Assembly (NCBI GenBank): GCA_958296035.1
Contig: OY282431.1
Span: forward strand, 1,181,001-1,245,000
Source: Paracoccaceae bacterium
GTDB lineage: Bacteria; Pseudomonadota; Alphaproteobacteria; Rhodobacterales; Rhodobacteraceae
Direction: 5' to 3'
DNA: 64,000 nt
A program made the translations under genes and the position numbers. Below the pieces are notes generated by a model, which was given only the letters and a program-made list of their open reading frames with translations, was not told the DNA's origin and did no database searches. Positions 1 to 64,000 of the stretch are shown here, one piece after another. Within the stretch, counting starts at the first letter, position 1. Each line of letters opens with the position of its first letter.

Positions 1-1
1 C

Positions 2-601
2 GGGATCGTGGCCGGCTTCGAGGCACGCGTGGCGCGAGTCAGCTTCACCGGCGAACTGTCATTTGAAATCAACGTGCGAGCGCGTCATTTGGCAGAGTTG
101 TGGGAGCACATATTTGAGGTTTGTCGCGAATTCGACATCACTCCCATTGGATCCGAAACCAGCCATGTTCTGCGCGTGGAAAAGGGATTCCTGTCACTTG
201 GCCATGAAGTGGATGGAACCGTCGATGCATTTGACCTTGGAATGGGCTGGGCAATGGCTTCAGGAAAGCCGGACTTCATTGGCAAGCGTGCTGTTTCAAT
301 CAGAAGGTCAGGGGGGCGGTGCCGACGGGAGCTTGTCGGATTGTGGACCGAAGACCCGGCCAGGGTGGACATTGAGGGTGCTCCGCTGGTCGAGTCCCGT
401 GACAGTAAGCGATCTGTGGGGCATGTCACCGCATCGGTGTGGAGTGTGGTGCAGGAACGTGCGATAGCACTCGCCTTGCTAGAAAATGGCAGGCAGCGTC
501 ATGACGAGGTCATATTGATCCGCGATGGATCGGGCCTGCTAAAGTCCAGGGTTACCGCCCCCTGCTTTCACGACCCTAAAGGCAAGCTTCTACGGAGTTG
601 A
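2..601 (+). CDS. soxA: Sarcosine oxidase alpha subunit, C-terminal part (5' end outside window)
   Basis: The reading frame is open from the first bases of the window, so this is the last ~200 residues of a longer protein. What is visible is the aminomethyltransferase-like (GcvT/DMGO) C-terminal domain that binds tetrahydrofolate in heterotetrameric sarcosine oxidase. The GELSFEINV stretch and the ENGRQR...VILIR C-terminal barrel are typical. In that complex the alpha subunit, with beta, gamma and delta, oxidises sarcosine to glycine and formaldehyde equivalents in the cytoplasm. The next gene, 6 bases downstream on the same strand, is the gamma subunit, which supports SoxA over a free-standing GcvT or dimethylglycine dehydrogenase. 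Only this fragment can be judged. Confidence 0.85.
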   Translation, partial: GIVAGFEARVARVSFTGELSFEINVRARHLAELWEHIFEVCREFDITPIGSETSHVLRVEKGFLSLGHEVDGTVDAFDLGMGWAMASGKPDFIGKRAVSIRRSGGRCRRELVGLWTEDPARVDIEGAPLVESRDSKRSVGHVTASVWSVVQERAIALALLENGRQRHDEVILIRDGSGLLKSRVTAPCFHDPKGKLLRS

Positions 602-607
602 ACACCG

Positions 608-1105
608 ATGGCCACAACCGCCAGCTCCGGCTACATGAAGGCAGTTCTTGACTGCAAGTGCTCGGCTGCAGAGTTTGATCGCTGGATACGTCCGGCATTT
701 CCCGACACAGCACCTTCAAGCGGTGGAATCACAATTGTGGGTACGACGGAGATCATCCATGTCGGCCGCGAGCATTGGCTTGTTTGTGCGCCCCTGTCCG
801 AAGAGGCAAACCTCATTGGCCGATTCCGTAAGCTGGAGTTGCCGGATTCGGTTTCACTTGTCGAGGTTTCGGACTCGCTGAGATTTTTCAGTTTCGGCGG
901 GTCCGACCTGTATGAAAGGCTCTCGCGGATGACCTCTCTGGACGTACGCAACATGCACATGCCTGGCGCCACGTTGACGGAGGCGTTCGGTCTCAAGGTG
1001 CTCCTTGTGCGCAGACTCGACCAGTTCGAATTGGGATTCGATTCAAGCTATGCCCGCATGATTGAGGAGGTTCTGAAGAATTCTGGGAGCAGTTTCGACT
1101 GGTAA
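608..1105 (+). CDS. soxG: Sarcosine oxidase gamma subunit
   Basis: A 165-residue protein following soxA by 6 bases in the same operon. Its length and sequence (for example LRFFSFGGSDLYERLSRMT in the middle, and MPGATLTEAFGLKVLLVRR later) match the SoxG family, a small GcvT-like fold with no cofactor that completes the alpha-beta-gamma-delta complex. The subunit is cytoplasmic and structural rather than catalytic. The preceding soxB and soxD genes would lie upstream of the window. No folate gene follows, unlike some sox operons; the next 377 bases hold no gene. Confidence 0.85.
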   Translation: MATTASSGYMKAVLDCKCSAAEFDRWIRPAFPDTAPSSGGITIVGTTEIIHVGREHWLVCAPLSEEANLIGRFRKLELPDSVSLVEVSDSLRFFSFGGSDLYERLSRMTSLDVRNMHMPGATLTEAFGLKVLLVRRLDQFELGFDSSYARMIEEVLKNSGSSFDW

Positions 1106-1482
1106 CCTATGGGTCGGTGAGCCGTTGGGCCTCTCCTTGAATTCAGTGCCTCCTGACAATGGTCCTGGGCCACAACAGGTTCGATTTATGACCGTTGCCG
1201 AGGGGAAAGTCTTGCTGAAAGTCAATTCAGACCTGGCGGGTGTCTGCTGATCGATAAATGTCGCCTTGTCGGCTGCAGCTGGACCCGTGTTAACAGCCCT
1301 TCAAACGGCGGACCGGCCGAGTCTTGTGGTCAACTCCCGAAAACCTGGACAGCTTTCAATCCAAGGCAGAACCCGGGTCGCCGGGATGTACAAATCGCCC
1401 TGGTGCATTACCGCTCGGTTATTGGACCGGCTCATGTATCTTTCTCGTCCGATGCTGATGTTATCACAAATCCCGACAAGTC
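1106..1482 (+). other. Gene-free interval after soxG
   Basis: This 377-base stretch lies between the convergent soxG and the Slam-like gene. I see no coding frame with family resemblance, no RNA gene and no convincing terminator hairpin with a T-run. Confidence 0.5.
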
Positions 1483-2871
1483 TCAGAATTGGCGAACGAA
1501 CGAAAACTCGACGCGCTTGCGTTTGAAATCCCCGCCTTGCGCATTGGACTCGCGCCGCGAATAGACGTACTCCAGTCTTGGGCTAAAGCCGGCCATGGTA
1601 TACCCCGGGCGAAATATTGATGCCCTGTACTCAACCGTTTCATCTTTGCGTGGTACGTCCTCAGGTGTGAACTGTATCCAGGGTCCCTTATAGTTGGTTT
1701 TCGAATAGTTGGCGCCTATCGACATCGTGACACCCAGCGGAGTGGCATAGGTAAAGGAAAGATCTGCGTTAGGCTGTTTGTAGGAATTTCGCAACGAGCC
1801 CAGTTGACGCTCATCAGCTTCCCCGACCGTCAATGCCAAACGCATGGTTGGTCTGATGAAGTAGTTTGCAGTCAGCGAGATGGACTTGGTGGGTCCTTTT
1901 GCCGAGCTGCCGGTCGCGGCTTTGTGGTAATAGGAAAAATTGCTGCTGAGAGACAACTTGTCAGACATCCTTCTCGACCATTCCGTACGAATCCCGGCGT
2001 AACTATAGCTGGTCCCGCCACCGGAAATCTGCCGCCGGACGCTGGCCAGCAGGCTGAAATCTGATGAATTTCCTATCCGCCACTTCGGGCCTGCGTAGGC
2101 CTCGATCGACGTGCTATCAAATTCGTGCGAGGGGTATTCGGTGCGCGAAAGGCTGGTGCCCACACGCAACCTTGTCCGTTCGCCGATCGGAAAATTGTAT
2201 TCGCCGCCGCCCCAGACCTTGATCCCGACGCCTGACTTGGTGGGTTCACCCTCAAAACGCAGCGGCGGTGCACCCGGAAACAGGCTGATAAAGATAGCGC
2301 GGTCCTCTGGAACGCTGTTGACATTGGTATCCGGGGCCAGTGCAAACCCGAAATGAGTCGTCCACCGCCGCCGTGCCTCAATGACGTTCAGAAATCTTCT
2401 GATGTTGGCTGCCACGTTGGGGTGAACATCGCTAGCAAGTACCGTTTCAAAGTGCCGCTTGGCCAGTATGTCCTGTTCATTCAGAAAAAACGAGCGCGCC
2501 AACTCCAGACGAACACGGGTCAGGGAAGGATTCCTGGCGAGCATTGAATGGAAGTTCCTTATTGCCAGCTGCAACAATTCCCGCTTTTCTTCGAGCGAAA
2601 GATGCTCGGCATGGGACGCGTTCAGCGCCGCGATTCCAGTTAGAAACTGGACGCTGTCATTGTTGGGGAGTTCCGGTTGCAGGACTTCAAGGATTTCAAG
2701 AGCTTCAAAAAAGTTGCCATTCGAGACCAGCTCCCGGGATATTGCCAAGGCCTGGTCCAAGGTAACTTCCTGCCGTTCCTGTGCCACCGGGACGGAACAT
2801 ATGGTCGACATTGCTAACAGACCGAGTGCCAGGCCCGCCGTTTTCAATATGTGCGGCAACTGCCTAAGCAT
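1483..2871 (-). CDS. Slam-like outer-membrane protein (TPR domain plus beta-barrel)
   Basis: About 462 residues. Residues 1-31 are a signal peptide ending near PVAQ. Residues ~35-160 are helical and TPR-like. From ~165 to the end alternating amphipathic strands form a barrel ending in Phe (FSFVRQF), the usual recognition signal for the BAM complex. This layout is that of surface lipoprotein assembly modifiers (Slam, DUF560), which help lipoproteins reach the cell surface. ATG at 2871 is preceded directly by an in-frame GTG. The gene lies ~100 bases downstream of the amidase on the same strand, with a hairpin between them. No lipoprotein cargo gene (TbpB, HphA or other) is adjacent, so its partner is unknown. 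A general TPR-porin is the alternative. Confidence 0.75.
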   Translation of the reverse strand: MLRQLPHILKTAGLALGLLAMSTICSVPVAQERQEVTLDQALAISRELVSNGNFFEALEILEVLQPELPNNDSVQFLTGIAALNASHAEHLSLEEKRELLQLAIRNFHSMLARNPSLTRVRLELARSFFLNEQDILAKRHFETVLASDVHPNVAANIRRFLNVIEARRRWTTHFGFALAPDTNVNSVPEDRAIFISLFPGAPPLRFEGEPTKSGVGIKVWGGGEYNFPIGERTRLRVGTSLSRTEYPSHEFDSTSIEAYAGPKWRIGNSSDFSLLASVRRQISGGGTSYSYAGIRTEWSRRMSDKLSLSSNFSYYHKAATGSSAKGPTKSISLTANYFIRPTMRLALTVGEADERQLGSLRNSYKQPNADLSFTYATPLGVTMSIGANYSKTNYKGPWIQFTPEDVPRKDETVEYRASIFRPGYTMAGFSPRLEYVYSRRESNAQGGDFKRKRVEFSFVRQF

Positions 2872-2916
2872 CACTCGAATTGCTCATTCACCAGATTCAC
2901 GTTCTTACCTCTTATG

Positions 2917-2947
2917 TCACCGCGCGGGTTCGGCCCGCACAAGGTGA
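2917..2947 (-). terminator. Hairpin between amidase and Slam-like gene
   Basis: Two nested stems, TCACC/GGTGA outside and GCGGG/CCCGC inside with a five-base loop, lie just past the amidase stop codon. No T-run follows on the minus strand, so it may be a weak terminator or only a processing or attenuation hairpin separating the catabolic operon from the Slam-like gene. Confidence 0.35.
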
Positions 2948-2974
2948 GGCAATACTTCTAGATCGCAGGACCAA

Positions 2975-4270
2975 CTAGTACTGCGGGCTGTCCTGGTTGC
3001 CAACCACGCGCGCGATTACTGCGGCGTATTGCAATAAATCGGAGTCCTTATTTCGTCCGCCAACAAGTTGCACCGCCAGCGGCAATCCGTTGGGCCCACG
3101 ACCAACAGGAATGGTTACGGACGGAACCTGGAGCAGTGTCCACATGCGGCTGAATAGCGGATCTCCGGTCGTTTCCAGTCCCTGTGGCGCCTCGCCATGT
3201 GCTGCCGGTGTAACGATCACCTGATGGGACGCCAGCAATCTGTCAAGCTTTTCCAGGCACAGGTCTCTGGCCCTAAGTGCTTTCGCGTACTCTTGAACAG
3301 ATATTGCCAGACCGAATTCCACCAGCGTCGCAAAGTTCTCACTAATTCTTGACCGAAAATGTGTGAACTCATGCCTTCGATGCTGAGCAATTTCTCTGCA
3401 CATGACTACTCTGTGGTCGACTGCCAGATGGCAAAACTCCGCCGGATGTTCCAGATTGTCATTGACTGCAAGTCCGTGGGCACGCAATCGATCCATTAGC
3501 CCAACACAAGCAGCCTTCTGGCTTGAACTGCATTCGTGCCAATGTGGCCCGCGCATTAAGGCTACGCTCAGCCTTCCCGTATCAACTTCGTTTGCCGCCC
3601 TGCCTTCAGGGAGCAGCGCCCGGTGAGCCAGTTCCAGATCTACAACGGAGCGAGCAAAGACTCCCAGTGAATCAAGGCTGGGAGCAAGTGTCATGACACC
3701 TGTCAAATCGAAATACCCGCAACTTGCCTTGTAGGCGAAAACGCCGCAAAAGGCAGCAGGTCGCACCACAGATGCGGCTGTCTGCGAGCCAAAGGCCAGC
3801 GGCACCATGAAATCAGCGACTGCTGCGGCCGACCCGCTCGACGACCCTCCCGGCGTATGTTTCGGGTTGTGCGGGTTTACCGTTGCACCGGGCTGAAAAC
3901 ATGCAAATTCAGTTGAAAGGCTCATGCCAACTGCCACGCCACCCGATTGCTGAAAGGCATGAACGCATGCTGCGTCCGAATCCGGGCGGCGACCAGAATA
4001 GACTCTGGAGCCCCATGTGGTCGGAAAACGTGCTGAATTCATGATGTCCTTGATGGCGAATGGTATCCCGGCCAGCACACCCTTTTCGCGCCGGGCGTCT
4101 TCCTCCCGTGCCCGCGCCATGACGTGGTCATCATCAAGGGCAACAAATGCGCCTATGCGTGGTTGTCGCTGTCGAATCCTGCCCAGGCAATCCGCCAGGA
4201 TTTCGGCACTGGTTACCTCGCCCGACTGTATCAATGAACGCAATTCTTCCGCGGTAAGTTTGTTTAGCAT
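2975..4270 (-). CDS. Amidase signature family hydrolase
   Basis: A 431-residue amidase-signature enzyme, expected to hydrolyse a C-N amide bond in the cytoplasm. The Ser-cisSer-Lys triad is readable as Lys74 (FAIKDIM), Ser143 (in GGSSSGSAAAVA) and Ser167 (QTAASVVRPAAFCG). The usual TGGS around the nucleophile is TAAS here. The length is normal. The ATG has a good AAGGAAG ribosome site and overlaps the end of the DUF1116 gene by 7 bases, so it is the last gene of the five-gene operon that starts with the Rieske oxygenase. The substrate cannot be read from the sequence. The context suggests an amide or ureide produced by oxygenation of a nitrogenous compound. Confidence 0.85.
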   Translation of the reverse strand: MLNKLTAEELRSLIQSGEVTSAEILADCLGRIRQRQPRIGAFVALDDDHVMARAREEDARREKGVLAGIPFAIKDIMNSARFPTTWGSRVYSGRRPDSDAACVHAFQQSGGVAVGMSLSTEFACFQPGATVNPHNPKHTPGGSSSGSAAAVADFMVPLAFGSQTAASVVRPAAFCGVFAYKASCGYFDLTGVMTLAPSLDSLGVFARSVVDLELAHRALLPEGRAANEVDTGRLSVALMRGPHWHECSSSQKAACVGLMDRLRAHGLAVNDNLEHPAEFCHLAVDHRVVMCREIAQHRRHEFTHFRSRISENFATLVEFGLAISVQEYAKALRARDLCLEKLDRLLASHQVIVTPAAHGEAPQGLETTGDPLFSRMWTLLQVPSVTIPVGRGPNGLPLAVQLVGGRNKDSDLLQYAAVIARVVGNQDSPQY

Positions 4271-5487
4271 TCTGAATGCTTCCTTTCGTGAGCCGAAATG
4301 GCCAATTCAAAAACCTCGGCCGGAACCTCGTAAATTCCACCACCAAGGCGACCCAGAATGCCCTCGCGATCAAGTATGCCCAATGAAATCACTGGCCCCA
4401 AAGCGCATTGGCATGCTTCCCATGCCGAGAGTCCAAAGCGCAGGTCAAGGCCCTCGAATGCTATATGCTCTCCAATATAGAGTCTGCTGCGCCTGGAACC
4501 AGTGTCTGCCGGCATAAGTCTGCGAAAGGCAGAAGCCTGAATGGGCGCGACGCTAAATGCCATGGCACCGAGCCCGAAGACATCAATTATGGCACTGTCA
4601 CCGATGGCACCGAGTGCTTGCCCGGAATCTGCCTCGACATCGAATGTTCCCACAGGAGGCGTGGCCCTGACGGTAAACCATTGGTCAGGATTGCTGGCAA
4701 GTTTGACACCGAAGTCCAGGCCGTTTCCTCCGGCTGCAGTAATCAGTGTCGCACCAATTGTTCCTTCGGCTGCTCCCAGAATACACTTTACGCCGGCCAT
4801 CCACAGGTTGAGAAAGAAACCTGGAGACGAGGCCATGAATGCCCTCGCCTTGTCGTCGACTGCTGGTGTCGCACGCTCCTTAATCTTGTCGACCAAGATG
4901 CGGGTCGCAGACGGAGTGCGTCCATGGCAGTCATCTCCGGCAGCCAGGCTTGCGGCAGCAATCGGAACAAGAGGAATCCCCTCGGCAATCCCGACCTTCA
5001 ATTGCTCACAAAAGGGACCGTTCAACCACTGCAGATGTTGCACAACAGACTGGCTGCGCAAACCAAATCTTGGGGCCGGTCCGCGACCTCCGTTAATCGG
5101 CGAGCAGGCGGATACCCGACCGCGGTGGGCATCATATACGACATGCAATTGCATTGACGCGGATACAACCGTTGCCAATGGCGTGACGACACCGAAGTCC
5201 TGCGCCGGAGCAAGCCGGATACTGCCGTCGCCGATAAGACGAGCGGCTTCTTCAAAATCATCAGCCAAACCCTCGAAGACGGCGGCAACGCAGGCCGAAT
5301 TCTCAACTGGAAACGGGAGGAGTTGGCTTGGCCTGAACGCAGGACCGGCGTGCAGAAGCAAGTTGCGAGGCAACGAGACGGCCTTGCTCGCAGGTTCGAG
5401 CCGATTCCATACAGGCTCAGCAACCATGGCACGATCAAGGGCCAGCCGATCGGCTGCGAGCCCCCCGAACTCGAGGTATTCAGTCAC
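4264..5487 (-). CDS. DUF1116 family protein (YlbE/YahG-like)
   Basis: About 407 residues. Recognised by LLLHAGP near the start, FFLNLWMAGVKCILG in the middle and GATLITAAGGNGLDFGVKLA followed by NPDQWFTV. These are conserved in the YlbE/YahG family (DUF1116), whose E. coli member YlbE (AllG) is linked to oxamate carbamoyltransferase with FdrA and YlbF. Neither FdrA nor YlbF is present here, so the same reaction should not be assumed. I chose the GTG at 5487: it overlaps the upstream stop by 8 bases, whereas the longer open frame would overlap the upstream gene by over 100 bases. The ribosome site is weak, so the start is uncertain. Translationally coupled to neighbours on both sides. Confidence 0.75.
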   Translation of the reverse strand: MTEYLEFGGLAADRLALDRAMVAEPVWNRLEPASKAVSLPRNLLLHAGPAFRPSQLLPFPVENSACVAAVFEGLADDFEEAARLIGDGSIRLAPAQDFGVVTPLATVVSASMQLHVVYDAHRGRVSACSPINGGRGPAPRFGLRSQSVVQHLQWLNGPFCEQLKVGIAEGIPLVPIAAASLAAGDDCHGRTPSATRILVDKIKERATPAVDDKARAFMASSPGFFLNLWMAGVKCILGAAEGTIGATLITAAGGNGLDFGVKLASNPDQWFTVRATPPVGTFDVEADSGQALGAIGDSAIIDVFGLGAMAFSVAPIQASAFRRLMPADTGSRRSRLYIGEHIAFEGLDLRFGLSAWEACQCALGPVISLGILDREGILGRLGGGIYEVPAEVFELAISAHERKHSEC

Positions 5488-6103
5488 GTGCGGGAATGAT
5501 CCAGGTTTCGGAGAAATAGAGAAAGGCCGTGGTCGTCTCAAAGCCTGCCTGCACCCTCCTGCCAAGCGAGCCGGGCAGGGCATTGCCATCAAGAAAGATG
5601 TGGGCTTCGCGGGCGGGCACCAGAACCGTGAACATATCGTGCTCGCCGGTACCCGTTAGTTCCGGGCTGAGCCGCAATGCTCGTGGTGGCTCCAGCTCGC
5701 GCCAAACTAGCTGCACGGCGTGGTCGGGACTGCCAATCGCCTCTGAATACTGGTTCCCCTGCGGGTCGCCTGAGGACACGAAAGTCTGGGCTTTGGCAAA
5801 TTCGAGGCCTCCAAATGCCGGAGCATCGCGAAAGGCAGCGAGTTTGCCGATGAAGTTGTTCACGAGATATTCGGCCAGGGCGCGATTGTTGCCAATCAGG
5901 AGATTGGGTTTCGACGCTGCCGGCTTGCGTTGGGAGGGTGATGCGTAGAGGAGAAGAAGTTCTCCCGGACCAACCGGTGACCACGCTACTCTGAAGAAGA
6001 GCGACATGGCCGTGAAGTCACCCTCATCATTCTTCAGCAATATGCCAGGGTTTTCGCCTGTCCAGTCGAGTCTTCCCGGAACGATGGATTCAACACCCGA
6101 CAT
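5480..6103 (-). CDS. Uncharacterised protein, paralogue B of tandem pair
   Basis: A 207-residue protein of a family I cannot name. It has no signal peptide or membrane segment. Visible landmarks are MSLFFRVAWSPVGPGELLLL near residue 35, a central acidic to aromatic stretch with VQLVWRELEPP, then GTGEHDMFTVLVPAREAHIFLDG and a C-terminal AFLYFSETWI. The same layout recurs in the next gene upstream, so the two arose by duplication. ATG at 6103 has a strong GGAGAGGA ribosome site and overlaps paralogue A by 14 bases; a GTG at 6118 is possible. Sandwiched between a Rieske oxygenase and DUF1116 genes, the pair may form a heterodimeric accessory or enzyme component; that is inference. Confidence 0.7.
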   Translation of the reverse strand: MSGVESIVPGRLDWTGENPGILLKNDEGDFTAMSLFFRVAWSPVGPGELLLLYASPSQRKPAASKPNLLIGNNRALAEYLVNNFIGKLAAFRDAPAFGGLEFAKAQTFVSSGDPQGNQYSEAIGSPDHAVQLVWRELEPPRALRLSPELTGTGEHDMFTVLVPAREAHIFLDGNALPGSLGRRVQAGFETTTAFLYFSETWIIPARD

Positions 6104-6734
6104 GACGATCCTCTCCACGTTCAGAAAGAAGCCAGGATTCTGATTTGGTCAAATAGGCGGACGAAAACACGCCGCCGAATGTTCTTTGCCTATGCGGTGT
6201 GCCGGACAATACAGTGCCGTTTATACTGACTGAAGCCTTTCGAGCCTCGATTAGCATTGCGAATACCCCATGTCCGCATGCGCCTGCTCCGGATGGAACC
6301 AGGTCAAGTTGAACAGGAGGCAACATATCCTGCCAGGAAAGTTCGATCTCGTGTTGAGTGCCGCGGTAACTCTGCACCTCGAACCCTTCATGCAGTTCGA
6401 ATCTACTTGTCGTGGAAAGCAGTGACTGCCATTTGAGGCTACCTAGCACCTGGTCTCCGAAAACCCCGGAAAGGCTGGATGCCTGACTATCGAGCATCCA
6501 ATTCATCAGACATTGATTGTCTGTCACTGCTATCCTGGACGGACACAGACTATTCGTCTGCCCTGGAGATTCAGCCACAACGATCAGTCCTGCGCCCCGT
6601 CCAAAGGGAGACAGCGCGACACGAAGGCTCATTGCCTTGACCACGAAGTCGCTGCCCGTTCCTTCCCCGAGGCAGATCGCAGAAGTATCTCCGCACCAGA
6701 GCACCGTGCCCGAGTTAATGCCGATTTGCATCAT
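6090..6734 (-). CDS. Uncharacterised protein, paralogue A of tandem pair
   Basis: A 214-residue protein, homologous along its whole length to the following gene. It shares MSLRVALSPFGRGAGLIVV, a DNQCLMNWMLD-type segment, IELSWQDMLPPVQLDL, GHGVFAMLIEARKASVSING and a C-terminal SSAYLTKSESWLL. No known catalytic motif or cofactor site is evident and it is probably cytoplasmic. The ATG at 6734 overlaps the stop of the Rieske gene (ATGA), so the two are translationally coupled. Divergence between A and B is large, which argues for an old duplication with distinct roles rather than a recent copy. Function unknown. It is not the DUF2877 (YlbF/AllH) family, whose GLTPSHDD-type motif is absent. Confidence 0.7.
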   Translation of the reverse strand: MMQIGINSGTVLWCGDTSAICLGEGTGSDFVVKAMSLRVALSPFGRGAGLIVVAESPGQTNSLCPSRIAVTDNQCLMNWMLDSQASSLSGVFGDQVLGSLKWQSLLSTTSRFELHEGFEVQSYRGTQHEIELSWQDMLPPVQLDLVPSGAGACGHGVFAMLIEARKASVSINGTVLSGTPHRQRTFGGVFSSAYLTKSESWLLSERGEDRHVGC

Positions 6735-8089
6735 GACTCCCAACTGGTCTCAAATTCCTTGAGCAAACGAACAATCAGCTCTCGCCTCTCAGCACCCACC
6801 AGGCTGTCGGCGCTCTGATAGATTCTGGCGACTTCCTTGGCCGTTGTCTTGAGAATTGCAGCATCGTCACGCTCGGGCTGTTCGGGAATCCTCAGCATCG
6901 TGTCTCCGCCATAGGTCGGGATAGGCGGGTCATACACGTCGGAGGGCTGGACAGGGTTGGTTCCATCCTTCAGGGCCCGGATGGCAGCGCGCAGCTTTCG
7001 ACGAACCTTGGCCACGCCGCGGTCGGTAAAGGCAAGGTTTTCGCGCGAGTGAACATTGATCGGACCCTGCGAGACCCAGGCATCATAGTCGCCGGGGTCA
7101 CGCTGGCGGGTCTCGTAATCGCGATCTCCGGATTGGCCGTAGAAATCGGTCTTTCCGTAGCCGACCCTGGTTCGGTCGGTCAAGCCTCTTGGGTCATCGC
7201 CTTCACGAAAGTGCCGCCAGGCCACAACCATCGAGTTGGAGTCATCAATCGGTGTGATCCATCGGCTCAATCCACAGCGTCCGAAGTACCTCGATCCATC
7301 CGGTACCGGAAAATGGCCACAATTCTGTGTGAAGGACGGGAGCATCAGATCGTGAACACGAACCCAGATTATGTCGCCGACGCGCCGCGTGTTTGTATAA
7401 AAGTCACCATACTGCCGTTCATAAAACTCAATTTTGGGCATTTCAGCGAATGCCTCGATAAACTGGGAACGAACGGCACGGGTGTGGAGATATACAACAT
7501 GGAACGGGTCCCAGGCGTTTTCCATGACCTGGAGCCAGTTACAGGGCGACTTGATGAGATAGGGATACAGTTCATCATTGTCATCGCTGAACGTGTCCAT
7601 CATCGGGAATGCGGGCGTAAATTCAGACGGTCCCAGATAGGCAAATGCCAACCCCTTGAATTCCACCACAGGGTAGGCACCCAACCGTGACCGATTCCTC
7701 ACCTGGCTGGCCGGCGGTTCACAGGGTGTGTCAAGAATTGTTCCGTCGAGTCCGTATTTCCATCCGTGGTAGCTGCACCTGATGCCGCCATCCTCTACAA
7801 TACCGAACTCGAGTGACATATTGCGATGACAACAGTGGAGATGAACGAGACCAAGTTGCCCTTGCTTCTCCCGGAACAAGACAAGATCCTCGCCAAGCAC
7901 GCGCAGGCGATAAGGCAAAGTCCCGATTTCGCTGGTCATGGCGACTGGCAGCCAGTACCTGCGGAGGTACTCGCCGCAGGGAGTGCCGGGGCCAACTTCG
8001 GAAATCTCCGGATCCGGCGTAGCATTCCAAACGAATTGCCTGGAATGCCCGCAGTAATTTCCACCTGGAATGTCCAACGAAGCGCTCAT
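6731..8089 (-). CDS. Rieske non-haem iron oxygenase, large subunit
   Basis: A 452-residue ring-hydroxylating-type oxygenase. The Rieske [2Fe-2S] ligands are Cys86, His88, Cys105 and His108 (CCH and CSYH). The mononuclear iron site is Asp194, His197 and His202 in NAWDPFHVVYLH. It resembles the phthalate 4,5-dioxygenase or VanA type that hydroxylates or demethylates substrates with electrons from a separate reductase; no reductase gene lies in this operon. Start ATG at 8089 has AGGA 9 bases upstream; the open frame reaches 8182 but lacks support there. It is the first gene of the operon ending at 2975 and faces the aminotransferase gene across a 163-base divergent promoter. Substrate unknown. 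Confidence 0.9.
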   Translation of the reverse strand: MSASLDIPGGNYCGHSRQFVWNATPDPEISEVGPGTPCGEYLRRYWLPVAMTSEIGTLPYRLRVLGEDLVLFREKQGQLGLVHLHCCHRNMSLEFGIVEDGGIRCSYHGWKYGLDGTILDTPCEPPASQVRNRSRLGAYPVVEFKGLAFAYLGPSEFTPAFPMMDTFSDDNDELYPYLIKSPCNWLQVMENAWDPFHVVYLHTRAVRSQFIEAFAEMPKIEFYERQYGDFYTNTRRVGDIIWVRVHDLMLPSFTQNCGHFPVPDGSRYFGRCGLSRWITPIDDSNSMVVAWRHFREGDDPRGLTDRTRVGYGKTDFYGQSGDRDYETRQRDPGDYDAWVSQGPINVHSRENLAFTDRGVAKVRRKLRAAIRALKDGTNPVQPSDVYDPPIPTYGGDTMLRIPEQPERDDAAILKTTAKEVARIYQSADSLVGAERRELIVRLLKEFETSWES

Positions 8090-8110
8090 ACTGATGAATC
8101 CTGACGAAGC

Positions 8111-8150
8111 TGTGCAATCGAATCTTGCACACACTGAAGCCATTGTGCAA
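8111..8150. promoter_or_regulatory. Triple TGTGCAA half-site operator in divergent promoter
   Basis: Three perfect 7-base half-sites occur as TGTGCAA (8111-8117), its reverse complement TTGCACA (8125-8131) and TGTGCAA again (8144-8150), with spacings of 7 and 12 bases. The first two form a perfect 21-base dyad. They lie between the Rieske gene start (8089, minus) and the aminotransferase start (8253, plus), so one regulator could control both operons. The regulator is not in the window. Confidence 0.6.
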
Positions 8151-8252
8151 ATTGAACTCTGAAGTGAAAGACCGTTTACCACCCTGCGGGATGGCAGTAT
8201 TTGGCAGGCAAGGCGGAATCCAGCACCGGGTGCGTTACGTTAGGCAGTATTC

Positions 8253-9371
8253 ATGGATGCAACAAGCAACGGCGCGGTGCCGACCAGGCCAATCGCGAAT
8301 GAGGGTATCCGGAATATTCGCCAGCACATGGAACTGGCAACGCCGGGCTGGCCGCCAGCAACGGTGTTTCTGAACTCGAACGAGAACGCCTTCGGGCCTA
8401 GTCCGTATGCGGTCGAGGCAGCACGGGCGGCCTCCTATCGCCTGGAACGCTATGTAGAAAACCAGAATCAGTGGCTGGCGCCGACAATTGCTGCGCATCA
8501 CAGGCTTGATGCCCGGCGCATAGCGATTGGTTGCGGTTCGGACGATGTACTTGCCCGCCTGGCGAGATGCTACCTCGGTCCCGGAACCGAATTATTGCGG
8601 GTCGCAAATTCCTACCCGAAATCACCCAACTATGCCCATGCATGCAATGCGAAACCGGTATCCGCACCCAGTGACGGTTTCCGTGCCAATGTGGACAGTA
8701 TTCTGCGTTCGGTGACAGAGCGGACCAGAATCGTCTACCTTGCCAACCCGGACAATCCGTCGAACACGATGATTTCGCTGTCCGAAATCCGCCGACTTCA
8801 GGATGGGTTGCCTGCCCATGTGCTGCTCATCCTTGACGGTGCCTATCTGGAATATACCAGCGATTTGAACATTGACAAGCTGGTGCGGATCGTCGAGGAA
8901 AACCAGAATGTCGTATTGACCCGGACGCTCTCCAAGATCCACGGACTTGCTGCAGCCAGGGTTGGCTGGATGTACGGACCCTGCGAAATCGCCATGAACG
9001 TCGCAAAGCTGCAATTGACGTTTCCGATAGCTGTGTCATCGATTCACGCTGCTATGGCGGCGCTTGATGACCGGGAACACACGAGATTTGTACGTGAGGA
9101 GACCGCAAGGCTCAGGTCAAGGTGGTCCATGCGTCTGGCGCAGCTCGGAGTTGTTGTGGAGCCGGGCCAAACTAATTTCTTGCTCCTGGATTTTCGCCAA
9201 TTTGTCGATGATTCGACTTCAATCCTGAGGCAACTGCGGGCAAGAGGGATACTTGTACGGCACTTCGCGGGCGGTGCGTATTCTTCCTGCCTTCGCGTGA
9301 CACTCGGTCGCCACGCAGAAATGGAACAGTTCGGATCTGTCCTGGCCGAAATCCTCGAAGGTTTGGAGTGA
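8253..9371 (+). CDS. HisC-like PLP-dependent aminotransferase
   Basis: A 372-residue fold-type I aminotransferase closest in layout to histidinol-phosphate aminotransferase. SNENAFGPSP lies near residue 42, NPDNPS at 165, Asp195 with Tyr198 (LDGAYLE), and the Schiff-base Lys228 in TLSKIHGLAAARVGW. It likely transfers an amino group from an amino acid-like substrate to 2-oxoglutarate or pyruvate in the cytoplasm. It does not sit with other histidine genes, but 4 bases upstream of a split TPP-dependent 2-oxoacid decarboxylase. A reasonable reading is therefore that it makes the 2-oxo acid the decarboxylase uses, for example from cysteate or a phosphono-amino acid. The ATG has only a modest AGG ribosome site. 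Transcribed from the divergent promoter shared with the Rieske operon. Confidence 0.8.
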   Translation: MDATSNGAVPTRPIANEGIRNIRQHMELATPGWPPATVFLNSNENAFGPSPYAVEAARAASYRLERYVENQNQWLAPTIAAHHRLDARRIAIGCGSDDVLARLARCYLGPGTELLRVANSYPKSPNYAHACNAKPVSAPSDGFRANVDSILRSVTERTRIVYLANPDNPSNTMISLSEIRRLQDGLPAHVLLILDGAYLEYTSDLNIDKLVRIVEENQNVVLTRTLSKIHGLAAARVGWMYGPCEIAMNVAKLQLTFPIAVSSIHAAMAALDDREHTRFVREETARLRSRWSMRLAQLGVVVEPGQTNFLLLDFRQFVDDSTSILRQLRARGILVRHFAGGAYSSCLRVTLGRHAEMEQFGSVLAEILEGLE

Positions 9372-9375
9372 GGGC

Positions 9376-9906
9376 ATGACCGGGCTTGCGACCGAGACGC
9401 CCCATCCATCTGGACCGGAGATAATTCGCCAATTGAAGGCGGCAGCCGTACAGTTCGTGGCGGCAGTGCCCGACATTGTCACAAGTGAAGGACTGCTCTG
9501 GCCGATCGAAAGGGACCCTTCACTGCGGCTGCTGCGGCTTAGCCGGGAGGATGAGGGAATATCGATCTGCGCAGCCATGTCCTACAACGGCACACGGGCG
9601 GTGCTGCTAATGCAGCAGACCGGACTCATGGACTCGCTCAATGCAATTCGAGCCATAGCTGTTGATTATCATCTGCCTATTGTCATGTTGGTCGGCTTGC
9701 AGGGCAAGGAACCACATTGCCTGCCAGAGTTTTCGTCCGCATACGGTGTGCGCATAGTCATCCCTGTATTGGAATCGATGAACCTCCGATACAGTCTGAT
9801 CGAGATGCCGGAACATGTGCATACAATTCGCAGGCAGATCGATTTGTGTTACCGGAAGTCTCGTCCCCATATTTTTCTGATCGGACGAGCACCGAACCTG
9901 CAATGA
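9376..9906 (+). CDS. Sulfopyruvate/phosphonopyruvate decarboxylase-type alpha subunit (TPP)
   Basis: A 176-residue protein equal to the pyrimidine-binding (PYR) domain of TPP enzymes, like ComD of sulfopyruvate decarboxylase. LSREDEGISICAAMSYNGTR holds the likely conserved Glu that activates the cofactor, followed by LLMQQTGLMDSLNAI. It should form a heteromer with the following gene to decarboxylate a 2-oxo acid in the cytoplasm. The ATG, 4 bases after the aminotransferase stop, has a GAGGG site, and the 3' end overlaps the beta gene by ATGA. Many bacterial phosphonopyruvate decarboxylases are a single fused chain; here alpha and beta are separate as in ComDE. Whether the acid bears sulfonate, phosphonate or another group is unknown. 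Confidence 0.8.
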   Translation: MTGLATETPHPSGPEIIRQLKAAAVQFVAAVPDIVTSEGLLWPIERDPSLRLLRLSREDEGISICAAMSYNGTRAVLLMQQTGLMDSLNAIRAIAVDYHLPIVMLVGLQGKEPHCLPEFSSAYGVRIVIPVLESMNLRYSLIEMPEHVHTIRRQIDLCYRKSRPHIFLIGRAPNLQ

Positions 9907-10469
9907 GGCGTGACCTGGCATTGCAGGTCCTGGCAAGAACGATTCACAGTCGTGATATCGTCGTCGCGGTCTACCAGGCACTGTTCGACTGGCTTGCTCT
10001 CGGGCCGCGTGAACTCGACTACGTGTCTACAGGAGCAATGGGGCAGGCTTCGTCGCATGGCCTGGGGCTGGCATTGGCTAGTCCCGGGCGGCGTGTACTG
10101 GTTTTCGACGGCGACGGTAGCCTGCTGATGAATCTTGGGGCGTTAGCTACTATTGCGGATGCATCCCCACCCAACCTTTGGCATTTTGTGTTTGCCAATG
10201 GCACCTATGAGGTGAACGGGGCGCACCCTCTGCCGGCTGCCGGCCGTGTGGATTTTGCGGCGATTGCACTTGCGTGCGGTTATCGCAGCACCTATCGGTT
10301 CAATGAACTCTCCGAGTTCGAATTGCAGCTTGCCAACATTCTTGACCAGCAGGGGCCCCTGCTTGTGGAACTGAAAGTTGAACCAGGCGAGTTCTTTCCC
10401 CGCAACTATCCCTACATTCACAGTGCCAAAGCCAGGGAGAGATTTCGAACCGCCTTGAACAGGAACTAG
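9903..10469 (+). CDS. Sulfopyruvate/phosphonopyruvate decarboxylase-type beta subunit (TPP)
   Basis: A 188-residue protein corresponding to the pyrophosphate-binding (PP) domain of TPP enzymes, like ComE. The Mg-TPP motif starts at Gly70-Asp71-Gly72 (VFDGDGSLLMNLG) and ends with Asn99 about 27 residues later. STGAMGQASSHGLGLALA is also typical. The start is the ATG at 9903, overlapping the alpha gene stop as ATGA; the open frame extends further upstream only because it runs inside the alpha gene. Together with alpha it makes one complete decarboxylase, without the central domain seen in longer TPP enzymes. The 354 bases to the next gene hold no coding frame I recognise. Confidence 0.8.
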   Translation: MRRDLALQVLARTIHSRDIVVAVYQALFDWLALGPRELDYVSTGAMGQASSHGLGLALASPGRRVLVFDGDGSLLMNLGALATIADASPPNLWHFVFANGTYEVNGAHPLPAAGRVDFAAIALACGYRSTYRFNELSEFELQLANILDQQGPLLVELKVEPGEFFPRNYPYIHSAKARERFRTALNRN

Positions 10470-10823
10470 TCGGGCATGCCATTGCGGGATACTTTCATGT
10501 CTGGCTCGGCCTTTCTGATGCATTGAGGTTCAGGACAGTGAGCGGCCGGAGCGAACTCAAGCTGGCTTTGAATGGAGTGGCGCAAACTACTGCGACAGGT
10601 TCGGCAGCCAACCCAATCCGGGATGCAAAGCTACGCCTGTGGATGTATTCGAGAAAACTCCCCGAACTTGGCAGGAATAGCAGAATCTTGCATGTCGAGT
10701 GCTGACCCATGGGGGACCAAACGTTCGCAGGCGGGTGCCAGGGACAATGCACAGCACTGTTGAATAGATGCGGGCAGCGGCAATTGAAATGTGGAAGAAA
10801 GGCGCAGAAGGGCCATTAATGCA
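10470..10823 (+). other. Gene-free interval between decarboxylase and molybdoenzyme
   Basis: No frame with family resemblance is seen in these 354 bases. The molybdoenzyme downstream may have its own promoter here, but I cannot point to a clear -35/-10 pair. Confidence 0.4.
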
Positions 10824-13172
10824 ATGATAATGCGAAACCAGATGCCTTTGACCAGCAGTCACTGGGGTACCTACCGGGCGCAGGTAGAAGGGGGCAAGGT
10901 TGTTGCCCTCCACGAATTCGAAGAGGACCAAGATCCTTCACCCATCGGCAAGGGTATGGTTGGTGTGCTTGACGGACCGACACGCGTCACGTCACCCATG
11001 GTCAGAAACAGCTGGTACTACGAAGGCCCGGGCAGCAATTGTGACCGACGTGGTGCCGAGCCATTTGTAAAGGTCAGCTGGGACGAGGCAGAATGTCTCA
11101 TCTCCCGGGAAATCGCGCGGGTATGCAAGGAGCATGGCAATAAAGCCATCTTCGGAGGTTCGTATGGCTGGGCGAGCGCTGGACGCTTTCATCATGCACC
11201 TAGCCAGCTGAAGAGGTTTCTGAATTGCATCGGGGGCTATACGACGCGGATCAACAGTTACAGTCTGGCAGCTGGCGAAGTGATTCTTCGCCATGTTATG
11301 GCGCCTCTTTACCATTTGCTCGACGGCTCGACGTCCTGGCATTCAATCGCATCTGCCAGTGAGCTGCTTGTAGCCTTTGGCGGCATTCCTCTTCGCAACA
11401 GCCAGATCAATGCCGGGGGCGTTGGCAGCCACACCGCCTCCGCGGGTGTGGCTTCGGTGATTGATGCAGGTGTTCAACTGGTGAATGTTTCCCCATTGCG
11501 TTCAGATCTTGATCAGGGGTCTAGAGCCAGGTGGCTTGCAATCAAGCCTGGAACCGATACCGCACTGTTGCTGGGAATTGCCCACACCCTGCTTGAAGAA
11601 GATTTGCACGACAGGAGCTTCCTCGCCGGATACACGGTCGGTTTCGAGCAATTCCGTGAATATGTAGACGGCACGAGTGACGGGATCGCGAAGTCGGCGG
11701 CGTGGGCTTCGGACATTACCGGCATTCCGACATCGGCATTGATTTCACTGGCGCGCCAAATGGCATTCCGGCGGACAATGATATCCGTCAGCTGGTCGTT
11801 GACCCGCCAGGACCATGGCGAACAGCCGTTTTGGGCAGCAATTGCCGTCGCCGCAATGCTTGGCGAAATCGGCCTGCCTGGCGGGGGTATCGGGTTTGGC
11901 TACGGAGCTATCAATATGGTCGGGGAGGGCAGTCCGGTCATACCGGCGTTGTCTTTCCCACAAGGTGCCAATCCGGTCAGAAGCTTCATCCCGGTTGCCC
12001 GCATCAGCGACATGCTGCTCAATCCTGGAAAGAGGTACGAGTATGATGGTGTCGAGTATTCCTATCCGGACATTCATCTGATCTACTGGGCCGGAGGCAA
12101 TCCCTTCCACCACCATCAGGATTTGAACAGACTATTGCTTGCCTGGCGCAAGCCGTCGACGATCATAGTCAATGAATGGTGCTGGAATGCCATGGCCAAG
12201 CATGCCGACATTGTCTTGCCATGCACGACGCCCCTTGAGCGCAACGACTTTGCGTTGTCCAGAAACCCTTACGTGGTTTTCATGGAAAAGCTGGCGGAAC
12301 CACCCGGTGATTGTCGCAACGATTTTCAGATCTTTTCCGGACTGGCCCGTCGCCTTGGCGTGTGGCAGGAGTTCACGGAAGGCAGGGACGAAGACCAGTG
12401 GCTTGAGGAGATCTTCGAAAAATCCCGGCTGCGAGCCCGACAACAGGGTTTCGAATTGCCCTCGCTTGCAGAGTTGCGTCAACGCCGGTTTTTCCGCGTT
12501 GATCAAAGCCAGGAGGGAATGGTCCTGCTGCAGCGTTTTCGTGCCGATCCGGATGCGTGTCCGCTACCGACACCCTCGGGCAAAATCGAGATCTATTCGG
12601 AGAGAATAGCCAGTTTCGGTTACGACGACTGTGTCGGACATCCCAAATGGTATGAGCCCTGTGAGTGGCTCGGAGCAGCCGAAGATTCCTTTCCGCTACA
12701 CCTTGTATCCAATCAGCCGTCCTCCAAACTGCACTCGCAGCTAGATCACGGAACGACCAGCCGGGCCTGCAAGATCAAAGGCCGGGAGCCAATAGTCATG
12801 CATCCGGACGATGCAGCCGCACGCGGCATTGTCGCAGGAACGGTCGTACGTGTTCATAACGGGCGCGGCAGCTGCCTGGCAGCAGCGGTCATATCGTCCG
12901 GAATACGGCGCGGTGTCGCCCAGATGAGTACTGGTGCCTGGTTTGATCCGGAAGTTCCCGGTCAGCCGGGTAGCCTGTGCAAGCATGGCAACCCCAATAT
13001 CCTGACACGAGACAAGGGGACATCTAGCCTGGCCCAAGGCCCGACTGCGCATTCCTGCCTGATAGAAGTCAGTGTGTATGAAGGAAACCCACCGCCGGTG
13101 ACCGCCTTTGAGCCACCGGAATTCGAGATCGGTGCCAACCACCCGAGCGGCGGTGACGAGGCAGTGAATTAG
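10824..13172 (+). CDS. Molybdopterin oxidoreductase of DMSO reductase/BisC type
   Basis: About 782 residues, a bis-MGD molybdoenzyme of the Ser-ligand branch (DMSO, TMAO and biotin sulfoxide reductases). The SYSLAAGEVI stretch aligns with the DYSTGAAQ motif of Rhodobacter DMSO reductase, placing the Mo ligand at Ser147. There is no N-terminal iron-sulfur motif and no twin-arginine signal, so it should be cytoplasmic like BisC. YWAGGNPFHHHQDLNR and VLPCTTPLERND are family segments, and the dinucleotide-binding C-terminal domain is complete. ATG at 10824 is chosen because the conserved part begins about ten residues later; a GTG at 10791 is possible. It likely reduces an S- or N-oxide, or works in the reverse direction on a hydroxylated substrate of the adjacent decarboxylase pathway. 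Confidence 0.8.
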   Translation: MIMRNQMPLTSSHWGTYRAQVEGGKVVALHEFEEDQDPSPIGKGMVGVLDGPTRVTSPMVRNSWYYEGPGSNCDRRGAEPFVKVSWDEAECLISREIARVCKEHGNKAIFGGSYGWASAGRFHHAPSQLKRFLNCIGGYTTRINSYSLAAGEVILRHVMAPLYHLLDGSTSWHSIASASELLVAFGGIPLRNSQINAGGVGSHTASAGVASVIDAGVQLVNVSPLRSDLDQGSRARWLAIKPGTDTALLLGIAHTLLEEDLHDRSFLAGYTVGFEQFREYVDGTSDGIAKSAAWASDITGIPTSALISLARQMAFRRTMISVSWSLTRQDHGEQPFWAAIAVAAMLGEIGLPGGGIGFGYGAINMVGEGSPVIPALSFPQGANPVRSFIPVARISDMLLNPGKRYEYDGVEYSYPDIHLIYWAGGNPFHHHQDLNRLLLAWRKPSTIIVNEWCWNAMAKHADIVLPCTTPLERNDFALSRNPYVVFMEKLAEPPGDCRNDFQIFSGLARRLGVWQEFTEGRDEDQWLEEIFEKSRLRARQQGFELPSLAELRQRRFFRVDQSQEGMVLLQRFRADPDACPLPTPSGKIEIYSERIASFGYDDCVGHPKWYEPCEWLGAAEDSFPLHLVSNQPSSKLHSQLDHGTTSRACKIKGREPIVMHPDDAAARGIVAGTVVRVHNGRGSCLAAAVISSGIRRGVAQMSTGAWFDPEVPGQPGSLCKHGNPNILTRDKGTSSLAQGPTAHSCLIEVSVYEGNPPPVTAFEPPEFEIGANHPSGGDEAVN

Positions 13173-13249
13173 GGGGTCTTTTCGCTGCTTGCCTGGCGCC
13201 GGGAATTGCGCCGGCCGCACCAATCGCTGGCACGGCCGGAACAACGAAG

Positions 13250-14326
13250 TTACTGCGGGAAGTCCTCGTCAATGCCTTCAACATAGAAGCTGAGGCCAAG
13301 AAGATCGCCATCGCTTGCTGTTTCACCTTCGGCAAGCCAAGCCGTACCATCCTGTCGGTTGATGGGTCCTGTAAAGGGATGCAGCGAACCGTCTGCGATC
13401 GCGTCGCGAACAGCCTGTGCCGAAGCCTTGACGTCCGCCGGGATTCTGTCGGTGATCTCGGAAATCTCGACCATGTTGGTGCTTAGGCCTTCCCAAGTGT
13501 CGCTGTTAGACCATGTGCCGTCCATTACCGCCTGCACGCGCTCGACATAGTAGGGTGCCCAATTGTTCACAATGGACGCGATATGTGAATTCGGACCGAA
13601 CTCGCTCATGTCAGATGCCTGCCCGAATGCCCACACCCCGTGTTCCTCGGCAACAAGCATTGCTGCGGTGCTGTCGACGTGCTGCATGATGACATCCGCT
13701 CCCTGCTCAATCAGCGCCTTCGCGGCGTCGGCTTCAATGGGCGGATCAAACCATGTGTAAACCCAGATTACCTTGAATTCGACATCTGGATTGACCTTCT
13801 TTGCAGCCAGATAGGCCGAGTTGATACCGCGCACGACTTCGGGAATCGGAAAGGTGGCGATATAGCCGATAACGTTTGACTCGGTGACATGACCGGCGAT
13901 GTGTCCGATCACCGCGCGCCCTTCGTAGAAGCGAGCATTGAAGGTGGCGACATTGTCTGCACGCTTGTAACCTGTACAATGCTCGAAGGTCACGTCCGGA
14001 AACTTGGAGGCAACGTTGATGGTCGGATCCATATAGCCAAACGATGTCGTAAAAATCAGATCGTGCCCGGAAAGAGCCATCTGCGTCATGACCCGCTCGG
14101 AGTCGGGTCCTTCGGGAACCGATTCCACAAACGAAACTTCCACGGCATCTCCAAAGGTCTCTTCAACGAGTTTTCGCCCCTTATCGTGCTGATAATTCCA
14201 GCCATGGTCGCCAGTCGGACCGACATAGATGAAGCCGACCTTCAGTGGCTCGTCGGCTGAAACCGTACCGCCAGCTGCTCCCAGTGCAATTACTGCAGAA
14301 GCTGCAATTAGTTTGAGAATACGCAT
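13250..14326 (-). CDS. BMP-family ABC transporter substrate-binding protein
   Basis: A 358-residue periplasmic binding protein with a signal peptide (residues 1-24, cut after VSA). The PLKVGFIYVGPTGDHGWN start, the FTTSFGYMDP segment and VIMQHVDSTAAML are typical of the Bmp/Med family (BmpA, YufN/NupN). Such proteins bind purine or pyrimidine nucleosides or related compounds. It is the last gene of a four-gene operon with an ATPase and two permeases, 67 bases after the second permease and with a strong AAAAGGAA ribosome site. The site pair that would decide the ligand cannot be read with confidence. It is convergent with the molybdoenzyme gene. Confidence 0.88.
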   Translation of the reverse strand: MRILKLIAASAVIALGAAGGTVSADEPLKVGFIYVGPTGDHGWNYQHDKGRKLVEETFGDAVEVSFVESVPEGPDSERVMTQMALSGHDLIFTTSFGYMDPTINVASKFPDVTFEHCTGYKRADNVATFNARFYEGRAVIGHIAGHVTESNVIGYIATFPIPEVVRGINSAYLAAKKVNPDVEFKVIWVYTWFDPPIEADAAKALIEQGADVIMQHVDSTAAMLVAEEHGVWAFGQASDMSEFGPNSHIASIVNNWAPYYVERVQAVMDGTWSNSDTWEGLSTNMVEISEITDRIPADVKASAQAVRDAIADGSLHPFTGPINRQDGTAWLAEGETASDGDLLGLSFYVEGIDEDFPQ

Positions 14327-14393
14327 TAATAATTCCTTTTTAGTACATTGTAGGGAGGATGTGAGTCAGAACGCCACAAATTCAGACTGTGGG

Positions 14394-15329
14394 TTAAGAT
14401 GATATGTAATAGCTTCGTCCCAAACAAGCAGGCGCATTGAGCAGCCGCTGGCTCCGGTTGGCCGAAATCAGAACGAGTACGATGATAGTTACAACATAGG
14501 GGGCGACCGAAAGATAGGCGACGCCGATGCCAACTCCCGCTGCCTGCAGGTTCAGCTGCAGTACCGTGACGCCGCCAAATAGCCAGGCGCCAAGAAGCAC
14601 GCGCAGCGGGCGCCATGACGAGAAGACAACCAGCGCCAGTGCGATCCAGCCAGCACCGGCTGTCATGCCCTCGGTCCATTGCGGCACCCGGACCAGTGAC
14701 AGGTAACATCCGCCGAGACCGGCCATCGCGCCCCCGAACATTATGGCCAGGATCCGAGTTTGGCGAACCTTGTATCCAATCGAGTGTGCGGCATCATGAT
14801 TTTCACCTACAGCCCGCAAGATCAGCCCTTTCTTGGTATGCCGGAGGAAGTACCAAATGAGCAGGGTCATACCCAGTGAAAGGTAGAGCACTGGATCATG
14901 CGAAAACAGGACATGACCGATGAACGGGAGATCGGAAAGAAACTCAACACGTAGTCTCGGCATCTCAGGAGGACGGACACCGATGAACGGTTTGCCGATC
15001 AGCGAAGCCAAGCCCAGTCCGAAAAGCGTGGTTGCAAGACCCGTGGCCACCTGGTTTGAAAGCAGATACTGCGTCAGCACGGCAAAAACCAGTCCCAGAA
15101 GCGCGCCTCCGACCAGCGCCGCCAGTACACCGGCTAACACCGAACCGGTAATAACCGACATGGCGAAACCGCACACGGCGCCAATGATCATCAGGCCCTC
15201 GACCCCAAGGTTGAGGACGCCGGCCTTTTCGACCACCAGCTCGCCCAGACCGGCCAGTAGAATTGGTGTCGAAGCCACCATGACACTGGCCACAAGCAAT
15301 TCGGGAGAAATCGACCCGAGTTCATTCAT
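14394..15329 (-). CDS. ABC transporter permease (NupQ/YufQ type)
   Basis: A 311-residue inner-membrane permease with about eight hydrophobic segments, of the BPD_transp_2 family. EKAGVLNLGVEGLMIIGA near residue 33 is the signature of the NupQ-type half, and GYKVRQTRILAIMFGGAMAG follows later. It pairs with the next permease to form the channel of the nucleoside-type BMP importer. ATG at 15329 overlaps the preceding permease stop by 4 bases (ATGA), so the two are made together. It is a little longer at the C-terminus than strictly needed, with no sign of damage. Confidence 0.88.
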   Translation of the reverse strand: MNELGSISPELLVASVMVASTPILLAGLGELVVEKAGVLNLGVEGLMIIGAVCGFAMSVITGSVLAGVLAALVGGALLGLVFAVLTQYLLSNQVATGLATTLFGLGLASLIGKPFIGVRPPEMPRLRVEFLSDLPFIGHVLFSHDPVLYLSLGMTLLIWYFLRHTKKGLILRAVGENHDAAHSIGYKVRQTRILAIMFGGAMAGLGGCYLSLVRVPQWTEGMTAGAGWIALALVVFSSWRPLRVLLGAWLFGGVTVLQLNLQAAGVGIGVAYLSVAPYVVTIIVLVLISANRSQRLLNAPACLGRSYYISS

Positions 15330-16450
15330 GACGAGCTCCCCGCAGTCACCTCTCTGGCACCCGATGTCGGTCTTCCCGGAGTTCCTATTCTGACTCGGTA
15401 ATTGACCAGAACGTCAGCGGCTACCAGGAAAAACAGTAACATTCCTTGAAACACCTGAATTGCCGCAGCCGGAGCGTCAAGCATGAACTGGGCGAGTTCG
15501 CCACCAATGTAGGTCAAGGCCATGAGCAGGCCTGCAAGAACAATTCCGATCGGATGAAGGCGGCCAAGAAAGGCAACAATGATGGCAGTGAAGCCGTAGC
15601 CAACCGGAAAGTGTGGCGAGAGCTTGCCAGCTGGACCTGATGCCTCAAGAATACCGGCCAGTCCTGCCAGCGCCCCGGTAATTCCCAGGCAGACAACAAT
15701 GACGAGATTGATTCGTACGCCCGCAAACCGCGCTACCTTGTTGGATTGACCCATAAGATTGACGTGGTACCCGAACAAGTGCCGCCGCATCACGTAGTAG
15801 CACAGGATGACTAGCAGGCCGGTGATGACAATCCCCCAATGAATGCCGGTTCCGGCGATCAATTCGGAATTGTGCATGCTCGGATTATCGTGAAAGCTGC
15901 GACTCTCCGGAAAATTGTATCCAATCGGGCTGCGCAGCGGGCCGGTCACCATGGCAGTCAGGATCTTGTACGAAACGTAAACCAGCATCAAGGAAACCAG
16001 GATCTCGTTGGTACGGAAATACACCCGCAGCAGGGCCGGGATCATTGCCCAGACAAATCCTCCGGCAATTCCTGAAACCAGCATCAGGGGCAGAATCCAG
16101 ATGCCCTGCATCGGATGCAGCGCCAGACCCACAGCGCTACCGGCAAGTGCGCCCATCACGAACTGGCCTTCGGCACCAATGTTCCAGATGCCCGCCCTGA
16201 AACCGAATGACAGCCCGAGAGCGATCATGACCAGGGGGGCTGCCTTGACCAGTAGTTGAGGGCGTGTGTAGCTTACCAGGGCCTCATTGAACAACGGATC
16301 CCAGAATATGATCCGGATCGACTCGAACGGGTTCTTTCCGAGGATGAGAAACAGGATGCCACCGCCAATAATCGTCGCAACAATTGCCAGCAGCGGCGCC
16401 GTGGCCTGCATTAGAGTGGAGGGCTGCGCCCTAGGTTCAAGACGTAGCAT
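15326..16450 (-). CDS. ABC transporter permease (NupP/YufP type)
   Basis: A 374-residue inner-membrane permease with about nine to ten hydrophobic segments. LSFGFRAGIWNIGAEGQFVMGALAGS and SNKVARFAGVRI identify the NupP-type half of BMP importers. It overlaps the upstream ATPase gene by 14 bases and the downstream permease by 4, confirming one operon. The C-terminal cytoplasmic tail (VRIGTPGRPTSG) is ordinary. Transported compound is likely a nucleoside or nucleobase by family, not shown by sequence. Confidence 0.88.
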   Translation of the reverse strand: MLRLEPRAQPSTLMQATAPLLAIVATIIGGGILFLILGKNPFESIRIIFWDPLFNEALVSYTRPQLLVKAAPLVMIALGLSFGFRAGIWNIGAEGQFVMGALAGSAVGLALHPMQGIWILPLMLVSGIAGGFVWAMIPALLRVYFRTNEILVSLMLVYVSYKILTAMVTGPLRSPIGYNFPESRSFHDNPSMHNSELIAGTGIHWGIVITGLLVILCYYVMRRHLFGYHVNLMGQSNKVARFAGVRINLVIVVCLGITGALAGLAGILEASGPAGKLSPHFPVGYGFTAIIVAFLGRLHPIGIVLAGLLMALTYIGGELAQFMLDAPAAAIQVFQGMLLFFLVAADVLVNYRVRIGTPGRPTSGAREVTAGSSS

Positions 16451-17981
16451 CTTGCGACTCCGCCATCAGAAGTCCGATTTCGGTTCGCGAAGTTTCCGAG
16501 GTAGGAAGGCTTCGAGACAATCTTCCTGCCGACAGGACCGCGATGCGGTCGGAAATCTCCAGGAGCTCGTCAAGATCCTGACTGATGACCAGTATGCCGG
16601 ACCCGGCGTCGGCAAGCTGGATCAGAGCTCGGCGAACCGCTGCCGCGGCATTGGCGTCGACACCCCATGTCGGCTGGTTGACCACAAGAACCTCCGGTTT
16701 CTGGAGGATCTCTCGGCCGATCAGGAATTTCTGGAGATTACCGCCCGACAAGGAGCGGGCGGCAGCCTGTGTGCCAGATGTCCTGACGTCGAACCCCTCT
16801 ATGATGTCTGTTGCAAAGCGTCTGGTGTGTTTCCAGTCAACGATGCCTCGCGGAGCCAGCTTCATGCGCAGGGTGCCGCTGAGAAGCGTATTTTCGGTTA
16901 GCGACATGTCGGGCGAGGCCGCATGTCCAAGGCGTTGCTCGGGTGCGGTAAGCAACCCCAGTTTTCGGCGCCGGCTAGAGGAATGCGTGATCACGTCTTC
17001 CCCATGCAGCTGGCACTGGCCGCTACTGACTGGCAATTCGCCCGAAAGCGCTCCCTGGAGTTCGTCCTGCCCATTGCCGGCAATACCGGCTATGCCAAGA
17101 ATCTCGCCAGCATGAAGGTCAAAGTTTATGTCGGAGAGATTAACGCCAAATGGCGCAGAATTCTCCAGTGACAGTCCGGCAACCCTCAACAGAATCCGAT
17201 CGCGCATCTTCTGCTTGCTGCCGGCGCGACCAATACTGGTACCAACCATCATTTCGGCAAGCTGCTCGGCCGAGCATTCTCTCGGGTCACAGGAGTCTAC
17301 AACCTTTCCTTGCCGCAAAATCGTGGCATCGGCGCACAATTCACGTATTTCCTCGAGCTTGTGCGAAATATACAGAATCGAGGTGCCTTCTCCGGCCAGC
17401 CGCCGCAAGGTTCCAAAAAGTGAATCCACCTCCTGAGGTGTCAACACCGAAGTCGGCTCGTCCATGATCAACAGTTTCGGATTCTGCATCAGGCAGCGAA
17501 CGATTTCCACACGCTGGCGCTCGCCGGCTGACAGGTCTCCGACCATGCGGCCGGGCTCGAGCAAGAGATGGTAGGACTCGGCGACACCACGAATGCGCTC
17601 GGCAATGCCGGCCATTTGGGCGTCGTCAAGGCTTAGCAAGATATTCTCTGAGACGGTCAGGGCTTCGAACAGCGAAAAATGCTGAAAGACCATTGCAACG
17701 CCTGCAGCACGGGCGGTACGGGGCTGGGCAGGTGCAAACGCGGAACCGTTAAATGACATGCTGCCGCTATCCGGTCTAACCAGGCCATAGATCATTTTGA
17801 CTAGCGTAGACTTGCCTGCACCATTTTCACCTAGCAGAGCATGAATGGCACTGTGGTCAATTGACATAGAAATCTGATCACAGGCCTGTACTCCGGGATA
17901 GGCCTTGCTCAGTTCCTGAAGACAAAGCAATGGACCGAACTGGCGACCTGCATCGGTTCGGTGCGTATCCGCCTTGGACAA
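16437..17981 (-). CDS. ABC transporter ATPase with two nucleotide-binding domains (NupO/YufO type)
   Basis: A 514-residue tandem ATPase energising the BMP importer. Domain 1 has GENGAGKST, LSAGERQRVE and LLIMDEPTSVL. Domain 2 has AGNGQDELQ in place of a canonical Walker A, LSGGNLQKFLIGRE and VLVVNQPTWGVD; the degenerate second site with Gln for the catalytic Glu is usual for this family. The start codon is TTG at 17981 with GGAGG four bases before it; no better start exists nearby. First gene of the four-gene minus-strand operon. A dyad-rich region ~150 bases upstream (18131-18158) may be the operator. Confidence 0.87.
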   Translation of the reverse strand: MSKADTHRTDAGRQFGPLLCLQELSKAYPGVQACDQISMSIDHSAIHALLGENGAGKSTLVKMIYGLVRPDSGSMSFNGSAFAPAQPRTARAAGVAMVFQHFSLFEALTVSENILLSLDDAQMAGIAERIRGVAESYHLLLEPGRMVGDLSAGERQRVEIVRCLMQNPKLLIMDEPTSVLTPQEVDSLFGTLRRLAGEGTSILYISHKLEEIRELCADATILRQGKVVDSCDPRECSAEQLAEMMVGTSIGRAGSKQKMRDRILLRVAGLSLENSAPFGVNLSDINFDLHAGEILGIAGIAGNGQDELQGALSGELPVSSGQCQLHGEDVITHSSSRRRKLGLLTAPEQRLGHAASPDMSLTENTLLSGTLRMKLAPRGIVDWKHTRRFATDIIEGFDVRTSGTQAAARSLSGGNLQKFLIGREILQKPEVLVVNQPTWGVDANAAAAVRRALIQLADAGSGILVISQDLDELLEISDRIAVLSAGRLSRSLPTSETSRTEIGLLMAESQDATS

Positions 17982-18130
17982 ATTTCCTCCAGGTAATCAA
18001 GCCAGCTGGGGTACCGCAACCGGTCACTCTTACCTGAGCCAGTTCGCAGTAGCAAAGCGTTGCGGGTCTTCGCACACAGTAACATCGCTGATAGTCTCGT
18101 CGCTCGCTGCCCAACCAGCGGCGCCCTGGG

Positions 18131-18158
18131 TGATCACAAATCAGTGATCGGTGGTCAC
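18131..18158. promoter_or_regulatory. Operator-like dyads upstream of BMP transporter operon
   Basis: TGATCAC (18131-18137) faces GTGATC (18144-18149) across 6 bases, and a further related GTGGTCAC follows at 18151-18158. The block lies 150-177 bases upstream of the ATPase TTG start. Such GTGATCAC-like dyads suit a GntR- or LacI-type repressor, but no regulator gene is adjacent. Confidence 0.35.
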
Positions 18159-18599
18159 AGGTCGCCAAACATTTCATCTGAATTGCAGCAGGAGAAGGAC
18201 CGGAGTTTGAGCCAGATCTGAGTGCGTACGGCGGCCGTGGTTGTGTGTCCATTTGCCGGCAAGATTGCCCTGCATTGTTCAGACCACAGGGCATGGTTCC
18301 TGGGAAGTGTAATTTGGTGGCATCCACGAGATTCAGAGATGAGATGGCTGGACCAGCCGACGCAATCCTGTTCAGGAAACTGAAGAGAGATATGGCGCTG
18401 GCGCATGCCAGGCTTAATTCAGCTGACAGTGCCTCATTTCTCATACTGTGCTGCCCGATCGTGTGCATGCTGGGCAGACCTGGAAGCCTGATGGAAAGTG
18501 ATCTCCCCCACGCGATGACATCAAGCACAACAGGCATCTCCGTAAGGGTCAGGCAGTGCCACGAATTCTGTCTAGCCCAGGCCCCTTTTGATTGGGAAA

Positions 18600-18648
18600 C
18601 CTATCAGACAACTGGTCAAATATTGATTCCATAATATTGACTGATAGG
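18600..18648. promoter_or_regulatory. Nested AT-rich inverted repeat
   Basis: CCTATCAG (18600-18607) pairs with CTGATAGG (18641-18648), and inside it GTCAAATATT (18615-18624) nearly pairs with AATATTGAC (18633-18641). It could be an operator or a cruciform in a gene-poor region, but no gene starts close to it. Confidence 0.25.
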
Positions 18649-19572
18649 TGATGCGTCGGGTGTGAGAACCGCGCGCCGAACGGCGTCCTGACTGCGCTTT
18701 TTGACTGCTCAAACCGTCGGGAGAAGAAAGCCATTGTGCGACCGGCAGTTAGCCCGAGCGGTGCTTGAGCGGCAGCGGTGCGGCTTCACACGTGTTGTTT
18801 CCCGAGTAGATTCAAAAGTTGCTTCTCAGATTAATCCAGCACAGTAGGGGACAATTTGTTCCGCTTTGCTCCACAAACATTGGGGAAGGTCATGCATAGC
18901 AGAATAGATACCGCTTGTAGCGAGATGAGCGGCATCATTGAGTGGCTGGCCCGAGCGAACGTCACGCCTAACATGATCCGATCTGGAATAAGGTAACGTT
19001 TGCCAGTATCGGAACTGGAAACAGAGCGTCGAAAGCACCGGTAGTTCGCGGAACAGCTGCTGTACGGACGTCCATGACCAAATTCTTGTAAAGTCGGCGG
19101 GCGTTCTTGCAGGTTGGTTTCGAGGACCGCCTGCCGCGGTGTAATGGCCCCTGACGATGAACCCTTGCCAGGCGATCGTCCAAAAGATGCTTCGGTCTCT
19201 GGCCGACAAAATTTTGGCTGCTGCCTTGCCCCTGAACTTACCCCGTCTGGTGAAAGCAACGTATTCAATGCTTCTTTGGTCGCTGATACAGGAGAGTTCT
19301 CCACGAGGCTCTGATAACTTCTACGGTGCTGAAGGAAATGAATGTTTAGTGGTCACTTGCACTGGAAGGCAGCCAAGACCACCAGTTGAACCAATCGCAG
19401 CAATCGGGGTCGCACAACCACCAAATCACTCGGTAGGTAGAGTTTACACTCGCAGCCCCCCAGGCTGTTTGGTGGTCAATTTACCCCAATGAGCAGACGG
19501 CAACCGAGGGGAAGAACGACGCAATGGACACTTGTAACACCGAAATCACAAGTGTCCGAATATGGCCTGAAC

Positions 19573-19649
19573 TGGTAGCGGAGGAGGGACTTGAACCCCC
19601 GACACGCGGATTATGATTCCGCCGCTCTAACCTACTGAGCTACTCCGCC
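19573..19649 (-). tRNA. tRNA-Met (anticodon CAT), elongator type
   Basis: Read on the minus strand, a complete 77-base cloverleaf with encoded 3' CCA. The acceptor stem GGCGGAG pairs with CTCCGCT (a G-T first pair), the D arm contains AGCTCAGTAGGTTAGAGC, and the anticodon stem GCGGA/TCCGC encloses ATCATAA with anticodon CAT. The T arm has GGGGGTTCAAGTCCCTC. It looks like elongator tRNA-Met of alphaproteobacteria rather than initiator; a CAT tRNA-Ile2 is less likely on stem sequence. It stands alone. Confidence 0.93.
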
Positions 19650-20299
19650 AAAAGCGCGATCACATACTGCTCCGGGCACTATTAGTCAACGCCGGCTGCT
19701 CAACATGCAGCATAGTACTTTCGACTGTTGCCAGCTAGCCCAGTCCAGGAGTACGTGCCATGGATGGATCAACTCATCGCCGGATCAAAGGACATCCCTG
19801 TTTTGCCCAGGGCCAAGCTGCGGCCGAGAAGGCAGGCAGATTTCGGTGGATACCTGATGCCTGCACGGTTCCCTCGTACGAATGGTTGTGGGCCGCAACC
19901 ACAGGTGGTTTTACGCGCTCGTTTCGGCTGGTCGGCAACCGATTGAAACCTGGTCCAGGTGTATCAGTGTCGATGAACCGGGGTGCTGGATTCGACCCTG
20001 GTCTTACGCAGTCCGGCGGCGGTCGCTGGCAATGTCCTGACAAGCCGATCAGGACAATTGCCTGGCAAACTGGTTGGTTGAATCGACGGTCTGTTTGACT
20101 GAATATAGACTATCCGAGGCCCCCAGCTGATCGCGCACGAGTCAATGCCCGGCGCCAGACTGCGCCTATTGCCGCGATCGCTCAACCGATGCAGAAGGCA
20201 GTCGCAAATTGAAGCAATGGATTGGAACCACTGCCTGAAATCGCATAATCTGAACTGCAGCCAAGAATCTCCCCAACAGTAGCTCAAAGGAAATACGGT
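19650..20299. other. Gene-free interval between tRNA-Met and the cox cluster
   Basis: In these 650 bases I see no gene with family support. The last bases carry the AAAGGAAA ribosome site of the following MoxR gene. No integrase or direct-repeat attachment site was found next to the tRNA. Confidence 0.45.
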
Positions 20300-21211
20300 T
20301 TGAACGAAGCAGCCGGGTCGATAAGGGACGTTCAGGAGATTCTCCGCAGCGCCGACTACATTTGTGACCGACCCTTGGCCACGGCAGTATACCTGTCCTT
20401 GAAGCTGCAGCGACCACTGTTTCTTGAAGGTGAAGCAGGTGTCGGTAAGACGGAGATCGCTCGCTCGCTTGCGGCGGCGCTGGGGCGAACGCTAATCCGT
20501 CTGCAATGCTACGAAGGGCTCGATACGAGTTCGGCGGTCTATGAATGGAACTTTGCTTCGCAGATGATCACCATTCGCACCGCAGAGGCCAGCGGCCAAC
20601 TCAATCGCGAAGCTTTGCGTGGTGAATTGTTCACGCGCGATTACTTGATAGCGCGACCTCTGTTACGGGCGTTGGAACCACACAGCGAAGGCGCGCCTGT
20701 GCTGCTAATTGATGAAATCGACCGGACCGATGAACCGTTCGAAGCGTTTCTGCTGGAGATTCTGGGAGACTTCCAGATCACAATTCCAGAACTCGGTACA
20801 ATTCGTGCTGACGCGCCCCCAATTGTCGTCCTGACGTCCAACCGAACGCGTGAGATCCATGACGCCCTCAAGAGGCGCTGCTTCTACTACTGGGTCGAAT
20901 ATCCGGAGTTTGAGAGAGAGCTCAAGATTGTTCTGACTCGCGCGCCTGGTGCTAGTCAGCAACTGACAAGAGACATTGTCACCTTTGTTCAGAAGCTACG
21001 TGAACTACAGCTGTACAAGCGACCTGGAATCGCGGAATCAATTGACTGGGCCAAATGTCTATTGGCCATGGATGTTGTTGAGATCTCCCCTGATGTCATT
21101 GCGGACACGATCGGTGCACTTCTCAAGTACCAGGATGACATTGCAAGCCTCCACTCTCTAGGTATCGAGCAGGTTCTGAAACAGGCAAGAACAATACAGG
21201 ACGGCAGCTGA
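20300..21211 (+). CDS. coxD: MoxR-family AAA+ ATPase (CoxD-like)
   Basis: A 303-residue AAA+ ATPase. Walker A is GEAGVGKTE (Lys50), Walker B LLIDEIDRTDE, sensor LTSNRTREI, with an arginine-finger region KRRCFYYWVEYP. LIRLQCYEGLDTSSAVYEWN is typical of CoxD. In carbon monoxide dehydrogenase clusters CoxD works with the VWA protein CoxE as a chaperone for insertion of sulfur and metal in the molybdenum active site. The start is TTG at 20300 with AAAGGAAA 7 bases upstream. The VWA partner starts 119 bases downstream. The whole set through 29048 is on the same strand. Confidence 0.88.
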   Translation: MNEAAGSIRDVQEILRSADYICDRPLATAVYLSLKLQRPLFLEGEAGVGKTEIARSLAAALGRTLIRLQCYEGLDTSSAVYEWNFASQMITIRTAEASGQLNREALRGELFTRDYLIARPLLRALEPHSEGAPVLLIDEIDRTDEPFEAFLLEILGDFQITIPELGTIRADAPPIVVLTSNRTREIHDALKRRCFYYWVEYPEFERELKIVLTRAPGASQQLTRDIVTFVQKLRELQLYKRPGIAESIDWAKCLLAMDVVEISPDVIADTIGALLKYQDDIASLHSLGIEQVLKQARTIQDGS

Positions 21212-21330
21212 CTGAAAACTATGAGCCTCGGGTGAAACTTCTTCGAATCGGCGGCTCAGCCACAGTGTGGACATTCCGCAAGTCTGGTGTCTCGCTTCCC
21301 CGGCCGGGCAGTTTATGGAGCTAGTGAAGA

Positions 21331-22722
21331 ATGCCCGTAACGACCGCATCCGAGTCGGTCGAGGCCGCCGGGTCCGAACCAGGCCATCTGCTTCAGGGAT
21401 TCAAAATGTCCTGGCCCATTGACAGTAACTGCCGGCAAGGTCGACTCGTACACAACATCATTTACTTTTCGCGCGCTCTGCGCCGAGCCGGGCTGCCAGT
21501 CGGTCCAGCTGAGGTGCTTATGGCAGTACAGGCTGTATCAGCTGTAGGATTCAGTAGCAGGCACGACTTTTACTGGACGTTGCATGCCTGCCTGGTGACG
21601 CGACCCGACCATCGGCAGGTTTTCGGCCAGGTATTCCGGTTGTTCTGGCGAGACCCAAGGTTTCTTGAACACATGATGTCAATGATGTTGCCAATGATGC
21701 GGGGTGTTGCAGAGAAGCACAAGGCTGAAGCCGCCGAACGACGTGCTGCTGATGCACTCGTTGGGGAAAAGGTCGGGCATGAAAACTCCGCGCCTGACAT
21801 CGTCGACAGCGAAACCGATGTGAGCATTGATGCAGCCGGCACGATTTCGTCCGTCGAACGCCTTGGCGAAATGGACTTCGAGCAAATGACAGCAACGGAA
21901 ATGGCCGAGGCCAGGAAAGTTATCAGTTCTATGCACCTGCCGGTCAGGCCACTCGTTTCGCGCCGTCGCAGGGTGCATCCGCAGGGCAGCTTTCCGGATT
22001 GGCGTCGTACGATGCGAATAGCAGCAGCAAATGGTGGCGAATTCGATTTCATTCGACGACGTTCCTTGTCGACACGCTGGCCCCAGTTGGTAGCGCTCTG
22101 TGACATTTCGGGCAGCATGTCTGCCTATTCCCGCACATTGTTGCATTTCCTTCACACCATGTCGGGCCGTCATGGGGCAGGTTGGTCAAAAGTCCATTCA
22201 TTCACGTTTGGAACAACCCTGACTAACATTACACGACAGATGCGAATATCAGATGTGGATGAAGCTGTTGCAGCTGCCGGCCGCGAAGCACAGGACTGGG
22301 ATGGCGGTACGCGGATTGCGGAATGTCTCAGGATGTTTAATCTGGTGTGGTCGCGTCGAGTCTTGGCCCATGGCGCGATCGTATTGCTGATCACCGATGG
22401 ACTTGAGAGCGGTGACATTGAATTGCTGGACCGGGAGATCAGACGGCTTTGCCTTGCATCCCGACGGCTTGTCTGGATCAATCCATTATTACGATGGGAG
22501 CAGTTCACGCCCAAAGCCCGAGGCGTTCGGACTATGCTGCCGCATGTTGACTGCTTTCTCTCGGGGCACAGCATCAATTCCTTGAAGGCTCTAGCCGAAA
22601 CGCTGGCAGATTGTTCGAGCGATGGTGACAAGCAAAGGATCATGGAACGTATCGCCGCAAGCGAAACCAGGACGAACTGGGGTAGAGGCGGCATGTGGCA
22701 ACTGGTGGCGGGTTCTTCATGA
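21331..22722 (+). CDS. coxE: VWA-domain protein (CoxE-like)
   Basis: A 463-residue soluble protein. The N-terminal half is helical (the FSRALRRAGLPVGPAEVLMAV start is typical of CoxE). Residues ~250-450 form a von Willebrand A domain with the metal-ion site DISGSMS beginning at Asp258, then WDGGTRIAECL and LLITDGLESGD. It pairs with the MoxR ATPase for maturation of the molybdenum hydroxylase. The ATG has GGAG 10 bases upstream. The 3' end overlaps the XdhC-like gene by ATGA. Confidence 0.87.
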   Translation: MPVTTASESVEAAGSEPGHLLQGFKMSWPIDSNCRQGRLVHNIIYFSRALRRAGLPVGPAEVLMAVQAVSAVGFSSRHDFYWTLHACLVTRPDHRQVFGQVFRLFWRDPRFLEHMMSMMLPMMRGVAEKHKAEAAERRAADALVGEKVGHENSAPDIVDSETDVSIDAAGTISSVERLGEMDFEQMTATEMAEARKVISSMHLPVRPLVSRRRRVHPQGSFPDWRRTMRIAAANGGEFDFIRRRSLSTRWPQLVALCDISGSMSAYSRTLLHFLHTMSGRHGAGWSKVHSFTFGTTLTNITRQMRISDVDEAVAAAGREAQDWDGGTRIAECLRMFNLVWSRRVLAHGAIVLLITDGLESGDIELLDREIRRLCLASRRLVWINPLLRWEQFTPKARGVRTMLPHVDCFLSGHSINSLKALAETLADCSSDGDKQRIMERIAASETRTNWGRGGMWQLVAGSS

Positions 22723-23720
22723 CAGCAAGGACACATGATCAGATTCCAGAGCAGGCGCTGGCATGGCATCTGGACGGAGGCGTGACCTTGGCTACTGTCA
22801 TGCAAACCTGGGGCTCGGCGCCGCGCCCGGTAGGCAGTCAACTGGCGATAAGCAGCCGAGGCGAAATCGCCGGATCAGTTTCAGGTGGCTGTGTCGAGGG
22901 TGCGGTTGTCGAGGAGTCTCTTGCAGCAATGGCTGAAGGCCTGCCGAGAACAATCGAGTTTGGCGTATCCGACGACAATGCCTTTGCAGTCGGGTTGGCT
23001 TGCGGAGGTCGCATTGAAATCCTGATCGAGCCCGTTGACGGAAATCGCGGTTTGACCTCCCGCCAGCTATCGCAACTTGTCGAGCTGCGCGCACGGCGAG
23101 TACCGGTTGCCACAGCCATAAATCTGTCAACCTGGCAGTGTCGGCTGGTGCAGGACGGTTGTGGTGAGCTGTTCGATCTCTTTAGCCATCGGTTTACAAG
23201 CGACCGCAGCGGGATGGAACAGGACTGGTTTGTTACCATCCACAACCCGCCCCTCAGGCTAATTGTCGTAGGCGGTGTTCATATCGGCCAGCCTCTGATC
23301 GAGTTCGCAAGGCTGGTTGGATACGATCCGATGTTGATCGACCCGCGCCAGGCATTTGCATCGGAAGCCCGCTTTCCGGGAGAACGCATTGTCCATGATT
23401 GGCCAGATGAGGCGATCGAGGCCGAAGCGCCAGACTATAGGACTGCAATTGTGACATTGAGCCATGATCCAAAAATAGACGATCCGGCGCTCCTGGCAGC
23501 GTTCGCCACGGATGCCTTCTATATTGGTTGTCTTGGGTCGACACGCACACATCGGAAACGCGTCCTGCGGCTCCGGGATGCCGGGTCGACACACCAGGAC
23601 CTGGCACGGCTGCACGCTCCGGTAGGTTTGGACATCGGTGCAGAGAGTCCAGCTGAAATTGCCGTTGCCATAGTCGCACAGATGACCTCGACCTTGCGCG
23701 GGAGAGGATTGAAAGCGTGA
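22719..23720 (+). CDS. XdhC/CoxF-like molybdenum cofactor maturation factor
   Basis: A 333-residue protein of the XdhC-CoxI family. The N-terminal part contains ATVMQTWGSAPRPVGSQLAI and SVSGGCVEGAVV, and the C-terminal Rossmann part has RLIVVGGVHIGQPLIEFARL and FYIGCLGSTRTHRKR. Family members bind molybdenum cofactor and help sulfurate it for hydroxylases such as xanthine dehydrogenase and CoxL. The ATG at 22719 overlaps the CoxE stop (ATGA) and the gene ends overlapping the next by GTGA, so it sits in the middle of a coupled operon. Confidence 0.88.
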   Translation: MTARTHDQIPEQALAWHLDGGVTLATVMQTWGSAPRPVGSQLAISSRGEIAGSVSGGCVEGAVVEESLAAMAEGLPRTIEFGVSDDNAFAVGLACGGRIEILIEPVDGNRGLTSRQLSQLVELRARRVPVATAINLSTWQCRLVQDGCGELFDLFSHRFTSDRSGMEQDWFVTIHNPPLRLIVVGGVHIGQPLIEFARLVGYDPMLIDPRQAFASEARFPGERIVHDWPDEAIEAEAPDYRTAIVTLSHDPKIDDPALLAAFATDAFYIGCLGSTRTHRKRVLRLRDAGSTHQDLARLHAPVGLDIGAESPAEIAVAIVAQMTSTLRGRGLKA

Positions 23721-25213
23721 AATTTGGGTCTGCAAGACCGGATGGAGCTGAAGGCGCAATCCTGGCTCACTCTCTGCATTTGCACGACGGACGTATTCGC
23801 AAGGGGCGTGTGCTGTCAAAAGCAGATATAGAACGATTGGTTGGCGCCGGAATTGAGCGGGTTGTGGTGGCCCGGCTCGAAGGCAATGACCTCCCAGAGG
23901 ACAAGGCAGCGGAACTTATCGCGCAGGCGCTTGTTGCCGATTGCAAGCTTCTTACAGCATCAGCCCCCTTTGCTGGCCGGTCCAATCTCATAGCTCAGGC
24001 ACCGGGATTGCTGCAGGTGGACAGTGATCGACTCACTGCACTGAATCTTATTGATCCGGCAATAACCTTGGCTACACTCGCCAACAATTCCCGGGTAATC
24101 GGGCGGGCCCTGGTAGGGACACTCAAGATCATCACCTACGGGGTCGATCAGGCGTGCGTTGCGCGTGCGGTTGGCGCGGCAGGGGGCGTCATAGCAGTCC
24201 GGCCGGTCATTTTGCGAACAGCAAGCCTGATTGTAACCGAAGTTGTGGGCAGTTCTTCGCGGGCAAGCAAGAAAGGCATGATTTCGGTCGCCTCGCGGCT
24301 TGATGCCCTGGGAATCCGTCTTGTCGAAGTGGCTCGCGTAAGGCACGACATGCCGGATATCTGTCACGCCATCCGGAATTGCATTGGCGAGTTGATCATG
24401 CTGATGACCGGCTCAGCAACCTCTGACCCCGAAGATGTCGGACCACAGGCCGTTCGCGAGGCCGGAGGGTCCGTGGCACGCTTTGGTATTCCGGTGGATC
24501 CAGGCAATCTCTTGTTTTTTGGCGCTCTAGGTCAGCGGCCGGTAATCGGATTGCCGGGATGTGCCAAATCGCCCGCGCTCAATGGTGCCGACTGGGTTCT
24601 TGAGCGCCTGGCCTGTGGTCTTGAACTGGGAGACAGGGACATAGCCCAGATGGGTGCAGGAGGACTGCTAAAGGAGATTCCCATTCGTCCGCAGCCGCGA
24701 CGGTCTACGCGCCTGGTGGCCACAAGACCTCGGGTTACGGCAGCGGTGCTGGTCGGAGTGGACACTAATGCTGCTATCCAGACAGTTTCATTCTTGCGAG
24801 AATGTGCTGTTGATCAACTTATGGTGATATCCCAATGTTCAGCTCCTGATGAGGCCTCGAAGACGAGGCCGGGCTCAACGAAGATCGTATGGCACGCGCT
24901 TTCCCTGGGCGCTGACTACAGTCAGCACGTTGCGGCTGCGGCAACTCGCCTGAGCGGCCAGACCGATTCCGTACTGCTGGTCCGGGCAGGTGATGAAGCT
25001 GTGGGCCGGGCTCGCATTGATACACTGGTTAGCGCTTTCAGTCCTGCCGACGGAAGGGAGATCTGTTGCTTGGCAACACCAGAGGGGCGCCGGGAGTTTC
25101 CGGTTTTGATGGGCAGGAGGTATTTCGAAACCTTGGCAGACGCGACAACTGGCAAGGGGGTCGCAGAAATTGTGGCCAATGCCGGCGAGTATGTTGTTGA
25201 TATCGAGCTTTAA
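23717..25213 (+). CDS. MoeA-like molybdopterin-binding protein with degenerate nucleotidyltransferase domain
   Basis: A 498-residue protein. Residues 1-~335 are the MoCF/MPT-binding part (EGAILAHSLHLHDGRIRKG at the start, LIMLMTGSATSDPED near the middle, FGALGQRPVIGLPGCAKSPA). From ~338 on it aligns with the MobA/MocA-like NTP-transferase domain found in cox-cluster relatives, but the LAAGxSxRMG nucleotide loop is replaced by AAVLVGVDTNAA and the GDMP motif by AGDE; the late RREFPVLMGRRYF part is kept. The first domain probably handles molybdopterin for CoxL, while the second has likely lost nucleotidyl transfer. The start is GTG, overlapping the XdhC stop. Confidence 0.8.
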   Translation: MKFGSARPDGAEGAILAHSLHLHDGRIRKGRVLSKADIERLVGAGIERVVVARLEGNDLPEDKAAELIAQALVADCKLLTASAPFAGRSNLIAQAPGLLQVDSDRLTALNLIDPAITLATLANNSRVIGRALVGTLKIITYGVDQACVARAVGAAGGVIAVRPVILRTASLIVTEVVGSSSRASKKGMISVASRLDALGIRLVEVARVRHDMPDICHAIRNCIGELIMLMTGSATSDPEDVGPQAVREAGGSVARFGIPVDPGNLLFFGALGQRPVIGLPGCAKSPALNGADWVLERLACGLELGDRDIAQMGAGGLLKEIPIRPQPRRSTRLVATRPRVTAAVLVGVDTNAAIQTVSFLRECAVDQLMVISQCSAPDEASKTRPGSTKIVWHALSLGADYSQHVAAAATRLSGQTDSVLLVRAGDEAVGRARIDTLVSAFSPADGREICCLATPEGRREFPVLMGRRYFETLADATTGKGVAEIVANAGEYVVDIEL

Positions 25214-25269
25214 TCCGCTATACACAAATGAAGGCGTAGGTGCGTACTCACATATTAAGGAGGCTTGTG

Positions 25270-25740
25270 ATGGCAACAGTTCACATGGTCGTGAACGGCA
25301 GGGAAGTTTCTGGGGAAGTGGAAGGGCGGACGCTTCTATCGGATTTTCTTCGCAACGGTCTCAAGTTGACAGGCACGCATATTGGTTGTGATACCAGCCA
25401 GTGCGGCGCCTGTGTGGTTCACGTCAATGGCAAGGCTATCAAGTCATGCACGATGTTCGCGCTTGAAGCCTCTGATAGCACTGTAACAACAATCGAAGGG
25501 ATGGCCAACGAGGATGGCTCGCTGGGGATTGTGCAGCAAGCCTTCCAGGATCACCACGGCCTGCAATGCGGGTTCTGTACCCCTGGAATGGTTATGTCGG
25601 CTGCTGCGCTTTTGAGTGAGAATCTGACGCCAGGTGAAGCCGAGATCAGAGATTACCTGGAGGGCAACATTTGCCGCTGCACTGGTTACCAAAACATCGT
25701 CAAGGCTATTCAGGGAGCTGCAGAAGAGTTGGCAGCGTAG
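25270..25740 (+). CDS. coxS: [2Fe-2S] small subunit of molybdenum hydroxylase (CoxS type)
   Basis: A 156-residue iron-sulfur subunit. The first, plant-type cluster is held by Cys40, Cys45, Cys48 and Cys60. The second, helical cluster is held by Cys100, Cys103, Cys135 and Cys137 ([10 protein letters not shown] and ICRCTGY). It passes electrons from the molybdenum site of CoxL to the FAD of CoxM. The ATG at 25270 has a perfect AAGGAGG 6 bases upstream, so the longer frame from 25240 is rejected. It begins the structural part of the cluster, 56 bases after the MoeA-like gene. The gene order S-L-M differs from the common M-S-L. Confidence 0.92.
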
Positions 25741-25832
25741 AGCCGGTGACGCGTTTTCTTATGTACTTTGGGAACAGAATTCGATTGATCGTCGCGGTGC
25801 AAGGGTACCAGCGACAACTGTAGGAGATAATC

Positions 25833-28199
25833 ATGCCAAGAGATCAGGGTATCGGTGCGAGTTCAGCCCGTCGGGAAGACGTACGCTTTTTGACCGGCAA
25901 CGGGCGATATACAGATGATTTCAATGTTCATGGCCAAAAGTATGTCCATTTTCTTCGCTCGGACGTTGCGCATGGCAGGATAAGGTCCGTAAACACCTTG
26001 GCTGCTGCGGCGATGCCTGGTGTGATCGCTGTGTTCACCGGCGAAGATCTGGAGGGTATTGGTGGATTGCCGTGTGGCTGGCTCGTGACCGACCGCCATG
26101 GAGAGCCCATGAATGAGCCCGGACATCCGGTGCTTGCGGTTGGCAAGGTTCGCCATGTAGGCGACCCCATTGCGGCGGTTGTAGCCGACAGTGTAGCCGA
26201 GGCCAGCGACGCCGCGGAGGCGATTGAGGTTGATATTGAAGAGCTTCCCGCCGTGATCAATATGGCTGCGGCCTTGGAAGGCGGTTCGTTGGTACACGAC
26301 GAAATCGGCACCAATTTGTGTTATGATTGGGGGTTTGTCGAGGACTCCAGAGAGGCCGTTGACGCGGCAATTGCCGAAGCTGAACACGTCACCAGTCTCG
26401 AGTTGGTCAATAATCGGCTTGTAGCCAACGCCATGGAACCGCGTGTTGCCTTGGGTGACTACAATGCATCCAATGACGAGTCGACGCTATATACAACCTC
26501 ACAGAATCCTCATGTGATCAGGCTTCTCATGGGGGCGTTTGTCCTGCAGATTCCCGAGCACAAATTGCGTGTCGTGGCACCTGATGTGGGTGGTGGTTTC
26601 GGCTCCAAGATTTTCCACTATGCCGAAGAAGCATTCTGCACCTTGGCGTCGCGCCGTCTCAGAGTCCCCGTGAAATGGACGGCGAGCCGGAGCGAGGCAT
26701 TTGTGACCGACGCGCACGGACGAGACCACGTTACCAAGATCGATCTGGCTCTGAGCAAGGACGGTAAGTTCAAGGCCATCCGTACCAGCACGCTGGCCAA
26801 TCTGGGCGCCTATCTGTCGACATTTTCAACATCGGTACCGACCTGGCTCCATGGAACGCTCATGGCTGGCAATTATACAACCCCATTGGTCTATGTGAAC
26901 GTAAGAGCGGTGTTTACCAACACCGTACCGGTTGATGCCTATCGCGGTGCCGGGCGGCCGGAAGCAACTTTCCAGCTGGAACGTGTGATCGACAAGGCTG
27001 CTCGTGAGCTGGGTATTGATCCCGTCGAGATCCGGCGGCGTAATTTTGTCCAACCCGATCAGTTTCCCTATGCCACACCGGTGGCTCTGGAATATGATAC
27101 AGGCAACTACCCGGCTACAATGGACAAGTTGGTTGAAATCGCCGACCTTGACGGCTTTGCCGCCAGGGCCGAGGAATCGGCATCCCGGGGCCGCCTGCGT
27201 GGGCTCGGCGTCAACTGCTACATTGAAGCCTGCGGTATCGCACCATCGAACCTGGTCGGTCAGCTGGGTGCTCGCGCCGGGCTGTACGAAAGTGCCACTG
27301 TGCGTGTCAATGCAACTGGCTCGGTCACAGTGATGACCGGATGCCATTCGCATGGTCAGAGCCATGAGACAACCTTCCCGCAGGTCGTATCCGACATGCT
27401 CGGGATTGATGAGGGGCAGATCAATGTGTTGCACGGTGACACGGCAAACGCGCCCATGGGCATGGGGACCTATGGTTCGCGCTCGATTGCAGTGGGCGGT
27501 TCGGCAATCGTGCGGGCTACGGAAAAGATTGTCGCCAAGGCAAAGCGCATCGCAGCTCACCTGATGGAAGCTTCTGCGGACGACATCGAATTTGCCGACG
27601 GAGTGTTCTCGGTTGCAGGTACTGACAAGTCCGTGGCCTGGGGAGATGTGTGCCTGACCGCATATGTTCCGCACAATTATCCGCTCGACAAGCTGGAGCC
27701 CGGTCTCGAGGAAACTGCGTTCTACGATCCGGCAAATTTCACGTTTCCGGCCGGCGCCTATGCATGTGAAGTCGAAGTGGATACCGACACGGGAGCAGTC
27801 GAGATTTGCTCGTTTGCAGCAGCGGATGATTTTGGAAACGTCATCAATCCGATGATAGTCGACGGACAGGTGCATGGCGGCATCGCCCAGGGTGTTGGTC
27901 AGGCGCTGCGGGAGCATGCCATCTACGACAGCAACGGTCAGCTGCTGACCGGAAGCTATATGGACTACGCAATGCCAAGGGCCGACGACCTGCCTAGCCT
28001 TGTTGTCGACCATTCGTGCCAGACCCCGTGTACCCACAATCCGCTGGGCGTGAAGGGCTGTGGAGAAGCCGGTGCAATCGGTTCTCCGCCAACGGTGGTC
28101 AATGCGGTCATCGATGCCTTGCAGCGCGGAGGGTACGACGTCGATCATATTGACATGCCATTGTCTCCGTCACGGGTATGGGAAGCCATCAACGGATAG
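25833..28199 (+). CDS. Form II CoxL-type molybdenum hydroxylase large subunit
   Basis: A 788-residue molybdopterin-binding subunit. The active-site loop is AYRGAGR at residues 369-375, the form II (BMS) signature, not the AYxCSFR loop of true CO dehydrogenase. So this is an aldehyde, purine or N-heterocycle hydroxylase of unknown substrate. GGGFGSKI (~253) binds the cofactor and the catalytic base is Glu745 in [12 protein letters not shown]. Length and motifs are intact. The ATG has AGGAG upstream. It works with CoxS and CoxM encoded on either side. Proximity to agmatinase and polyamine genes hints at a nitrogenous substrate, but that is inference. Confidence 0.9.
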
Positions 28200-28262
28200 C
28201 CTCGACCACAGCAAGCGGGTCAACGGCGATCAAACACGGAATCCTGAACAGGAGAGAGTTGA

Positions 28263-29048
28263 ATGTACAGCTTTGAATTTGAGCGGCCGACAACCATAGA
28301 CGACGCGGTTGCAGCGCTTTCAAGAAGCGGTGCTCAGGTGATTGCAGGTGGTCAAACGCTGATCCCAACCCTCAAGAACCGACTGGCAAGCCCGGACGTG
28401 CTGGTGTCTCTTGGTGCGATATCAGAATTGAGAGGAATCTCGGTCTCGTCTGGAAGCGTAGTGGTCGGTGCCGCCACTACCCATGCTGAAGTTGCACATT
28501 CTGCAGCCGAGGCATTTCCCGCACTATCTGGTCTTGCCAACAATATCGGGGACCCGGCAGTACGAAATCGGGGAACCGTAGGCGGCAGTATCGCCAATAA
28601 CGATCCATCGGCATGCTATCCGGCGGCTGCGCTGGCGACTGGCGCCACTATCATTACAAACAGTCGTAGGATCGCTGCCGATGACTTTTTCCTCGGTATT
28701 TTCGAAACTGCACTGGATGAGGATGAATTGATCACCAGCGTCGAGTTTCCGATTCCGGCGGCTGCAAACTACCAGAAATTCGAACAGCCAGCCTCCAGGT
28801 TTGCACTGGTTGGAGCCTTTGTGTCCCGGTTTGATACCTGTGTACGCGTGGCCATAACGGGTGCCGCCGATAGTGGCGTATTTCGCTGGTCGGAAGCTGA
28901 GAAAGCACTGACGGCCAGCTTTTCGCCGGATTCGCTGGCAGGTCTTTCCGTCGAAGCCGACGACATGATCAGCGATGTCCATGGTTCACAAGCTTATCGA
29001 ACCAATCTTGTGGCAGTAATGACCAGGCGAGCCGTGGCGGCCTGTTGA
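28263..29048 (+). CDS. coxM: FAD-binding medium subunit of molybdenum hydroxylase (CoxM type)
   Basis: A 261-residue FAD subunit with the family's two flavin motifs, AGGQTLIP (residues ~34-41) and a TVGGSIANNDPSACYP region (~107-122), plus IGDPAVRNRGT. It accepts electrons from CoxS and passes them to an external acceptor. The ATG follows GGAGAGAG-like bases and lies 63 bases after the CoxL stop. It is the last gene of the cluster; 278 bases without a gene follow. Confidence 0.9.
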   Translation: MYSFEFERPTTIDDAVAALSRSGAQVIAGGQTLIPTLKNRLASPDVLVSLGAISELRGISVSSGSVVVGAATTHAEVAHSAAEAFPALSGLANNIGDPAVRNRGTVGGSIANNDPSACYPAAALATGATIITNSRRIAADDFFLGIFETALDEDELITSVEFPIPAAANYQKFEQPASRFALVGAFVSRFDTCVRVAITGAADSGVFRWSEAEKALTASFSPDSLAGLSVEADDMISDVHGSQAYRTNLVAVMTRRAVAAC

Positions 29049-29326
29049 TTCAGGAATGCCAGGAGGGGCGGACCTGCAGTTGTGATCGATTGAGTTGAGC
29101 GGCCTAAAGTCTGTCCGGCGGGGGCTGCCGGAACTGAATTGTCCTTGATTAGCCTGCATGAATTAGCACCATTCAGGTATGTCCGCAGGCTTTCTCGGCT
29201 TGCCACGCAAGTGCAGCAAGTATGTAGCAGGGCCCTCGCAGCGCGGTTGAAGGGGTTGTGCTAGCACGCAATGCGCCTGCCGAAGTGCTCGGCGGCAGAG
29301 CTGACAATTCAATCAAGGACAACCAC

Positions 29327-30277
29327 ATGGGCTTCAATCAACCTCTGGGCGGCAATGAAATGGCACGATTTGCCGGCATTGCTTCCATGATGCGCCTTCC
29401 GATAGCCCGGGACGCGGCGGGGCTTGATGCCTGCTTTGTCGGAATTCCAATGGATATCGGGGCCTCCAATCGAGCAGGCACACGTCACGGCCCGCGGCAG
29501 ATCAGAACCGAGAGCTGTCTGATTCGGCCTTACAACATGGGAACCGGAGCCGCACCGTTCGAGCATATTCAGGTTGCTGACATCGGCGATATTGCCATCA
29601 ATACATTTAATCTGGCAGCGACTTGCGACATCATTACCGAGGGCATTGGCTCCATACTGGATTGTGATGCCGTGCCTCTGGTCTTGGGTGGCGACCACAC
29701 GCTTACCTACCCGGTGCTGCGTGCAATTGCGAGGAAGCATGGGCCCGTGGCGCTGATCCATGTGGACGCACATGCAGATACTTCCGAAACAATGTTTGGT
29801 GAAAGGATCACGCATGGCACACCATTCCGGCGGGCCGTCGAGGAACAGTTGATTGTTCGTGACAAGACTATCCAGATTGGGCTGCGCGGTTCAGGATACT
29901 CGCCAGGTGATTTTGACTGGGGACGCCGGCAGGGGTTTGAGGTGGTGACGGCGGAAATGTGCTGGCACAAGTCCCTGGCTCCCTTGATGGAAACAACACG
30001 CCGCAGAATTGGTGACACGCCGACCTACATTTCGTTCGACATTGACAGCTTGGATCCTGCTTATGCACCGGGAACGGGAACGGTGGAACTCGGAGGCCTG
30101 ACAACCATCCAGGCTCTCGAGATCGTGCGCGGTTGCCACGGCCTGAATGTCGTTGGTGCCGATCTGGTTGAGGTATCGCCGCCCTATGATCCGTCCGGCA
30201 ACACAGCGCTCATCGGCGCACAATTGCTATTCGAAATGCTCTGTATTCTTCCAGACGTGAAATCGAGTGCCGGGTAA
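29327..30277 (+). CDS. Agmatinase-family ureohydrolase (agmatinase or guanidinobutyrase)
   Basis: A 316-residue binuclear manganese hydrolase. Metal ligands are His124 (GGDHTLTYP), Asp147, His149, Asp151 (DAHADTSE) and Asp238, Asp240 (SFDIDSLDPAYAPGTGT). It releases urea from a guanidino compound such as agmatine or 4-guanidinobutyrate in the cytoplasm. The ATG at 29327 has AAGGAC upstream and begins the conserved part; the frame continues to 29258 without support. It stands ahead of an aminotransferase and the ydcSTUVW set on the same strand, fitting an arginine/agmatine to putrescine to 4-aminobutyrate route. The family cannot be split further by eye. Confidence 0.88.
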   Translation: MGFNQPLGGNEMARFAGIASMMRLPIARDAAGLDACFVGIPMDIGASNRAGTRHGPRQIRTESCLIRPYNMGTGAAPFEHIQVADIGDIAINTFNLAATCDIITEGIGSILDCDAVPLVLGGDHTLTYPVLRAIARKHGPVALIHVDAHADTSETMFGERITHGTPFRRAVEEQLIVRDKTIQIGLRGSGYSPGDFDWGRRQGFEVVTAEMCWHKSLAPLMETTRRRIGDTPTYISFDIDSLDPAYAPGTGTVELGGLTTIQALEIVRGCHGLNVVGADLVEVSPPYDPSGNTALIGAQLLFEMLCILPDVKSSAG

Positions 30278-30429
30278 AGGGTCCGGCAGCTAAAGCACGG
30301 GATAGGGCGGCCACATTTCCCGGGCCGTTGGTCGCTATTCAACAGGCCCATAGACTAGTCAAATTGTGGTCTTGCCCGGCCTGGCTATAGGGCGTGGCCG
30401 GGAGTTCAGCAGGCAGGGTGACAGAGATA

Positions 30430-31788
30430 ATGTTTGATTCCAATTTTCTTCGCGAGAACAATGCCAAATTCAATTGGCATCCCATGGCGCATGCAGGAGA
30501 GAGCAGAGACAATCCACCACCAGTATTCGTTGGCAGTTCAGGCAACCGAATAGTCGACCTGGATGGCAACGAGGTTATTGATGCCGTAGGCGGGTTATGG
30601 AATGTAAACCTCGGATATTCCTGTAAGCCAATCAAGCAGGCAATTTCCAGCCAGCTCGACAGACTTCCCTACTATTCCACGTTTCGCGGCAGTTCGAACG
30701 ACCAGATTATTGAGCTCGCCTTTCAGCTGAAGGAATTCTTTGCCGAGGAAGGAATGGCCCGAGCCTTCTTCACGTCCGGTGGTTCGGACAGCGTCGAGAC
30801 GTGCCTGAGGCTAGCCCGGCAGTATCACAGACTGCGGGGAGAGGCGGCGCGTACGAAATTCATCAGTGTACGAAATGGTTATCACGGCACACACTTCGGC
30901 GGTGCCAGTGTCAACGGAAACAGCAAGTTCAGGCAAGCCTATGAGCCATTGCTTCCTGGCTGTTTCCACATCCCGGCGCCGCATGTTTACCGAAATCCCT
31001 TCGGTGTCGACTGCGCTGAACGCGTGGCACAGCTTTGTATCCAGGCTCTGGAGGAAGAAATATCCTTTCAGGGTCCGGACAGTGTGGCTGCGTTCATCAT
31101 GGAGCCGGTTTTGGGTGCCGGTGGTCTCATCGTACCTCACGAGAGCTTGTATCCTGCCGCTGCCGAAGTCTGTCGCCGACATGGCGTATTGTTCATAGCC
31201 GACGAAGTAATTACGGGTTTCGGAAGGACAGGTGCCTGGAGCGGCTCGAGGCTGTGGGGTGTCCAGCCCGACATGATGTCCATCGCCAAGGCCATTACCT
31301 CCGGCTATTTCCCTTTTGGTGCGGCATTGGTTTCCGAAGGTGTGGCAGATGTATTTGAAAACTCCGGGGCCAGAGAGGGTTTCATTGGACATGGATACAC
31401 ATACTCCGGACACCCGGTTGGCGCGGCAGCCGGTATCGCCTGTTTGGAGGAAACCAGGCGCTTGAACGTGGTCGAGAACGCGAAGGCGAGAGGCCAACAG
31501 ATGTTTTCCGGTCTACAGCGACTCAAGAACATGTATGAAGTTATAGGCGACGTGCGAGGCGGATTCGGCCTGATGGCAGGAATTGAACTGGTTTCAGATC
31601 GCGTGTCCAAGACACCTCTGTCAGCTGAAGTTGTGGACAGGATGCACAGTATCATCTATCGCAGCGGCGTAATGGTACGCTCGTCAGGTCATCATATCTT
31701 TCTTTCTCCCCCGCTTGTCATTGACGAGCAGGAAGTCAATCAGATCTTGAAGGCAATCGAAACAGGCCTGGCGGCTTGCTGCTCGTGA
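30430..31788 (+). CDS. Class III PLP-dependent aminotransferase
   Basis: A 452-residue omega-aminotransferase. IADEVITGFGRTG holds Asp258 and SIAKAITSGYFPFG holds the Schiff-base Lys287. YHGTHFGGASVNG and FTSGGSDSVETCLRLAR are also typical. It probably transfers the terminal amino group of a diamine or omega-amino acid (putrescine, 4-aminobutyrate, beta-alanine) to pyruvate or 2-oxoglutarate. Placement between agmatinase and a polyamine-type importer with a 4-aminobutanal dehydrogenase favours putrescine (SpuC-like). The ATG at 30430 precedes the conserved N-terminus; an upstream start at 30394 is possible. Confidence 0.85.
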   Translation: MFDSNFLRENNAKFNWHPMAHAGESRDNPPPVFVGSSGNRIVDLDGNEVIDAVGGLWNVNLGYSCKPIKQAISSQLDRLPYYSTFRGSSNDQIIELAFQLKEFFAEEGMARAFFTSGGSDSVETCLRLARQYHRLRGEAARTKFISVRNGYHGTHFGGASVNGNSKFRQAYEPLLPGCFHIPAPHVYRNPFGVDCAERVAQLCIQALEEEISFQGPDSVAAFIMEPVLGAGGLIVPHESLYPAAAEVCRRHGVLFIADEVITGFGRTGAWSGSRLWGVQPDMMSIAKAITSGYFPFGAALVSEGVADVFENSGAREGFIGHGYTYSGHPVGAAAGIACLEETRRLNVVENAKARGQQMFSGLQRLKNMYEVIGDVRGGFGLMAGIELVSDRVSKTPLSAEVVDRMHSIIYRSGVMVRSSGHHIFLSPPLVIDEQEVNQILKAIETGLAACCS

Positions 31789-31984
31789 TGCGTTCGCTTG
31801 GCTGGCCTCCGATTGCAGTCGTCCCGGAGATGTGGCTACGGCCGTGTTCAGGACTCGTGGCTGTCTGAACACGTCGGTCCATGGAGCTTGCACAAGGGGT
31901 GACCGGCCAAGTCCTGTGTCACCAAGCTGTGGTCAATCTCCTTGAACGGGTTTGTCGCCATTGCTATTGACGGTACTTTTGCGC

Positions 31985-32005
31985 ATGCCGCCCTTATGGC
32001 GGCAT
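31985..32005 (+). promoter_or_regulatory. Perfect hairpin in the ydcS leader
   Basis: ATGCCGCC and GGCGGCAT form a perfect 8-base stem around a 5-base loop, ending 31 bases before the ydcS start codon and followed by AAAGA, not a T-run. It may be an operator, an mRNA-stabilising hairpin or the terminator of the upstream gene read through to ydcS. Confidence 0.35.
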
Positions 32006-32034
32006 AAAGACCTGGTCGATAAGGAGAAATCACA

Positions 32035-33186
32035 ATGCACAGGCTATTCGGTGTTACGTTGCTGGCAGTCCTGGCAGGCACGACGGCGCTTTCGGCCGCG
32101 ATGAAGATGGAAATTGGCCCCGGCGAAGGGCAGCTCGATATTGTTGCCTGGCCCGGATACATCGAGCGCGGCGAAACGATAAAGGAATTCGATTGGGTTA
32201 CCGAATTTGAGGAAGCAACCGGCTGTATGGTCCGGGTCAAGACTGCCAACACCTCCGACGAGATGGTGGCGTTGATGAACGAAGGTGGGTTCGACCTGGT
32301 TACTGCCTCTGGAGATGCCTCACTGCGCCTGATAGCCGGAAAGCGCGTGCAAGAAGTCAATATCGACCTGATTCCAAGCTGGCACACAGTCGACGACCGA
32401 CTCAAGAATGCTCCGTGGCACACGGTTGACGGCATGCATTATGGTACACCGTATATGTGGGGTCCGAATGTGCTGCTATATAATACCGATGTGTTCCCCG
32501 AGCCGCCGACCAGCTGGAACGTTGTATTCGAGGAAATGACTCTTCCCGACGGACAGTCGAACAAGGGTAGGGTACAAGCCTATGACGGCCCAATTCATGT
32601 TGCAGACGCAGCCCTTTATCTCATGCACCATCGGTCTGAACTCGGCATCAAGGACCCCTATGAACTAAATGCTGACCAGTATGCAGAGGCGCTTGACCTT
32701 CTCAGGCAACAGCGCAAGTTGGTGGGTCGGTATTGGCACAATGCCTTCATCCAGATAGATGATTTCACGAATGAAGGCGTGGTGGCATCCGGTTCATGGC
32801 CATTCCAGCGCAACATTCTTCAGGCCGACAGCCAACCGGTTGCGTCGGTGATACCGGTTGAGGGAGCCACTGGATGGTCGGACACAACAATGCTTCATGC
32901 CGATGCCGAACATACCAATTGTGCCTATATGTGGATGGAACACACGCTGGCTTCCAACCTGCAAAGCGACTTGTCGGTCTGGTTTGGTGCTGTTCCACCG
33001 GTCTTGGCAGCTTGCACGGATGGACGCGGTATGCAGACGGCTGAGGGTTGTGCCAACAACGGGTTGGGTGATTTCGACAAGATCAAGTTCTGGACCACGC
33101 CGGTTACGAATTGTGCCAGTCAGGACGAGTGTGTTCCCTATTATCGCTGGGTATCCGACTATATCGGCGTCATTGGCGGTCGGTAG
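32035..33186 (+). CDS. ydcS: Polyamine-type ABC transporter substrate-binding protein (YdcS-like)
   Basis: A 383-residue periplasmic binding protein, the same size as E. coli YdcS, with a signal peptide (residues 1-22, ending LSAA). GQLDIVAWPGYIERG near residue 38, NTSDEMVALM and GTPYMWGPNVLLYN are conserved. It should capture a polyamine or 4-aminobutyrate-like compound. AAGGAG lies just upstream of the ATG. The order ydcS-T-U-V-W here is the same as in E. coli. Six cysteines, several in the last third, may form disulfides. The downstream ATPase gene is frameshifted, so this importer may no longer work. Confidence 0.88.
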   Translation: MHRLFGVTLLAVLAGTTALSAAMKMEIGPGEGQLDIVAWPGYIERGETIKEFDWVTEFEEATGCMVRVKTANTSDEMVALMNEGGFDLVTASGDASLRLIAGKRVQEVNIDLIPSWHTVDDRLKNAPWHTVDGMHYGTPYMWGPNVLLYNTDVFPEPPTSWNVVFEEMTLPDGQSNKGRVQAYDGPIHVADAALYLMHHRSELGIKDPYELNADQYAEALDLLRQQRKLVGRYWHNAFIQIDDFTNEGVVASGSWPFQRNILQADSQPVASVIPVEGATGWSDTTMLHADAEHTNCAYMWMEHTLASNLQSDLSVWFGAVPPVLAACTDGRGMQTAEGCANNGLGDFDKIKFWTTPVTNCASQDECVPYYRWVSDYIGVIGGR

Positions 33187-33259
33187 CAACGGGTCAGGAT
33201 AGAAAATTGGGTGTTCCGGGCGGCGCAGTGAGGCTGGCCCGCCCGGTCACGGCTGGACG

Positions 33260-34256
33260 ATGGTGCTTGCAGTCGAATTTAGGCGCGTCTCCCGGAGGTT
33301 TGACACCATTGAGGCTGTCAGCAGTGTAGACCTGGCGGTTGCAGAGGGTGCCTTTTTTACCTTGTTGGGGCCTTCCCGGCTCAGGAAAGACAACGTGCCT
33401 GAGGTTGATTTCAGGGTTTGAGCGGCCAACCAGCGGCGAAATCCGCATCTTCGACAAGGTGTTCAACGAAGTGCCGCCTAATCGGCGGCCTGTCAACACC
33501 GTGTTTCAGGACTATGCCCTGTTTCCACATCTTGATGTACGCGATAATGTCGCCTACGGCCCAATGGTTCGCGGCATCGGTCGCCAGCAGCGTCATGCCG
33601 AAGCTGACAGAATGCTTGAACTTGTCAAGCTGGGAGGCCTTGGACGGCGGTCACCTGCTCAATTGTCAGGCGGCCAGCGACAGCGCGTGGCTTTGGCGCG
33701 TGCGCTCATCAACAAGCCACGAGTTCTGCTGCTTGACGAGCCGCTGGGAGCGCTGGACCTCAAATTGCGTGAACAGATGCAGGAAGAGCTGAAGTCTCTC
33801 CAGGAAACTGTCGGAATAACCTTTGTTTTCGTGACCCACGATCAGGGCGAAGCGCTTTCCATGTCGGATTACATAGCGGTAATCAACAACGGTCGTGTCG
33901 TTCAGTACGGCTCACCCCAACAGGTATACGATCTTCCGAGGACGCGATTTGTCGCAGGATTTGTCGGATCTTCGAATCTCGTGCCCCCGGAATTGAGTGA
34001 ACAGGTGGGCGCAGCAAGCCGCTGGCACAGTCTGCGCCCAGAGACAATCAGTCTGGTTGCTGCCGAGCGAGCTCAAATCTCCGGGCGGCTTCACAGTGTA
34101 CGCTATCTTGGATCAATGCAACGCGTACAGGTCAGGGTTGGCGTGCATTCTATTGATGCTGTGCTACCGGCCAGTATCCAGCTTCCTGAGCATGGGTCAA
34201 GAATACACCTCGGCTGGCCAGGTAATGCTCTCAATCCTCTCGAGGACGACGCGTGA
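33260..34256 (+). pseudogene. ydcT: Polyamine-type ABC transporter ATPase (YdcT-like), frameshifted in Walker A
   Basis: Frame 2 starts at ATG 33260 and gives a normal N-terminus (MVLAVEFRRVSRRFDTIEAV) up to FFTLLGPS. Then the frame must shift to continue as GSGKTTCLRLISGFE. One extra C in the CCC run at 33375-33377 explains it exactly. Downstream the protein is intact: VFQDYALFPHLDV (Q loop), LSGGQRQRVALARAL, VLLLDEPLGALD, VTHDQ and a C-terminal TOBE-like domain. Starting at an internal TTG (33339), a product of 305 residues would keep a Walker A (GLPGSGKTT) but lose the first strand and A-loop. It is therefore probably inactive, unless the base is a sequencing error. The 3' end overlaps ydcU by GTGA. 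Confidence 0.85.
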
Positions 34257-35197
34257 CAGCTGTAGCAGCGGTCAATTCAAAGACGCACGGTATATGGGGA
34301 CGAATTTCGGATCTGATGTGGCGAAAGCCAGGTCTTCTCGTGGCTACGCTTTTGTCACTGCCCATACTTTGGCTCGGGATAATCTATCTCGGTTCATTGT
34401 TTACGCTGTTATTGCAGAGCTTTTATTCGATCGACGAGTTTTCCGGCATGATTCGTCGAGAATTTACACTCAAGACTTACGGAGAACTCCTCTCTCCGGC
34501 CAATTTCGACATAATTCTCCGCACCTTCTTGATGGCTTGTGCTGTGACAATTTCAGCAGCCTTCATTGCCTTCCCCATTGCCTACTATGCTGCCAGGTAT
34601 GCCCGCGGGCGTCTCAAGGCACTATTCTACCTGGCAGTAATGCTACCGCTTTGGTCGAGTTACCTGGTCAAGATCTATGCGTGGAAGCTGATCCTGGCCA
34701 AAGAAGGTATCGTCAACTGGCTTGTTAGTGAGTTGGGCCTTTCATTCCTGCTTAACGCCCTGCTTTCTGTGCCTGTCATTGGCGGAAACTCTTTGTCAGT
34801 GAGTTATGTCGGCACCTATCTGGTCCTGTTGTATGTATGGTTGCCCTTCATGATCTTGCCGGTGCAGGCAGCCCTTGAAAGGGTTCCGACCAACCTGATC
34901 GAGGCTTCGCGTGATCTTGGAGGCACACAGCGCCAGACTTTACGCATTGTTATTATCCCGCTGGCGATGCCGGGAATAATAGCTGGTTCCATTTTTACGT
35001 TTTCACTGACGCTGGGCGATTTCATTGTACCGCAGATAATCGGTACCTCACGCCGCTTCATTGGTCAGGCGGTCTATGCCCACCAGGGAACGGCCGGTAA
35101 CATTCCTCTGGCAGCCGCTTTTGCCGTGGTGCCGATCGTCATCATGACAATTTACCTGTGGGTTGCCAAACGTCAGGGGGCACTTGATGCGCTTTGA
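34253..35197 (+). CDS. ydcU: Polyamine-type ABC transporter permease (YdcU/PotB-like)
   Basis: A 314-residue inner-membrane permease with six predicted membrane segments. The EAA loop that contacts the ATPase is visible as [27 protein letters not shown]. The start is GTG overlapping the stop of the ATPase gene (GTGA). It pairs with the following permease. Its frame is intact although its ATPase partner is frameshifted, which argues that the lesion is recent or an assembly error. Confidence 0.88.
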
Positions 35198-35984
35198 TGA
35201 TCGTCCTTCGGCTACGTTGCGCGTGGCTGTGATCGGCGGCCTGCTGTTTCTACATTTGCCGATTCTGCTTATATTTCTTTATGCCTTCACTACCGAGGAC
35301 AAGAGCTACGAGTTTCCACCACCTGGACTGACGCTGCGCTGGTTCGCAGTGACATGGAATCGGCCCGACGTGTGGGAGGCGCTCGAACTGTCACTGAAAG
35401 TTGCAGCGGTTTCCTCCCTGATAGCACTGGTCCTTGGAACCCTGTGCGCAGCAGCCGTTTCAAGAAGTCGGTTTTTCGGGCGCGAGTCGATTTCACTCCT
35501 GGTAATTCTGCCGATCGCGCTGCCGGGCATCATCACCGGCATTTCACTGCGTTCGGCCTTCAATCTGTTTGATATACCATTTTCTACGCTGACAATCATC
35601 CTGGGGCATGCGACATTTTGTGTCGTTGTCGTTTACAACAACGCCATCGCAAGATTCCGACGCTTGTCGGGTTCAATTATCGAGGCATCAATGGATTTGG
35701 GTGCCGACGGATTCCAGACATTTCGTTACGTCATTGTTCCGAATATCGCCACAGCGTTGCTGGCCGGGGGCATGCTTGCATTTGCGCTGTCATTCGACGA
35801 AGTGATTGTCACAACGTTTACTGCTGGTCAGCAACAAACCTTGCCCATCTGGATGTTGGAAGAACTTGTTCGTCCACGGCAGAGACCCGTTACCAATGTC
35901 GTTGCCATGGTTGTCGTGGCTGTTACATTCATGCCAATTTTGGGCGCTTACTACTTGACTGCTGAAAAGGTGGCCCGAAGATAA
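35187..35984 (+). CDS. ydcV: Polyamine-type ABC transporter permease (YdcV/PotC-like)
   Basis: A 265-residue inner-membrane permease with six predicted membrane segments and the EAA loop [22 protein letters not shown]. The ATG at 35187 overlaps the ydcU end by 11 bases and is preceded by a GGGGG ribosome site; the frame upstream of it lies in ydcU. Completes the channel with YdcU. The aldehyde dehydrogenase follows 57 bases later. Confidence 0.88.
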
Positions 35985-36041
35985 GGAACACCGGACTGCG
36001 AGTGAGACCGCAGGCTGGTCGAAAGGAAAAGGGAACTGAGA

Positions 36042-37466
36042 ATGAAAACTGAACTGCTCATTGACGGAGCCTTGCAGCCCGGTGAGGGCGCTATCGAACC
36101 GGTGATCAATCCACGCACGGGAAAGGAAATTGTATCTTTCCGACAGGCTTCCCCATCACAGGTCGATGCGGCTGTCAGCGCAGCAAGGCGTGCTTTCGGA
36201 AACTGGTCACAAACACCTCCGGCCGATCGGTCGGCGCGCCTTCTGGAAATCGCCGCCCGCATTGATGCCGAGGCGCAGAACTATGCCGACCTGGAAGCGC
36301 TCAATTGCGGCAAGCCAATTGGCTGCGTGGTCGAGGATGAAATCCCGGCCATTTCTGATACCTTCCGCTACTTTGCCGGCATTTGCCGCGCTGCGTCAGG
36401 CGCTGCAGCTGGTGAATATATGGAAGGCCACACTTCAATGATTCGTCGGGACCCGATTGGTGTGGTTGCTCAGGTCGCACCCTGGAACTATCCGCTGATG
36501 ATGATGGCCTGGAAGGTCGCGCCAGCGCTGGCCGCCGGCAACACGGTCGTCTTCAAGCCTTCTGAACAGACACCGCTGACAGCCCTGAAAGTGACCGAGA
36601 TCCTTTCCGACCTGCTGCCCTCGGGCGTAATGAACATTATTGCCGGTGTTGGAGAGAAGGTCGGCAGCCGGCTGATCAATCACCCGGGGATCGACATGAT
36701 CTCGTTGACTGGCGATGTGGCCACCGGTCGCAAGGTGCTGCAGGCTGCCTCGGCTGGCATCAAGCGAACCCATCTCGAACTTGGCGGAAAGGCACCGGTG
36801 ATTGTATTCGACGATGCCGACATTTCCGAGGTGGTCGAGGGATTGAGAGCTTTTGGATATTACAATGCCGGCCAGGACTGTACGGCCGCTTGCCGCATCT
36901 ACGCGTCACGCAAGATCTATGAGAGACTGGTTTCCGAGTTGACGGCCGAGGTTTCCAAGATCGCCTATGGACTAGCTGATGACAGTGCCAACGAAATACC
37001 GCCGCTGATTTCAGAAGCACAATTGGCACGAGTAAGCGGATTTGTTGATCGCGCCAGTTCCCTGGCCCATGCAGAGGTTACCGTCGGTGGTTCCGCTGCA
37101 GGCGGTCCCGGATACTATTTCGAACCGACGTTAATCGCTGGCCCCCGCCAGGATGACGAGGTCGTGCAGAAGGAGGTGTTCGGGCCCGTTGTTTCGGTAA
37201 CGCCCTTTGAAGATGACGAACAGGCGTTGTCGTGGGCCAACGACAGTGACTACGGCCTGGCATCTTCGGTGTGGACAAGCGACATTGGCCGCGCCATGAA
37301 AATGGCGGCAGGCCTGCGCTTCGGTTGCACATGGATAAATTGTCACTTCATGCTGGTCAACGAAATGCCACATGGTGGTTTGAAGGCTTCCGGTTACGGG
37401 AAGGATCTTTCGGTACATGGACTTGATGACTACACGGTGGTGCGCCACGTCATGTTGAAGCACTAG
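36042..37466 (+). CDS. patD: 4-aminobutanal dehydrogenase (PatD/YdcW-like)
   Basis: A 474-residue NAD-dependent aldehyde dehydrogenase, the same length as E. coli YdcW. The catalytic Cys280 lies in [13 protein letters not shown], a sequence typical of this family. Glu246 is in LELGGK and Asn149 in APWNYP. It oxidises 4-aminobutanal (1-pyrroline) from putrescine to 4-aminobutyrate, consistent with the agmatinase, aminotransferase and ydcSTUV genes before it. Other betaine-aldehyde-type substrates are possible. The ATG lies in a modest GGGAACTGAGA leader. Last gene of the polyamine cluster. Confidence 0.88.
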
Positions 37467-38653
37467 CCTCGACAGGACATTTGAGACCTTGCGGCTTACC
37501 GAACACAACTTGTCGGAATCAGGGAGTAAACTCCTCACGTGCCGAATTCAGTTGTGTCCTGAACATGGGCTGACTGCCCAATTGACTACTGGATTGATCC
37601 ACGGGTCGTGCAGATCGACAGAATCATGCAGCCACACTTTGGATCCTTGTCCGATGCCCGCACCCTAGACGGCTTCCTGTTTCCGAGTTTCGCGAACTTC
37701 CACTCTTACGAACCGTAGGGCGCATGCAAGGCGCCCCCGCTTGCCTGATCTTGAGCACACTCTTGCCTGGTATTTCGGCGCTTCTGTTGAATGCCAATGA
37801 GAATTATGACCTTAAAGGTTACTGTTATTGCGAGTGTCTGCTGGATTGGTCTCTCGATACGAGGAGGTTTCAAAGTGCTTTTAACTCGGCGATCACGCAG
37901 CGAGAATCGTATGGAGCACGGACGGCGATGGCCATCATGAAGCGGATGGCTGTGAGAACTGCCTCAAATCTTGCTCTGGTGCACGTGACGGCATCGGAGC
38001 AGCAGCATAAACTAGTGTGAAATCGGAAGAAAACAGTACGCTGCAAGCCCGTCCAGAGTCGGCCCTTCTTTGGAACTAGCCATTAGCTTGTTCTGCGTTG
38101 CGTAATTGAGGGAGTTGAAGGGTCAGGCCGGATTGGCCTCGCCGTAGCTGGGGCTGGACAAGCGGTAGCTACGGAAAACACCTGCCGGTGCCTGTCTCGC
38201 AGGTGCAATCAATTGACTTCAATGTGGCGATCAGCCAGTCTTCTGCTGGCTGGCCAGAATCGTCAAGGAGCCCCTGTTTCCTGCACGTCGTGTACCGATC
38301 GGACGTTTGGCCGGCCGCGCCTGCCCAGCAATGTCGAGGCCGCACGTGCAAGAGCAGACCTCCATAAATCCGTAACCCCGGAATCCGCCAGGAAACCTCA
38401 GACTCCTCATCGACTAGCGTTCAAGTCCGGTGACAGCAAGATCGGGGATCCTCCAGGCAGCAAGGAAATACTGGGAGAAATTGCGTGAAATAGCGCCTCA
38501 CCGCATTGAATCAATTGGTTGACATCAGTTGGAGGAATCGGGGATTGGCCGCATCCGGTACTCGGAGTAATCGTGATCAAGTGATTCTGGCTGCATGTAC
38601 CTGTTTGGCCGGACACGCCGGAATGACCTGATCGAACATTTGGAGTGTGAATT
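37467..38653 (+). other. Gene-poor interval ahead of the hpa operon
   Basis: About 1.2 kb. The only recognisable trace is a short amidohydrolase-like frame at 37600-37719, described separately. The other open frames have no family resemblance. The last ~20 bases carry the GGAG site of hpaF. A TTGACA hexamer at 38519-38524 lacks a matching -10. I see no HpaR-type regulator gene. Confidence 0.45.
37600..37719 (+). pseudogene. Possible amidohydrolase N-terminal remnant
   Basis: One frame reads RVVQIDRIMQP...SDARTLDGFLFPSFANFHSYEP then a TAG stop at 37717-37719. DGFLFPSFANFHS resembles the strand with the HxH metal motif of amidohydrolases (usual form GFxxPGFVNxHSH), with the second His changed to Tyr. 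Upstream and downstream the similarity is lost. This is too short to assign and may be chance. Confidence 0.3.
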
Positions 38654-39055
38654 CTGCCACATCTATCTTTTCAGTATTCTGCGAACGTCGAAAAGTGGGT
38701 TGACTTGCAAGGCCTTTGCCAAATCTTGCGAGATTCTACGGCGGCGACCGGCGTGTTTCCACTTGCAGGTATCCGTGTCCGTGCAGTGCGCTGTGACCAC
38801 TGGGAAATCGCCGATGGCAGTCTCGAGATGGGCTTCATCGACATAATCGTACGCGTTAGGGGTGGTCGGCCGCTTGTCATACGGCAGCAGGCCTGTCAGG
38901 CAATCTTTGACGATGCGAAGGAATATCTTGCCTCTGTTCTGGATCAAAAGCCTCTGGCTCTGTCTCTGGAAATGCGAGATATTGATCCTGAACTTAGTCC
39001 CAGGGCGAGTTCAATCAGAAGATTCCTGGGGAGAGTAGAAGAGCATGTCGCTTGA
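38654..39055 (+). CDS. hpaF: 5-carboxymethyl-2-hydroxymuconate delta-isomerase (CTG start)
   Basis: A 133-residue tautomerase-family enzyme isomerising 5-carboxymethyl-2-hydroxymuconate in homoprotocatechuate breakdown. TGVFPLAGIRVRAVRCDHWEIADG and LALSLEMRDIDPELSPR are family segments. The N-terminus reads (start)-PHLSFQYSANVEKW: the proline directly after the start is the catalytic base and must be terminal after Met removal. That places the start at CTG 38654, 8 bases after GGAG and 3 bases after an in-frame TGA. No ATG, GTG or TTG fits. The 3' end overlaps hpaE by 11 bases. If initiation at CTG is poor, expression is low. Confidence 0.82.
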   Translation: MPHLSFQYSANVEKWVDLQGLCQILRDSTAATGVFPLAGIRVRAVRCDHWEIADGSLEMGFIDIIVRVRGGRPLVIRQQACQAIFDDAKEYLASVLDQKPLALSLEMRDIDPELSPRASSIRRFLGRVEEHVA

Positions 39056-40559
39056 CGAAAACCTGCGGGCAGCAGCACCGATTCTCGCATCGCTGCAGGA
39101 ACATGGCGTACACCACCATATTGGTGGAAAGAAAGTGCAGTCACAGGACTGTGCCAGTTTCGAATCCCTTAGTCCGGTGGATGGCAGCACGATCTGCAAA
39201 GTGTCTGCAGGAGGGCGGGCCGAAATAGACTCCGCCTCGGCTACTGCCGGACAGGCTTTTGATAAGTGGTCTCGACTGGATGGCAGTGCACGAAAAACAA
39301 TCCTGCATCGCATTGCGGATCTGATAGTGGCCAATGCAGACCGGATTGCGCTCCTCGAGAGTTGGGACACAGGCCAACCCATACGGTTCATGTCAAAGGC
39401 TGCCGTAAGGGGAGCAGAAAACTTCCGGTTCTTTGCCGACCGAGCCCCGGGCGCTCGAGATGGTCAGTCGCTACCTTCACCAACTCTTCTGAACCTAACC
39501 ACAAGAGTTCCTATTGGACCGATCGGGGTTATCACGCCGTGGAACACCCCCTTCATGTTGTCTACCTGGAAGATCGCGCCGGCATTGGCGGCTGGATGCA
39601 CGGTTGTACACAAGCCGGCCGAGTTGGCGCCATTGAGCGCAGCTGTGCTGGTTGAGCTTTGTGAAGAGGCAGGACTTCCGCCTGGCGTGCTCAATGTAGT
39701 TCACGGTACTGGGCACCAGGCAGGAGTTGCGCTGACTGAACATTCGGATATCCGCGCCATCGCCTTTGTAGGAGAGAGTGCGACCGGCTCCGATATCATG
39801 CGCCAGGGGGCGGCAACCCTGAAACGCGTGCACTTTGAACTGGGAGGCAAGAACCCGGTCCTTGTATTCGATGATGCCGACCTGGAGCGCGCCCTAGACG
39901 CAGCTATTTTCATGATTTTTTCCCTCAATGGTGAGAGATGTACATCCTCCTCCAGACTCCTTGTGCAGGAGAGCATCTCGCAATGGTTTGTCGACAGATT
40001 GATCGAAAGAATTCGGCAGATAAGGATTGGCCATCCCCTTGATCCAGAAACCGAAGTTGGCCCGTTGATTTGCGAACAGCACGTCGACAAGGTGATGTCA
40101 TATATTGACCTCGCTCGTAAAGAGGGTGCAGAGATTTCCGTCGGTGGACAACGCAAGGCAGGCAATGGCTGCTATGTACTCCCGACCCTGCTTACCAATG
40201 CCACCCGACACATGCGTATTTCCCGGGAAGAAATCTTTGGTCCGGTTCTTACCGTCATTTCATTTTCCGACGAGGATGAAGCGTTGGCGATCGCCAACGA
40301 AGTGCGGTACGGGTTGGCCGGGTATATCTGGACGCGTGATCTCAGCCGCGCACTACGTGTGTCCGATCGCCTGCAGGCGGGAATGATCTGGGTCAATTCC
40401 GAAAATGTTCGCCATTTGCCAACCCCGTTCGGGGGAACAAAGGATAGCGGCATCGGACGGGATGGCGGCGACTGGTCGTTTGAGTTCTACATGGAACAAA
40501 AGCATATCGGGCTGGCAACCGGAAATCATGCCATTCCGAAACTCGGGAAGGTAAAATAG
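39045..40559 (+). CDS. hpaE: 5-carboxymethyl-2-hydroxymuconate semialdehyde dehydrogenase
   Basis: A 504-residue NAD-dependent aldehyde dehydrogenase. Catalytic Cys299 is in NGERCTSSSR, Glu265 in FELGGK, and Asn167 in TPWNTPF. It oxidises the semialdehyde produced by HpaD. Assignment to HpaE rests on neighbours hpaF and hpaD as well as on the PWNTPFMLSTWK and GCTVVHKPAELAP segments common in this group. The ATG lies inside the hpaF end; two bases separate its stop from the GTG of hpaD. Confidence 0.87.
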   Translation: MSLDENLRAAAPILASLQEHGVHHHIGGKKVQSQDCASFESLSPVDGSTICKVSAGGRAEIDSASATAGQAFDKWSRLDGSARKTILHRIADLIVANADRIALLESWDTGQPIRFMSKAAVRGAENFRFFADRAPGARDGQSLPSPTLLNLTTRVPIGPIGVITPWNTPFMLSTWKIAPALAAGCTVVHKPAELAPLSAAVLVELCEEAGLPPGVLNVVHGTGHQAGVALTEHSDIRAIAFVGESATGSDIMRQGAATLKRVHFELGGKNPVLVFDDADLERALDAAIFMIFSLNGERCTSSSRLLVQESISQWFVDRLIERIRQIRIGHPLDPETEVGPLICEQHVDKVMSYIDLARKEGAEISVGGQRKAGNGCYVLPTLLTNATRHMRISREEIFGPVLTVISFSDEDEALAIANEVRYGLAGYIWTRDLSRALRVSDRLQAGMIWVNSENVRHLPTPFGGTKDSGIGRDGGDWSFEFYMEQKHIGLATGNHAIPKLGKVK

Positions 40560-40561
40560 CG

Positions 40562-41545
40562 GTGCCTCCCATTGAGCCAGTACTGTACCCTCGGTTCAAT
40601 ATTCTGCGCACCAGTCATATCGAGTTGACTGTTGAAGACCTTGCTGCGTCACGTCGCTTCTATGCCGACATTCTCGGCATGGTCGTTTCGGAGGAGACAA
40701 CATGTGGTCGCCTCTATCTGCGAGCAATGGAGGAGCGGGGGCACCACAGTCTGTGCCTGCGACAGGGGACGCCGGCGAAATGTTCCGTAATTGGTTTCAA
40801 GGTGTTCGATAACCAGGATCTTGACCGCCTCGACAAGTTCTTTGTCGGTCACGGACTTTCAACAGGCTTTGCTAAACGCCCACACATGGGAAGGGTACTT
40901 CGTGTTACTGATCCCTGGGGCGTTCCCCTTGAGTTCTATGCTAGCATGGAGAGGTTGCGTCCGATACATCAGCAGTACCGCTTGTACGGTGGTGTAAAGC
41001 CACTACGCATCGATCACGTCAACCTGTTTTCCCCGGACGTTGACGCGGCAGTTGCCTTTTACAATTCCCTGGGATTCCGGCTAACCGAATATACCGAGGA
41101 TGAGGAGACAGGCCGCATGTGGGCCGCCTGGTTACAGCGTAAGGGTACCGTCCACGACATTGCATTCACAAATGGCAAGGGGCCACGTCTTCACCATCTT
41201 GCCTACTGGGTCATGTCGCCGATGAGCATCATTGACCTGCTCGACCTGATGTCGACATCGGGTTACCTGGCACATATCGAGAGAGGACCGGGAAGGCACG
41301 GCATTTCCAATGCCTTTTTTCTCTATGTGCGGGACCCGGACAATCATCGCATCGAGTTTTACTGTTCAGATTATCAGACTGTCGATCCGGATCACGAACC
41401 GATCAAATGGGACCTGCATGATCCGACTCGCCAGACCTTGTGGGGTGCTCCCGCTCCTCGCTCCTGGTTTGAGGAGGGCACAGCGTTTGAGAATGTTGAA
41501 GTTCTGAAACCGGTGGTAGCCGGAACGCCAATTGTGGCGCCGTAA
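40562..41545 (+). CDS. hpaD: 3,4-dihydroxyphenylacetate 2,3-dioxygenase (extradiol, VOC fold)
   Basis: A 327-residue extradiol dioxygenase with two VOC modules. The iron ligands are His152 (IDHVNLFSP), His211 or His212 (LHHLAYW) and Glu265 (HRIEFYCSD), at the spacing of homoprotocatechuate 2,3-dioxygenase. It opens the ring of 3,4-dihydroxyphenylacetate between C2 and C3 in the cytoplasm. The C-terminal WGAPAPRSWFEEG extension that closes the active site in this family is present. The start is GTG two bases after hpaE; no ATG alternative precedes the first conserved strand. Confidence 0.88.
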   Translation: MPPIEPVLYPRFNILRTSHIELTVEDLAASRRFYADILGMVVSEETTCGRLYLRAMEERGHHSLCLRQGTPAKCSVIGFKVFDNQDLDRLDKFFVGHGLSTGFAKRPHMGRVLRVTDPWGVPLEFYASMERLRPIHQQYRLYGGVKPLRIDHVNLFSPDVDAAVAFYNSLGFRLTEYTEDEETGRMWAAWLQRKGTVHDIAFTNGKGPRLHHLAYWVMSPMSIIDLLDLMSTSGYLAHIERGPGRHGISNAFFLYVRDPDNHRIEFYCSDYQTVDPDHEPIKWDLHDPTRQTLWGAPAPRSWFEEGTAFENVEVLKPVVAGTPIVAP

Positions 41546-41557
41546 GGAGGCTGGCCG

Positions 41558-42409
41558 ATGCGGTATGCAAGTTATTGGTACGGCGGCAAGCCAGGTTTCG
41601 GATTGGTTTCAGGCAGTGGAATAATCGATCTTTCCAGGCGCTTTCCACGATTTGCGAGCCTCAGGGAATGCCTTGAACTTGGAGTGCTCGACACCTTGGC
41701 AGCGCAATGTTCCGACTTCGAACCCGACCACGGAATCGAAGACGTTCAGTTTGATTTGCCGGTTCCCTTCCCCGAGAAGATCATATGCGTCGGAATTAAC
41801 TATCCGGCACGAAATGAGGAATACAGGGACGGGTCCTCGACACCCGGGTATCCCTCACTCTTTGTAAGGTTCCCCGGTTCACTGGCGGGTCATCGTTGCC
41901 CGATCGTGTGTCCAGAAGAGTCCGACATGCTGGACTATGAGGGAGAGTTGGCGCTGGTGATCGGCATCGGTGGCAGGCGTATCAAGGAACAGGATGCGTT
42001 GAAACATTTGGCAGGGCTGTCCCTATGCAACGACGGCACGGTCCGGGATTGGGCAAGACATGCAAAATTCAACGTGACGCAGGGCAAGAATTTTGACAAT
42101 TCGGGTTCGATGGGGCCATGGTTGGTGCGTTATCAGCGACCGGAACAACTGACCGACATTCAGCTCACTACACGGATCAATGGCGAGGTCAGACAGCAAG
42201 ACAGAACGGGGCGAATGCTGTTTTCGCCATCTCGCCTGATCGCCTATATTTCTGCGTTTACAACGCTGAAGCCTGGCGATGTGATCGTCACGGGAACCCC
42301 GGTTGGTTCAGGTGTCAGATTGACCCCGCCGAAATTCTTGCAACCGGGTGATGTCGTCGAGGTGAGTGCCACCGGCATCGGTCGTCTCGAAAACACGGTT
42401 GTCACATGA
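41558..42409 (+). CDS. hpaG: Fumarylacetoacetate hydrolase family protein (HpaG-like isomerase/decarboxylase)
   Basis: A 283-residue FAH-fold enzyme. IICVGINYPARNEEY, the metal-binding DYEGELALVIG and NDGTVRDWARH are visible. In this operon it should carry out the 5-oxopent-3-ene-1,2,5-tricarboxylate decarboxylase and/or 2-hydroxyhepta-2,4-dienedioate isomerase step. It is a single FAH module, whereas enteric HpaG is a fused double one. The ATG has a perfect AAGGAGG 8 bases upstream. The 3' end overlaps hpaH by ATGA. A generic acylpyruvase is the alternative. Confidence 0.82.
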   Translation: MRYASYWYGGKPGFGLVSGSGIIDLSRRFPRFASLRECLELGVLDTLAAQCSDFEPDHGIEDVQFDLPVPFPEKIICVGINYPARNEEYRDGSSTPGYPSLFVRFPGSLAGHRCPIVCPEESDMLDYEGELALVIGIGGRRIKEQDALKHLAGLSLCNDGTVRDWARHAKFNVTQGKNFDNSGSMGPWLVRYQRPEQLTDIQLTTRINGEVRQQDRTGRMLFSPSRLIAYISAFTTLKPGDVIVTGTPVGSGVRLTPPKFLQPGDVVEVSATGIGRLENTVVT

Positions 42410-43224
42410 CGAGGGCACTGACAGATAGCGAGGTCGCTACCGTTGCCGCTCGCCTCTACCAAGCCGAGAAATCCGGCATTCAGACCAGTCTGCCGTCACT
42501 GGATTTTCCTGGCATGACAATGGACGATGCCTACCGCATTCAAAACGAATTGATAAGGTACAAGGTTGCCGCTGGGGAAAGGCCCGTTGGACACAAGATC
42601 GGGTTGACTTCACGGGCCATGCAACGTGCCCTTGGTATCGATATTCCCGATAGCGGCGTTCTGTTCGATACCATGTTGGTGAACAACGGGAGTACTGTGG
42701 AGCGAGGCCGTTATATCGAGCCCCGCGTAGAAGCCGAGATTGTGTTCGTCATGGGGCACGAACTGGCCGCCGGGAATCTCACACGCCAGGATGTCGTGAA
42801 GGCGACCAGTTACGTTTCGCCAGCCCTGGAAGTCGTTGACACCCGCGTGTTTCGCAAGGATCCTGCGACAGGAACTGCCCGCAATGTCCTGGATACGATC
42901 GCTGACAATGCTGCCAATGCCGGCCTTGTGATTGGGCCCTCTCGACACGCAGCGGACAGTGTGGATTTGAGATGGATTGGATCAATTGTCCGTCGGGATC
43001 GAATTGTCGAGGAAACCGGACTGGGCGCCGGAGTTCTCAATGATCCATTTACCTCGGTAATCTGGCTAGCCCGCCGCCTGGCAAGATTTGGGCAACCTAT
43101 CCAGCCCGGAGACATCGTTCTTTCGGGAAGCTTTGTCCGCCCCGTGGAAGCGCCCCCGGGAAGCAGCTTCGAAGCCGACTTCGGTGCGTTCGGCAAGGTG
43201 GAGGTGGCGTTTGAACGAGGATGA
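42406..43224 (+). CDS. hpaH: 2-oxo-hept-4-ene-1,7-dioate hydratase
   Basis: A 272-residue hydratase of the MhpD/HpaH family. GHKIGLTSRAMQRALGI, IPDSGVLFDTMLV and RVEAEIVFVMG are conserved. It adds water to the 2-oxohept-4-enedioate made by the preceding enzymes. The ATG overlaps the hpaG stop. The aldolase HpaI and the monooxygenase HpaBC that would complete and feed the pathway are not in the window. Ends 7 bases from the convergent phosphatase gene. Confidence 0.88.
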   Translation: MTRALTDSEVATVAARLYQAEKSGIQTSLPSLDFPGMTMDDAYRIQNELIRYKVAAGERPVGHKIGLTSRAMQRALGIDIPDSGVLFDTMLVNNGSTVERGRYIEPRVEAEIVFVMGHELAAGNLTRQDVVKATSYVSPALEVVDTRVFRKDPATGTARNVLDTIADNAANAGLVIGPSRHAADSVDLRWIGSIVRRDRIVEETGLGAGVLNDPFTSVIWLARRLARFGQPIQPGDIVLSGSFVRPVEAPPGSSFEADFGAFGKVEVAFERG

Positions 43225-43231
43225 GGTTGCG

Positions 43232-44071
43232 TCAGGCTGTTTGCCGACTCATGGTCATTGGACCGGTGGCGGGATTGAACACCCTGTTCGACAAATCGCA
43301 AAGCACCTTGGCAATACCCGGTGCCGCAGCAAGAACCGGACCACCTCGAGATAACATCCGTGCCAGGTTCAGATCGATTGTGCATCCCCCGGCTTCGTCG
43401 ATGATTAGCAAGGACGCAAGACAGTCCCAGGCGTTCAGGTGACGCTGCGCGTAGCCGATGAATCGTCCGTCGGCCACGTAGGATAGCCCTAGTGCTGCTG
43501 AACCAATGCACGCAAACTTGCCCCCTTGCGCCATAAGCCTGGTGATCATTGTCGGTACAACGTTGGTTACATGACTTGACGAAGTATCCAGACCTACAAG
43601 GCCACAGGTAAAATCGCCTGAAATCGCGCACTTGATGACTTTGTCGTTCAGGGATGCACCGCAATTGCGTCGGGCGTGGAATTGCTCGCTATGGACCGCA
43701 TCATTGACGACGCCTACTACTGTCTGGTTGCGATGCACAATCGCAATCACCACGCACCACATCGGAATACCGTGTACGAAATTGGCGGTACCGTCGATGG
43801 GATCAATGACCCAGAGAAAGTCGGAATTGCTGGATTTTGATGCGCAAAACTCCTCACCGATGACACCATCCCCTGGAAAGCGTGAAGCCACTTCGCGCCG
43901 AATGAACAGTTCGACATCACGATCTGCCTCGGAAACCAGGTCTTGTGGCCCCTTGGATTCGATGCGAAGGTCTCTGTAGCGGCAAAAGTAATCCTCCGCA
44001 CGCCGACCGGCCTGTGCAGCAATGTCTCTTGCTCCGTCATATCTCTCGGCGATCTCGCTGTTTGAAGTCAC
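43232..44071 (-). CDS. Inositol monophosphatase family protein
   Basis: A 279-residue Mg-dependent phosphatase. Metal ligands lie in GEEF (Glu73/74) and DPIDGTANFVHG (Asp90, Asp93), with a late WDCLASLLIIDEAGG motif. Related enzymes dephosphorylate inositol monophosphate, 3'-phosphoadenosine 5'-phosphate or sugar phosphates. The start is GTG overlapping the amidotransferase stop (GTGA), so the two are one transcript. Why a phosphatase is tied to an amidotransferase is not evident; dephosphorylating a gamma-glutamyl product or a phosphorylated alcohol is conceivable. Confidence 0.87.
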   Translation of the reverse strand: MTSNSEIAERYDGARDIAAQAGRRAEDYFCRYRDLRIESKGPQDLVSEADRDVELFIRREVASRFPGDGVIGEEFCASKSSNSDFLWVIDPIDGTANFVHGIPMWCVVIAIVHRNQTVVGVVNDAVHSEQFHARRNCGASLNDKVIKCAISGDFTCGLVGLDTSSSHVTNVVPTMITRLMAQGGKFACIGSAALGLSYVADGRFIGYAQRHLNAWDCLASLLIIDEAGGCTIDLNLARMLSRGGPVLAAAPGIAKVLCDLSNRVFNPATGPMTMSRQTA

Positions 44072-44826
44072 GCTGCCTCTCCTGCACCGAAGGCACTGTC
44101 AAAAAATGTTGCAATCCACCCTCCAAATTCAAGACCTTGTGCCGGTTCCTTCAATTGAGCAAGAAATTCGGACTCCTGTTCGCTGGTAAGTTCATCGGAC
44201 AGATGCGCAATCAACTGTTTCATGAATTCTTCTGACATTTCAGGATGGTGTTGGGTGGTCATCACATGCGAGCCAATGACAAATGCAGAGAATGGGCAAT
44301 TGTGGCTTGTTGCGACGGGGATTGCGGTCGCCGGAAGCTGATGAATCTGTTCACTATGCGCGGTGTAAAGTCTGATTGTCTCACGATTCGATGGCCTCCA
44401 GCTTGAATCATGGCTGTAGGTCGATATGGCCACACCCAAGGACCATTTCGGGCCGGGGTTTTCTTCAACTCGTCCCCCGAGGGCCTTGGCGATGGCCTGG
44501 TGACCGAAACAACACCCAAACAAAGGAATTTTCAGCTTGTCCAGCGAAACAATCAGCTTCAGCAACCCATCTACCCATCTGTGCTCACCGTTGACCGACG
44601 CCGGGCTGCCGGTAATTACATAGCCGTCAAAGTCACCGGGTTCACCCGGAATCTCCTGTTCGGCAACATTGACAGTCTCGTACACCCAATCGGGTCGATA
44701 TTGGCCGAGCAACCGCCGGAATTTTTCGTCATCACTGGGAAACCTTGATGCGAATTCGGACTTGTCGTTACTGGTCAGAAGTATTCCAATTCGCACAAGA
44801 ATCTCGAAAGCAAGTAGTTTGTTCAT
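44068..44826 (-). CDS. Class I glutamine amidotransferase-like protein
   Basis: A 252-residue stand-alone class I amidotransferase domain. The nucleophile is Cys106 in GCCFGHQAIAKALGG and the dyad His194-Glu196 lies in TTQHHPE. GYVITGSPASVNG is typical of the GMP-synthase-like or YfeJ group. Relatives hydrolyse gamma-glutamyl bonds (PuuD-like, AtdA2/TdnT of aniline degradation). It diverges from a P450 and glutamine-synthetase-like gene 400 bases away, hence a proposed role in removing the glutamyl group. The ATG at 44826 has a weak ribosome site; a GTG ten codons inside is possible. Confidence 0.85.
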   Translation of the reverse strand: MNKLLAFEILVRIGILLTSNDKSEFASRFPSDDEKFRRLLGQYRPDWVYETVNVAEQEIPGEPGDFDGYVITGSPASVNGEHRWVDGLLKLIVSLDKLKIPLFGCCFGHQAIAKALGGRVEENPGPKWSLGVAISTYSHDSSWRPSNRETIRLYTAHSEQIHQLPATAIPVATSHNCPFSAFVIGSHVMTTQHHPEMSEEFMKQLIAHLSDELTSEQESEFLAQLKEPAQGLEFGGWIATFFDSAFGAGEAA

Positions 44827-45224
44827 ATTGTTCGCTCGTCATACTGGCACATTGGGCGCCGCGCGTAAATCAGCCTGCCGGCTTTGGCGCCTGATCCATC
44901 TCCGGGCCCAGCTGCGGCTGGCGCGATTCCACACAGAGATGGAAGTCTCCCGTAGAGCCGAGGATTCCTGCAACCGATGCGGTTTGAGAGTTCACTGGAA
45001 GGTTGCGCAATGCACTCCAGGGACAGATTATTCGAGCAGCAGTGAAGCCAAATGGCTTAGGTGGCTCAGCGAGGAAGGTCACACCGAGGCATGTTAGGCG
45101 AGGGGCTGGCATGGATGGGTGGGTCTGGATGTTCGACAATTGACTCATTGGACAGAGAATTGTGGCAAGATTTGTGAAGAGGTAATGACGATTGGGCAGA
45201 AACCGGGCAGGAAGCTGAATAAGA
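44827..45224. other. Divergent promoter interval, amidotransferase / P450
   Basis: These 398 bases separate two divergent transcripts. A TTGACT hexamer at 45140-45145 points to the P450 but its spacing to any -10 is poor. I see no clear operator dyad. One minus-strand frame in it (44870-45256) has no recognisable family. Confidence 0.4.
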
Positions 45225-46487
45225 ATGACGATCTGGAAGCCAAACGATGACGGCAATGCTGACCTGTCCAGCTACGACAGTTTCGTCACAGGGGTTCCGC
45301 ATAATACGTTTGCGCGTATGCGGAAGGAGGCCCCCCTTGAGTGGTCGGAATGGGATGGCGGCGAGGGATTCTGGAACGTATCCCGCCACAAGGACATTCT
45401 AGCGCTCAACCGCAACTATGGATTACTTTCCTCTGCACGCGGTATCCGCATGGAAGATCAGACTTACGAGGAATACCTGGCGCGCCGGACATTTCAGGAA
45501 ACCGATCCGCCTGAGCATACTAGGGTGCGGCTGAAGGTGGCCAGAGCGTTTTCAAAGTCTACAATTTCCCGGTTTGAAGACCAGATCAGGCAGATTTGCA
45601 TCAAGATTCTGGGGCGGACACTGTCGGCCGGCGAATTCGACGCTACCCAGGACATCGCCCGCCAGCTTCCCATGCGTATGCTCGGGAGAATTCTAGGTCT
45701 ACCGGAACAGGATCTGGAATGGCTCGTCACCAAGGGAGATGCTCTGATAGCTAACACCGATCCAGACTTCACTGATCACGTTCTTGACCAAATGACCAGT
45801 GATGAATTCCGCATGATGCCATTCAATTCACCGGCAGGCGCCGAACTCTACACATACGCCAGGCAACTTATGCGGGAAAGGGAGCAGAGAGGAGATACCG
45901 ACGGAATTCTTCACATGATGCTGCAACCGGATGAAAGCGGAAGCGTCATTAGTGATCGTGAGTTCAGGAATTTTTTCTGCCTACTTGTTGCGGCCGGTAA
46001 CGATACGACTCGCTATTCAATCGCAGCTGCCATCCATGCTCTATGCCACCAGCCGCATCTCCTGTGCCAATTGCGTAAAAGTGGAAGCGAGATCTGGGAG
46101 ACTGCTACGGATGAATTCATCAGATGGGCATCGCCCACCATGCATTTTCGGAGAACCGCGACCAGGGATTTTGAAATGCATGGCAAGCTCGTGCGTGCAA
46201 ATCAAAAGATCCTGTTGTGGTTCGTATCAGGCAACAGGGATGAAGAGGCGTTCAACAATCCATTCAACATTGATCTGTACCGTTCTCCCAATCGTCATCT
46301 GGCCTTCGGGCAAGGAGGCCCTCACATCTGCCTTGGCATCTGGCTTGCCAGACTTGAGGTCAAAGTATTGCTGCAGGAATTGGTCAAACGCGTGGCAACC
46401 ATCGAGGCGAACGGCGAAATTGCGTATCTGAGGTCAAATTTCATCGGTGGTATCAAATCGCTGCCGGTGAAGATAACGGCACTCTGA
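45225..46487 (+). CDS. Cytochrome P450 (CYP124/125/142-like)
   Basis: A 420-residue soluble P450. The I-helix oxygen motif AGNDTTR lies at 257-263, the K-helix ExxR at Glu297-Arg300, and the haem thiolate Cys369 in FGQGGPHICLG, with the extra residue seen in the CYP124/125/142 group. ETDPPEHTRVR is the C-helix region. It needs two electrons through a ferredoxin; a [2Fe-2S] ferredoxin is encoded two genes downstream, but no reductase. Substrate unknown. The group prefers branched alkyl chains, while the neighbours suggest an amine or glutamyl conjugate. The proposed ATG follows AGGAAG at a distance of 9 bases. Confidence 0.92.
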   Translation: MTIWKPNDDGNADLSSYDSFVTGVPHNTFARMRKEAPLEWSEWDGGEGFWNVSRHKDILALNRNYGLLSSARGIRMEDQTYEEYLARRTFQETDPPEHTRVRLKVARAFSKSTISRFEDQIRQICIKILGRTLSAGEFDATQDIARQLPMRMLGRILGLPEQDLEWLVTKGDALIANTDPDFTDHVLDQMTSDEFRMMPFNSPAGAELYTYARQLMREREQRGDTDGILHMMLQPDESGSVISDREFRNFFCLLVAAGNDTTRYSIAAAIHALCHQPHLLCQLRKSGSEIWETATDEFIRWASPTMHFRRTATRDFEMHGKLVRANQKILLWFVSGNRDEEAFNNPFNIDLYRSPNRHLAFGQGGPHICLGIWLARLEVKVLLQELVKRVATIEANGEIAYLRSNFIGGIKSLPVKITAL

Positions 46488-46524
46488 ATCGTTACAGGTT
46501 GAGGAAGTCGCGGGAGTTTATCGA

Positions 46525-47823
46525 ATGTCATTGGCCAAACGCAGGTTGCGCCTGCTGTTTTGCGACAATCTCAGCATTGCGAGAGGCAAGTATTTGCCGA
46601 ACTTTCAGTTGGAATCCGGGTCATCACGCTTCTGCCGATCAACATTTGGTGTGCATTATGACAAGGAATTGCTCAATGCGCCCGGAGCCATGATGATGGA
46701 GGGGTTGCCTGACATGGAGGCTCGCTATTTTCAGGAGGAAATCAGGCCGGGCTGGGAACCTAACATGAGCGTGGTCATCGGCGACTTGTACGACCATCTC
46801 GGTTATCCACTGGAACTTTGTGGTCGAAGAGCATTGAAACGTGCCGTGAGCGATTGGGGTGCACTGGATTTGACTCCAATTGTCGGCATCGAACTGGAGT
46901 GCTTCGCATTTACGCATGATGAATATGGGCGCATTATTCCCTATGCAACCCCGGGGGCAGTCGTATATGGGACGGGCGCATTCACCGACCCCCTCCGCTT
47001 TACCGAGGCAATCTGGGAAAAGGCCTGCGAACTTGGTTTCAGGCTCGAGATGATGACAGCCGAGTATGACGCGCCCCAGTTCGAGTTTACGCTTGGATGT
47101 GATACTGCTGTCAAGGCAGTGGACGATATTTTCCTGTTCCGGCTTATGGCGCGCGAGTTGGCACTTGAGTATGGTGTTCTCCTGTCATTCCTGCCCAAGC
47201 CGCTGGCAACCGGCGGAGGGTCCGGGATGCATATAAACCTGTCGTTTCGAACTGCTGACGGACAGAATGCGCTGGCACTTGAGGACGGGAACATCACTGA
47301 AGAGGTTAATGAGCTTGCGAGGGGTTGCTTGTCGGGGTTCATGCACCATCATAGAGGACTTGCGGGTCTCCTGGCTCCAACGGCAAACTCTTATGGGCGG
47401 CTGCAACCTGCCAGCCTGTCCGGATACTGGCAGAACTGGGGAGGCGATCATCGGGGCGTAACGGCGCGCGTGTCAACCGAAAGGGGAAACAAGGCTCGCC
47501 TGGAACACCGAATGGCAGATTGTTCAGCTAATCCATATGTTGCCGTAGCCGCGGTATTGCAGGCAGCCCGACTGGGAGTCGCTAACGGATATCCGCTCCA
47601 GCCGGCAGAAACAGGGGACTGCTTTGACCAGGTTGATGCCAGGATCGGGGTTGCCCCAAACCTGAACAAGGCCATGGCTGACCTTGAAAAGGACAGGGCG
47701 CTGACTGAGGCGGTGGGGCAGATGCTCGTAGACAATCTGGTATTCATGAAGCGCAAGGAACACCGCAAGACCAGGGACCTGGAAGGCGAAGAACTTCGCG
47801 ACTTTTACATTCACTTTATATGA
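46525..47823 (+). CDS. Glutamine-synthetase-like gamma-glutamyl ligase
   Basis: A 432-residue enzyme of the glutamine synthetase fold. Glu123 and Glu125 (GIELECF) are metal ligands, and GSGMHINLS, NSYGRLQP, the RVSTERGNKARLEHR arginine block and ANPYVAVAAVL follow. The divergent N-terminus and lack of an adenylylation loop point to the PuuA/IpuC/AtdA1-type gamma-glutamylamide ligases rather than housekeeping GlnA. It should join glutamate to an amine with ATP. Between P450 and ferredoxin genes, it suggests the amine is glutamylated before or after oxidation. GGGAG precedes the ATG by about 8 bases. Confidence 0.88.
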   Translation: MSLAKRRLRLLFCDNLSIARGKYLPNFQLESGSSRFCRSTFGVHYDKELLNAPGAMMMEGLPDMEARYFQEEIRPGWEPNMSVVIGDLYDHLGYPLELCGRRALKRAVSDWGALDLTPIVGIELECFAFTHDEYGRIIPYATPGAVVYGTGAFTDPLRFTEAIWEKACELGFRLEMMTAEYDAPQFEFTLGCDTAVKAVDDIFLFRLMARELALEYGVLLSFLPKPLATGGGSGMHINLSFRTADGQNALALEDGNITEEVNELARGCLSGFMHHHRGLAGLLAPTANSYGRLQPASLSGYWQNWGGDHRGVTARVSTERGNKARLEHRMADCSANPYVAVAAVLQAARLGVANGYPLQPAETGDCFDQVDARIGVAPNLNKAMADLEKDRALTEAVGQMLVDNLVFMKRKEHRKTRDLEGEELRDFYIHFI

Positions 47824-47836
47824 GGAAATTTAGGCC

Positions 47837-48151
47837 ATGCCGACGATAACATGGAAGACTTCAGAGACCGAGTCGATTACGGCAAATGTGCCGGTTGGCA
47901 TAACGCTAATGGAAGCCGCCGTCCGCAACAATGTGCCGAGAGTGTGGGGTGAGTGTGGCGGGTGTCTGTCCTGTGCCACATGTCATGTAAGGCCCGTGGG
48001 CGAATGGTTTGGAAGGTTGGGGTTTCCAAACGACATGGAGGACGACATGCTTGATTTCACGGAAGTTGAGAGAGAAGACGACAGCAGACTGTCCTGCCAG
48101 ATCAAGGTGACAGAGGAATTTGACGGATTGGTCCTGGTCGTGCCTGAGTAG
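47837..48151 (+). CDS. [2Fe-2S] ferredoxin of adrenodoxin/putidaredoxin type
   Basis: A 104-residue ferredoxin. The cluster ligands are Cys40, Cys46, Cys49 and Cys87 with the C-x5-C-x2-C-x37-C spacing of adrenodoxin-type proteins. Such ferredoxins feed cytochrome P450s, and the P450 is in the same operon, 13 bases downstream of the ligase gene. An extra Cys43 is present. A ferredoxin reductase must be supplied from elsewhere. Confidence 0.92.
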   Translation: MPTITWKTSETESITANVPVGITLMEAAVRNNVPRVWGECGGCLSCATCHVRPVGEWFGRLGFPNDMEDDMLDFTEVEREDDSRLSCQIKVTEEFDGLVLVVPE

Positions 48152-48608
48152 GCTTTTGCTGATCTCCGCGGAGTTCCCGGAAATATTGCCTACTCCGGCT
48201 CTGCACTTGCGGGACAACATACGGGCGATTGACAATCAGGCAGCGGCGACGAAGTCGCGACAGCGTGGAAGGCTACAATTGGTCCCTCAATTCGTGTGGC
48301 GCCCGATGTCGATGGATTGGCTCCACGCCGTGCTTCGGCAGCAGCGACGACTCAGGACCGGTTTATCAGTTGCTTTAGGCTGGATTGCGCTGTTTTGGCT
48401 GGGTCCGCGAGGGAGCGCAGCCTGATCTCAGATCCAGCACAAGAGCGAACACTTATCACGCGTGGAAACGTCTCTGATGAGCATTCGGCACGAATGGGCA
48501 TTGCAAGCCAGAGTTGCACGTTTTCTATTGCGTGCGGTGCGTTGGGTGGCCACTATTGGGTGGCCACGCAACTTTGGTCGTTAGTCTCTCTAGACCCAAA
48601 AGGGGACG
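48152..48608 (+). other. Gene-free interval between ferredoxin and tctC
   Basis: This 457-base stretch lies between convergent genes. I see no coding frame with resemblance to a family. It contains the tandem repeat at 48542-48567. Confidence 0.45.
48542..48567. repeat. Tandem 12-base repeat TTGGGTGGCCAC
   Basis: Two exact copies of TTGGGTGGCCAC (48542-48553 and 48556-48567) are separated by TA. Each contains the palindrome GTGGCCAC. The position, 42 bases past the tctC stop, is between convergent genes, so a role in termination or binding of a protein is uncertain. Confidence 0.6.
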
Positions 48609-49550
48609 CTACTGCGTAAGCATCTGCTCAATTCTTGCGAGTGTTTCGATATCACTGGCGATACGTGCAGCAGATTCTTCCTCGCTCTGCCAGTACACAA
48701 TTGCACCGGTGTTCTCACTGTGCTCAGCCGCGCGGTCACCTAGCATTGACTTCTTGGCAGACGCGATGATTTTGGCTCGCACGTCAGCAGGTGTCTCCTT
48801 TGTTACGAAAAGCCCGTTCCAGAGCGATATTCCTAACTCCGGAACGAGTTCTCCAATCGTTGGTGCATTGGGTGCCTTTACGATTCTGTCATCCGTAATG
48901 GACGCAAGAATGGTAATGTGGTCGAGGCAGGGAAACACAAGCTGGATGGTGGTATTGACCACATCGGCGTCACCGGATGCCAACGTGTTACAATCTATTG
49001 CATCGAATGCCGAGTCCGCGGCATAACTCCAGCCGTTCACTTTTGCGAACGCCTTTGTAACTTGGGTGGGTGCCAGAACGTCACCGAAGTGCGCCAATGT
49101 GACATCGTTTTCCTTGGCATATTCGCTCAGCTCAGCCATTGACTGATAGGGCGCTGACTTGCTGGTAGCAATGATAAACGGGTAAGTGAGGAAAATTCCG
49201 AGCGGGTCGAATTTGGCAGGCGTCAATTCGTCAATTCCAATTTGGTGACCAAGCGTAGGAACGCCGATCACAAATGAGCCAATCGTGTATCCGTCAGCGG
49301 GTGCCTGGGCAACCTCAATGGCACCTGGAAACGGTCCACCGCCACCGCCTGGTTTGTTCACGACAGCGGCCGAGACGCCAAACTTGTTCTGAAAGTCCTC
49401 AGCAATGATCCGCGTGAGCACGTCTTCGGAGTCACCTGGGGGGAAAGGGACAATAAAGGTCACTGGTTTTTCCGGATATTCAGCGATAGCCTGCCCGGCT
49501 ACAGTTGTGAATGCAATGAGAGCAATCGCAATTGTCGATAGTATTTTCAT
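48609..49550 (-). CDS. tctC: Tripartite tricarboxylate transporter substrate-binding protein (TctC/Bug)
   Basis: A 313-residue periplasmic receptor with a signal peptide (residues 1-23, cut after AIA). YPEKPVTFIVPFPPGDSEDVLTR and VNKPGGGGGPFPGA are the classic Bug-family segments. It delivers a carboxylate or related anion to the TctAB membrane part. It is on the opposite strand to tctB and tctA, which start 740 and 2967 bases further on, an unusual arrangement. The two cysteines (DAIDC, VFPC) may form a disulfide. Confidence 0.9.
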   Translation of the reverse strand: MKILSTIAIALIAFTTVAGQAIAEYPEKPVTFIVPFPPGDSEDVLTRIIAEDFQNKFGVSAAVVNKPGGGGGPFPGAIEVAQAPADGYTIGSFVIGVPTLGHQIGIDELTPAKFDPLGIFLTYPFIIATSKSAPYQSMAELSEYAKENDVTLAHFGDVLAPTQVTKAFAKVNGWSYAADSAFDAIDCNTLASGDADVVNTTIQLVFPCLDHITILASITDDRIVKAPNAPTIGELVPELGISLWNGLFVTKETPADVRAKIIASAKKSMLGDRAAEHSENTGAIVYWQSEEESAARIASDIETLARIEQMLTQ

Positions 49551-50290
49551 TTCTAGAAAGTCTCCCGGTTGTGTATGTTGAAGGGTTTTCCGGTGGGGAC
49601 AGTCCGCTCCTGCAGGCTGGTTCTATAATTCGGCAGCTCGCGAATTGACTCGACAAACCCGCCAATCTCCCCACTGTTTGATTGGTATTGGCTCCGCCGA
49701 AGGAAACAACAGGTTACAGGACAATGGCCTTTCCTTCAATTCTCCTTGGAGCCTTTGGTGCGCCAGAGTTCGCGCTGACTGCCAGTTGGATTGCCATGCT
49801 GGAATGCTGACCTCTTCCGTATTAGTAGTGCTCAATCGTGTACCCAACGCTGCATCCGAGAGCACTCACCGGCCCTGCGTTCCACAACTGCGTCCGGACT
49901 GTCAACGACATGTGGACTGGATTGTCACTTCAAAATTCGGTTTCAGTCAGTCCGGTCCAATGACAGGCTTTTCGTTGGCTGGCAGCATGGCAACGGGTGT
50001 GAATGCTCTTGTGCGGCCAGGTGCAGGAAACTGCCAGGTGGGATTGTGCACGGTCAGCCTTCAATCTCAAAGTGCACGTTTCGGCAGGTTGGAACCGGAT
50101 CACAATGCTGCCTGAATTTCTGTCAGAGCAGTCGCGGAAGGTTTCGGCTTTGGACAATCTCTGCCTCTTTCCGGTCAAATAGAACGGGACCGGTCGTGTC
50201 CTGAATGCTTGGTCTTTGCCTGACAGGAGGCTGTTCGGTATTGGAGCACGGCAGCGCAAGCGAAGATCGTTGGTATTGGAATGCCGAAAT
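49551..50290. other. Gene-free interval between divergent tctC and tctB
   Basis: No gene with a recognisable family is seen in these 740 bases. It must hold the promoters of tctC (minus) and tctB (plus), but I cannot place them. Short frames are present on both strands without start sites or homology I recognise. Confidence 0.45.
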
Positions 50291-50821
50291 ATGTCTGGAG
50301 GGATTATTGATCCTGGGCGAAAAAAGGCCAGAGGCCAGTTCTTGTTTGCACTGGCTTTTGTGGTCCTGGGAGTTGCGCTGGCGGTCCAACTTCCGTTTCA
50401 GACTACCTGGCTTGAAGATACGTCTGTCTTCGTTCAGCCAAGATTCATGCCGACTGTCGCCATTATCGGCATGGTACTGTTCGGCTGTCTCCATTTGTGG
50501 TTCCTGCCCAGACGGAGAATTGTACGCTCGGACTGGGGCGAGGTAAGGGTCTGGGTCTCAGGGCTGGAATTCGTTGCCTGGTACATGGTCTATGTATTTA
50601 TTGTACCTGTGGCCGGTTACCTCGCGACAACCGTGGTATTCTGCTGGTTGTTGGTCTTGCGCATGGGTTACAACAGTCGACGAATTCACTGGTTTTCAGT
50701 GCTTTTCGCTGCAGCCGTTGTTATCGTGTTCAAAACGCTGCTGAAGGTCAAGATTCCGGGGGCCGCGGTATATGAGCTGCTCCCTCCGCTGTTAAGGAAT
50801 TTCCTAATCGTCAATCTCTAG
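50291..50821 (+). CDS. tctB: Tripartite tricarboxylate transporter small membrane subunit (TctB)
   Basis: A 176-residue inner-membrane protein with four hydrophobic segments (starting around residues 18, 57, 97 and 137). PRFMPTVAIIGMVLFG and the YLATTVVFCWLLVLRMGY segment are typical of TctB, the small subunit that packs against TctA. ATG at 50291 is chosen because the first membrane segment follows 18 residues later; the frame extends to 50216. Ends 40 bases from a convergent DjlA-like gene that separates it from tctA. Confidence 0.82.
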   Translation: MSGGIIDPGRKKARGQFLFALAFVVLGVALAVQLPFQTTWLEDTSVFVQPRFMPTVAIIGMVLFGCLHLWFLPRRRIVRSDWGEVRVWVSGLEFVAWYMVYVFIVPVAGYLATTVVFCWLLVLRMGYNSRRIHWFSVLFAAAVVIVFKTLLKVKIPGAAVYELLPPLLRNFLIVNL

Positions 50822-50860
50822 ATTATCGACTGCGTGGTCGCCCGGACGCGTTTTCTTGGA

Positions 50861-51649
50861 TCAACGAGGGAGATTGCGCTCTTTCCGGATCTTGTCATAT
50901 GCGGAATTGATGTTTTTCATACGATCCTCGCAAATCTTGATCAAGTCCTCTGGCATTCCCCTTGCCTTGGCAGCATCTGGATGTGATGCCTTTACGAGGG
51001 ACCTGTAGGACGCACGCACGGAAGCGTCGCTCGCCGAACGCGAGACCCCGAGCACCTCATAGGGGTCGACTTTGGTGACATGTACAACGGCGGAATACAT
51101 CGCCTCAAGTTGTCGGACAACCGTCGTTTCGATTCCAAATATGGTGGCAATACGGTTGATGAATTGCTGCTCGGCACGATCGTAGGTGTGGTCGGCCGAA
51201 GCAACCACGACAAGAATCTCAAGGATGGTGAGCAGCTGCCCGCGGTCCTTGCCAACCAGGGAGGCTATTTGTTGGGCGCATTCCTCGTAACCGTGCGTGT
51301 CTTGCTTTGCCTGGTTGAATATGTCTGTCATTTCCTTTCCGAGTTCTGAATTCGACAAGAATTTGCGTCGAAAGGCCTCGAACTCCACCGGCGACGAAAC
51401 GCCGTCAGCTATGCTTAGCTTGGCAGCAAGAACGGTAACTGAAACAACAAGCCTGATGCTTGTCTCATCAGCGGGCGGCTGGGGCGGATGTAGGACTTGG
51501 CTGATACGCACCCGCGGCGATTCGGCATCAGGAGCACTCTTGCTGAACCGGTCGGCTTGATGCCCGGCCACAGCGCCCAGTATCGCGCCAATTGGACCGC
51601 CGATAAAAAAACCCAGCGCACCGCCGATCAATTTGCCTTTGAAAGCCAC
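50861..51649 (-). CDS. DjlA-like co-chaperone: glycine-zipper, TerB and J domain
   Basis: A 262-residue protein. Residues ~8-32 (GGALGFFIGGPIGAILGAVAG) are a glycine-rich membrane or zipper segment. Residues ~65-185 form a TerB-like helical domain. The C-terminal ~60 residues are a J domain with the HPD triad near 224 (KASHPDAAK). This is the layout of DjlA-type membrane co-chaperones that stimulate DnaK. The gene interrupts the tct transporter genes on the opposite strand and looks unrelated to them. Two tandem copies of AATCGAGCCCAT lie just upstream. Confidence 0.87.
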   Translation of the reverse strand: MAFKGKLIGGALGFFIGGPIGAILGAVAGHQADRFSKSAPDAESPRVRISQVLHPPQPPADETSIRLVVSVTVLAAKLSIADGVSSPVEFEAFRRKFLSNSELGKEMTDIFNQAKQDTHGYEECAQQIASLVGKDRGQLLTILEILVVVASADHTYDRAEQQFINRIATIFGIETTVVRQLEAMYSAVVHVTKVDPYEVLGVSRSASDASVRASYRSLVKASHPDAAKARGMPEDLIKICEDRMKNINSAYDKIRKERNLPR

Positions 51650-52516
51650 AGTTCACATCCTCCTTGACTAATCGAGCCCATGAATCGAGCCCATTCGGGC
51701 AGACGCACGCTGGTTTGAACTCTGCATCCAGTGTCTACAGATGATCAACATATCATCCAAATCGAATTGCAGATACCAGTCTGGCAGGCATTGGCAAACA
51801 AGAGCGATATGAAGCCGGAGTTCAGCCACGCCCTTTTGCAGCATGCCGTCTTGGAAACGTGGTTACCGTACAGGTTAAGCCATCTGTCTTGAAACAGAAG
51901 GGCCCGGTCTTCGAAGGTGGCATGCTATGGGGCGGACTATCAAGGGTCTTGGTACCTTTCAGAATTCCAGGAGAGATAGGCACCATTGCAGTTGAATGGA
52001 AGTTGCAAGCCTGTTCGATCTGCCGGGCCGTAGTAATCGTCCGCAGTCAGTTGCACACCGATTGGGAACGTTGATTGTTTTCACAGGAGGGCACTGGTTC
52101 AGCCAGCGGGTGGCTGCACGAGGTTTGATGCGTCCACACTTCTCCGGGACCGCTGAACGAACAAAGTTCGGGACTTGATCAGATTCGGGCGAACGTACTC
52201 TGATTTCACTTGATCCTCATTTGCCTGACGCTTGATCCCGAACCAGGTGAAGTTGACATTCCAATCGTAACACGACCTCAATCTTTTGAAGACCCTGCAA
52301 TGCAATGTTGGGCGATTTCATATAATGCTGGCTGCATGGATCGAGGGTGGCTCGAGAAACGAACCTGTCACCGGGGGGGATCTGCAATCGTCAGCCCTTG
52401 CCGTTGCAGCCTGCAATCGGTGCCGCCATGACAAAGCAAGAAGTGACTGGCACCGGAAAACACCAGGTCGTGGGCGTGGTTGAATAGTTCGGCAGGACGG
52501 GAGGATAGGAGTCACC
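51650..52516. other. Gene-free interval between djlA-like gene and tctA
   Basis: About 870 bases with no gene I recognise on either strand. It contains the tandem repeat at 51670-51694, a short CGAAC-AAA-GTTCG palindrome at 52158-52170, and at its end the AGGAG ribosome site of tctA. Confidence 0.45.
51670..51694. repeat. Tandem 12-base repeat AATCGAGCCCAT upstream of djlA-like gene
   Basis: Two exact copies (51670-51681 and 51683-51694) separated by one base, 21-45 bases upstream of the start codon on the minus strand. The position would suit an operator or a duplicated leader element, or simple slippage. Confidence 0.6.
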
Positions 52517-54121
52517 ATGGACATTGTGCTGGCGGGCATGGAAGTTCTCATGCGATGGGACGTGCTGGCGGCGATCCTTGTGGGCTCCATTGGCGGCGTG
52601 GTCATTGGTGCAGTGCCTGGAGTTGGACCAGCGGTCGCTATCGCTATCTTGCTTCCCGCCACCTTTTCTCTGGATCCGATCGTCGGACTGACGATGCTCC
52701 TGGGGATTTACGGCTCGAGCATGTATGGCGGTGCAATTCCAGCCATTCTCATCAACACACCCGGAACGCCAGTCAACGCGTTGACCACCTATGAAGGCTT
52801 TCCGATGACCTTGCGCGGTGAGGCAAGGCGGGCATTGAGTTTGGCTTATGCTTCGTCGTTTTTTGGAGGCGTCTTTTCGGTAGTATGCCTGATACTCTTG
52901 TCTCCTGTACTGGCAAGAGTTGCCCCACTGTTTGGTTCTCGAGAGATTTTTCTGGCTGCTGTTCTGGGAATTATCCTGGTCATTGTGGCTCACCGTGGCC
53001 AGACTCTGGTTGCCGGCATGCTCGCATGCCTCGGAATGCTGCTTAGCACCGTCGGGCTTGAACCGAGTCAGTACACGGGCAGGTTCACATTTTCGCAAGC
53101 CTGGCTGGTCAATGGAATTGACTTGATCGTCGTTGTCCTCGGGCTGTTCGCGATCAGCCAGTCTTTCTTCCTCATGCGGGGATACGACGAAAAAATCAGA
53201 ATCAGCAAGGTGAGAGGCGGTCTCTTCCAGGGCTTCAGAGAGTTGGTACGCCACCCCCGCGTGGCAACAACTTCTGGAATGTTCGGCGTTGTCATGGGGA
53301 TCATTCCCGGGGTGGGGGAATTTACCGCGCAGTTCATGTCCTATACAACGGCCCGACGGTTGTCGAAGCGTCCCAACACCTTTGGACACGGTTCTTCCGA
53401 AGGGCTGATTGCGTCTGAAACTGCAAACAATGCTGTTCCAGGTGCGGCCATGATTCCGTTGCTGGCACTGGGCATACCCGGTGAGGCTCTAACTGCCATG
53501 ATGCTGGCCGTATTCTATGTGCATAACGTTGTGCCCGGGCCAGGGCTGTTCCTGTATCAGCTGGATTTCGTAACAGCACTGTTCCTGGCCTTGCTCGTTC
53601 TTAACGTAGTTGTGGTGGTCTTCCTGTTGTTTGCAACCAACCTCCTGGTTCAACTGGTTAGAATTCCCTCCAGATTCTTGGGTGTGTGCATTCTTGTACT
53701 CAGCTTTGTAGGGGTATACTCCTTGCGCAATAGCCCTACAGACTGCGCCATTGCAGCCGTGTTCGGTTTGATCGGGTTCATTCTCAGGCGGTTAGAATTG
53801 CCGATTATCCCCATTGTACTGGGAATGGTGCTTGGCGGCATCATGGAGGTCAAGCTGCGCAGTTCGATGGCGCGGGTCAAGGACCCACTGGACTTGATCG
53901 AGCGACCAGTGGCGGCAATAATCTTTGGGCTCATACTCCTGGTGCTGGCCCTTCATTTGCGGAGAGTAATTGTCGATTGGTCGCCGCCTGGGGAATGGAA
54001 GTGGACCAGCAAGAAGGCAAAGACGGCCTTTGGCAGGGGCTTGTGGAAGCGCCGGACGGATCTCCTGCATCGGCGTGAAAGAGCACTCAGAAAGCGCCGG
54101 TCAATGTTTGATCGCAATTAG
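52517..54121 (+). CDS. tctA: Tripartite tricarboxylate transporter large membrane subunit (TctA)
   Basis: A 534-residue inner-membrane permease with about twelve hydrophobic segments. GVVIGAVPGVGPAVAIAILLP near residue 25 and YGGAIPAILINTPGTP near 74 are the conserved TctA glycine motifs. The second repeat shows GMIPGVGEFTAQF-like and ALGIPGEALTAMMLAVF segments. The ~40-residue basic C-terminal tail (KRRTDLLHRRERALRKRR) is longer than usual. The ATG follows AGGAG by five bases. It is separated from tctB by the DjlA-like gene, so it needs its own promoter. Confidence 0.9.
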   Translation: MDIVLAGMEVLMRWDVLAAILVGSIGGVVIGAVPGVGPAVAIAILLPATFSLDPIVGLTMLLGIYGSSMYGGAIPAILINTPGTPVNALTTYEGFPMTLRGEARRALSLAYASSFFGGVFSVVCLILLSPVLARVAPLFGSREIFLAAVLGIILVIVAHRGQTLVAGMLACLGMLLSTVGLEPSQYTGRFTFSQAWLVNGIDLIVVVLGLFAISQSFFLMRGYDEKIRISKVRGGLFQGFRELVRHPRVATTSGMFGVVMGIIPGVGEFTAQFMSYTTARRLSKRPNTFGHGSSEGLIASETANNAVPGAAMIPLLALGIPGEALTAMMLAVFYVHNVVPGPGLFLYQLDFVTALFLALLVLNVVVVVFLLFATNLLVQLVRIPSRFLGVCILVLSFVGVYSLRNSPTDCAIAAVFGLIGFILRRLELPIIPIVLGMVLGGIMEVKLRSSMARVKDPLDLIERPVAAIIFGLILLVLALHLRRVIVDWSPPGEWKWTSKKAKTAFGRGLWKRRTDLLHRRERALRKRRSMFDRN

Positions 54122-54466
54122 CCAGAATCTGTTTATCGGTTGATCTTGCGTGCCGGACGCGAATATTCGTAACAGCGCGGGAAGGTTAACCTATCTTCCT
54201 TCTCCCTCGGCTACTCGTGGTTCACAGGGCTTAAGGCAGCCAGCCCCGGGCTTACCAGGTCAGTTCGTGGCCACGCAGTTGTCGGATGTTGGTAACCAAT
54301 CCGACTCTGGGCAATTAAATCGGTCGGATTGTCATTCACAATGGTTTTGATCCTGGAATTGGCTAATGTGTCGCTGGTCGCCTATTCCGGGATGCGAGCA
54401 AATGGAATTCAGCAGGTTCACTTGAGGAGAGATCCTGGAGTCTCCTCACGCAGATAGGGTTATTGC
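54122..54466 (+). other. Gene-free interval between tctA and Tm-1-like gene
   Basis: I see no gene, RNA or clear terminator in these 345 bases. Confidence 0.45.
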
Positions 54467-55708
54467 ATGCGAAATCCCAGAATTCTCGTCGTCGGAACCT
54501 ATGATACAAAGTGTGACGAGCTTGAATTCATGGCGCACTGCATCAGGGCTGCCCAAGGACAGGTCCTTGCGATGGATGTCGGCGTGCTCGGCAGCTCGCC
54601 GCCGGCTGTTCACGTTCGCCGTGAGCAGGTCGCTTCGGCAGGGGGCAGCAATATCGAGGACGCTGCCGTCTGTGGTGACGAGAACACGGCCATGCAAATA
54701 ATGGCGCGTGGAGCCAGTCAATTGGCTGCCGAGTTGGCAACGTCGCGGGCTATTTCCGGAGTCATCATACTCGGTGGCACCATGGGTACGGATTTGGCGC
54801 TAGATATTTGTCAGGCGCTGCCCGTTGGTTTCCCGAAGCACATCGTTTCCACGGTCGCGTTTTCGCCCTTGATCCCACCGGCGCGAATTGCCGCAGATGT
54901 TCAGATGACATTGTGGGCAGGCGGATTGTATGGATTGAACTCGATTTCCAGGACCTCTCTCAGTCTGGCATCAGGTGCAATTGTCGGTGCCGCCCGTGCC
55001 GTTAGCCCCCAGGTAAAACGCCCTGTGATCGGCATGACGAGTTTTGGGTCCTCAGTGCTTTCCTACATGATCCATCTCAAACCCGGGTGCGAGGCACGCG
55101 GATTTGAACTCGCGGTATTCCATGCCACAGGAATGGGGGGAAGAGCATTCGATGCCCTGGCGGCCTCTGGCCATTTTGACTGCGTAATGGATTTCGCGCC
55201 GCAGGAGATCACAAATCTTGTATTCGGTTCGGCATTGAGTGCAGGCGAAAGCAGGATGCAAGGGGCGGGGAAATCAGCTACTCCCCAGATTGTTGCGCCC
55301 GGTTGCATTGACCTCATCGACTATCCTGCCTGGCAGCCCATACCAGAGAGATTTCGGGATCGGGAATTTCACGATCACAATAGGCTCATTCGCTCCACAG
55401 GGCTTACGCCGGTTGAGCGAAGAATTGTCGTTGACGAAATCTGCTCCAGGATAGGGCAGGGTCGCGGACCCGTGGCGGTTATCCTGCCCCTCAAGGGTAT
55501 CCAGGGTTGGGACAGAGAGGGCCAGCCATTTCATGATCCGGCTGGGCTGAAGGACATGATCTCGGCATTTCGGGAGCGAGCGGTCGAGCCGATTTCACTC
55601 AATGAAGTTGACGCACACATCAACGATGTCGAATTTGCGGAGTGTGCCCTGTCAATCCTCGACGCATGGTGCAGGGATGGGACGGTTAAGGCACCGCCTG
55701 TCAATTGA
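54467..55708 (+). CDS. Tm-1-like ATP-binding domain protein (UPF0261)
   Basis: A 413-residue protein. ILVVGTYDTKCDELEFMA at the start, VIILGGTMGTDLALDICQALPVG in the middle and FHATGMGGRAFDALAASGHFD identify the Tm-1/UPF0261 family, related to the N-terminal part of tomato Tm-1. The late VAVILPLKGIQGWDREG is also typical. Biochemical role is not established; in bacteria these genes often accompany a phosphoenolpyruvate-hydrolase-like TIM-barrel gene, absent here. It may have been co-inherited with the adjacent tct transporter. No signal peptide. Confidence 0.85.
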   Translation: MRNPRILVVGTYDTKCDELEFMAHCIRAAQGQVLAMDVGVLGSSPPAVHVRREQVASAGGSNIEDAAVCGDENTAMQIMARGASQLAAELATSRAISGVIILGGTMGTDLALDICQALPVGFPKHIVSTVAFSPLIPPARIAADVQMTLWAGGLYGLNSISRTSLSLASGAIVGAARAVSPQVKRPVIGMTSFGSSVLSYMIHLKPGCEARGFELAVFHATGMGGRAFDALAASGHFDCVMDFAPQEITNLVFGSALSAGESRMQGAGKSATPQIVAPGCIDLIDYPAWQPIPERFRDREFHDHNRLIRSTGLTPVERRIVVDEICSRIGQGRGPVAVILPLKGIQGWDREGQPFHDPAGLKDMISAFRERAVEPISLNEVDAHINDVEFAECALSILDAWCRDGTVKAPPVN

Positions 55709-56072
55709 TCAGGTAAGGCCTGTCCGAGTCAACGATTCCTGCTGACTTCAAGCCGGCAATTCCATTTCCGAGAGTGGTGCTGTGAGGACTGCCAACAGAG
55801 TTGTGACGGCAAGGTTGCGCTTGTTGTCTCGTGCTGGCAAATCTGCCGAAGTGCGCCGCAAATTGCCGGGAACAAGATCTGTGGAAGTCGACCAGACCCA
55901 GGTTCAGGCGCCTCACTAATGTGACTGTAAGCCTCCTCTGTTGTAGCAGGCGAACCAATTTGCGGATTCTGGCAATGACTCCAGAGGCCGATGCGACACC
56001 CGCAATTCAGACCTGCTTGGGCAGAACTGATTCCAGTCGACCGTGTAGGTTTGCCGCTCGGAGAGCTCGAAT
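55709..56072. other. Gene-free interval between convergent genes
   Basis: These 364 bases separate the Tm-1-like and CaiD-like genes, which run toward each other. No gene or clear hairpin with a T-run was recognised. Confidence 0.4.
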
Positions 56073-56858
56073 TCACCGCCCCTTCCAAACGGGCTCGCGT
56101 CGCTCGGCGAATGCTCTTGCTCCCTCCTTGTGATCTTCGCTTGCATATAGTCTGTCCACCGTCACCAACTGGCGCTTTGTGATCCTGTTCAGGGCGTCTT
56201 GAAAACGCATGCTCTCGGCTTCCCTGACCACCTCCTTGGTGGCCGCGTAAACAAGCGGAGGGCCGGCCTCAAGCAATCGGGCCAATTCCCAAGCCTTTTT
56301 GTCGAGCTCGTGAAACTTGACGACTTCCTTGACGATGCCCCACCTGTGTGCTTCCCAGGCGTCAAACCAGCGTCCGGTCAGAAGGAGATCCATGGCGACA
56401 TGGTAGGGTATGCGTTTGGGTAACTTGACAGCTGCCGCGTCTGCGATGACGCCGGCACGGATTTCCGGAAGCGCAAAGGTGGCGGTTGCGCTGGCGAGAA
56501 TCAGGTCACAGGAAAGCGCGATTTCCAGGCCGCCCCCACAGCAAATTCCATTGACAGCACAGATAACTGGTTTGTTGAGATTACCAAGTTCCTGAATCCC
56601 GCCAAAGCCGCCGATACCATAATCGCCATCGACAGCATCGGTGTCTGCTGCAGCCTTGAGATCCCAACCGGCACAAAAGAACTTCTCGCCTGCGGCGCGG
56701 ACTATGGCTACCCGTAGTTCCTCGCTGTCGCGAAAATCCATGAACACTTCGCCCATCAGGCGGCTTGTGGCCAGGTCAATTGCGTTTGCCTTGGGACGGT
56801 TGATCGTGATCTCCAGGATGCCGCCGTCGCGGCGCGTACTGATGGGAGAATCGCTCAT
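56073..56858 (-). CDS. CaiD-like enoyl-CoA hydratase
   Basis: A 261-residue crotonase-fold enzyme, exactly the length of E. coli CaiD and similar to it at both ends (ILEITINRPKANAIDL; ARAFAERREPVWKGR). The oxyanion-hole segments are AGWDLKAAA and CCGGGLEIALSCD, and FALPEIRAGVIAD follows. By family it hydrates crotonobetainyl-CoA or another enoyl-CoA. It lies 4 bases downstream of the acyl-CoA synthetase, in one operon with an acyl-CoA dehydrogenase. Together these could activate, desaturate and hydrate gamma-butyrobetaine or a related acid; the exact acid is not shown. Confidence 0.85.
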   Translation of the reverse strand: MSDSPISTRRDGGILEITINRPKANAIDLATSRLMGEVFMDFRDSEELRVAIVRAAGEKFFCAGWDLKAAADTDAVDGDYGIGGFGGIQELGNLNKPVICAVNGICCGGGLEIALSCDLILASATATFALPEIRAGVIADAAAVKLPKRIPYHVAMDLLLTGRWFDAWEAHRWGIVKEVVKFHELDKKAWELARLLEAGPPLVYAATKEVVREAESMRFQDALNRITKRQLVTVDRLYASEDHKEGARAFAERREPVWKGR

Positions 56859-56862
56859 TGGA

Positions 56863-58914
56863 TCAACGCTCCGGAACTAAATGCTGGATCAGTGTGTCAG
56901 CAGCATATCCTGAATCTGGCAGAATCAGAAACGGGTTTACCTCAACCTCGATCAGGGTTTCGGCGTTGCGAATTGCATATGAAGATAGAGTCAATGCGGC
57001 CGCCACGACCGCATCAATATCTCCTGCTGGCTGGCCTCGATATCCCTTGAGCAACTTCCACACTTTCAGAGTGCTGATCGCCTGCAGGACATCGTCGGCA
57101 CTCACAGGCAACAGGAGATGGCAGATATCTTCCATCAGTTCTGCATGGATGCCACCGCTTCCCAATGTAAGCATATACACCGAGTCGCACTCATGTGTGA
57201 CACCAATCAGAATCTCGGCCACCGCATTACTGACAAATTCCTCGACTACGAATCCATTGCCACCTTCCATCCTCTCCGCCGCCGCAATCAGTTGCTCCGT
57301 ATCTCGAATGTCGAGAGCAACTGCGTTGTGTTCTGTCTTGTGCTGGAATCCTGTCAGTTTCAGCACCAGAGGAAAAGACAACCGTTGGGCAGCCGACTCC
57401 AGTTCGTTTCGGGAATTCACTTCAATACAAGGAGGGAACTGCAGGCCGGCCTTGCCAAGGGCGTGACGCGCCTCTCCATCCGTGAAAATTCGGCGATCGT
57501 TTTCCGATCTCCTGCTCTGCAGGATGAGGGGAGCTTTTGGAGTTCTCCAGCCGATCCCAATATCAGCGGCAACTGAACAGGCTGTCAATGCTTCCTGCAT
57601 CCCGTGAAATGGCACGATCCCCATTTGAAGCAATCGTTCGCTCAACTCTTCTGGCAGGTTTTCCGGTAACGACGCCACAATGGCTACGTTTGAACCGGAT
57701 TCCCGGGCAGCGTTGTCCAGGGCAAGTATCGCCGGCTCCCAACTTTCAAACTGGCAACGGTCGGAACGGGGGAAATCGATAACCAGACAAGTCAATCCGT
57801 AATCCCCGGTCATCATGGCGCCAAACACTCGCCTGAGCTCATCTTGCTGCCCCCAAAGATAGGTGTGGTAGTCAAGAGGGTTGGCGAGGTGGACCATCGG
57901 GCCAAGAGCGGCTCTCAGCTTATCGATTTGCATCGCAGTCAGGGGAGGAAATTGCACTCTGGAAACAGAGGCAATGTCTGCCATCAGGCAGGCTTCTCCG
58001 CCTGAGCAAGACATTGATCCCAGGCGCCGGCATTTGAGCGGGCCGGTGACGTGGAGAAGTTTCAAGGTCTCCACTAATTCGGGCACCGTAGATACCTGGC
58101 CGATATCAAGTCGCCTCAAGATCGCACTTGACGCTTCCGATGATCCTGCCAAGGAACACGTGTGCGACAAGGTTAGTTCGCTGGCAGCTCCATGTTTGCC
58201 AGCTTTCAGGGCGATCAGGGGTATATTTCGGGCACGTGCCCGGTTTGCAAGACGCTCATATTCCCCAATATCTCCGAATCCCTCGATATAGAGCCCGATG
58301 GCGGTAATCCTTGCGTCATCAAGCAAAGCGTTGGCAATGGCCGCCTGGCTAATGACAGCCTGATTACCGGTTGTTATGATGTAGCCGACGGGCAAGCCCC
58401 TCGACTGCATGGAAATGTTCAACGCGATGTTGGAACTCTGGCAAACGATGGCCACGCCACGACTGCGCCTGATGCCACCGTGAACATCCGGCCAAACAGG
58501 GATGTTGTCCAGATAGTTGATCATTCCGTAGCAATTGGGACCGAGCACAGGCATGGAACCTGCTGCTCGAACCAGTTCGCCCTGCAGGTCTGCCCCTCGA
58601 CTGTCTTCCTTGAAGGACTCGGCAAATCCTGATGCAAAGCAGATTGCGCCGCCTGCATCTATCCGGCGCAACTCTTTAAGCACCTGAATCGTCGCGCCTC
58701 GATTGACGCCGATAAATGTACAGTCCGGCGGGAACGGAAGCTCTGAAACCGAACCGTAACAGTTTATCCCGCAAACCTTGTCTCGGGTGGTGTTCACCGG
58801 CCAGATCTGGCCAACAAATCCGGCCCGTAGACACTGCTCGACTACACTTTCAGCCCATTTGCCACCCACCGCTGCAACATGCCGCGGCCGCAATAGTTTG
58901 CCCAACCTTGTCAT
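56863..58914 (-). CDS. NDP-forming acyl-CoA synthetase
   Basis: A 683-residue fused acyl-CoA synthetase of the acetyl-CoA synthetase (ADP-forming) family. The order is a CoA-binding Rossmann domain (~1-130), succinyl-CoA-ligase-like domains (LGPNCYGMINY; SHTCSLAGS with the probable phospho-histidine) and a C-terminal ATP-grasp domain (FPLVLKLTGFQHKTEHN; TLGSGGIHAELMED). It would activate a carboxylic acid to its CoA thioester with ATP. In the E. coli cai operon this job falls to the unrelated CaiC/CaiB. Lies 8 bases after the dehydrogenase and 4 before the CaiD-like gene. Confidence 0.88.
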   Translation of the reverse strand: MTRLGKLLRPRHVAAVGGKWAESVVEQCLRAGFVGQIWPVNTTRDKVCGINCYGSVSELPFPPDCTFIGVNRGATIQVLKELRRIDAGGAICFASGFAESFKEDSRGADLQGELVRAAGSMPVLGPNCYGMINYLDNIPVWPDVHGGIRRSRGVAIVCQSSNIALNISMQSRGLPVGYIITTGNQAVISQAAIANALLDDARITAIGLYIEGFGDIGEYERLANRARARNIPLIALKAGKHGAASELTLSHTCSLAGSSEASSAILRRLDIGQVSTVPELVETLKLLHVTGPLKCRRLGSMSCSGGEACLMADIASVSRVQFPPLTAMQIDKLRAALGPMVHLANPLDYHTYLWGQQDELRRVFGAMMTGDYGLTCLVIDFPRSDRCQFESWEPAILALDNAARESGSNVAIVASLPENLPEELSERLLQMGIVPFHGMQEALTACSVAADIGIGWRTPKAPLILQSRRSENDRRIFTDGEARHALGKAGLQFPPCIEVNSRNELESAAQRLSFPLVLKLTGFQHKTEHNAVALDIRDTEQLIAAAERMEGGNGFVVEEFVSNAVAEILIGVTHECDSVYMLTLGSGGIHAELMEDICHLLLPVSADDVLQAISTLKVWKLLKGYRGQPAGDIDAVVAAALTLSSYAIRNAETLIEVEVNPFLILPDSGYAADTLIQHLVPER

Positions 58915-58922
58915 CGATATTG

Positions 58923-60083
58923 CTACCCGCCCAGCGGACGAAGAAGTTCCCTTCCAATGATGTGTCGCTGAATCTCGGACGTGCCGTCCCAGATACGTTC
59001 GACACGGGCATCACGCCAAAAGCGTGCAAAGGGAAGATCATCCATCAATCCCATACCGCCATGAATCTGAATGCACTCATCGGTGACTCGTGCCAGCATT
59101 TCGCTAGCATAGAGCTTGGCGCCGGCAATTTCCCGTTCAGCTGGCTGCGAGTTGTCCAGCCTCCAGGCTGCGGCAAGTGTCAACCAGTCGGCAGCGTCAA
59201 TTTCAGTAATCATGTCCGCCAACTTGAAGCTGACCCCCTGAAATCGTCCAATCTGCTTGCCGAACTGAACGCGTGACACACAATGCGGAAGCGTTAGTTC
59301 GAATGCCCGACGGGCTCGCCCAACGCAGGTTGCTGCCACCGTCAGACGAGTCGCATAGAGCCAGGTATTGGCCAGCTCAAATCCTCGGTCGACTTCGCCA
59401 AGCACCTTGTCCGCAGGCAAGCGGCAGTCCTCGAACCGCAAGATGCAGTTTTGGTAGCCCCGGTGCGATACACATTGGTAGCCGTCGGCAATTTCGAATC
59501 CTCTGGTGTCGCGATCGACAAGAAAGGCTGTGATCGACTTCTTGGGACCGTGATGTGTGTTGATTTCGCCCGTGGCGACAAAGACGATGAAGAAGTCGGC
59601 GATGTCGGCATGTGATATGAAGTGCTTGGTTCCATTCAAGATCCAGTCGGTACCGTCCCTGCGGGCGTAACTCCGCATGCCCCGGACGTCGGACCCTGCA
59701 TCTGGCTCGGTCATGGCTAGTGCGTCGATCTTCTCACCCTTGACGGCGGGGTAGAGGTACAGTTCCCGCTGCTGCTTATTGCACGCCATTAGGATGCCAG
59801 ACGGCCGTCCAAAATACACTGCAAGTCCAGTGGACCCTCTGCCCAGTTCGCGTTCTACAAGCGTGAACTCCAGATGGGTTAATCCACCACCGCCTACTTC
59901 TTCCGGAAGGTTGCAGGCGTAAAAGCCGAGTTCCCTGCACTTGCGTGCAATCTCCTTGCCGAGTTCGGGAGGAACGCTTCCTGTTCTCTCGACAAGGTTT
60001 TCATGCGGGATTAATTCGGTCTCGACAAAATTCCGGACCGACCTGACTAACAGTTCCTGGTCCTCGGATAGGCCAAAGTTCAT
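58923..60083 (-). CDS. Acyl-CoA dehydrogenase (CaiA-like)
   Basis: A 386-residue flavoenzyme. AMTEPDAGSDVRGM and WILNGTKHFISHADIADFF are FAD and substrate motifs, RVQFGKQIGRFQGV is the helix near the active site, and the C-terminal motif reads IWDGTSEIQRHIIG. The position of the usual catalytic Glu (YEGT) is Asp366 here. The base may be elsewhere, as in some subfamilies, or this may reflect a special substrate. ATG at 60083 starts the conserved part; the frame continues to 60122. First gene of a three-gene operon with a synthetase and a CaiD-like hydratase. Confidence 0.88.
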   Translation of the reverse strand: MNFGLSEDQELLVRSVRNFVETELIPHENLVERTGSVPPELGKEIARKCRELGFYACNLPEEVGGGGLTHLEFTLVERELGRGSTGLAVYFGRPSGILMACNKQQRELYLYPAVKGEKIDALAMTEPDAGSDVRGMRSYARRDGTDWILNGTKHFISHADIADFFIVFVATGEINTHHGPKKSITAFLVDRDTRGFEIADGYQCVSHRGYQNCILRFEDCRLPADKVLGEVDRGFELANTWLYATRLTVAATCVGRARRAFELTLPHCVSRVQFGKQIGRFQGVSFKLADMITEIDAADWLTLAAAWRLDNSQPAEREIAGAKLYASEMLARVTDECIQIHGGMGLMDDLPFARFWRDARVERIWDGTSEIQRHIIGRELLRPLGG

Positions 60084-60822
60084 GCTGGAATCCCCAGTAT
60101 TCAACCTTCGATGTGCAGCCACCTAGCTGTGCTGAACCTGCGACACATTCAAGTACTACAAGATTTCAATTTCGACCTGAATCCTGCCTTTGTCAATTCC
60201 ATGAAGCACGGGCACCCAGGAGTAGAGGCTGTGTGCCGTAGGTGTAGTTGTATCCTGTCCGGATGTGTTCCATGACAAGGTGAAAAACCTATACACATTG
60301 TGGAGAGAGCTGGCATGCGAGATGCAGGTCCAATCACCCGAACCGATGGTATAGGGGTGGACCTGTGCTTCCTTGCTGGCCATTGCATGGCCGCCGGGAT
60401 TGCCAGGTGGACGAGCGCCGCAGCCCAATTTGTAGCCAGGGTGTACAGGCCTTCGTCTGTTGCATTATACCTAGACTGGATTGTGTGGTTATGTAGCGAA
60501 GTTTAGTGTTTCAGCACAGTGGGGTCACTATTGCAAGTGGGGTAGTGTTCCGCACATGTGCTGACCGGAAGACATTCCGCCGGTTGTTCGCCCGACCTTT
60601 AGTCCTGAACACCATGCCAAGGTGAATGTCATCGTGTTCTTGAGGTCGGGCTATTCCCAACCAAGTGTTCCAGTGTTTTGAGAATGGGCCACAGGGCATT
60701 GCCGAAACACCGGACAGGGACTTGTTCCAATCTCGGAGCGGAAGGCCCTGAACTGGACACGGACAGTTCAGGGAAAGGAGAGCCGGCCCTGGTCAATCCG
60801 CCGAGATTTGGTTGAATTGGTG
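60084..60822. other. Gene-free interval upstream of the acyl-CoA dehydrogenase operon
   Basis: About 740 bases with no recognised gene on either strand. It should contain the promoter of the minus-strand acyl-CoA operon, but no clear -35/-10 pair stands out. Confidence 0.45.
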
Positions 60823-61167
60823 TTACAGTGTTGAGTCGCTACCGCGGGGTGGGCTGGCAAATGGATTGGTAAACAGTTCCTGCTGCACTTCGATGCCCTC
60901 CTGTATCACGCAATCAGCGCTAGCAGTGGCAACGCATAGAAGAATGAATCCGGCCTTTGACTGGCGACGGTTCAAGGCGGTTGCGCCGGGTTGACGCACC
61001 TTTCCCGAGAGTAGTTTGGCCGCGCAGGTAATGCATCCTCCGTACCGGCAGCCAATGGGGAGCAAAATTCCATTTTCAGTAGCGGCATCAAAAATTGTCT
61101 GGCCGGGTCGAACTGTAATTGTCTGGCCGGTCTCGGTAAAAGTTATCCGGAACTCTCCCTGACTCAC
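60823..61167 (-). CDS. [2Fe-2S] ferredoxin, plant type
   Basis: A 114-residue ferredoxin with the plant-type spacing: Cys40, Cys45, Cys48 (CRYGGCITC) and Cys78. An extra C-terminal tail (EGIEVQQELFTNPFASPP) is present. The start is GTG at 61167, whose first base is the last base of the preceding TAG stop, so the two genes are coupled; a longer frame to 61227 lies inside the upstream gene. Such ferredoxins serve ring-hydroxylating oxygenases and other enzymes. The Rieske enzyme of this window is over 50 kb away, so its partner is unknown. Confidence 0.87.
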   Translation of the reverse strand: MSQGEFRITFTETGQTITVRPGQTIFDAATENGILLPIGCRYGGCITCAAKLLSGKVRQPGATALNRRQSKAGFILLCVATASADCVIQEGIEVQQELFTNPFASPPRGSDSTL

Positions 61168-61616
61168 TACACGACCTGATTGAGCTTTGGAGCCCAGAAC
61201 GGTCTGAACAGTTCGATCTTGGGACAACGATTCATGACAACCTTCAATCCTGCTTCCTCAGCCAATCGTGCAGCTTCGTCATCCCTGACACCAATCTGGG
61301 CCCACAAGATGCGGGCTCTGATCTCGATTGCCTCCTTCGCCACCTGCCTTAATGCGCTTGATGCCCTGAACACCTGAACCATATCAACCGGAACGTCGAT
61401 ATCCGCCAACGCGGCATAGACCTTGAGATTCCTGATTGTCGAGCCCGCAAGTTTCGGATTGACCGGCAGCATCGTATATCCGGTCTCATGCAGTACGCGC
61501 AGGACACCATAGCTGAACTTGGCCGGATCTTTACTTGCGCCGACCATTGCAATGGTGTTCACACTGGAAAGGATTTTGGCGAGATAATCGGCCGGATAGG
61601 GTTGGTCGTGGTTCAT
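61167..61616 (-). CDS. CoA-binding domain protein (YccU-like)
   Basis: A 149-residue protein made of one CoA-binding Rossmann domain. TIAMVGASKDPAKFSYGVLR near residue 21, YTMLPVNPKLAGSTI, and VVMNRCPKIEL near the end are typical of the YccU/CoA_binding_2 family. It probably binds CoA or an acyl-CoA in the cytoplasm; the family's role is not well defined. It overlaps the ferredoxin gene by one base and forms a two-gene unit with it. Confidence 0.85.
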   Translation of the reverse strand: MNHDQPYPADYLAKILSSVNTIAMVGASKDPAKFSYGVLRVLHETGYTMLPVNPKLAGSTIRNLKVYAALADIDVPVDMVQVFRASSALRQVAKEAIEIRARILWAQIGVRDDEAARLAEEAGLKVVMNRCPKIELFRPFWAPKLNQVV

Positions 61617-61764
61617 GTCGGATACCTCTTTTACTGCTGCCCTTACTGATCAACACGCATTGCCAAACTCTGCCGTCTAGCGTGTCTTGAGTATCAAGCA
61701 GTCATGCATGCTGTTTGATACGGGAATTATATGCGAAATTGCCAAGTCTTGTGGAAGGCAACAC

Positions 61765-62136
61765 TCACTGCGCATAGATTGCCTTGCTAAGCGAGCCTTC
61801 CTGAATGGCATCTATCTTATCTTGAATGTCCTTGACGTCATCTTGAATGTGAGTCACGCGCTCGGTCAGAGCAATTAATTCGCTTTTGTTGTCATTGACC
61901 ATTTCAATTATGGCTGATGATCGATCTTCAAGTTCATTCTTGGTCTCAGTTCTCACTTCGTCGATTAGAGAAGCTATGTACCAGGTTGCGCCTATGATCG
62001 AGGGCACAACAGTACCAACGATGGCTATCACTGCGCTGTTGCGTGCTACCCAAGCCCATAGGCTGTTCAAGACAGCCTCCTCATTTACGGATGCAACTGG
62101 GAGAGGTGAGGATTGCAGCTGCCCATTGTCAGTCAT
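61765..62136 (-). CDS. Small membrane protein with C-terminal coiled coil, unrecognised
   Basis: A 123-residue protein with one membrane segment (~residues 35-60: AVIAIVGTVVPSIIGATWYIA) and then a charged heptad-rich helix to the end (ELEDRSSAIIEMVNDNKSEL onward). It resembles small phage-like or stress-related membrane proteins only in layout. The ATG overlaps the stop of the preceding gene (ATGA), so both are translated together. I do not recognise a family. Confidence 0.6.
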   Translation of the reverse strand: MTDNGQLQSSPLPVASVNEEAVLNSLWAWVARNSAVIAIVGTVVPSIIGATWYIASLIDEVRTETKNELEDRSSAIIEMVNDNKSELIALTERVTHIQDDVKDIQDKIDAIQEGSLSKAIYAQ

Positions 62137-62399
62137 TTGGATCCCGACAGATAGTCCCAAAGATCCTTGGTCGCAAAGCCTGAATAAGACTTGCTGCATG
62201 GAATTACTATTCCAGTCATGCCAGGCGAACCGCCGGCATCAGGAAATCCAACTGCGTTTGCAACGAATCTCGAATTTCCGGTTGATCGGGCACAATAAGT
62301 TTGTGGCGATTGCGAAATGTAAGGTTCCGGGTCGAATTGTCTGATTTTGTCAAGGAAATCTGCCGGAGGATTGCCGAACGGAACAATTGCGTAAATCAT
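62133..62399 (-). CDS. Small soluble protein of unknown function
   Basis: An 88-residue protein without signal or membrane segment, beginning MIYAIVPFGNPPADFLDKI and ending GFATKDLWDYLSGSK. The pattern of a strand, a helix, and a TGIVIP strand followed by an aromatic DLWDYL helix recalls small uncharacterised proteins found beside phage or defence genes, but I cannot assign one. Translationally coupled to the membrane coiled-coil protein downstream. Confidence 0.55.
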   Translation of the reverse strand: MIYAIVPFGNPPADFLDKIRQFDPEPYISQSPQTYCARSTGNSRFVANAVGFPDAGGSPGMTGIVIPCSKSYSGFATKDLWDYLSGSK

Positions 62400-62480
62400 G
62401 GCCTGCTATAGGTCACCTGCGGGACAAGCCCATTGCAGTGCGGAAAATAAGGACATCTTGCCTACTATCAAGCATTCAGG

Positions 62481-62693
62481 TTAGGTGAGGCGATTCGTCC
62501 GCCTAACCTGCTCCACTGAATTGCGGAAACTCAGGCGTTCAAGTCCGCCAAAGTATTCGCCTGGCTGAACGCAGCGCGAATTTCGTCCTCCGGCGAGGCT
62601 TCGTTCCACATATTTTTCGAGCTCACGCTTGGTCGGCTGGTAGGTACCGGGCTTTACCCGCACCTCCGGGAGGACCTTGCATTTGTTCATCAC
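62481..62693 (-). CDS. Possible small protein with KPGTYQPTKRELE motif
   Basis: A 70-residue frame. VRVKPGTYQPTKRELEKYVE resembles short conserved proteins of proteobacteria, but the C-terminal half (GEYFGGLERLSFRNSVEQV) does not continue the similarity. It may be a remnant or not a gene. Confidence 0.35.
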   Translation of the reverse strand: MMNKCKVLPEVRVKPGTYQPTKRELEKYVERSLAGGRNSRCVQPGEYFGGLERLSFRNSVEQVRRTNRLT

Positions 62694-63152
62694 TGGTTGT
62701 CCTTAGAACGCTTAATCGCTTCATGTACAATGCTGTTCCTTTCATCCACGTGTATCTGCAATCTGAATGGCACCACTGAAAGGTGGAGAATTGCAACACA
62801 ATCTTCATGGATCGAACATCCATTCCATAGAGTAGAACCCCTTATCAAGAATAACAATAAATGCAGCAAACAAGTTGTCCACTTTACGCCTTGCCATCCT
62901 GGCACCCTGTTCGGTCAAGTCATTACCTCGCCCTGAGTCGTGTCCGTAGGACTCGTCGCCAGGCCGGCTATGTCGGTGCTGCATTCTGGACGCGTGATCT
63001 TCCCGCGCCTCCGGATCTGCATCGCCCGGACAATTGCGCGGCACAGCGGCCCTGGAATTGTGTCCGTACGGCACCCTTGGCCTCGTTTCATGTGTACCAA
63101 CATTGTACCTCAAGCACGGATTCTGCCAAGGGTATACCTGGTCACAGGTGCA
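62694..63152. other. Gene-free interval before the sialidase pseudogene
   Basis: Short frames on both strands in these 459 bases show no recognisable family. It is probably non-coding or decayed. Confidence 0.4.
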
Positions 63153-64000
63153 TCAATTGACCTCAAGTACAGTTTGGTGAATTCCAGTCACCTCGTCATC
63201 CGCAACAGCATAATAGATGGCTCCAACGTCACCGTTGTGGTGAACACAGGCTGTCGAATATCCATGGTCAGGATTGGCAAGGCGGCTCTCAACCGGGTTG
63301 TCAGTGTCAAAGCTCTCTCCTTCGTCTGATGAGAGATACAGTCTGATCGAAATGGGCGGCAAGCTTCGCCCGACAATCAGCGCTAATCGACCGTCTGCCA
63401 GAAAAAGGAATCGGCAGGATTTTCTCCCCGACCAGGTGGCTCGGGTCTGGACCACGTTTTTGCAAGGTCGCTTGAATGCAGCTTGAATCGAGATCTTCTC
63501 CTCCATTCCCACAAATACAGGATTACATCTCCAGAACTTGCAACATGTCCGACGGGCTCCTCGAAATCCAGATCGACCTGCTCGGCAATCAAGGCAGGCC
63601 TGCTCCAGCTGGTACAACCGTTGAAAAACCTGATTCCGGAAACAGCGCGAGTTCGGGGCGCATCTCTCAAGGCCGGCAGTATCGAACCGTCAGGCTATCG
63701 CTGACCGCCGCACATTCCATAGTCTCCCTGAAAGGGTTCTATGTCGATGCGCTGGGCGCACGGAAAGGTTCGTCCGAAATCGCTTGAGAACCTGAGCCAC
63801 TGTTCGCCAGTTCCGCGGTACCAGGGGAATGAGCGCTTCACCTGTTCGCAGTCATGGGTCGACCACTGCCCAACATCCCGGGACTCGCGTTTTAACCTCG
63901 GAACGTCATCTGGTCCCTTTGTTACATCACCAACAAGTCCGGCACCAACAGCCGGGGCAGGGCACCTGTCAAAGCGTCACTGGTTCAGCATCAGTCCAGA
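63153..64000 (-). pseudogene. Exo-sialidase (BNR-type) pseudogene, truncated by window
   Basis: The minus strand reads as a sialidase-like beta-propeller, with SSDFGRTF, HSSDLAKTWS and LYLSSDEGESFD as Asp-box-like repeats and IYYAVADDEVTG at the end. It is broken in at least three places. An in-frame TGA lies at 63977-63979. A TAG at 63695-63697 stands where a leucine is expected before PDGS. A one-base deletion occurs at the A-run 63402-63406, after which the frame changes to FLADGRLALIVGR. Such enzymes cleave sialic acid or related sugars from glycans. The 5' part lies outside the window. Confidence 0.75.

Follow-up and report, generated by a model that had tools for sequence, protein, structure and literature searches.

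A conserved P450, glutamine-synthetase-like ligase and amidotransferase gene group next to homoprotocatechuate genes in Rhodobacterales: a possible route for arylethylamine catabolism

The locus

The window, by which we mean the whole 64-kb stretch analysed, includes genes for a class I amidotransferase (GAT), a cytochrome P450, a glutamine-synthetase-like ligase (GSL), a ferredoxin and a phosphatase, for which we use the term module, with the reservation on the phosphatase given below. All five are intact open reading frames with the limits given them in the initial annotation (Table 1), and Pfam and NCBIfam bear out the family given to each. The divergent layout also stands, with the GAT and phosphatase genes, whose reading frames overlap by 4 bases, facing away from those for the P450, GSL and ferredoxin. 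The adjoining genes had been taken for a homoprotocatechuate (hpa) ring-cleavage operon, and HpaE and HpaD do exceed their NCBIfam equivalog cut-offs, while the HpaH- and HpaG-like proteins are below theirs. None of the ten proteins scanned in 36042-48151 has a Rieske domain, the P450 and ferredoxin being there instead, and the window gave no orthologue of the decarboxylase or of a PuuC-type aldehyde dehydrogenase at the thresholds used.

Table 1. Genes of the module and its surroundings, with positions in the window
Gene product	Position	Strand	Basis
Class III aminotransferase, homologue of relatives' module-adjacent transaminase	30394..31788	+	PF00202; 65% identity to TM1040 cluster aminotransferase
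HpaE, 5-carboxymethyl-2-hydroxymuconate semialdehyde dehydrogenase	39045..40559	+	TIGR02299 762 bits, cut-off 638
HpaD, 3,4-dihydroxyphenylacetate 2,3-dioxygenase	40562..41545	+	TIGR02295 396 bits, cut-off 321
HpaG-like fumarylacetoacetate hydrolase family protein	41558..42409	+	TIGR02303 158 bits, below cut-off 276
HpaH-like 2-oxo-hept-4-ene-1,7-dioate hydratase	42406..43224	+	TIGR02312 344.5 bits, just under cut-off 351.5
IMPase-family (inositol-monophosphatase) phosphatase, local accessory, not core	43232..44071	-	PF00459
GAT, class I amidotransferase, candidate gamma-glutamyl hydrolase	44068..44826	-	PF00117, 56 bits
Cytochrome P450, candidate hydroxylase of gamma-glutamylated amine	45225..46487	+	PF00067
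GSL, candidate gamma-glutamyl-amine synthetase	46525..47823	+	PF00120 (Gln-synt_C), 218 bits
[2Fe-2S] ferredoxin (Fer2), candidate P450 electron donor	47837..48151	+	PF00111; fdx_isc 43 bits (cut-off 132)
TctC, tripartite transporter (TTT) substrate-binding protein	48609..49550	-	PF03401; 73% to TM1040 cluster TctC
TctB	50216..50821	+	PF07331; 51% to TM1040
TctA	52517..54121	+	73% to TM1040 cluster TctA
UPF0261 (Tm-1-like) protein, module companion	54467..55708	+	PF06792/PF23189; 55% to TM1040 cluster protein

Conservation and distribution

We compared 111 related loci, two of which (L034 and L037) have an identical ligase sequence. In 106 of the 109 where there is space for one, a P450 gene stands immediately upstream of GSL in the same orientation, and a GAT gene is within 4.5 kb in 101 of the 108 with enough space. 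That the grouping of P450, GSL and GAT is more than chance is well supported, and the neighbourhood comparison bears out the initial view that they belong together. The three loci with no intact upstream P450 gene are L075 and L151, where none was detected, and L167, which has only a C-terminal remnant. The P450-GSL adjacency is kept at ligase identities of 48-60%, across families and, in G592 (L149), even in another class. It is thus highly improbable that we are dealing with chance neighbours having separate roles, a reading refuted for the P450, GSL and GAT, although the phosphatase does seem to be such a neighbour. It was detected at 100 bits in only two of the 111 loci (L019 and L156) and is ruled out as a core part, so that it should be dropped from the system as originally described.

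Of 390 Rhodobacterales genomes sampled, 62 carry the module. With the window genome counted, the ligase was present in 9 of 385 genomes drawn from the class (E limit 1e-60) and 5 of 398 drawn from the phylum (1e-80), which indicates that the module is mainly alphaproteobacterial. Many of the carriers are marine bacteria. In the record for Ruegeria sp. TM1040 the genes carry no more specific labels than 'glutamine synthetase family protein', 'cytochrome P450' and 'type 1 glutamine amidotransferase'.

There is also a second type of cluster elsewhere in the class (L099-L102, L018 and L150), in which P450 and GSL genes have no adjoining GAT or transaminase gene, and a LigB-type extradiol dioxygenase gene is in or next to the operon.

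The ligase

The best solved relative of GSL is the glutamate-methylamine ligase 9qur. In alignments GSL keeps the metal-ligand and glutamate motifs but is without the Glu-flap and Asp50 motifs of GlnA: it has PASLSGYW and no FDGSS, while the GlnA of the window genome has both PGFEAP and FDGSSI. We take PGFEAP to be the Glu-flap and FDGSSI the Asp50 motif, an assignment that in part follows PMC11335346. That paper gives as marks of glutamyl-organic-amine synthetases (GoaS) the GS fold, with metal and glutamate motifs kept and the Glu-flap and Asp50 motifs lost. GSL has the same combination, and on the loss of the two motifs we class it as of the organic-amine type: by its motifs it is a ligase for an organic amine, with the activity itself predicted.

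In the tree the 19 module ligase rows, two of which are one gene, are monophyletic with support of 100/99 and separate from GlnA-, GlnT-, AtdA1-type and PuuA-like rows; the four GS paralogues of the window genome itself were compared with GSL by alignment only, outside the tree. The ligase is thus distinct from housekeeping GlnA, being excluded from that group both by the lost ammonia-type catalytic motifs and by its separate clade. Neither of the two outcomes named at the start as counting against the system, a ligase grouping with GlnA or neighbours that do not stay together in relatives, was thus obtained. It had been described as a PuuA/AtdA1-type ligase, and this needs revision. PuuA is ruled out by a score of 158 bits against NCBIfam GGputSyn (cut-off 650), and AtdA1 by the tree, in which the AtdA1-type rows of pNB8c, so called from its Rieske and amidotransferase neighbours, and Achromobacter are outside the module clade.

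The P450 and ferredoxin

The best solved relative of the P450 is 'CYP125MRCA' 8vxi, followed by CYP268, CYP126 and CYP124. By the usual rule, members of one P450 family share at least 40% identity. The CYP124/125/142-like label given earlier is right only in that the clan is shared with CYP124/125. The substrate-recognition regions differ, and a CYP124/125 steroid or lipid enzyme is rejected. In 108 aligned module P450s these regions are near-invariant and charged: of the 72 positions that make up the B-C and F-G regions, whose limits were set after viewing the conservation profile, 44 are at least 97% conserved, as against 60 of 287 elsewhere with core motifs excluded, and there are 13 near-invariant charged residues. 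Judged by eye in alignments, the B-C and F-G stretches are unlike those of all four solved relatives.

GSL is followed immediately by the ferredoxin gene in 56 of 78 loci in one count and 10 of 31 in the other. In L099 a Pyr_redox_2/Reductase_C flavoprotein gene comes next after that for the ferredoxin, with homologues likewise placed in L100-L102.

The amidotransferase and companion genes

The GAT had been compared with AtdA2, and a likeness is borne out. Its match to the amidotransferase in the pNB8c aniline-type cluster is 36.7% over 150 aa (E 8e-26), its best solved relative is gamma-glutamyl peptidase 1, and its Cys (GCCFGHQ) and His-Pro-Glu motifs are invariant in the seven module GATs aligned.

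Frequent companions of the module are a transaminase, an aldehyde dehydrogenase, a TTT transporter and a UPF0261 protein, with an aromatic amino acid decarboxylase often also present in the larger set. The block of transporter, transaminase and UPF0261 genes is not confined to the module, as parts of it adjoin hpa genes in module-free genomes (L193, L195, L196 and L201). In the window genome the aminotransferase of Table 1 is the only match at E<=1e-120, and it sits among arginase-family, solute-binding and ABC genes resembling a polyamine cluster.

Of 14 chosen genomes, nine have an orthologue of GAT as well as one of the transaminase and five have neither (p=0.0005), the choice having been made knowing that those five had neither gene in the stretch around the ligase. 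Such joint occurrence is expected if GAT frees an amine that the transaminase uses, and the transaminase and aldehyde dehydrogenase as companions imply an alkylamine side chain. Clusters without the two orthologues (G165, G263, G340, G037 and G660) would be explained by N-dealkylation, in which the P450 would hydroxylate the carbon next to the nitrogen of the gamma-glutamyl amine to give glutamine and an arylacetaldehyde, with GAT only clearing excess gamma-glutamyl amide. The aldehyde dehydrogenase gene near the module in 42 of 80 loci would also be accounted for, and a protective role is described in part of PMC4539516 for the aniline amidotransferase, which turns gamma-glutamylanilide back into aniline, thereby limiting toxicity, and is not described there as freeing an oxidised product. 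However the transaminase would then be needless, yet it is present in all nine tested genomes with a GAT orthologue, and we regard N-dealkylation as unlikely.

Association with homoprotocatechuate genes

The suggested link to homoprotocatechuate is statistically strong. HpaD is present in 54 of the 62 Rhodobacterales genomes with the module, and in a draw of 380 genomes it was found in 53 of about 59 with the module and 61 of about 321 without (p=6e-26, a raw value still inflated by any effect of relatedness). In one of the eight module genomes with no HpaD (G1083, L167) the operon carries a LigB-type gene in its stead. The hpa loci of 12 of 20 module genomes and 2 of 20 others hold a gene for an aromatic amino acid decarboxylase (p=0.002), which in L099, L100 and L102 is in line with those for the P450 and GSL. 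The best solved relatives of these decarboxylases are DOPA, aromatic amino acid and tyrosine decarboxylases. A catalytic-loop Tyr, an active-site His and the PLP Lys tell aromatic L-amino acid decarboxylases from aldehyde synthases, and all three are present in the four aligned (L030, L031, L102 and L167).

A non-aromatic substrate, such as a methylamine- or polyamine-like amine, would fit the glutamate-methylamine ligase as closest solved relative of GSL and the polyamine-like neighbourhood of the window transaminase homologue, with the hpa link then only a matter of shared ecology. We think this improbable given the HpaD and decarboxylase associations and the operons that join P450 and GSL with extradiol dioxygenase genes (L018, L099-L102 and L150).

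The same masking could instead serve another arylethylamine, be it phenethylamine (with para-hydroxylation), dopamine or a methoxylated phenethylamine (with O-demethylation). Phenylacetate (paa) genes adjoin 16 of the 111 loci, with no hpa genes in the stretches around those 16. The L102 decarboxylase most resembles a DOPA decarboxylase, with which ring hydroxylation would be needless. HpaB genes are 2-3 kb from the ligase in G222 and G117, and that of G117 is a true HpaB-1 (541 bits, cut-off 480), which would supply the 3-hydroxyl. However all 16 paa-linked loci belong to the Roseobacter group or its near relatives (Ruegeria, Tritonibacter, Leisingera, Phaeobacter, Epibacterium, Antarcticimicrobium and two MAGs), and one of these genomes, TM1040 (G908), carries in addition, on the same megaplasmid, an hpa operon that includes a decarboxylase gene. 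These alternatives are together unlikely.

The window genome has one HpaB_N-family match, whose protein scores 224 bits with HpaB-1 and 158 with HpaB-2, far under the respective cut-offs of 480 and 885. It could be thought that the P450 has taken the place of a lost HpaB, but this is not upheld by the control: HpaB-family proteins exceed the cut-off in 5 of the 62 module genomes and in 5 of the 61 that have HpaD but no module, so that the rarity of the family is no sign of replacement.

Proposed pathway

We favour, in what is a finely balanced judgement, a catabolic route for an arylethylamine, most likely tyramine, by gamma-glutamylation and P450 ring hydroxylation into the hpa pathway. Each reaction, its substrate and the order of steps we infer from the gene families, the loss of the GlnA motifs, the linkage and the co-occurrences observed. 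GSL would link the amine to the gamma-carboxyl of glutamate at the expense of ATP, and the P450, fed by the ferredoxin, would hydroxylate the masked amine, with the ring as the most likely site, as in gamma-glutamyl-tyramine to gamma-glutamyl-dopamine. Masking may hold the nitrogen of the amine away from the haem iron, block cyclisation of the catecholamine and give the enzyme a charged handle. GAT would then take off the glutamate, the class III transaminase and aldehyde dehydrogenase would convert the amine to 3,4-dihydroxyphenylacetate, and HpaD, HpaE and the later hpa enzymes would open the ring and break it down. For many relatives tyrosine would be the source of the amine, by the aromatic amino acid decarboxylase of the hpa operon. 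Several of the observations above speak against this route: the HpaB genes near the ligase in G222 and G117 and the HpaB-family gene of the window genome, the module genomes with no HpaD, the paa-linked loci, the clusters with neither a GAT nor a transaminase orthologue, the three loci with no intact upstream P450, the DOPA decarboxylase likeness in L102, and the lack in the window of a decarboxylase or PuuC-type orthologue at the thresholds.

In a more specific form, which we consider possible while leaning somewhat against it, the P450 would convert tyramine to dopamine working only on the gamma-glutamylated amine, the glutamate tag carrying the molecule through the hydroxylation that HpaBC normally does on 4-hydroxyphenylacetate, and in the second type of cluster even ring cleavage could occur on the tagged catecholamine.

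The module cluster gains a coherent and testable role from this proposal. If it is true, glutamate-tag chemistry reaches from anilines and alkylamines to biogenic arylethylamines, homoprotocatechuate can be reached by way of a P450 in a group with few HpaB genes, and dopamine-type intermediates are predicted in bacteria, many of them marine.

Comparison with known systems

In the aniline pathway the enzymes are AtdA1, AtdA2 and AtdA3A4A5, with NpaA1 as a counterpart for 1-naphthylamine. The module is similar in having a GS-like ligase, a class I amidotransferase and an oxygenase that would act on the gamma-glutamyl amine. It differs in having a P450 and ferredoxin, not a Rieske dioxygenase, in the clade of its ligase, which is not that of the AtdA1-type protein of pNB8c, and in being accompanied by a transaminase and aldehyde dehydrogenase. 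The isopropylamine pathway of Pseudomonas KIE171 (IpuC/IpuABDE/IpuF) reportedly has the same three-step logic of glutamylation, oxidation and hydrolysis, but for an aliphatic amine, ending in alaninol with no ring cleavage.

P450 and ferredoxin are also used for amines in the cyclic-amine systems, and the mycobacterial clusters of this kind, pipA and morA, presumably also hold a GS-like gene. The systems named in part of PMC9477822 are pipA of Mycobacterium smegmatis, morA of Mycobacterium sp. HE5 and bioI/pipA of Gulosibacter. In the same part two P450 genes of Gulosibacter molinativorax, predicted to be for cyclic amines, have a 'glutamine synthetase' at the next locus number, which is read there as for ammonium assimilation with no gamma-glutamylation proposed. 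These systems differ from the module in that the substrates are secondary cyclic amines, and that part of the paper tells of no amidotransferase or hpa pathway. The initial annotation knew of no described system with this set. Among the matches listed we likewise found neither the set nor gamma-glutamyl-tyramine or -dopamine catabolism in the open-access literature, which is weak evidence of absence, and the Gulosibacter pairs (PMC9477822, in part) limit the claim.

With the usual hpa pathway the window has in common HpaE and HpaD, with HpaH- and HpaG-like genes adjoining. The difference is in the proposed feed, which would be an amine by way of gamma-glutamyl intermediates and not 4-hydroxyphenylacetate by HpaBC alone.

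Gene content and conservation of the module

The initial annotation placed a class I amidotransferase (GAT), a P450, a glutamine-synthetase-like ligase (GSL) and a ferredoxin next to the homoprotocatechuate ring-cleavage (hpa) genes, and this is borne out: the four genes are intact, and hpaE, hpaD, hpaG-like and hpaH-like genes lie upstream of the module. The genome, G000, is a single contig of 3.64 Mb and is in the order Rhodobacterales, as is Ruegeria.

The module and neighbouring genes in the window
Feature	Position	Strand	Remark
Polyamine-cluster-like row	29258-37466		arginase-family, transaminase, solute-binding, ABC and aminobutyraldehyde-type dehydrogenase genes
Transaminase	30394-31788		homologue of the transaminase of module relatives, amid the row
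IMPase-family phosphatase	43232-44071		overlaps end of GAT by 4 bases
GAT	44068-44826	-	intact gene
P450	45225-46487	+	intact gene
GSL	46525-47823	+	intact gene
[2Fe-2S] ferredoxin	47837-48151	+	intact gene
TctCBA and UPF0261	48609-55708		
UPF0261 (Tm-1-like)	54467-55708		

There were 508 relatives in the species-genome collection (tblastn, E<=1e-3), and the best 80 loci were retained. Of the 79 loci with room for it, 78 have a P450 gene immediately before the ligase gene. A GAT is within 4.5 kb in all 78 with room, and a ferredoxin gene immediately follows the ligase in 56 of 78, for loci that are interrelated, that often end at contig ends and that include two (L034 and L037) with the same ligase sequence. 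The figures for 31 further loci (L016-L018, L099-L106, L149-L168) are 28 of 30, 23 of 30 and 10 of 31 respectively. No P450 was found upstream of the ligase in L075 and L151, and L167 has just a C-terminal P450 remnant immediately before it.

Frequent companions in the best 80 loci are genes for a GntR regulator (66), TctA (51), a transaminase (49), a PuuC-like aldehyde dehydrogenase (42), UPF0261 (38) and an aromatic decarboxylase (16). The annotated order in Ruegeria sp. TM1040, whose GSL is WP_011537325.1, starts with GntR and then GAT, from which P450 and GSL diverge; after these come an FkbM methyltransferase, a class III transaminase, IclR, TctCBA, an aldehyde dehydrogenase and a Tm-1-like protein, with phenylacetate (paa) genes upstream. 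The recurrence of UPF0261 with this block, in the window as in its relatives, is a hint at the role of a family of unknown function. The phosphatase is at the same position in L019, and past the ferredoxin of L156 and L157 there are remote IMPase-like genes (33% and 31%).

The ligase

Among solved structures GSL is closest to a glutamate-methylamine ligase (9qur, E 2e-34), and most of the next matches are glutamine synthetases. Its bit scores are 158 for GGputSyn (cut-off 650) and 144 for GlnA (cut-off 429). When aligned with the GlnA of G000 it keeps the metal and glutamate motifs GIELE, AEYDAPQFE, GSGMH and EHR, while the Glu-flap PGFEAP of GlnA has become PASLSGYW and the FDGSSI motif (Asp50) is absent. 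According to PMC11335346, these residues are lost in ligases that take organic amines and not ammonia. In a tree of 34 rows, three of them on long branches outside the module clade, the 19 module rows (L015 and L106, which are one gene, both counted) form one clade with support of 100/99, separate from the AtdA1-type, GlnT-type, GlnA and PuuA-like rows.

The P450

The P450 resembles CYP125, CYP268, CYP126 and CYP124. It was aligned with 107 others (n=108), these being full-length matches with identity down to 55%, and rows having a stop in the match were excluded. In stretches 68-96 and 164-206, 44 of 72 positions are at least 97% conserved, as against 60 of 287 beyond these stretches and the core motifs, the limits of the stretches having been set after the conservation profile was known. 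By alignment we take the two stretches to be in the B-C and F-G regions. They have 13 near-invariant charged residues, including R75, E77, D78, R87, R88, K170 and R196. Such conservation fits a single conserved, polar substrate (a glutamyl amide, for example) more readily than it fits a steroid or lipid.

The amidotransferase and transaminase

The solved structure nearest to GAT is gamma-glutamyl peptidase 1. GAT also shares 36.7% identity over 150 aa with the amidotransferase encoded on plasmid pNB8c, which carries an aniline-type cluster with adjoining ligase, amidotransferase and Rieske oxygenase genes.

Nine of 14 genomes have both a GAT orthologue (E 3e-72 or better) and a transaminase orthologue (E<=1e-120), and the other 5 have neither. 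The 14 were hand-picked to span the clade, and it was known beforehand which clusters lacked both genes nearby. This co-occurrence fits GAT releasing an amine that the transaminase would use. Because the two occur together or are both missing, the data suggest two cluster types, type A with GAT and transaminase and type B with neither. The type B genomes are G165, G263, G340, G037 and G660, and in three of the first four (L099-L102) the decarboxylase is within the cluster. The Novosphingobium locus L018 has no GAT and no transaminase within its 25 kb.

The row of genes around the window's transaminase resembles a polyamine uptake and breakdown cluster, and that transaminase has 65% identity to the module-associated transaminase elsewhere.

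Links to homoprotocatechuate and to an aromatic amine

Within the order 390 genomes were sampled, and 62 of them have the ligase (E<=1e-80); 54 of the 62 have the extradiol dioxygenase HpaD above cut-off. In a draw of 380 genomes from the same order, 114 have HpaD (112 above cut-off) and 53 of the 114 have the module. HpaD thus accompanies the module in about 53 of 59 genomes, as against about 61 of 321 without it (p 6e-26, kinship not removed), the table being approximate as G1101, G1104 and G1106, among the 62, apparently fall outside the draw. In L018, L099-L102 and L150 the P450 and GSL genes are inside or adjoin an operon with a LigB-type dioxygenase, an HpaE-like dehydrogenase and a FAH-family gene; in the two loci scanned the LigB-type protein is nearest to HpaD_Fe, below cut-off (L018 130 and L102 142, against 316 bits).

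An aromatic L-amino acid decarboxylase gene is present in 21 of the 111 loci, and is in line with the P450 and GSL genes in L099, L100 and L102. It is found in 12 of 20 hpa loci with the module and 2 of 20 without (p 0.002), these loci being hand-picked, not random, from 54 HpaD genomes with the module and 61 module-free, with two stretches shortened by contig ends. Among solved structures its nearest counterparts are DOPA, aromatic amino acid and tyrosine decarboxylases. The His, Lys and Tyr that mark the decarboxylase type are preserved in four sequences.

Several further features of the hpa loci were seen. Module-free loci L193, L195, L196 and L201 have, next to hpa, Tct transporter genes accompanied by IclR, a PuuC-like aldehyde dehydrogenase or UPF0261, and L195 also has a transaminase in this block; the Tct/aldehyde dehydrogenase/UPF0261 block seems to be tied to homoprotocatechuate independently of the P450-ligase module. 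In seven other module-free loci (L183-L185, L189, L190, L192, L198) an extra aldehyde dehydrogenase gene is at the frequent decarboxylase position of module genomes. HpaD is accompanied by a second LigB-type gene, with 33-37% identity to the Novosphingobium LigB-type protein, in L039, L057, L078, L088, L094, L203-L205, L207 and L212, and G1083 (L167) is without HpaD and has a LigB-type gene. An acetoacetate-decarboxylase-like gene is within or close to the cluster in L099-L102, L018 and L150, and may substitute for a late hpa step; in L102 it is similar to MppR from enduracididine biosynthesis, scoring 165 bits, which is under the cut-off of 380.

The proposed pathway

We propose that an arylethylamine would first be glutamylated and the masked amine then hydroxylated by the P450, with unmasking, deamination, oxidation and ring cleavage following in turn. 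For the P450 step we prefer a putative ring hydroxylation, tyramine to dopamine, because it best accounts for an aromatic amino acid decarboxylase, a P450 and a catechol-cleaving pathway together. However there are observations against it. HpaB is above cut-off in 5 of the 62 genomes with the module and in 5 of the 61 HpaD genomes without, so that its rarity is a trait of the group. HpaB is also beside the module in G117, where it is a true HpaB-1, and in G222; 16 of the 111 loci adjoin paa genes; and the L102 decarboxylase resembles a DOPA enzyme. The single HpaB-family gene of G000 is far below the HpaB equivalog cut-offs, and therefore settles nothing for or against. N-dealkylation by the P450 in place of ring hydroxylation is a live rival, above all in the type B clusters.

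Comparison with known systems

Isopropylamine is handled by glutamylation, oxidation and then hydrolysis. Glutamylation before oxygenation is described for aniline in PMC4539516 and for 1-naphthylamine in PMC11335346, and PMC9477822 has P450s predicted to act on cyclic amines whose genes are followed, in locus numbering, by a "glutamine synthetase". Among the matches listed in the literature searched, we did not find this gene set, the ligase clade, the P450 or the tie to homoprotocatechuate.
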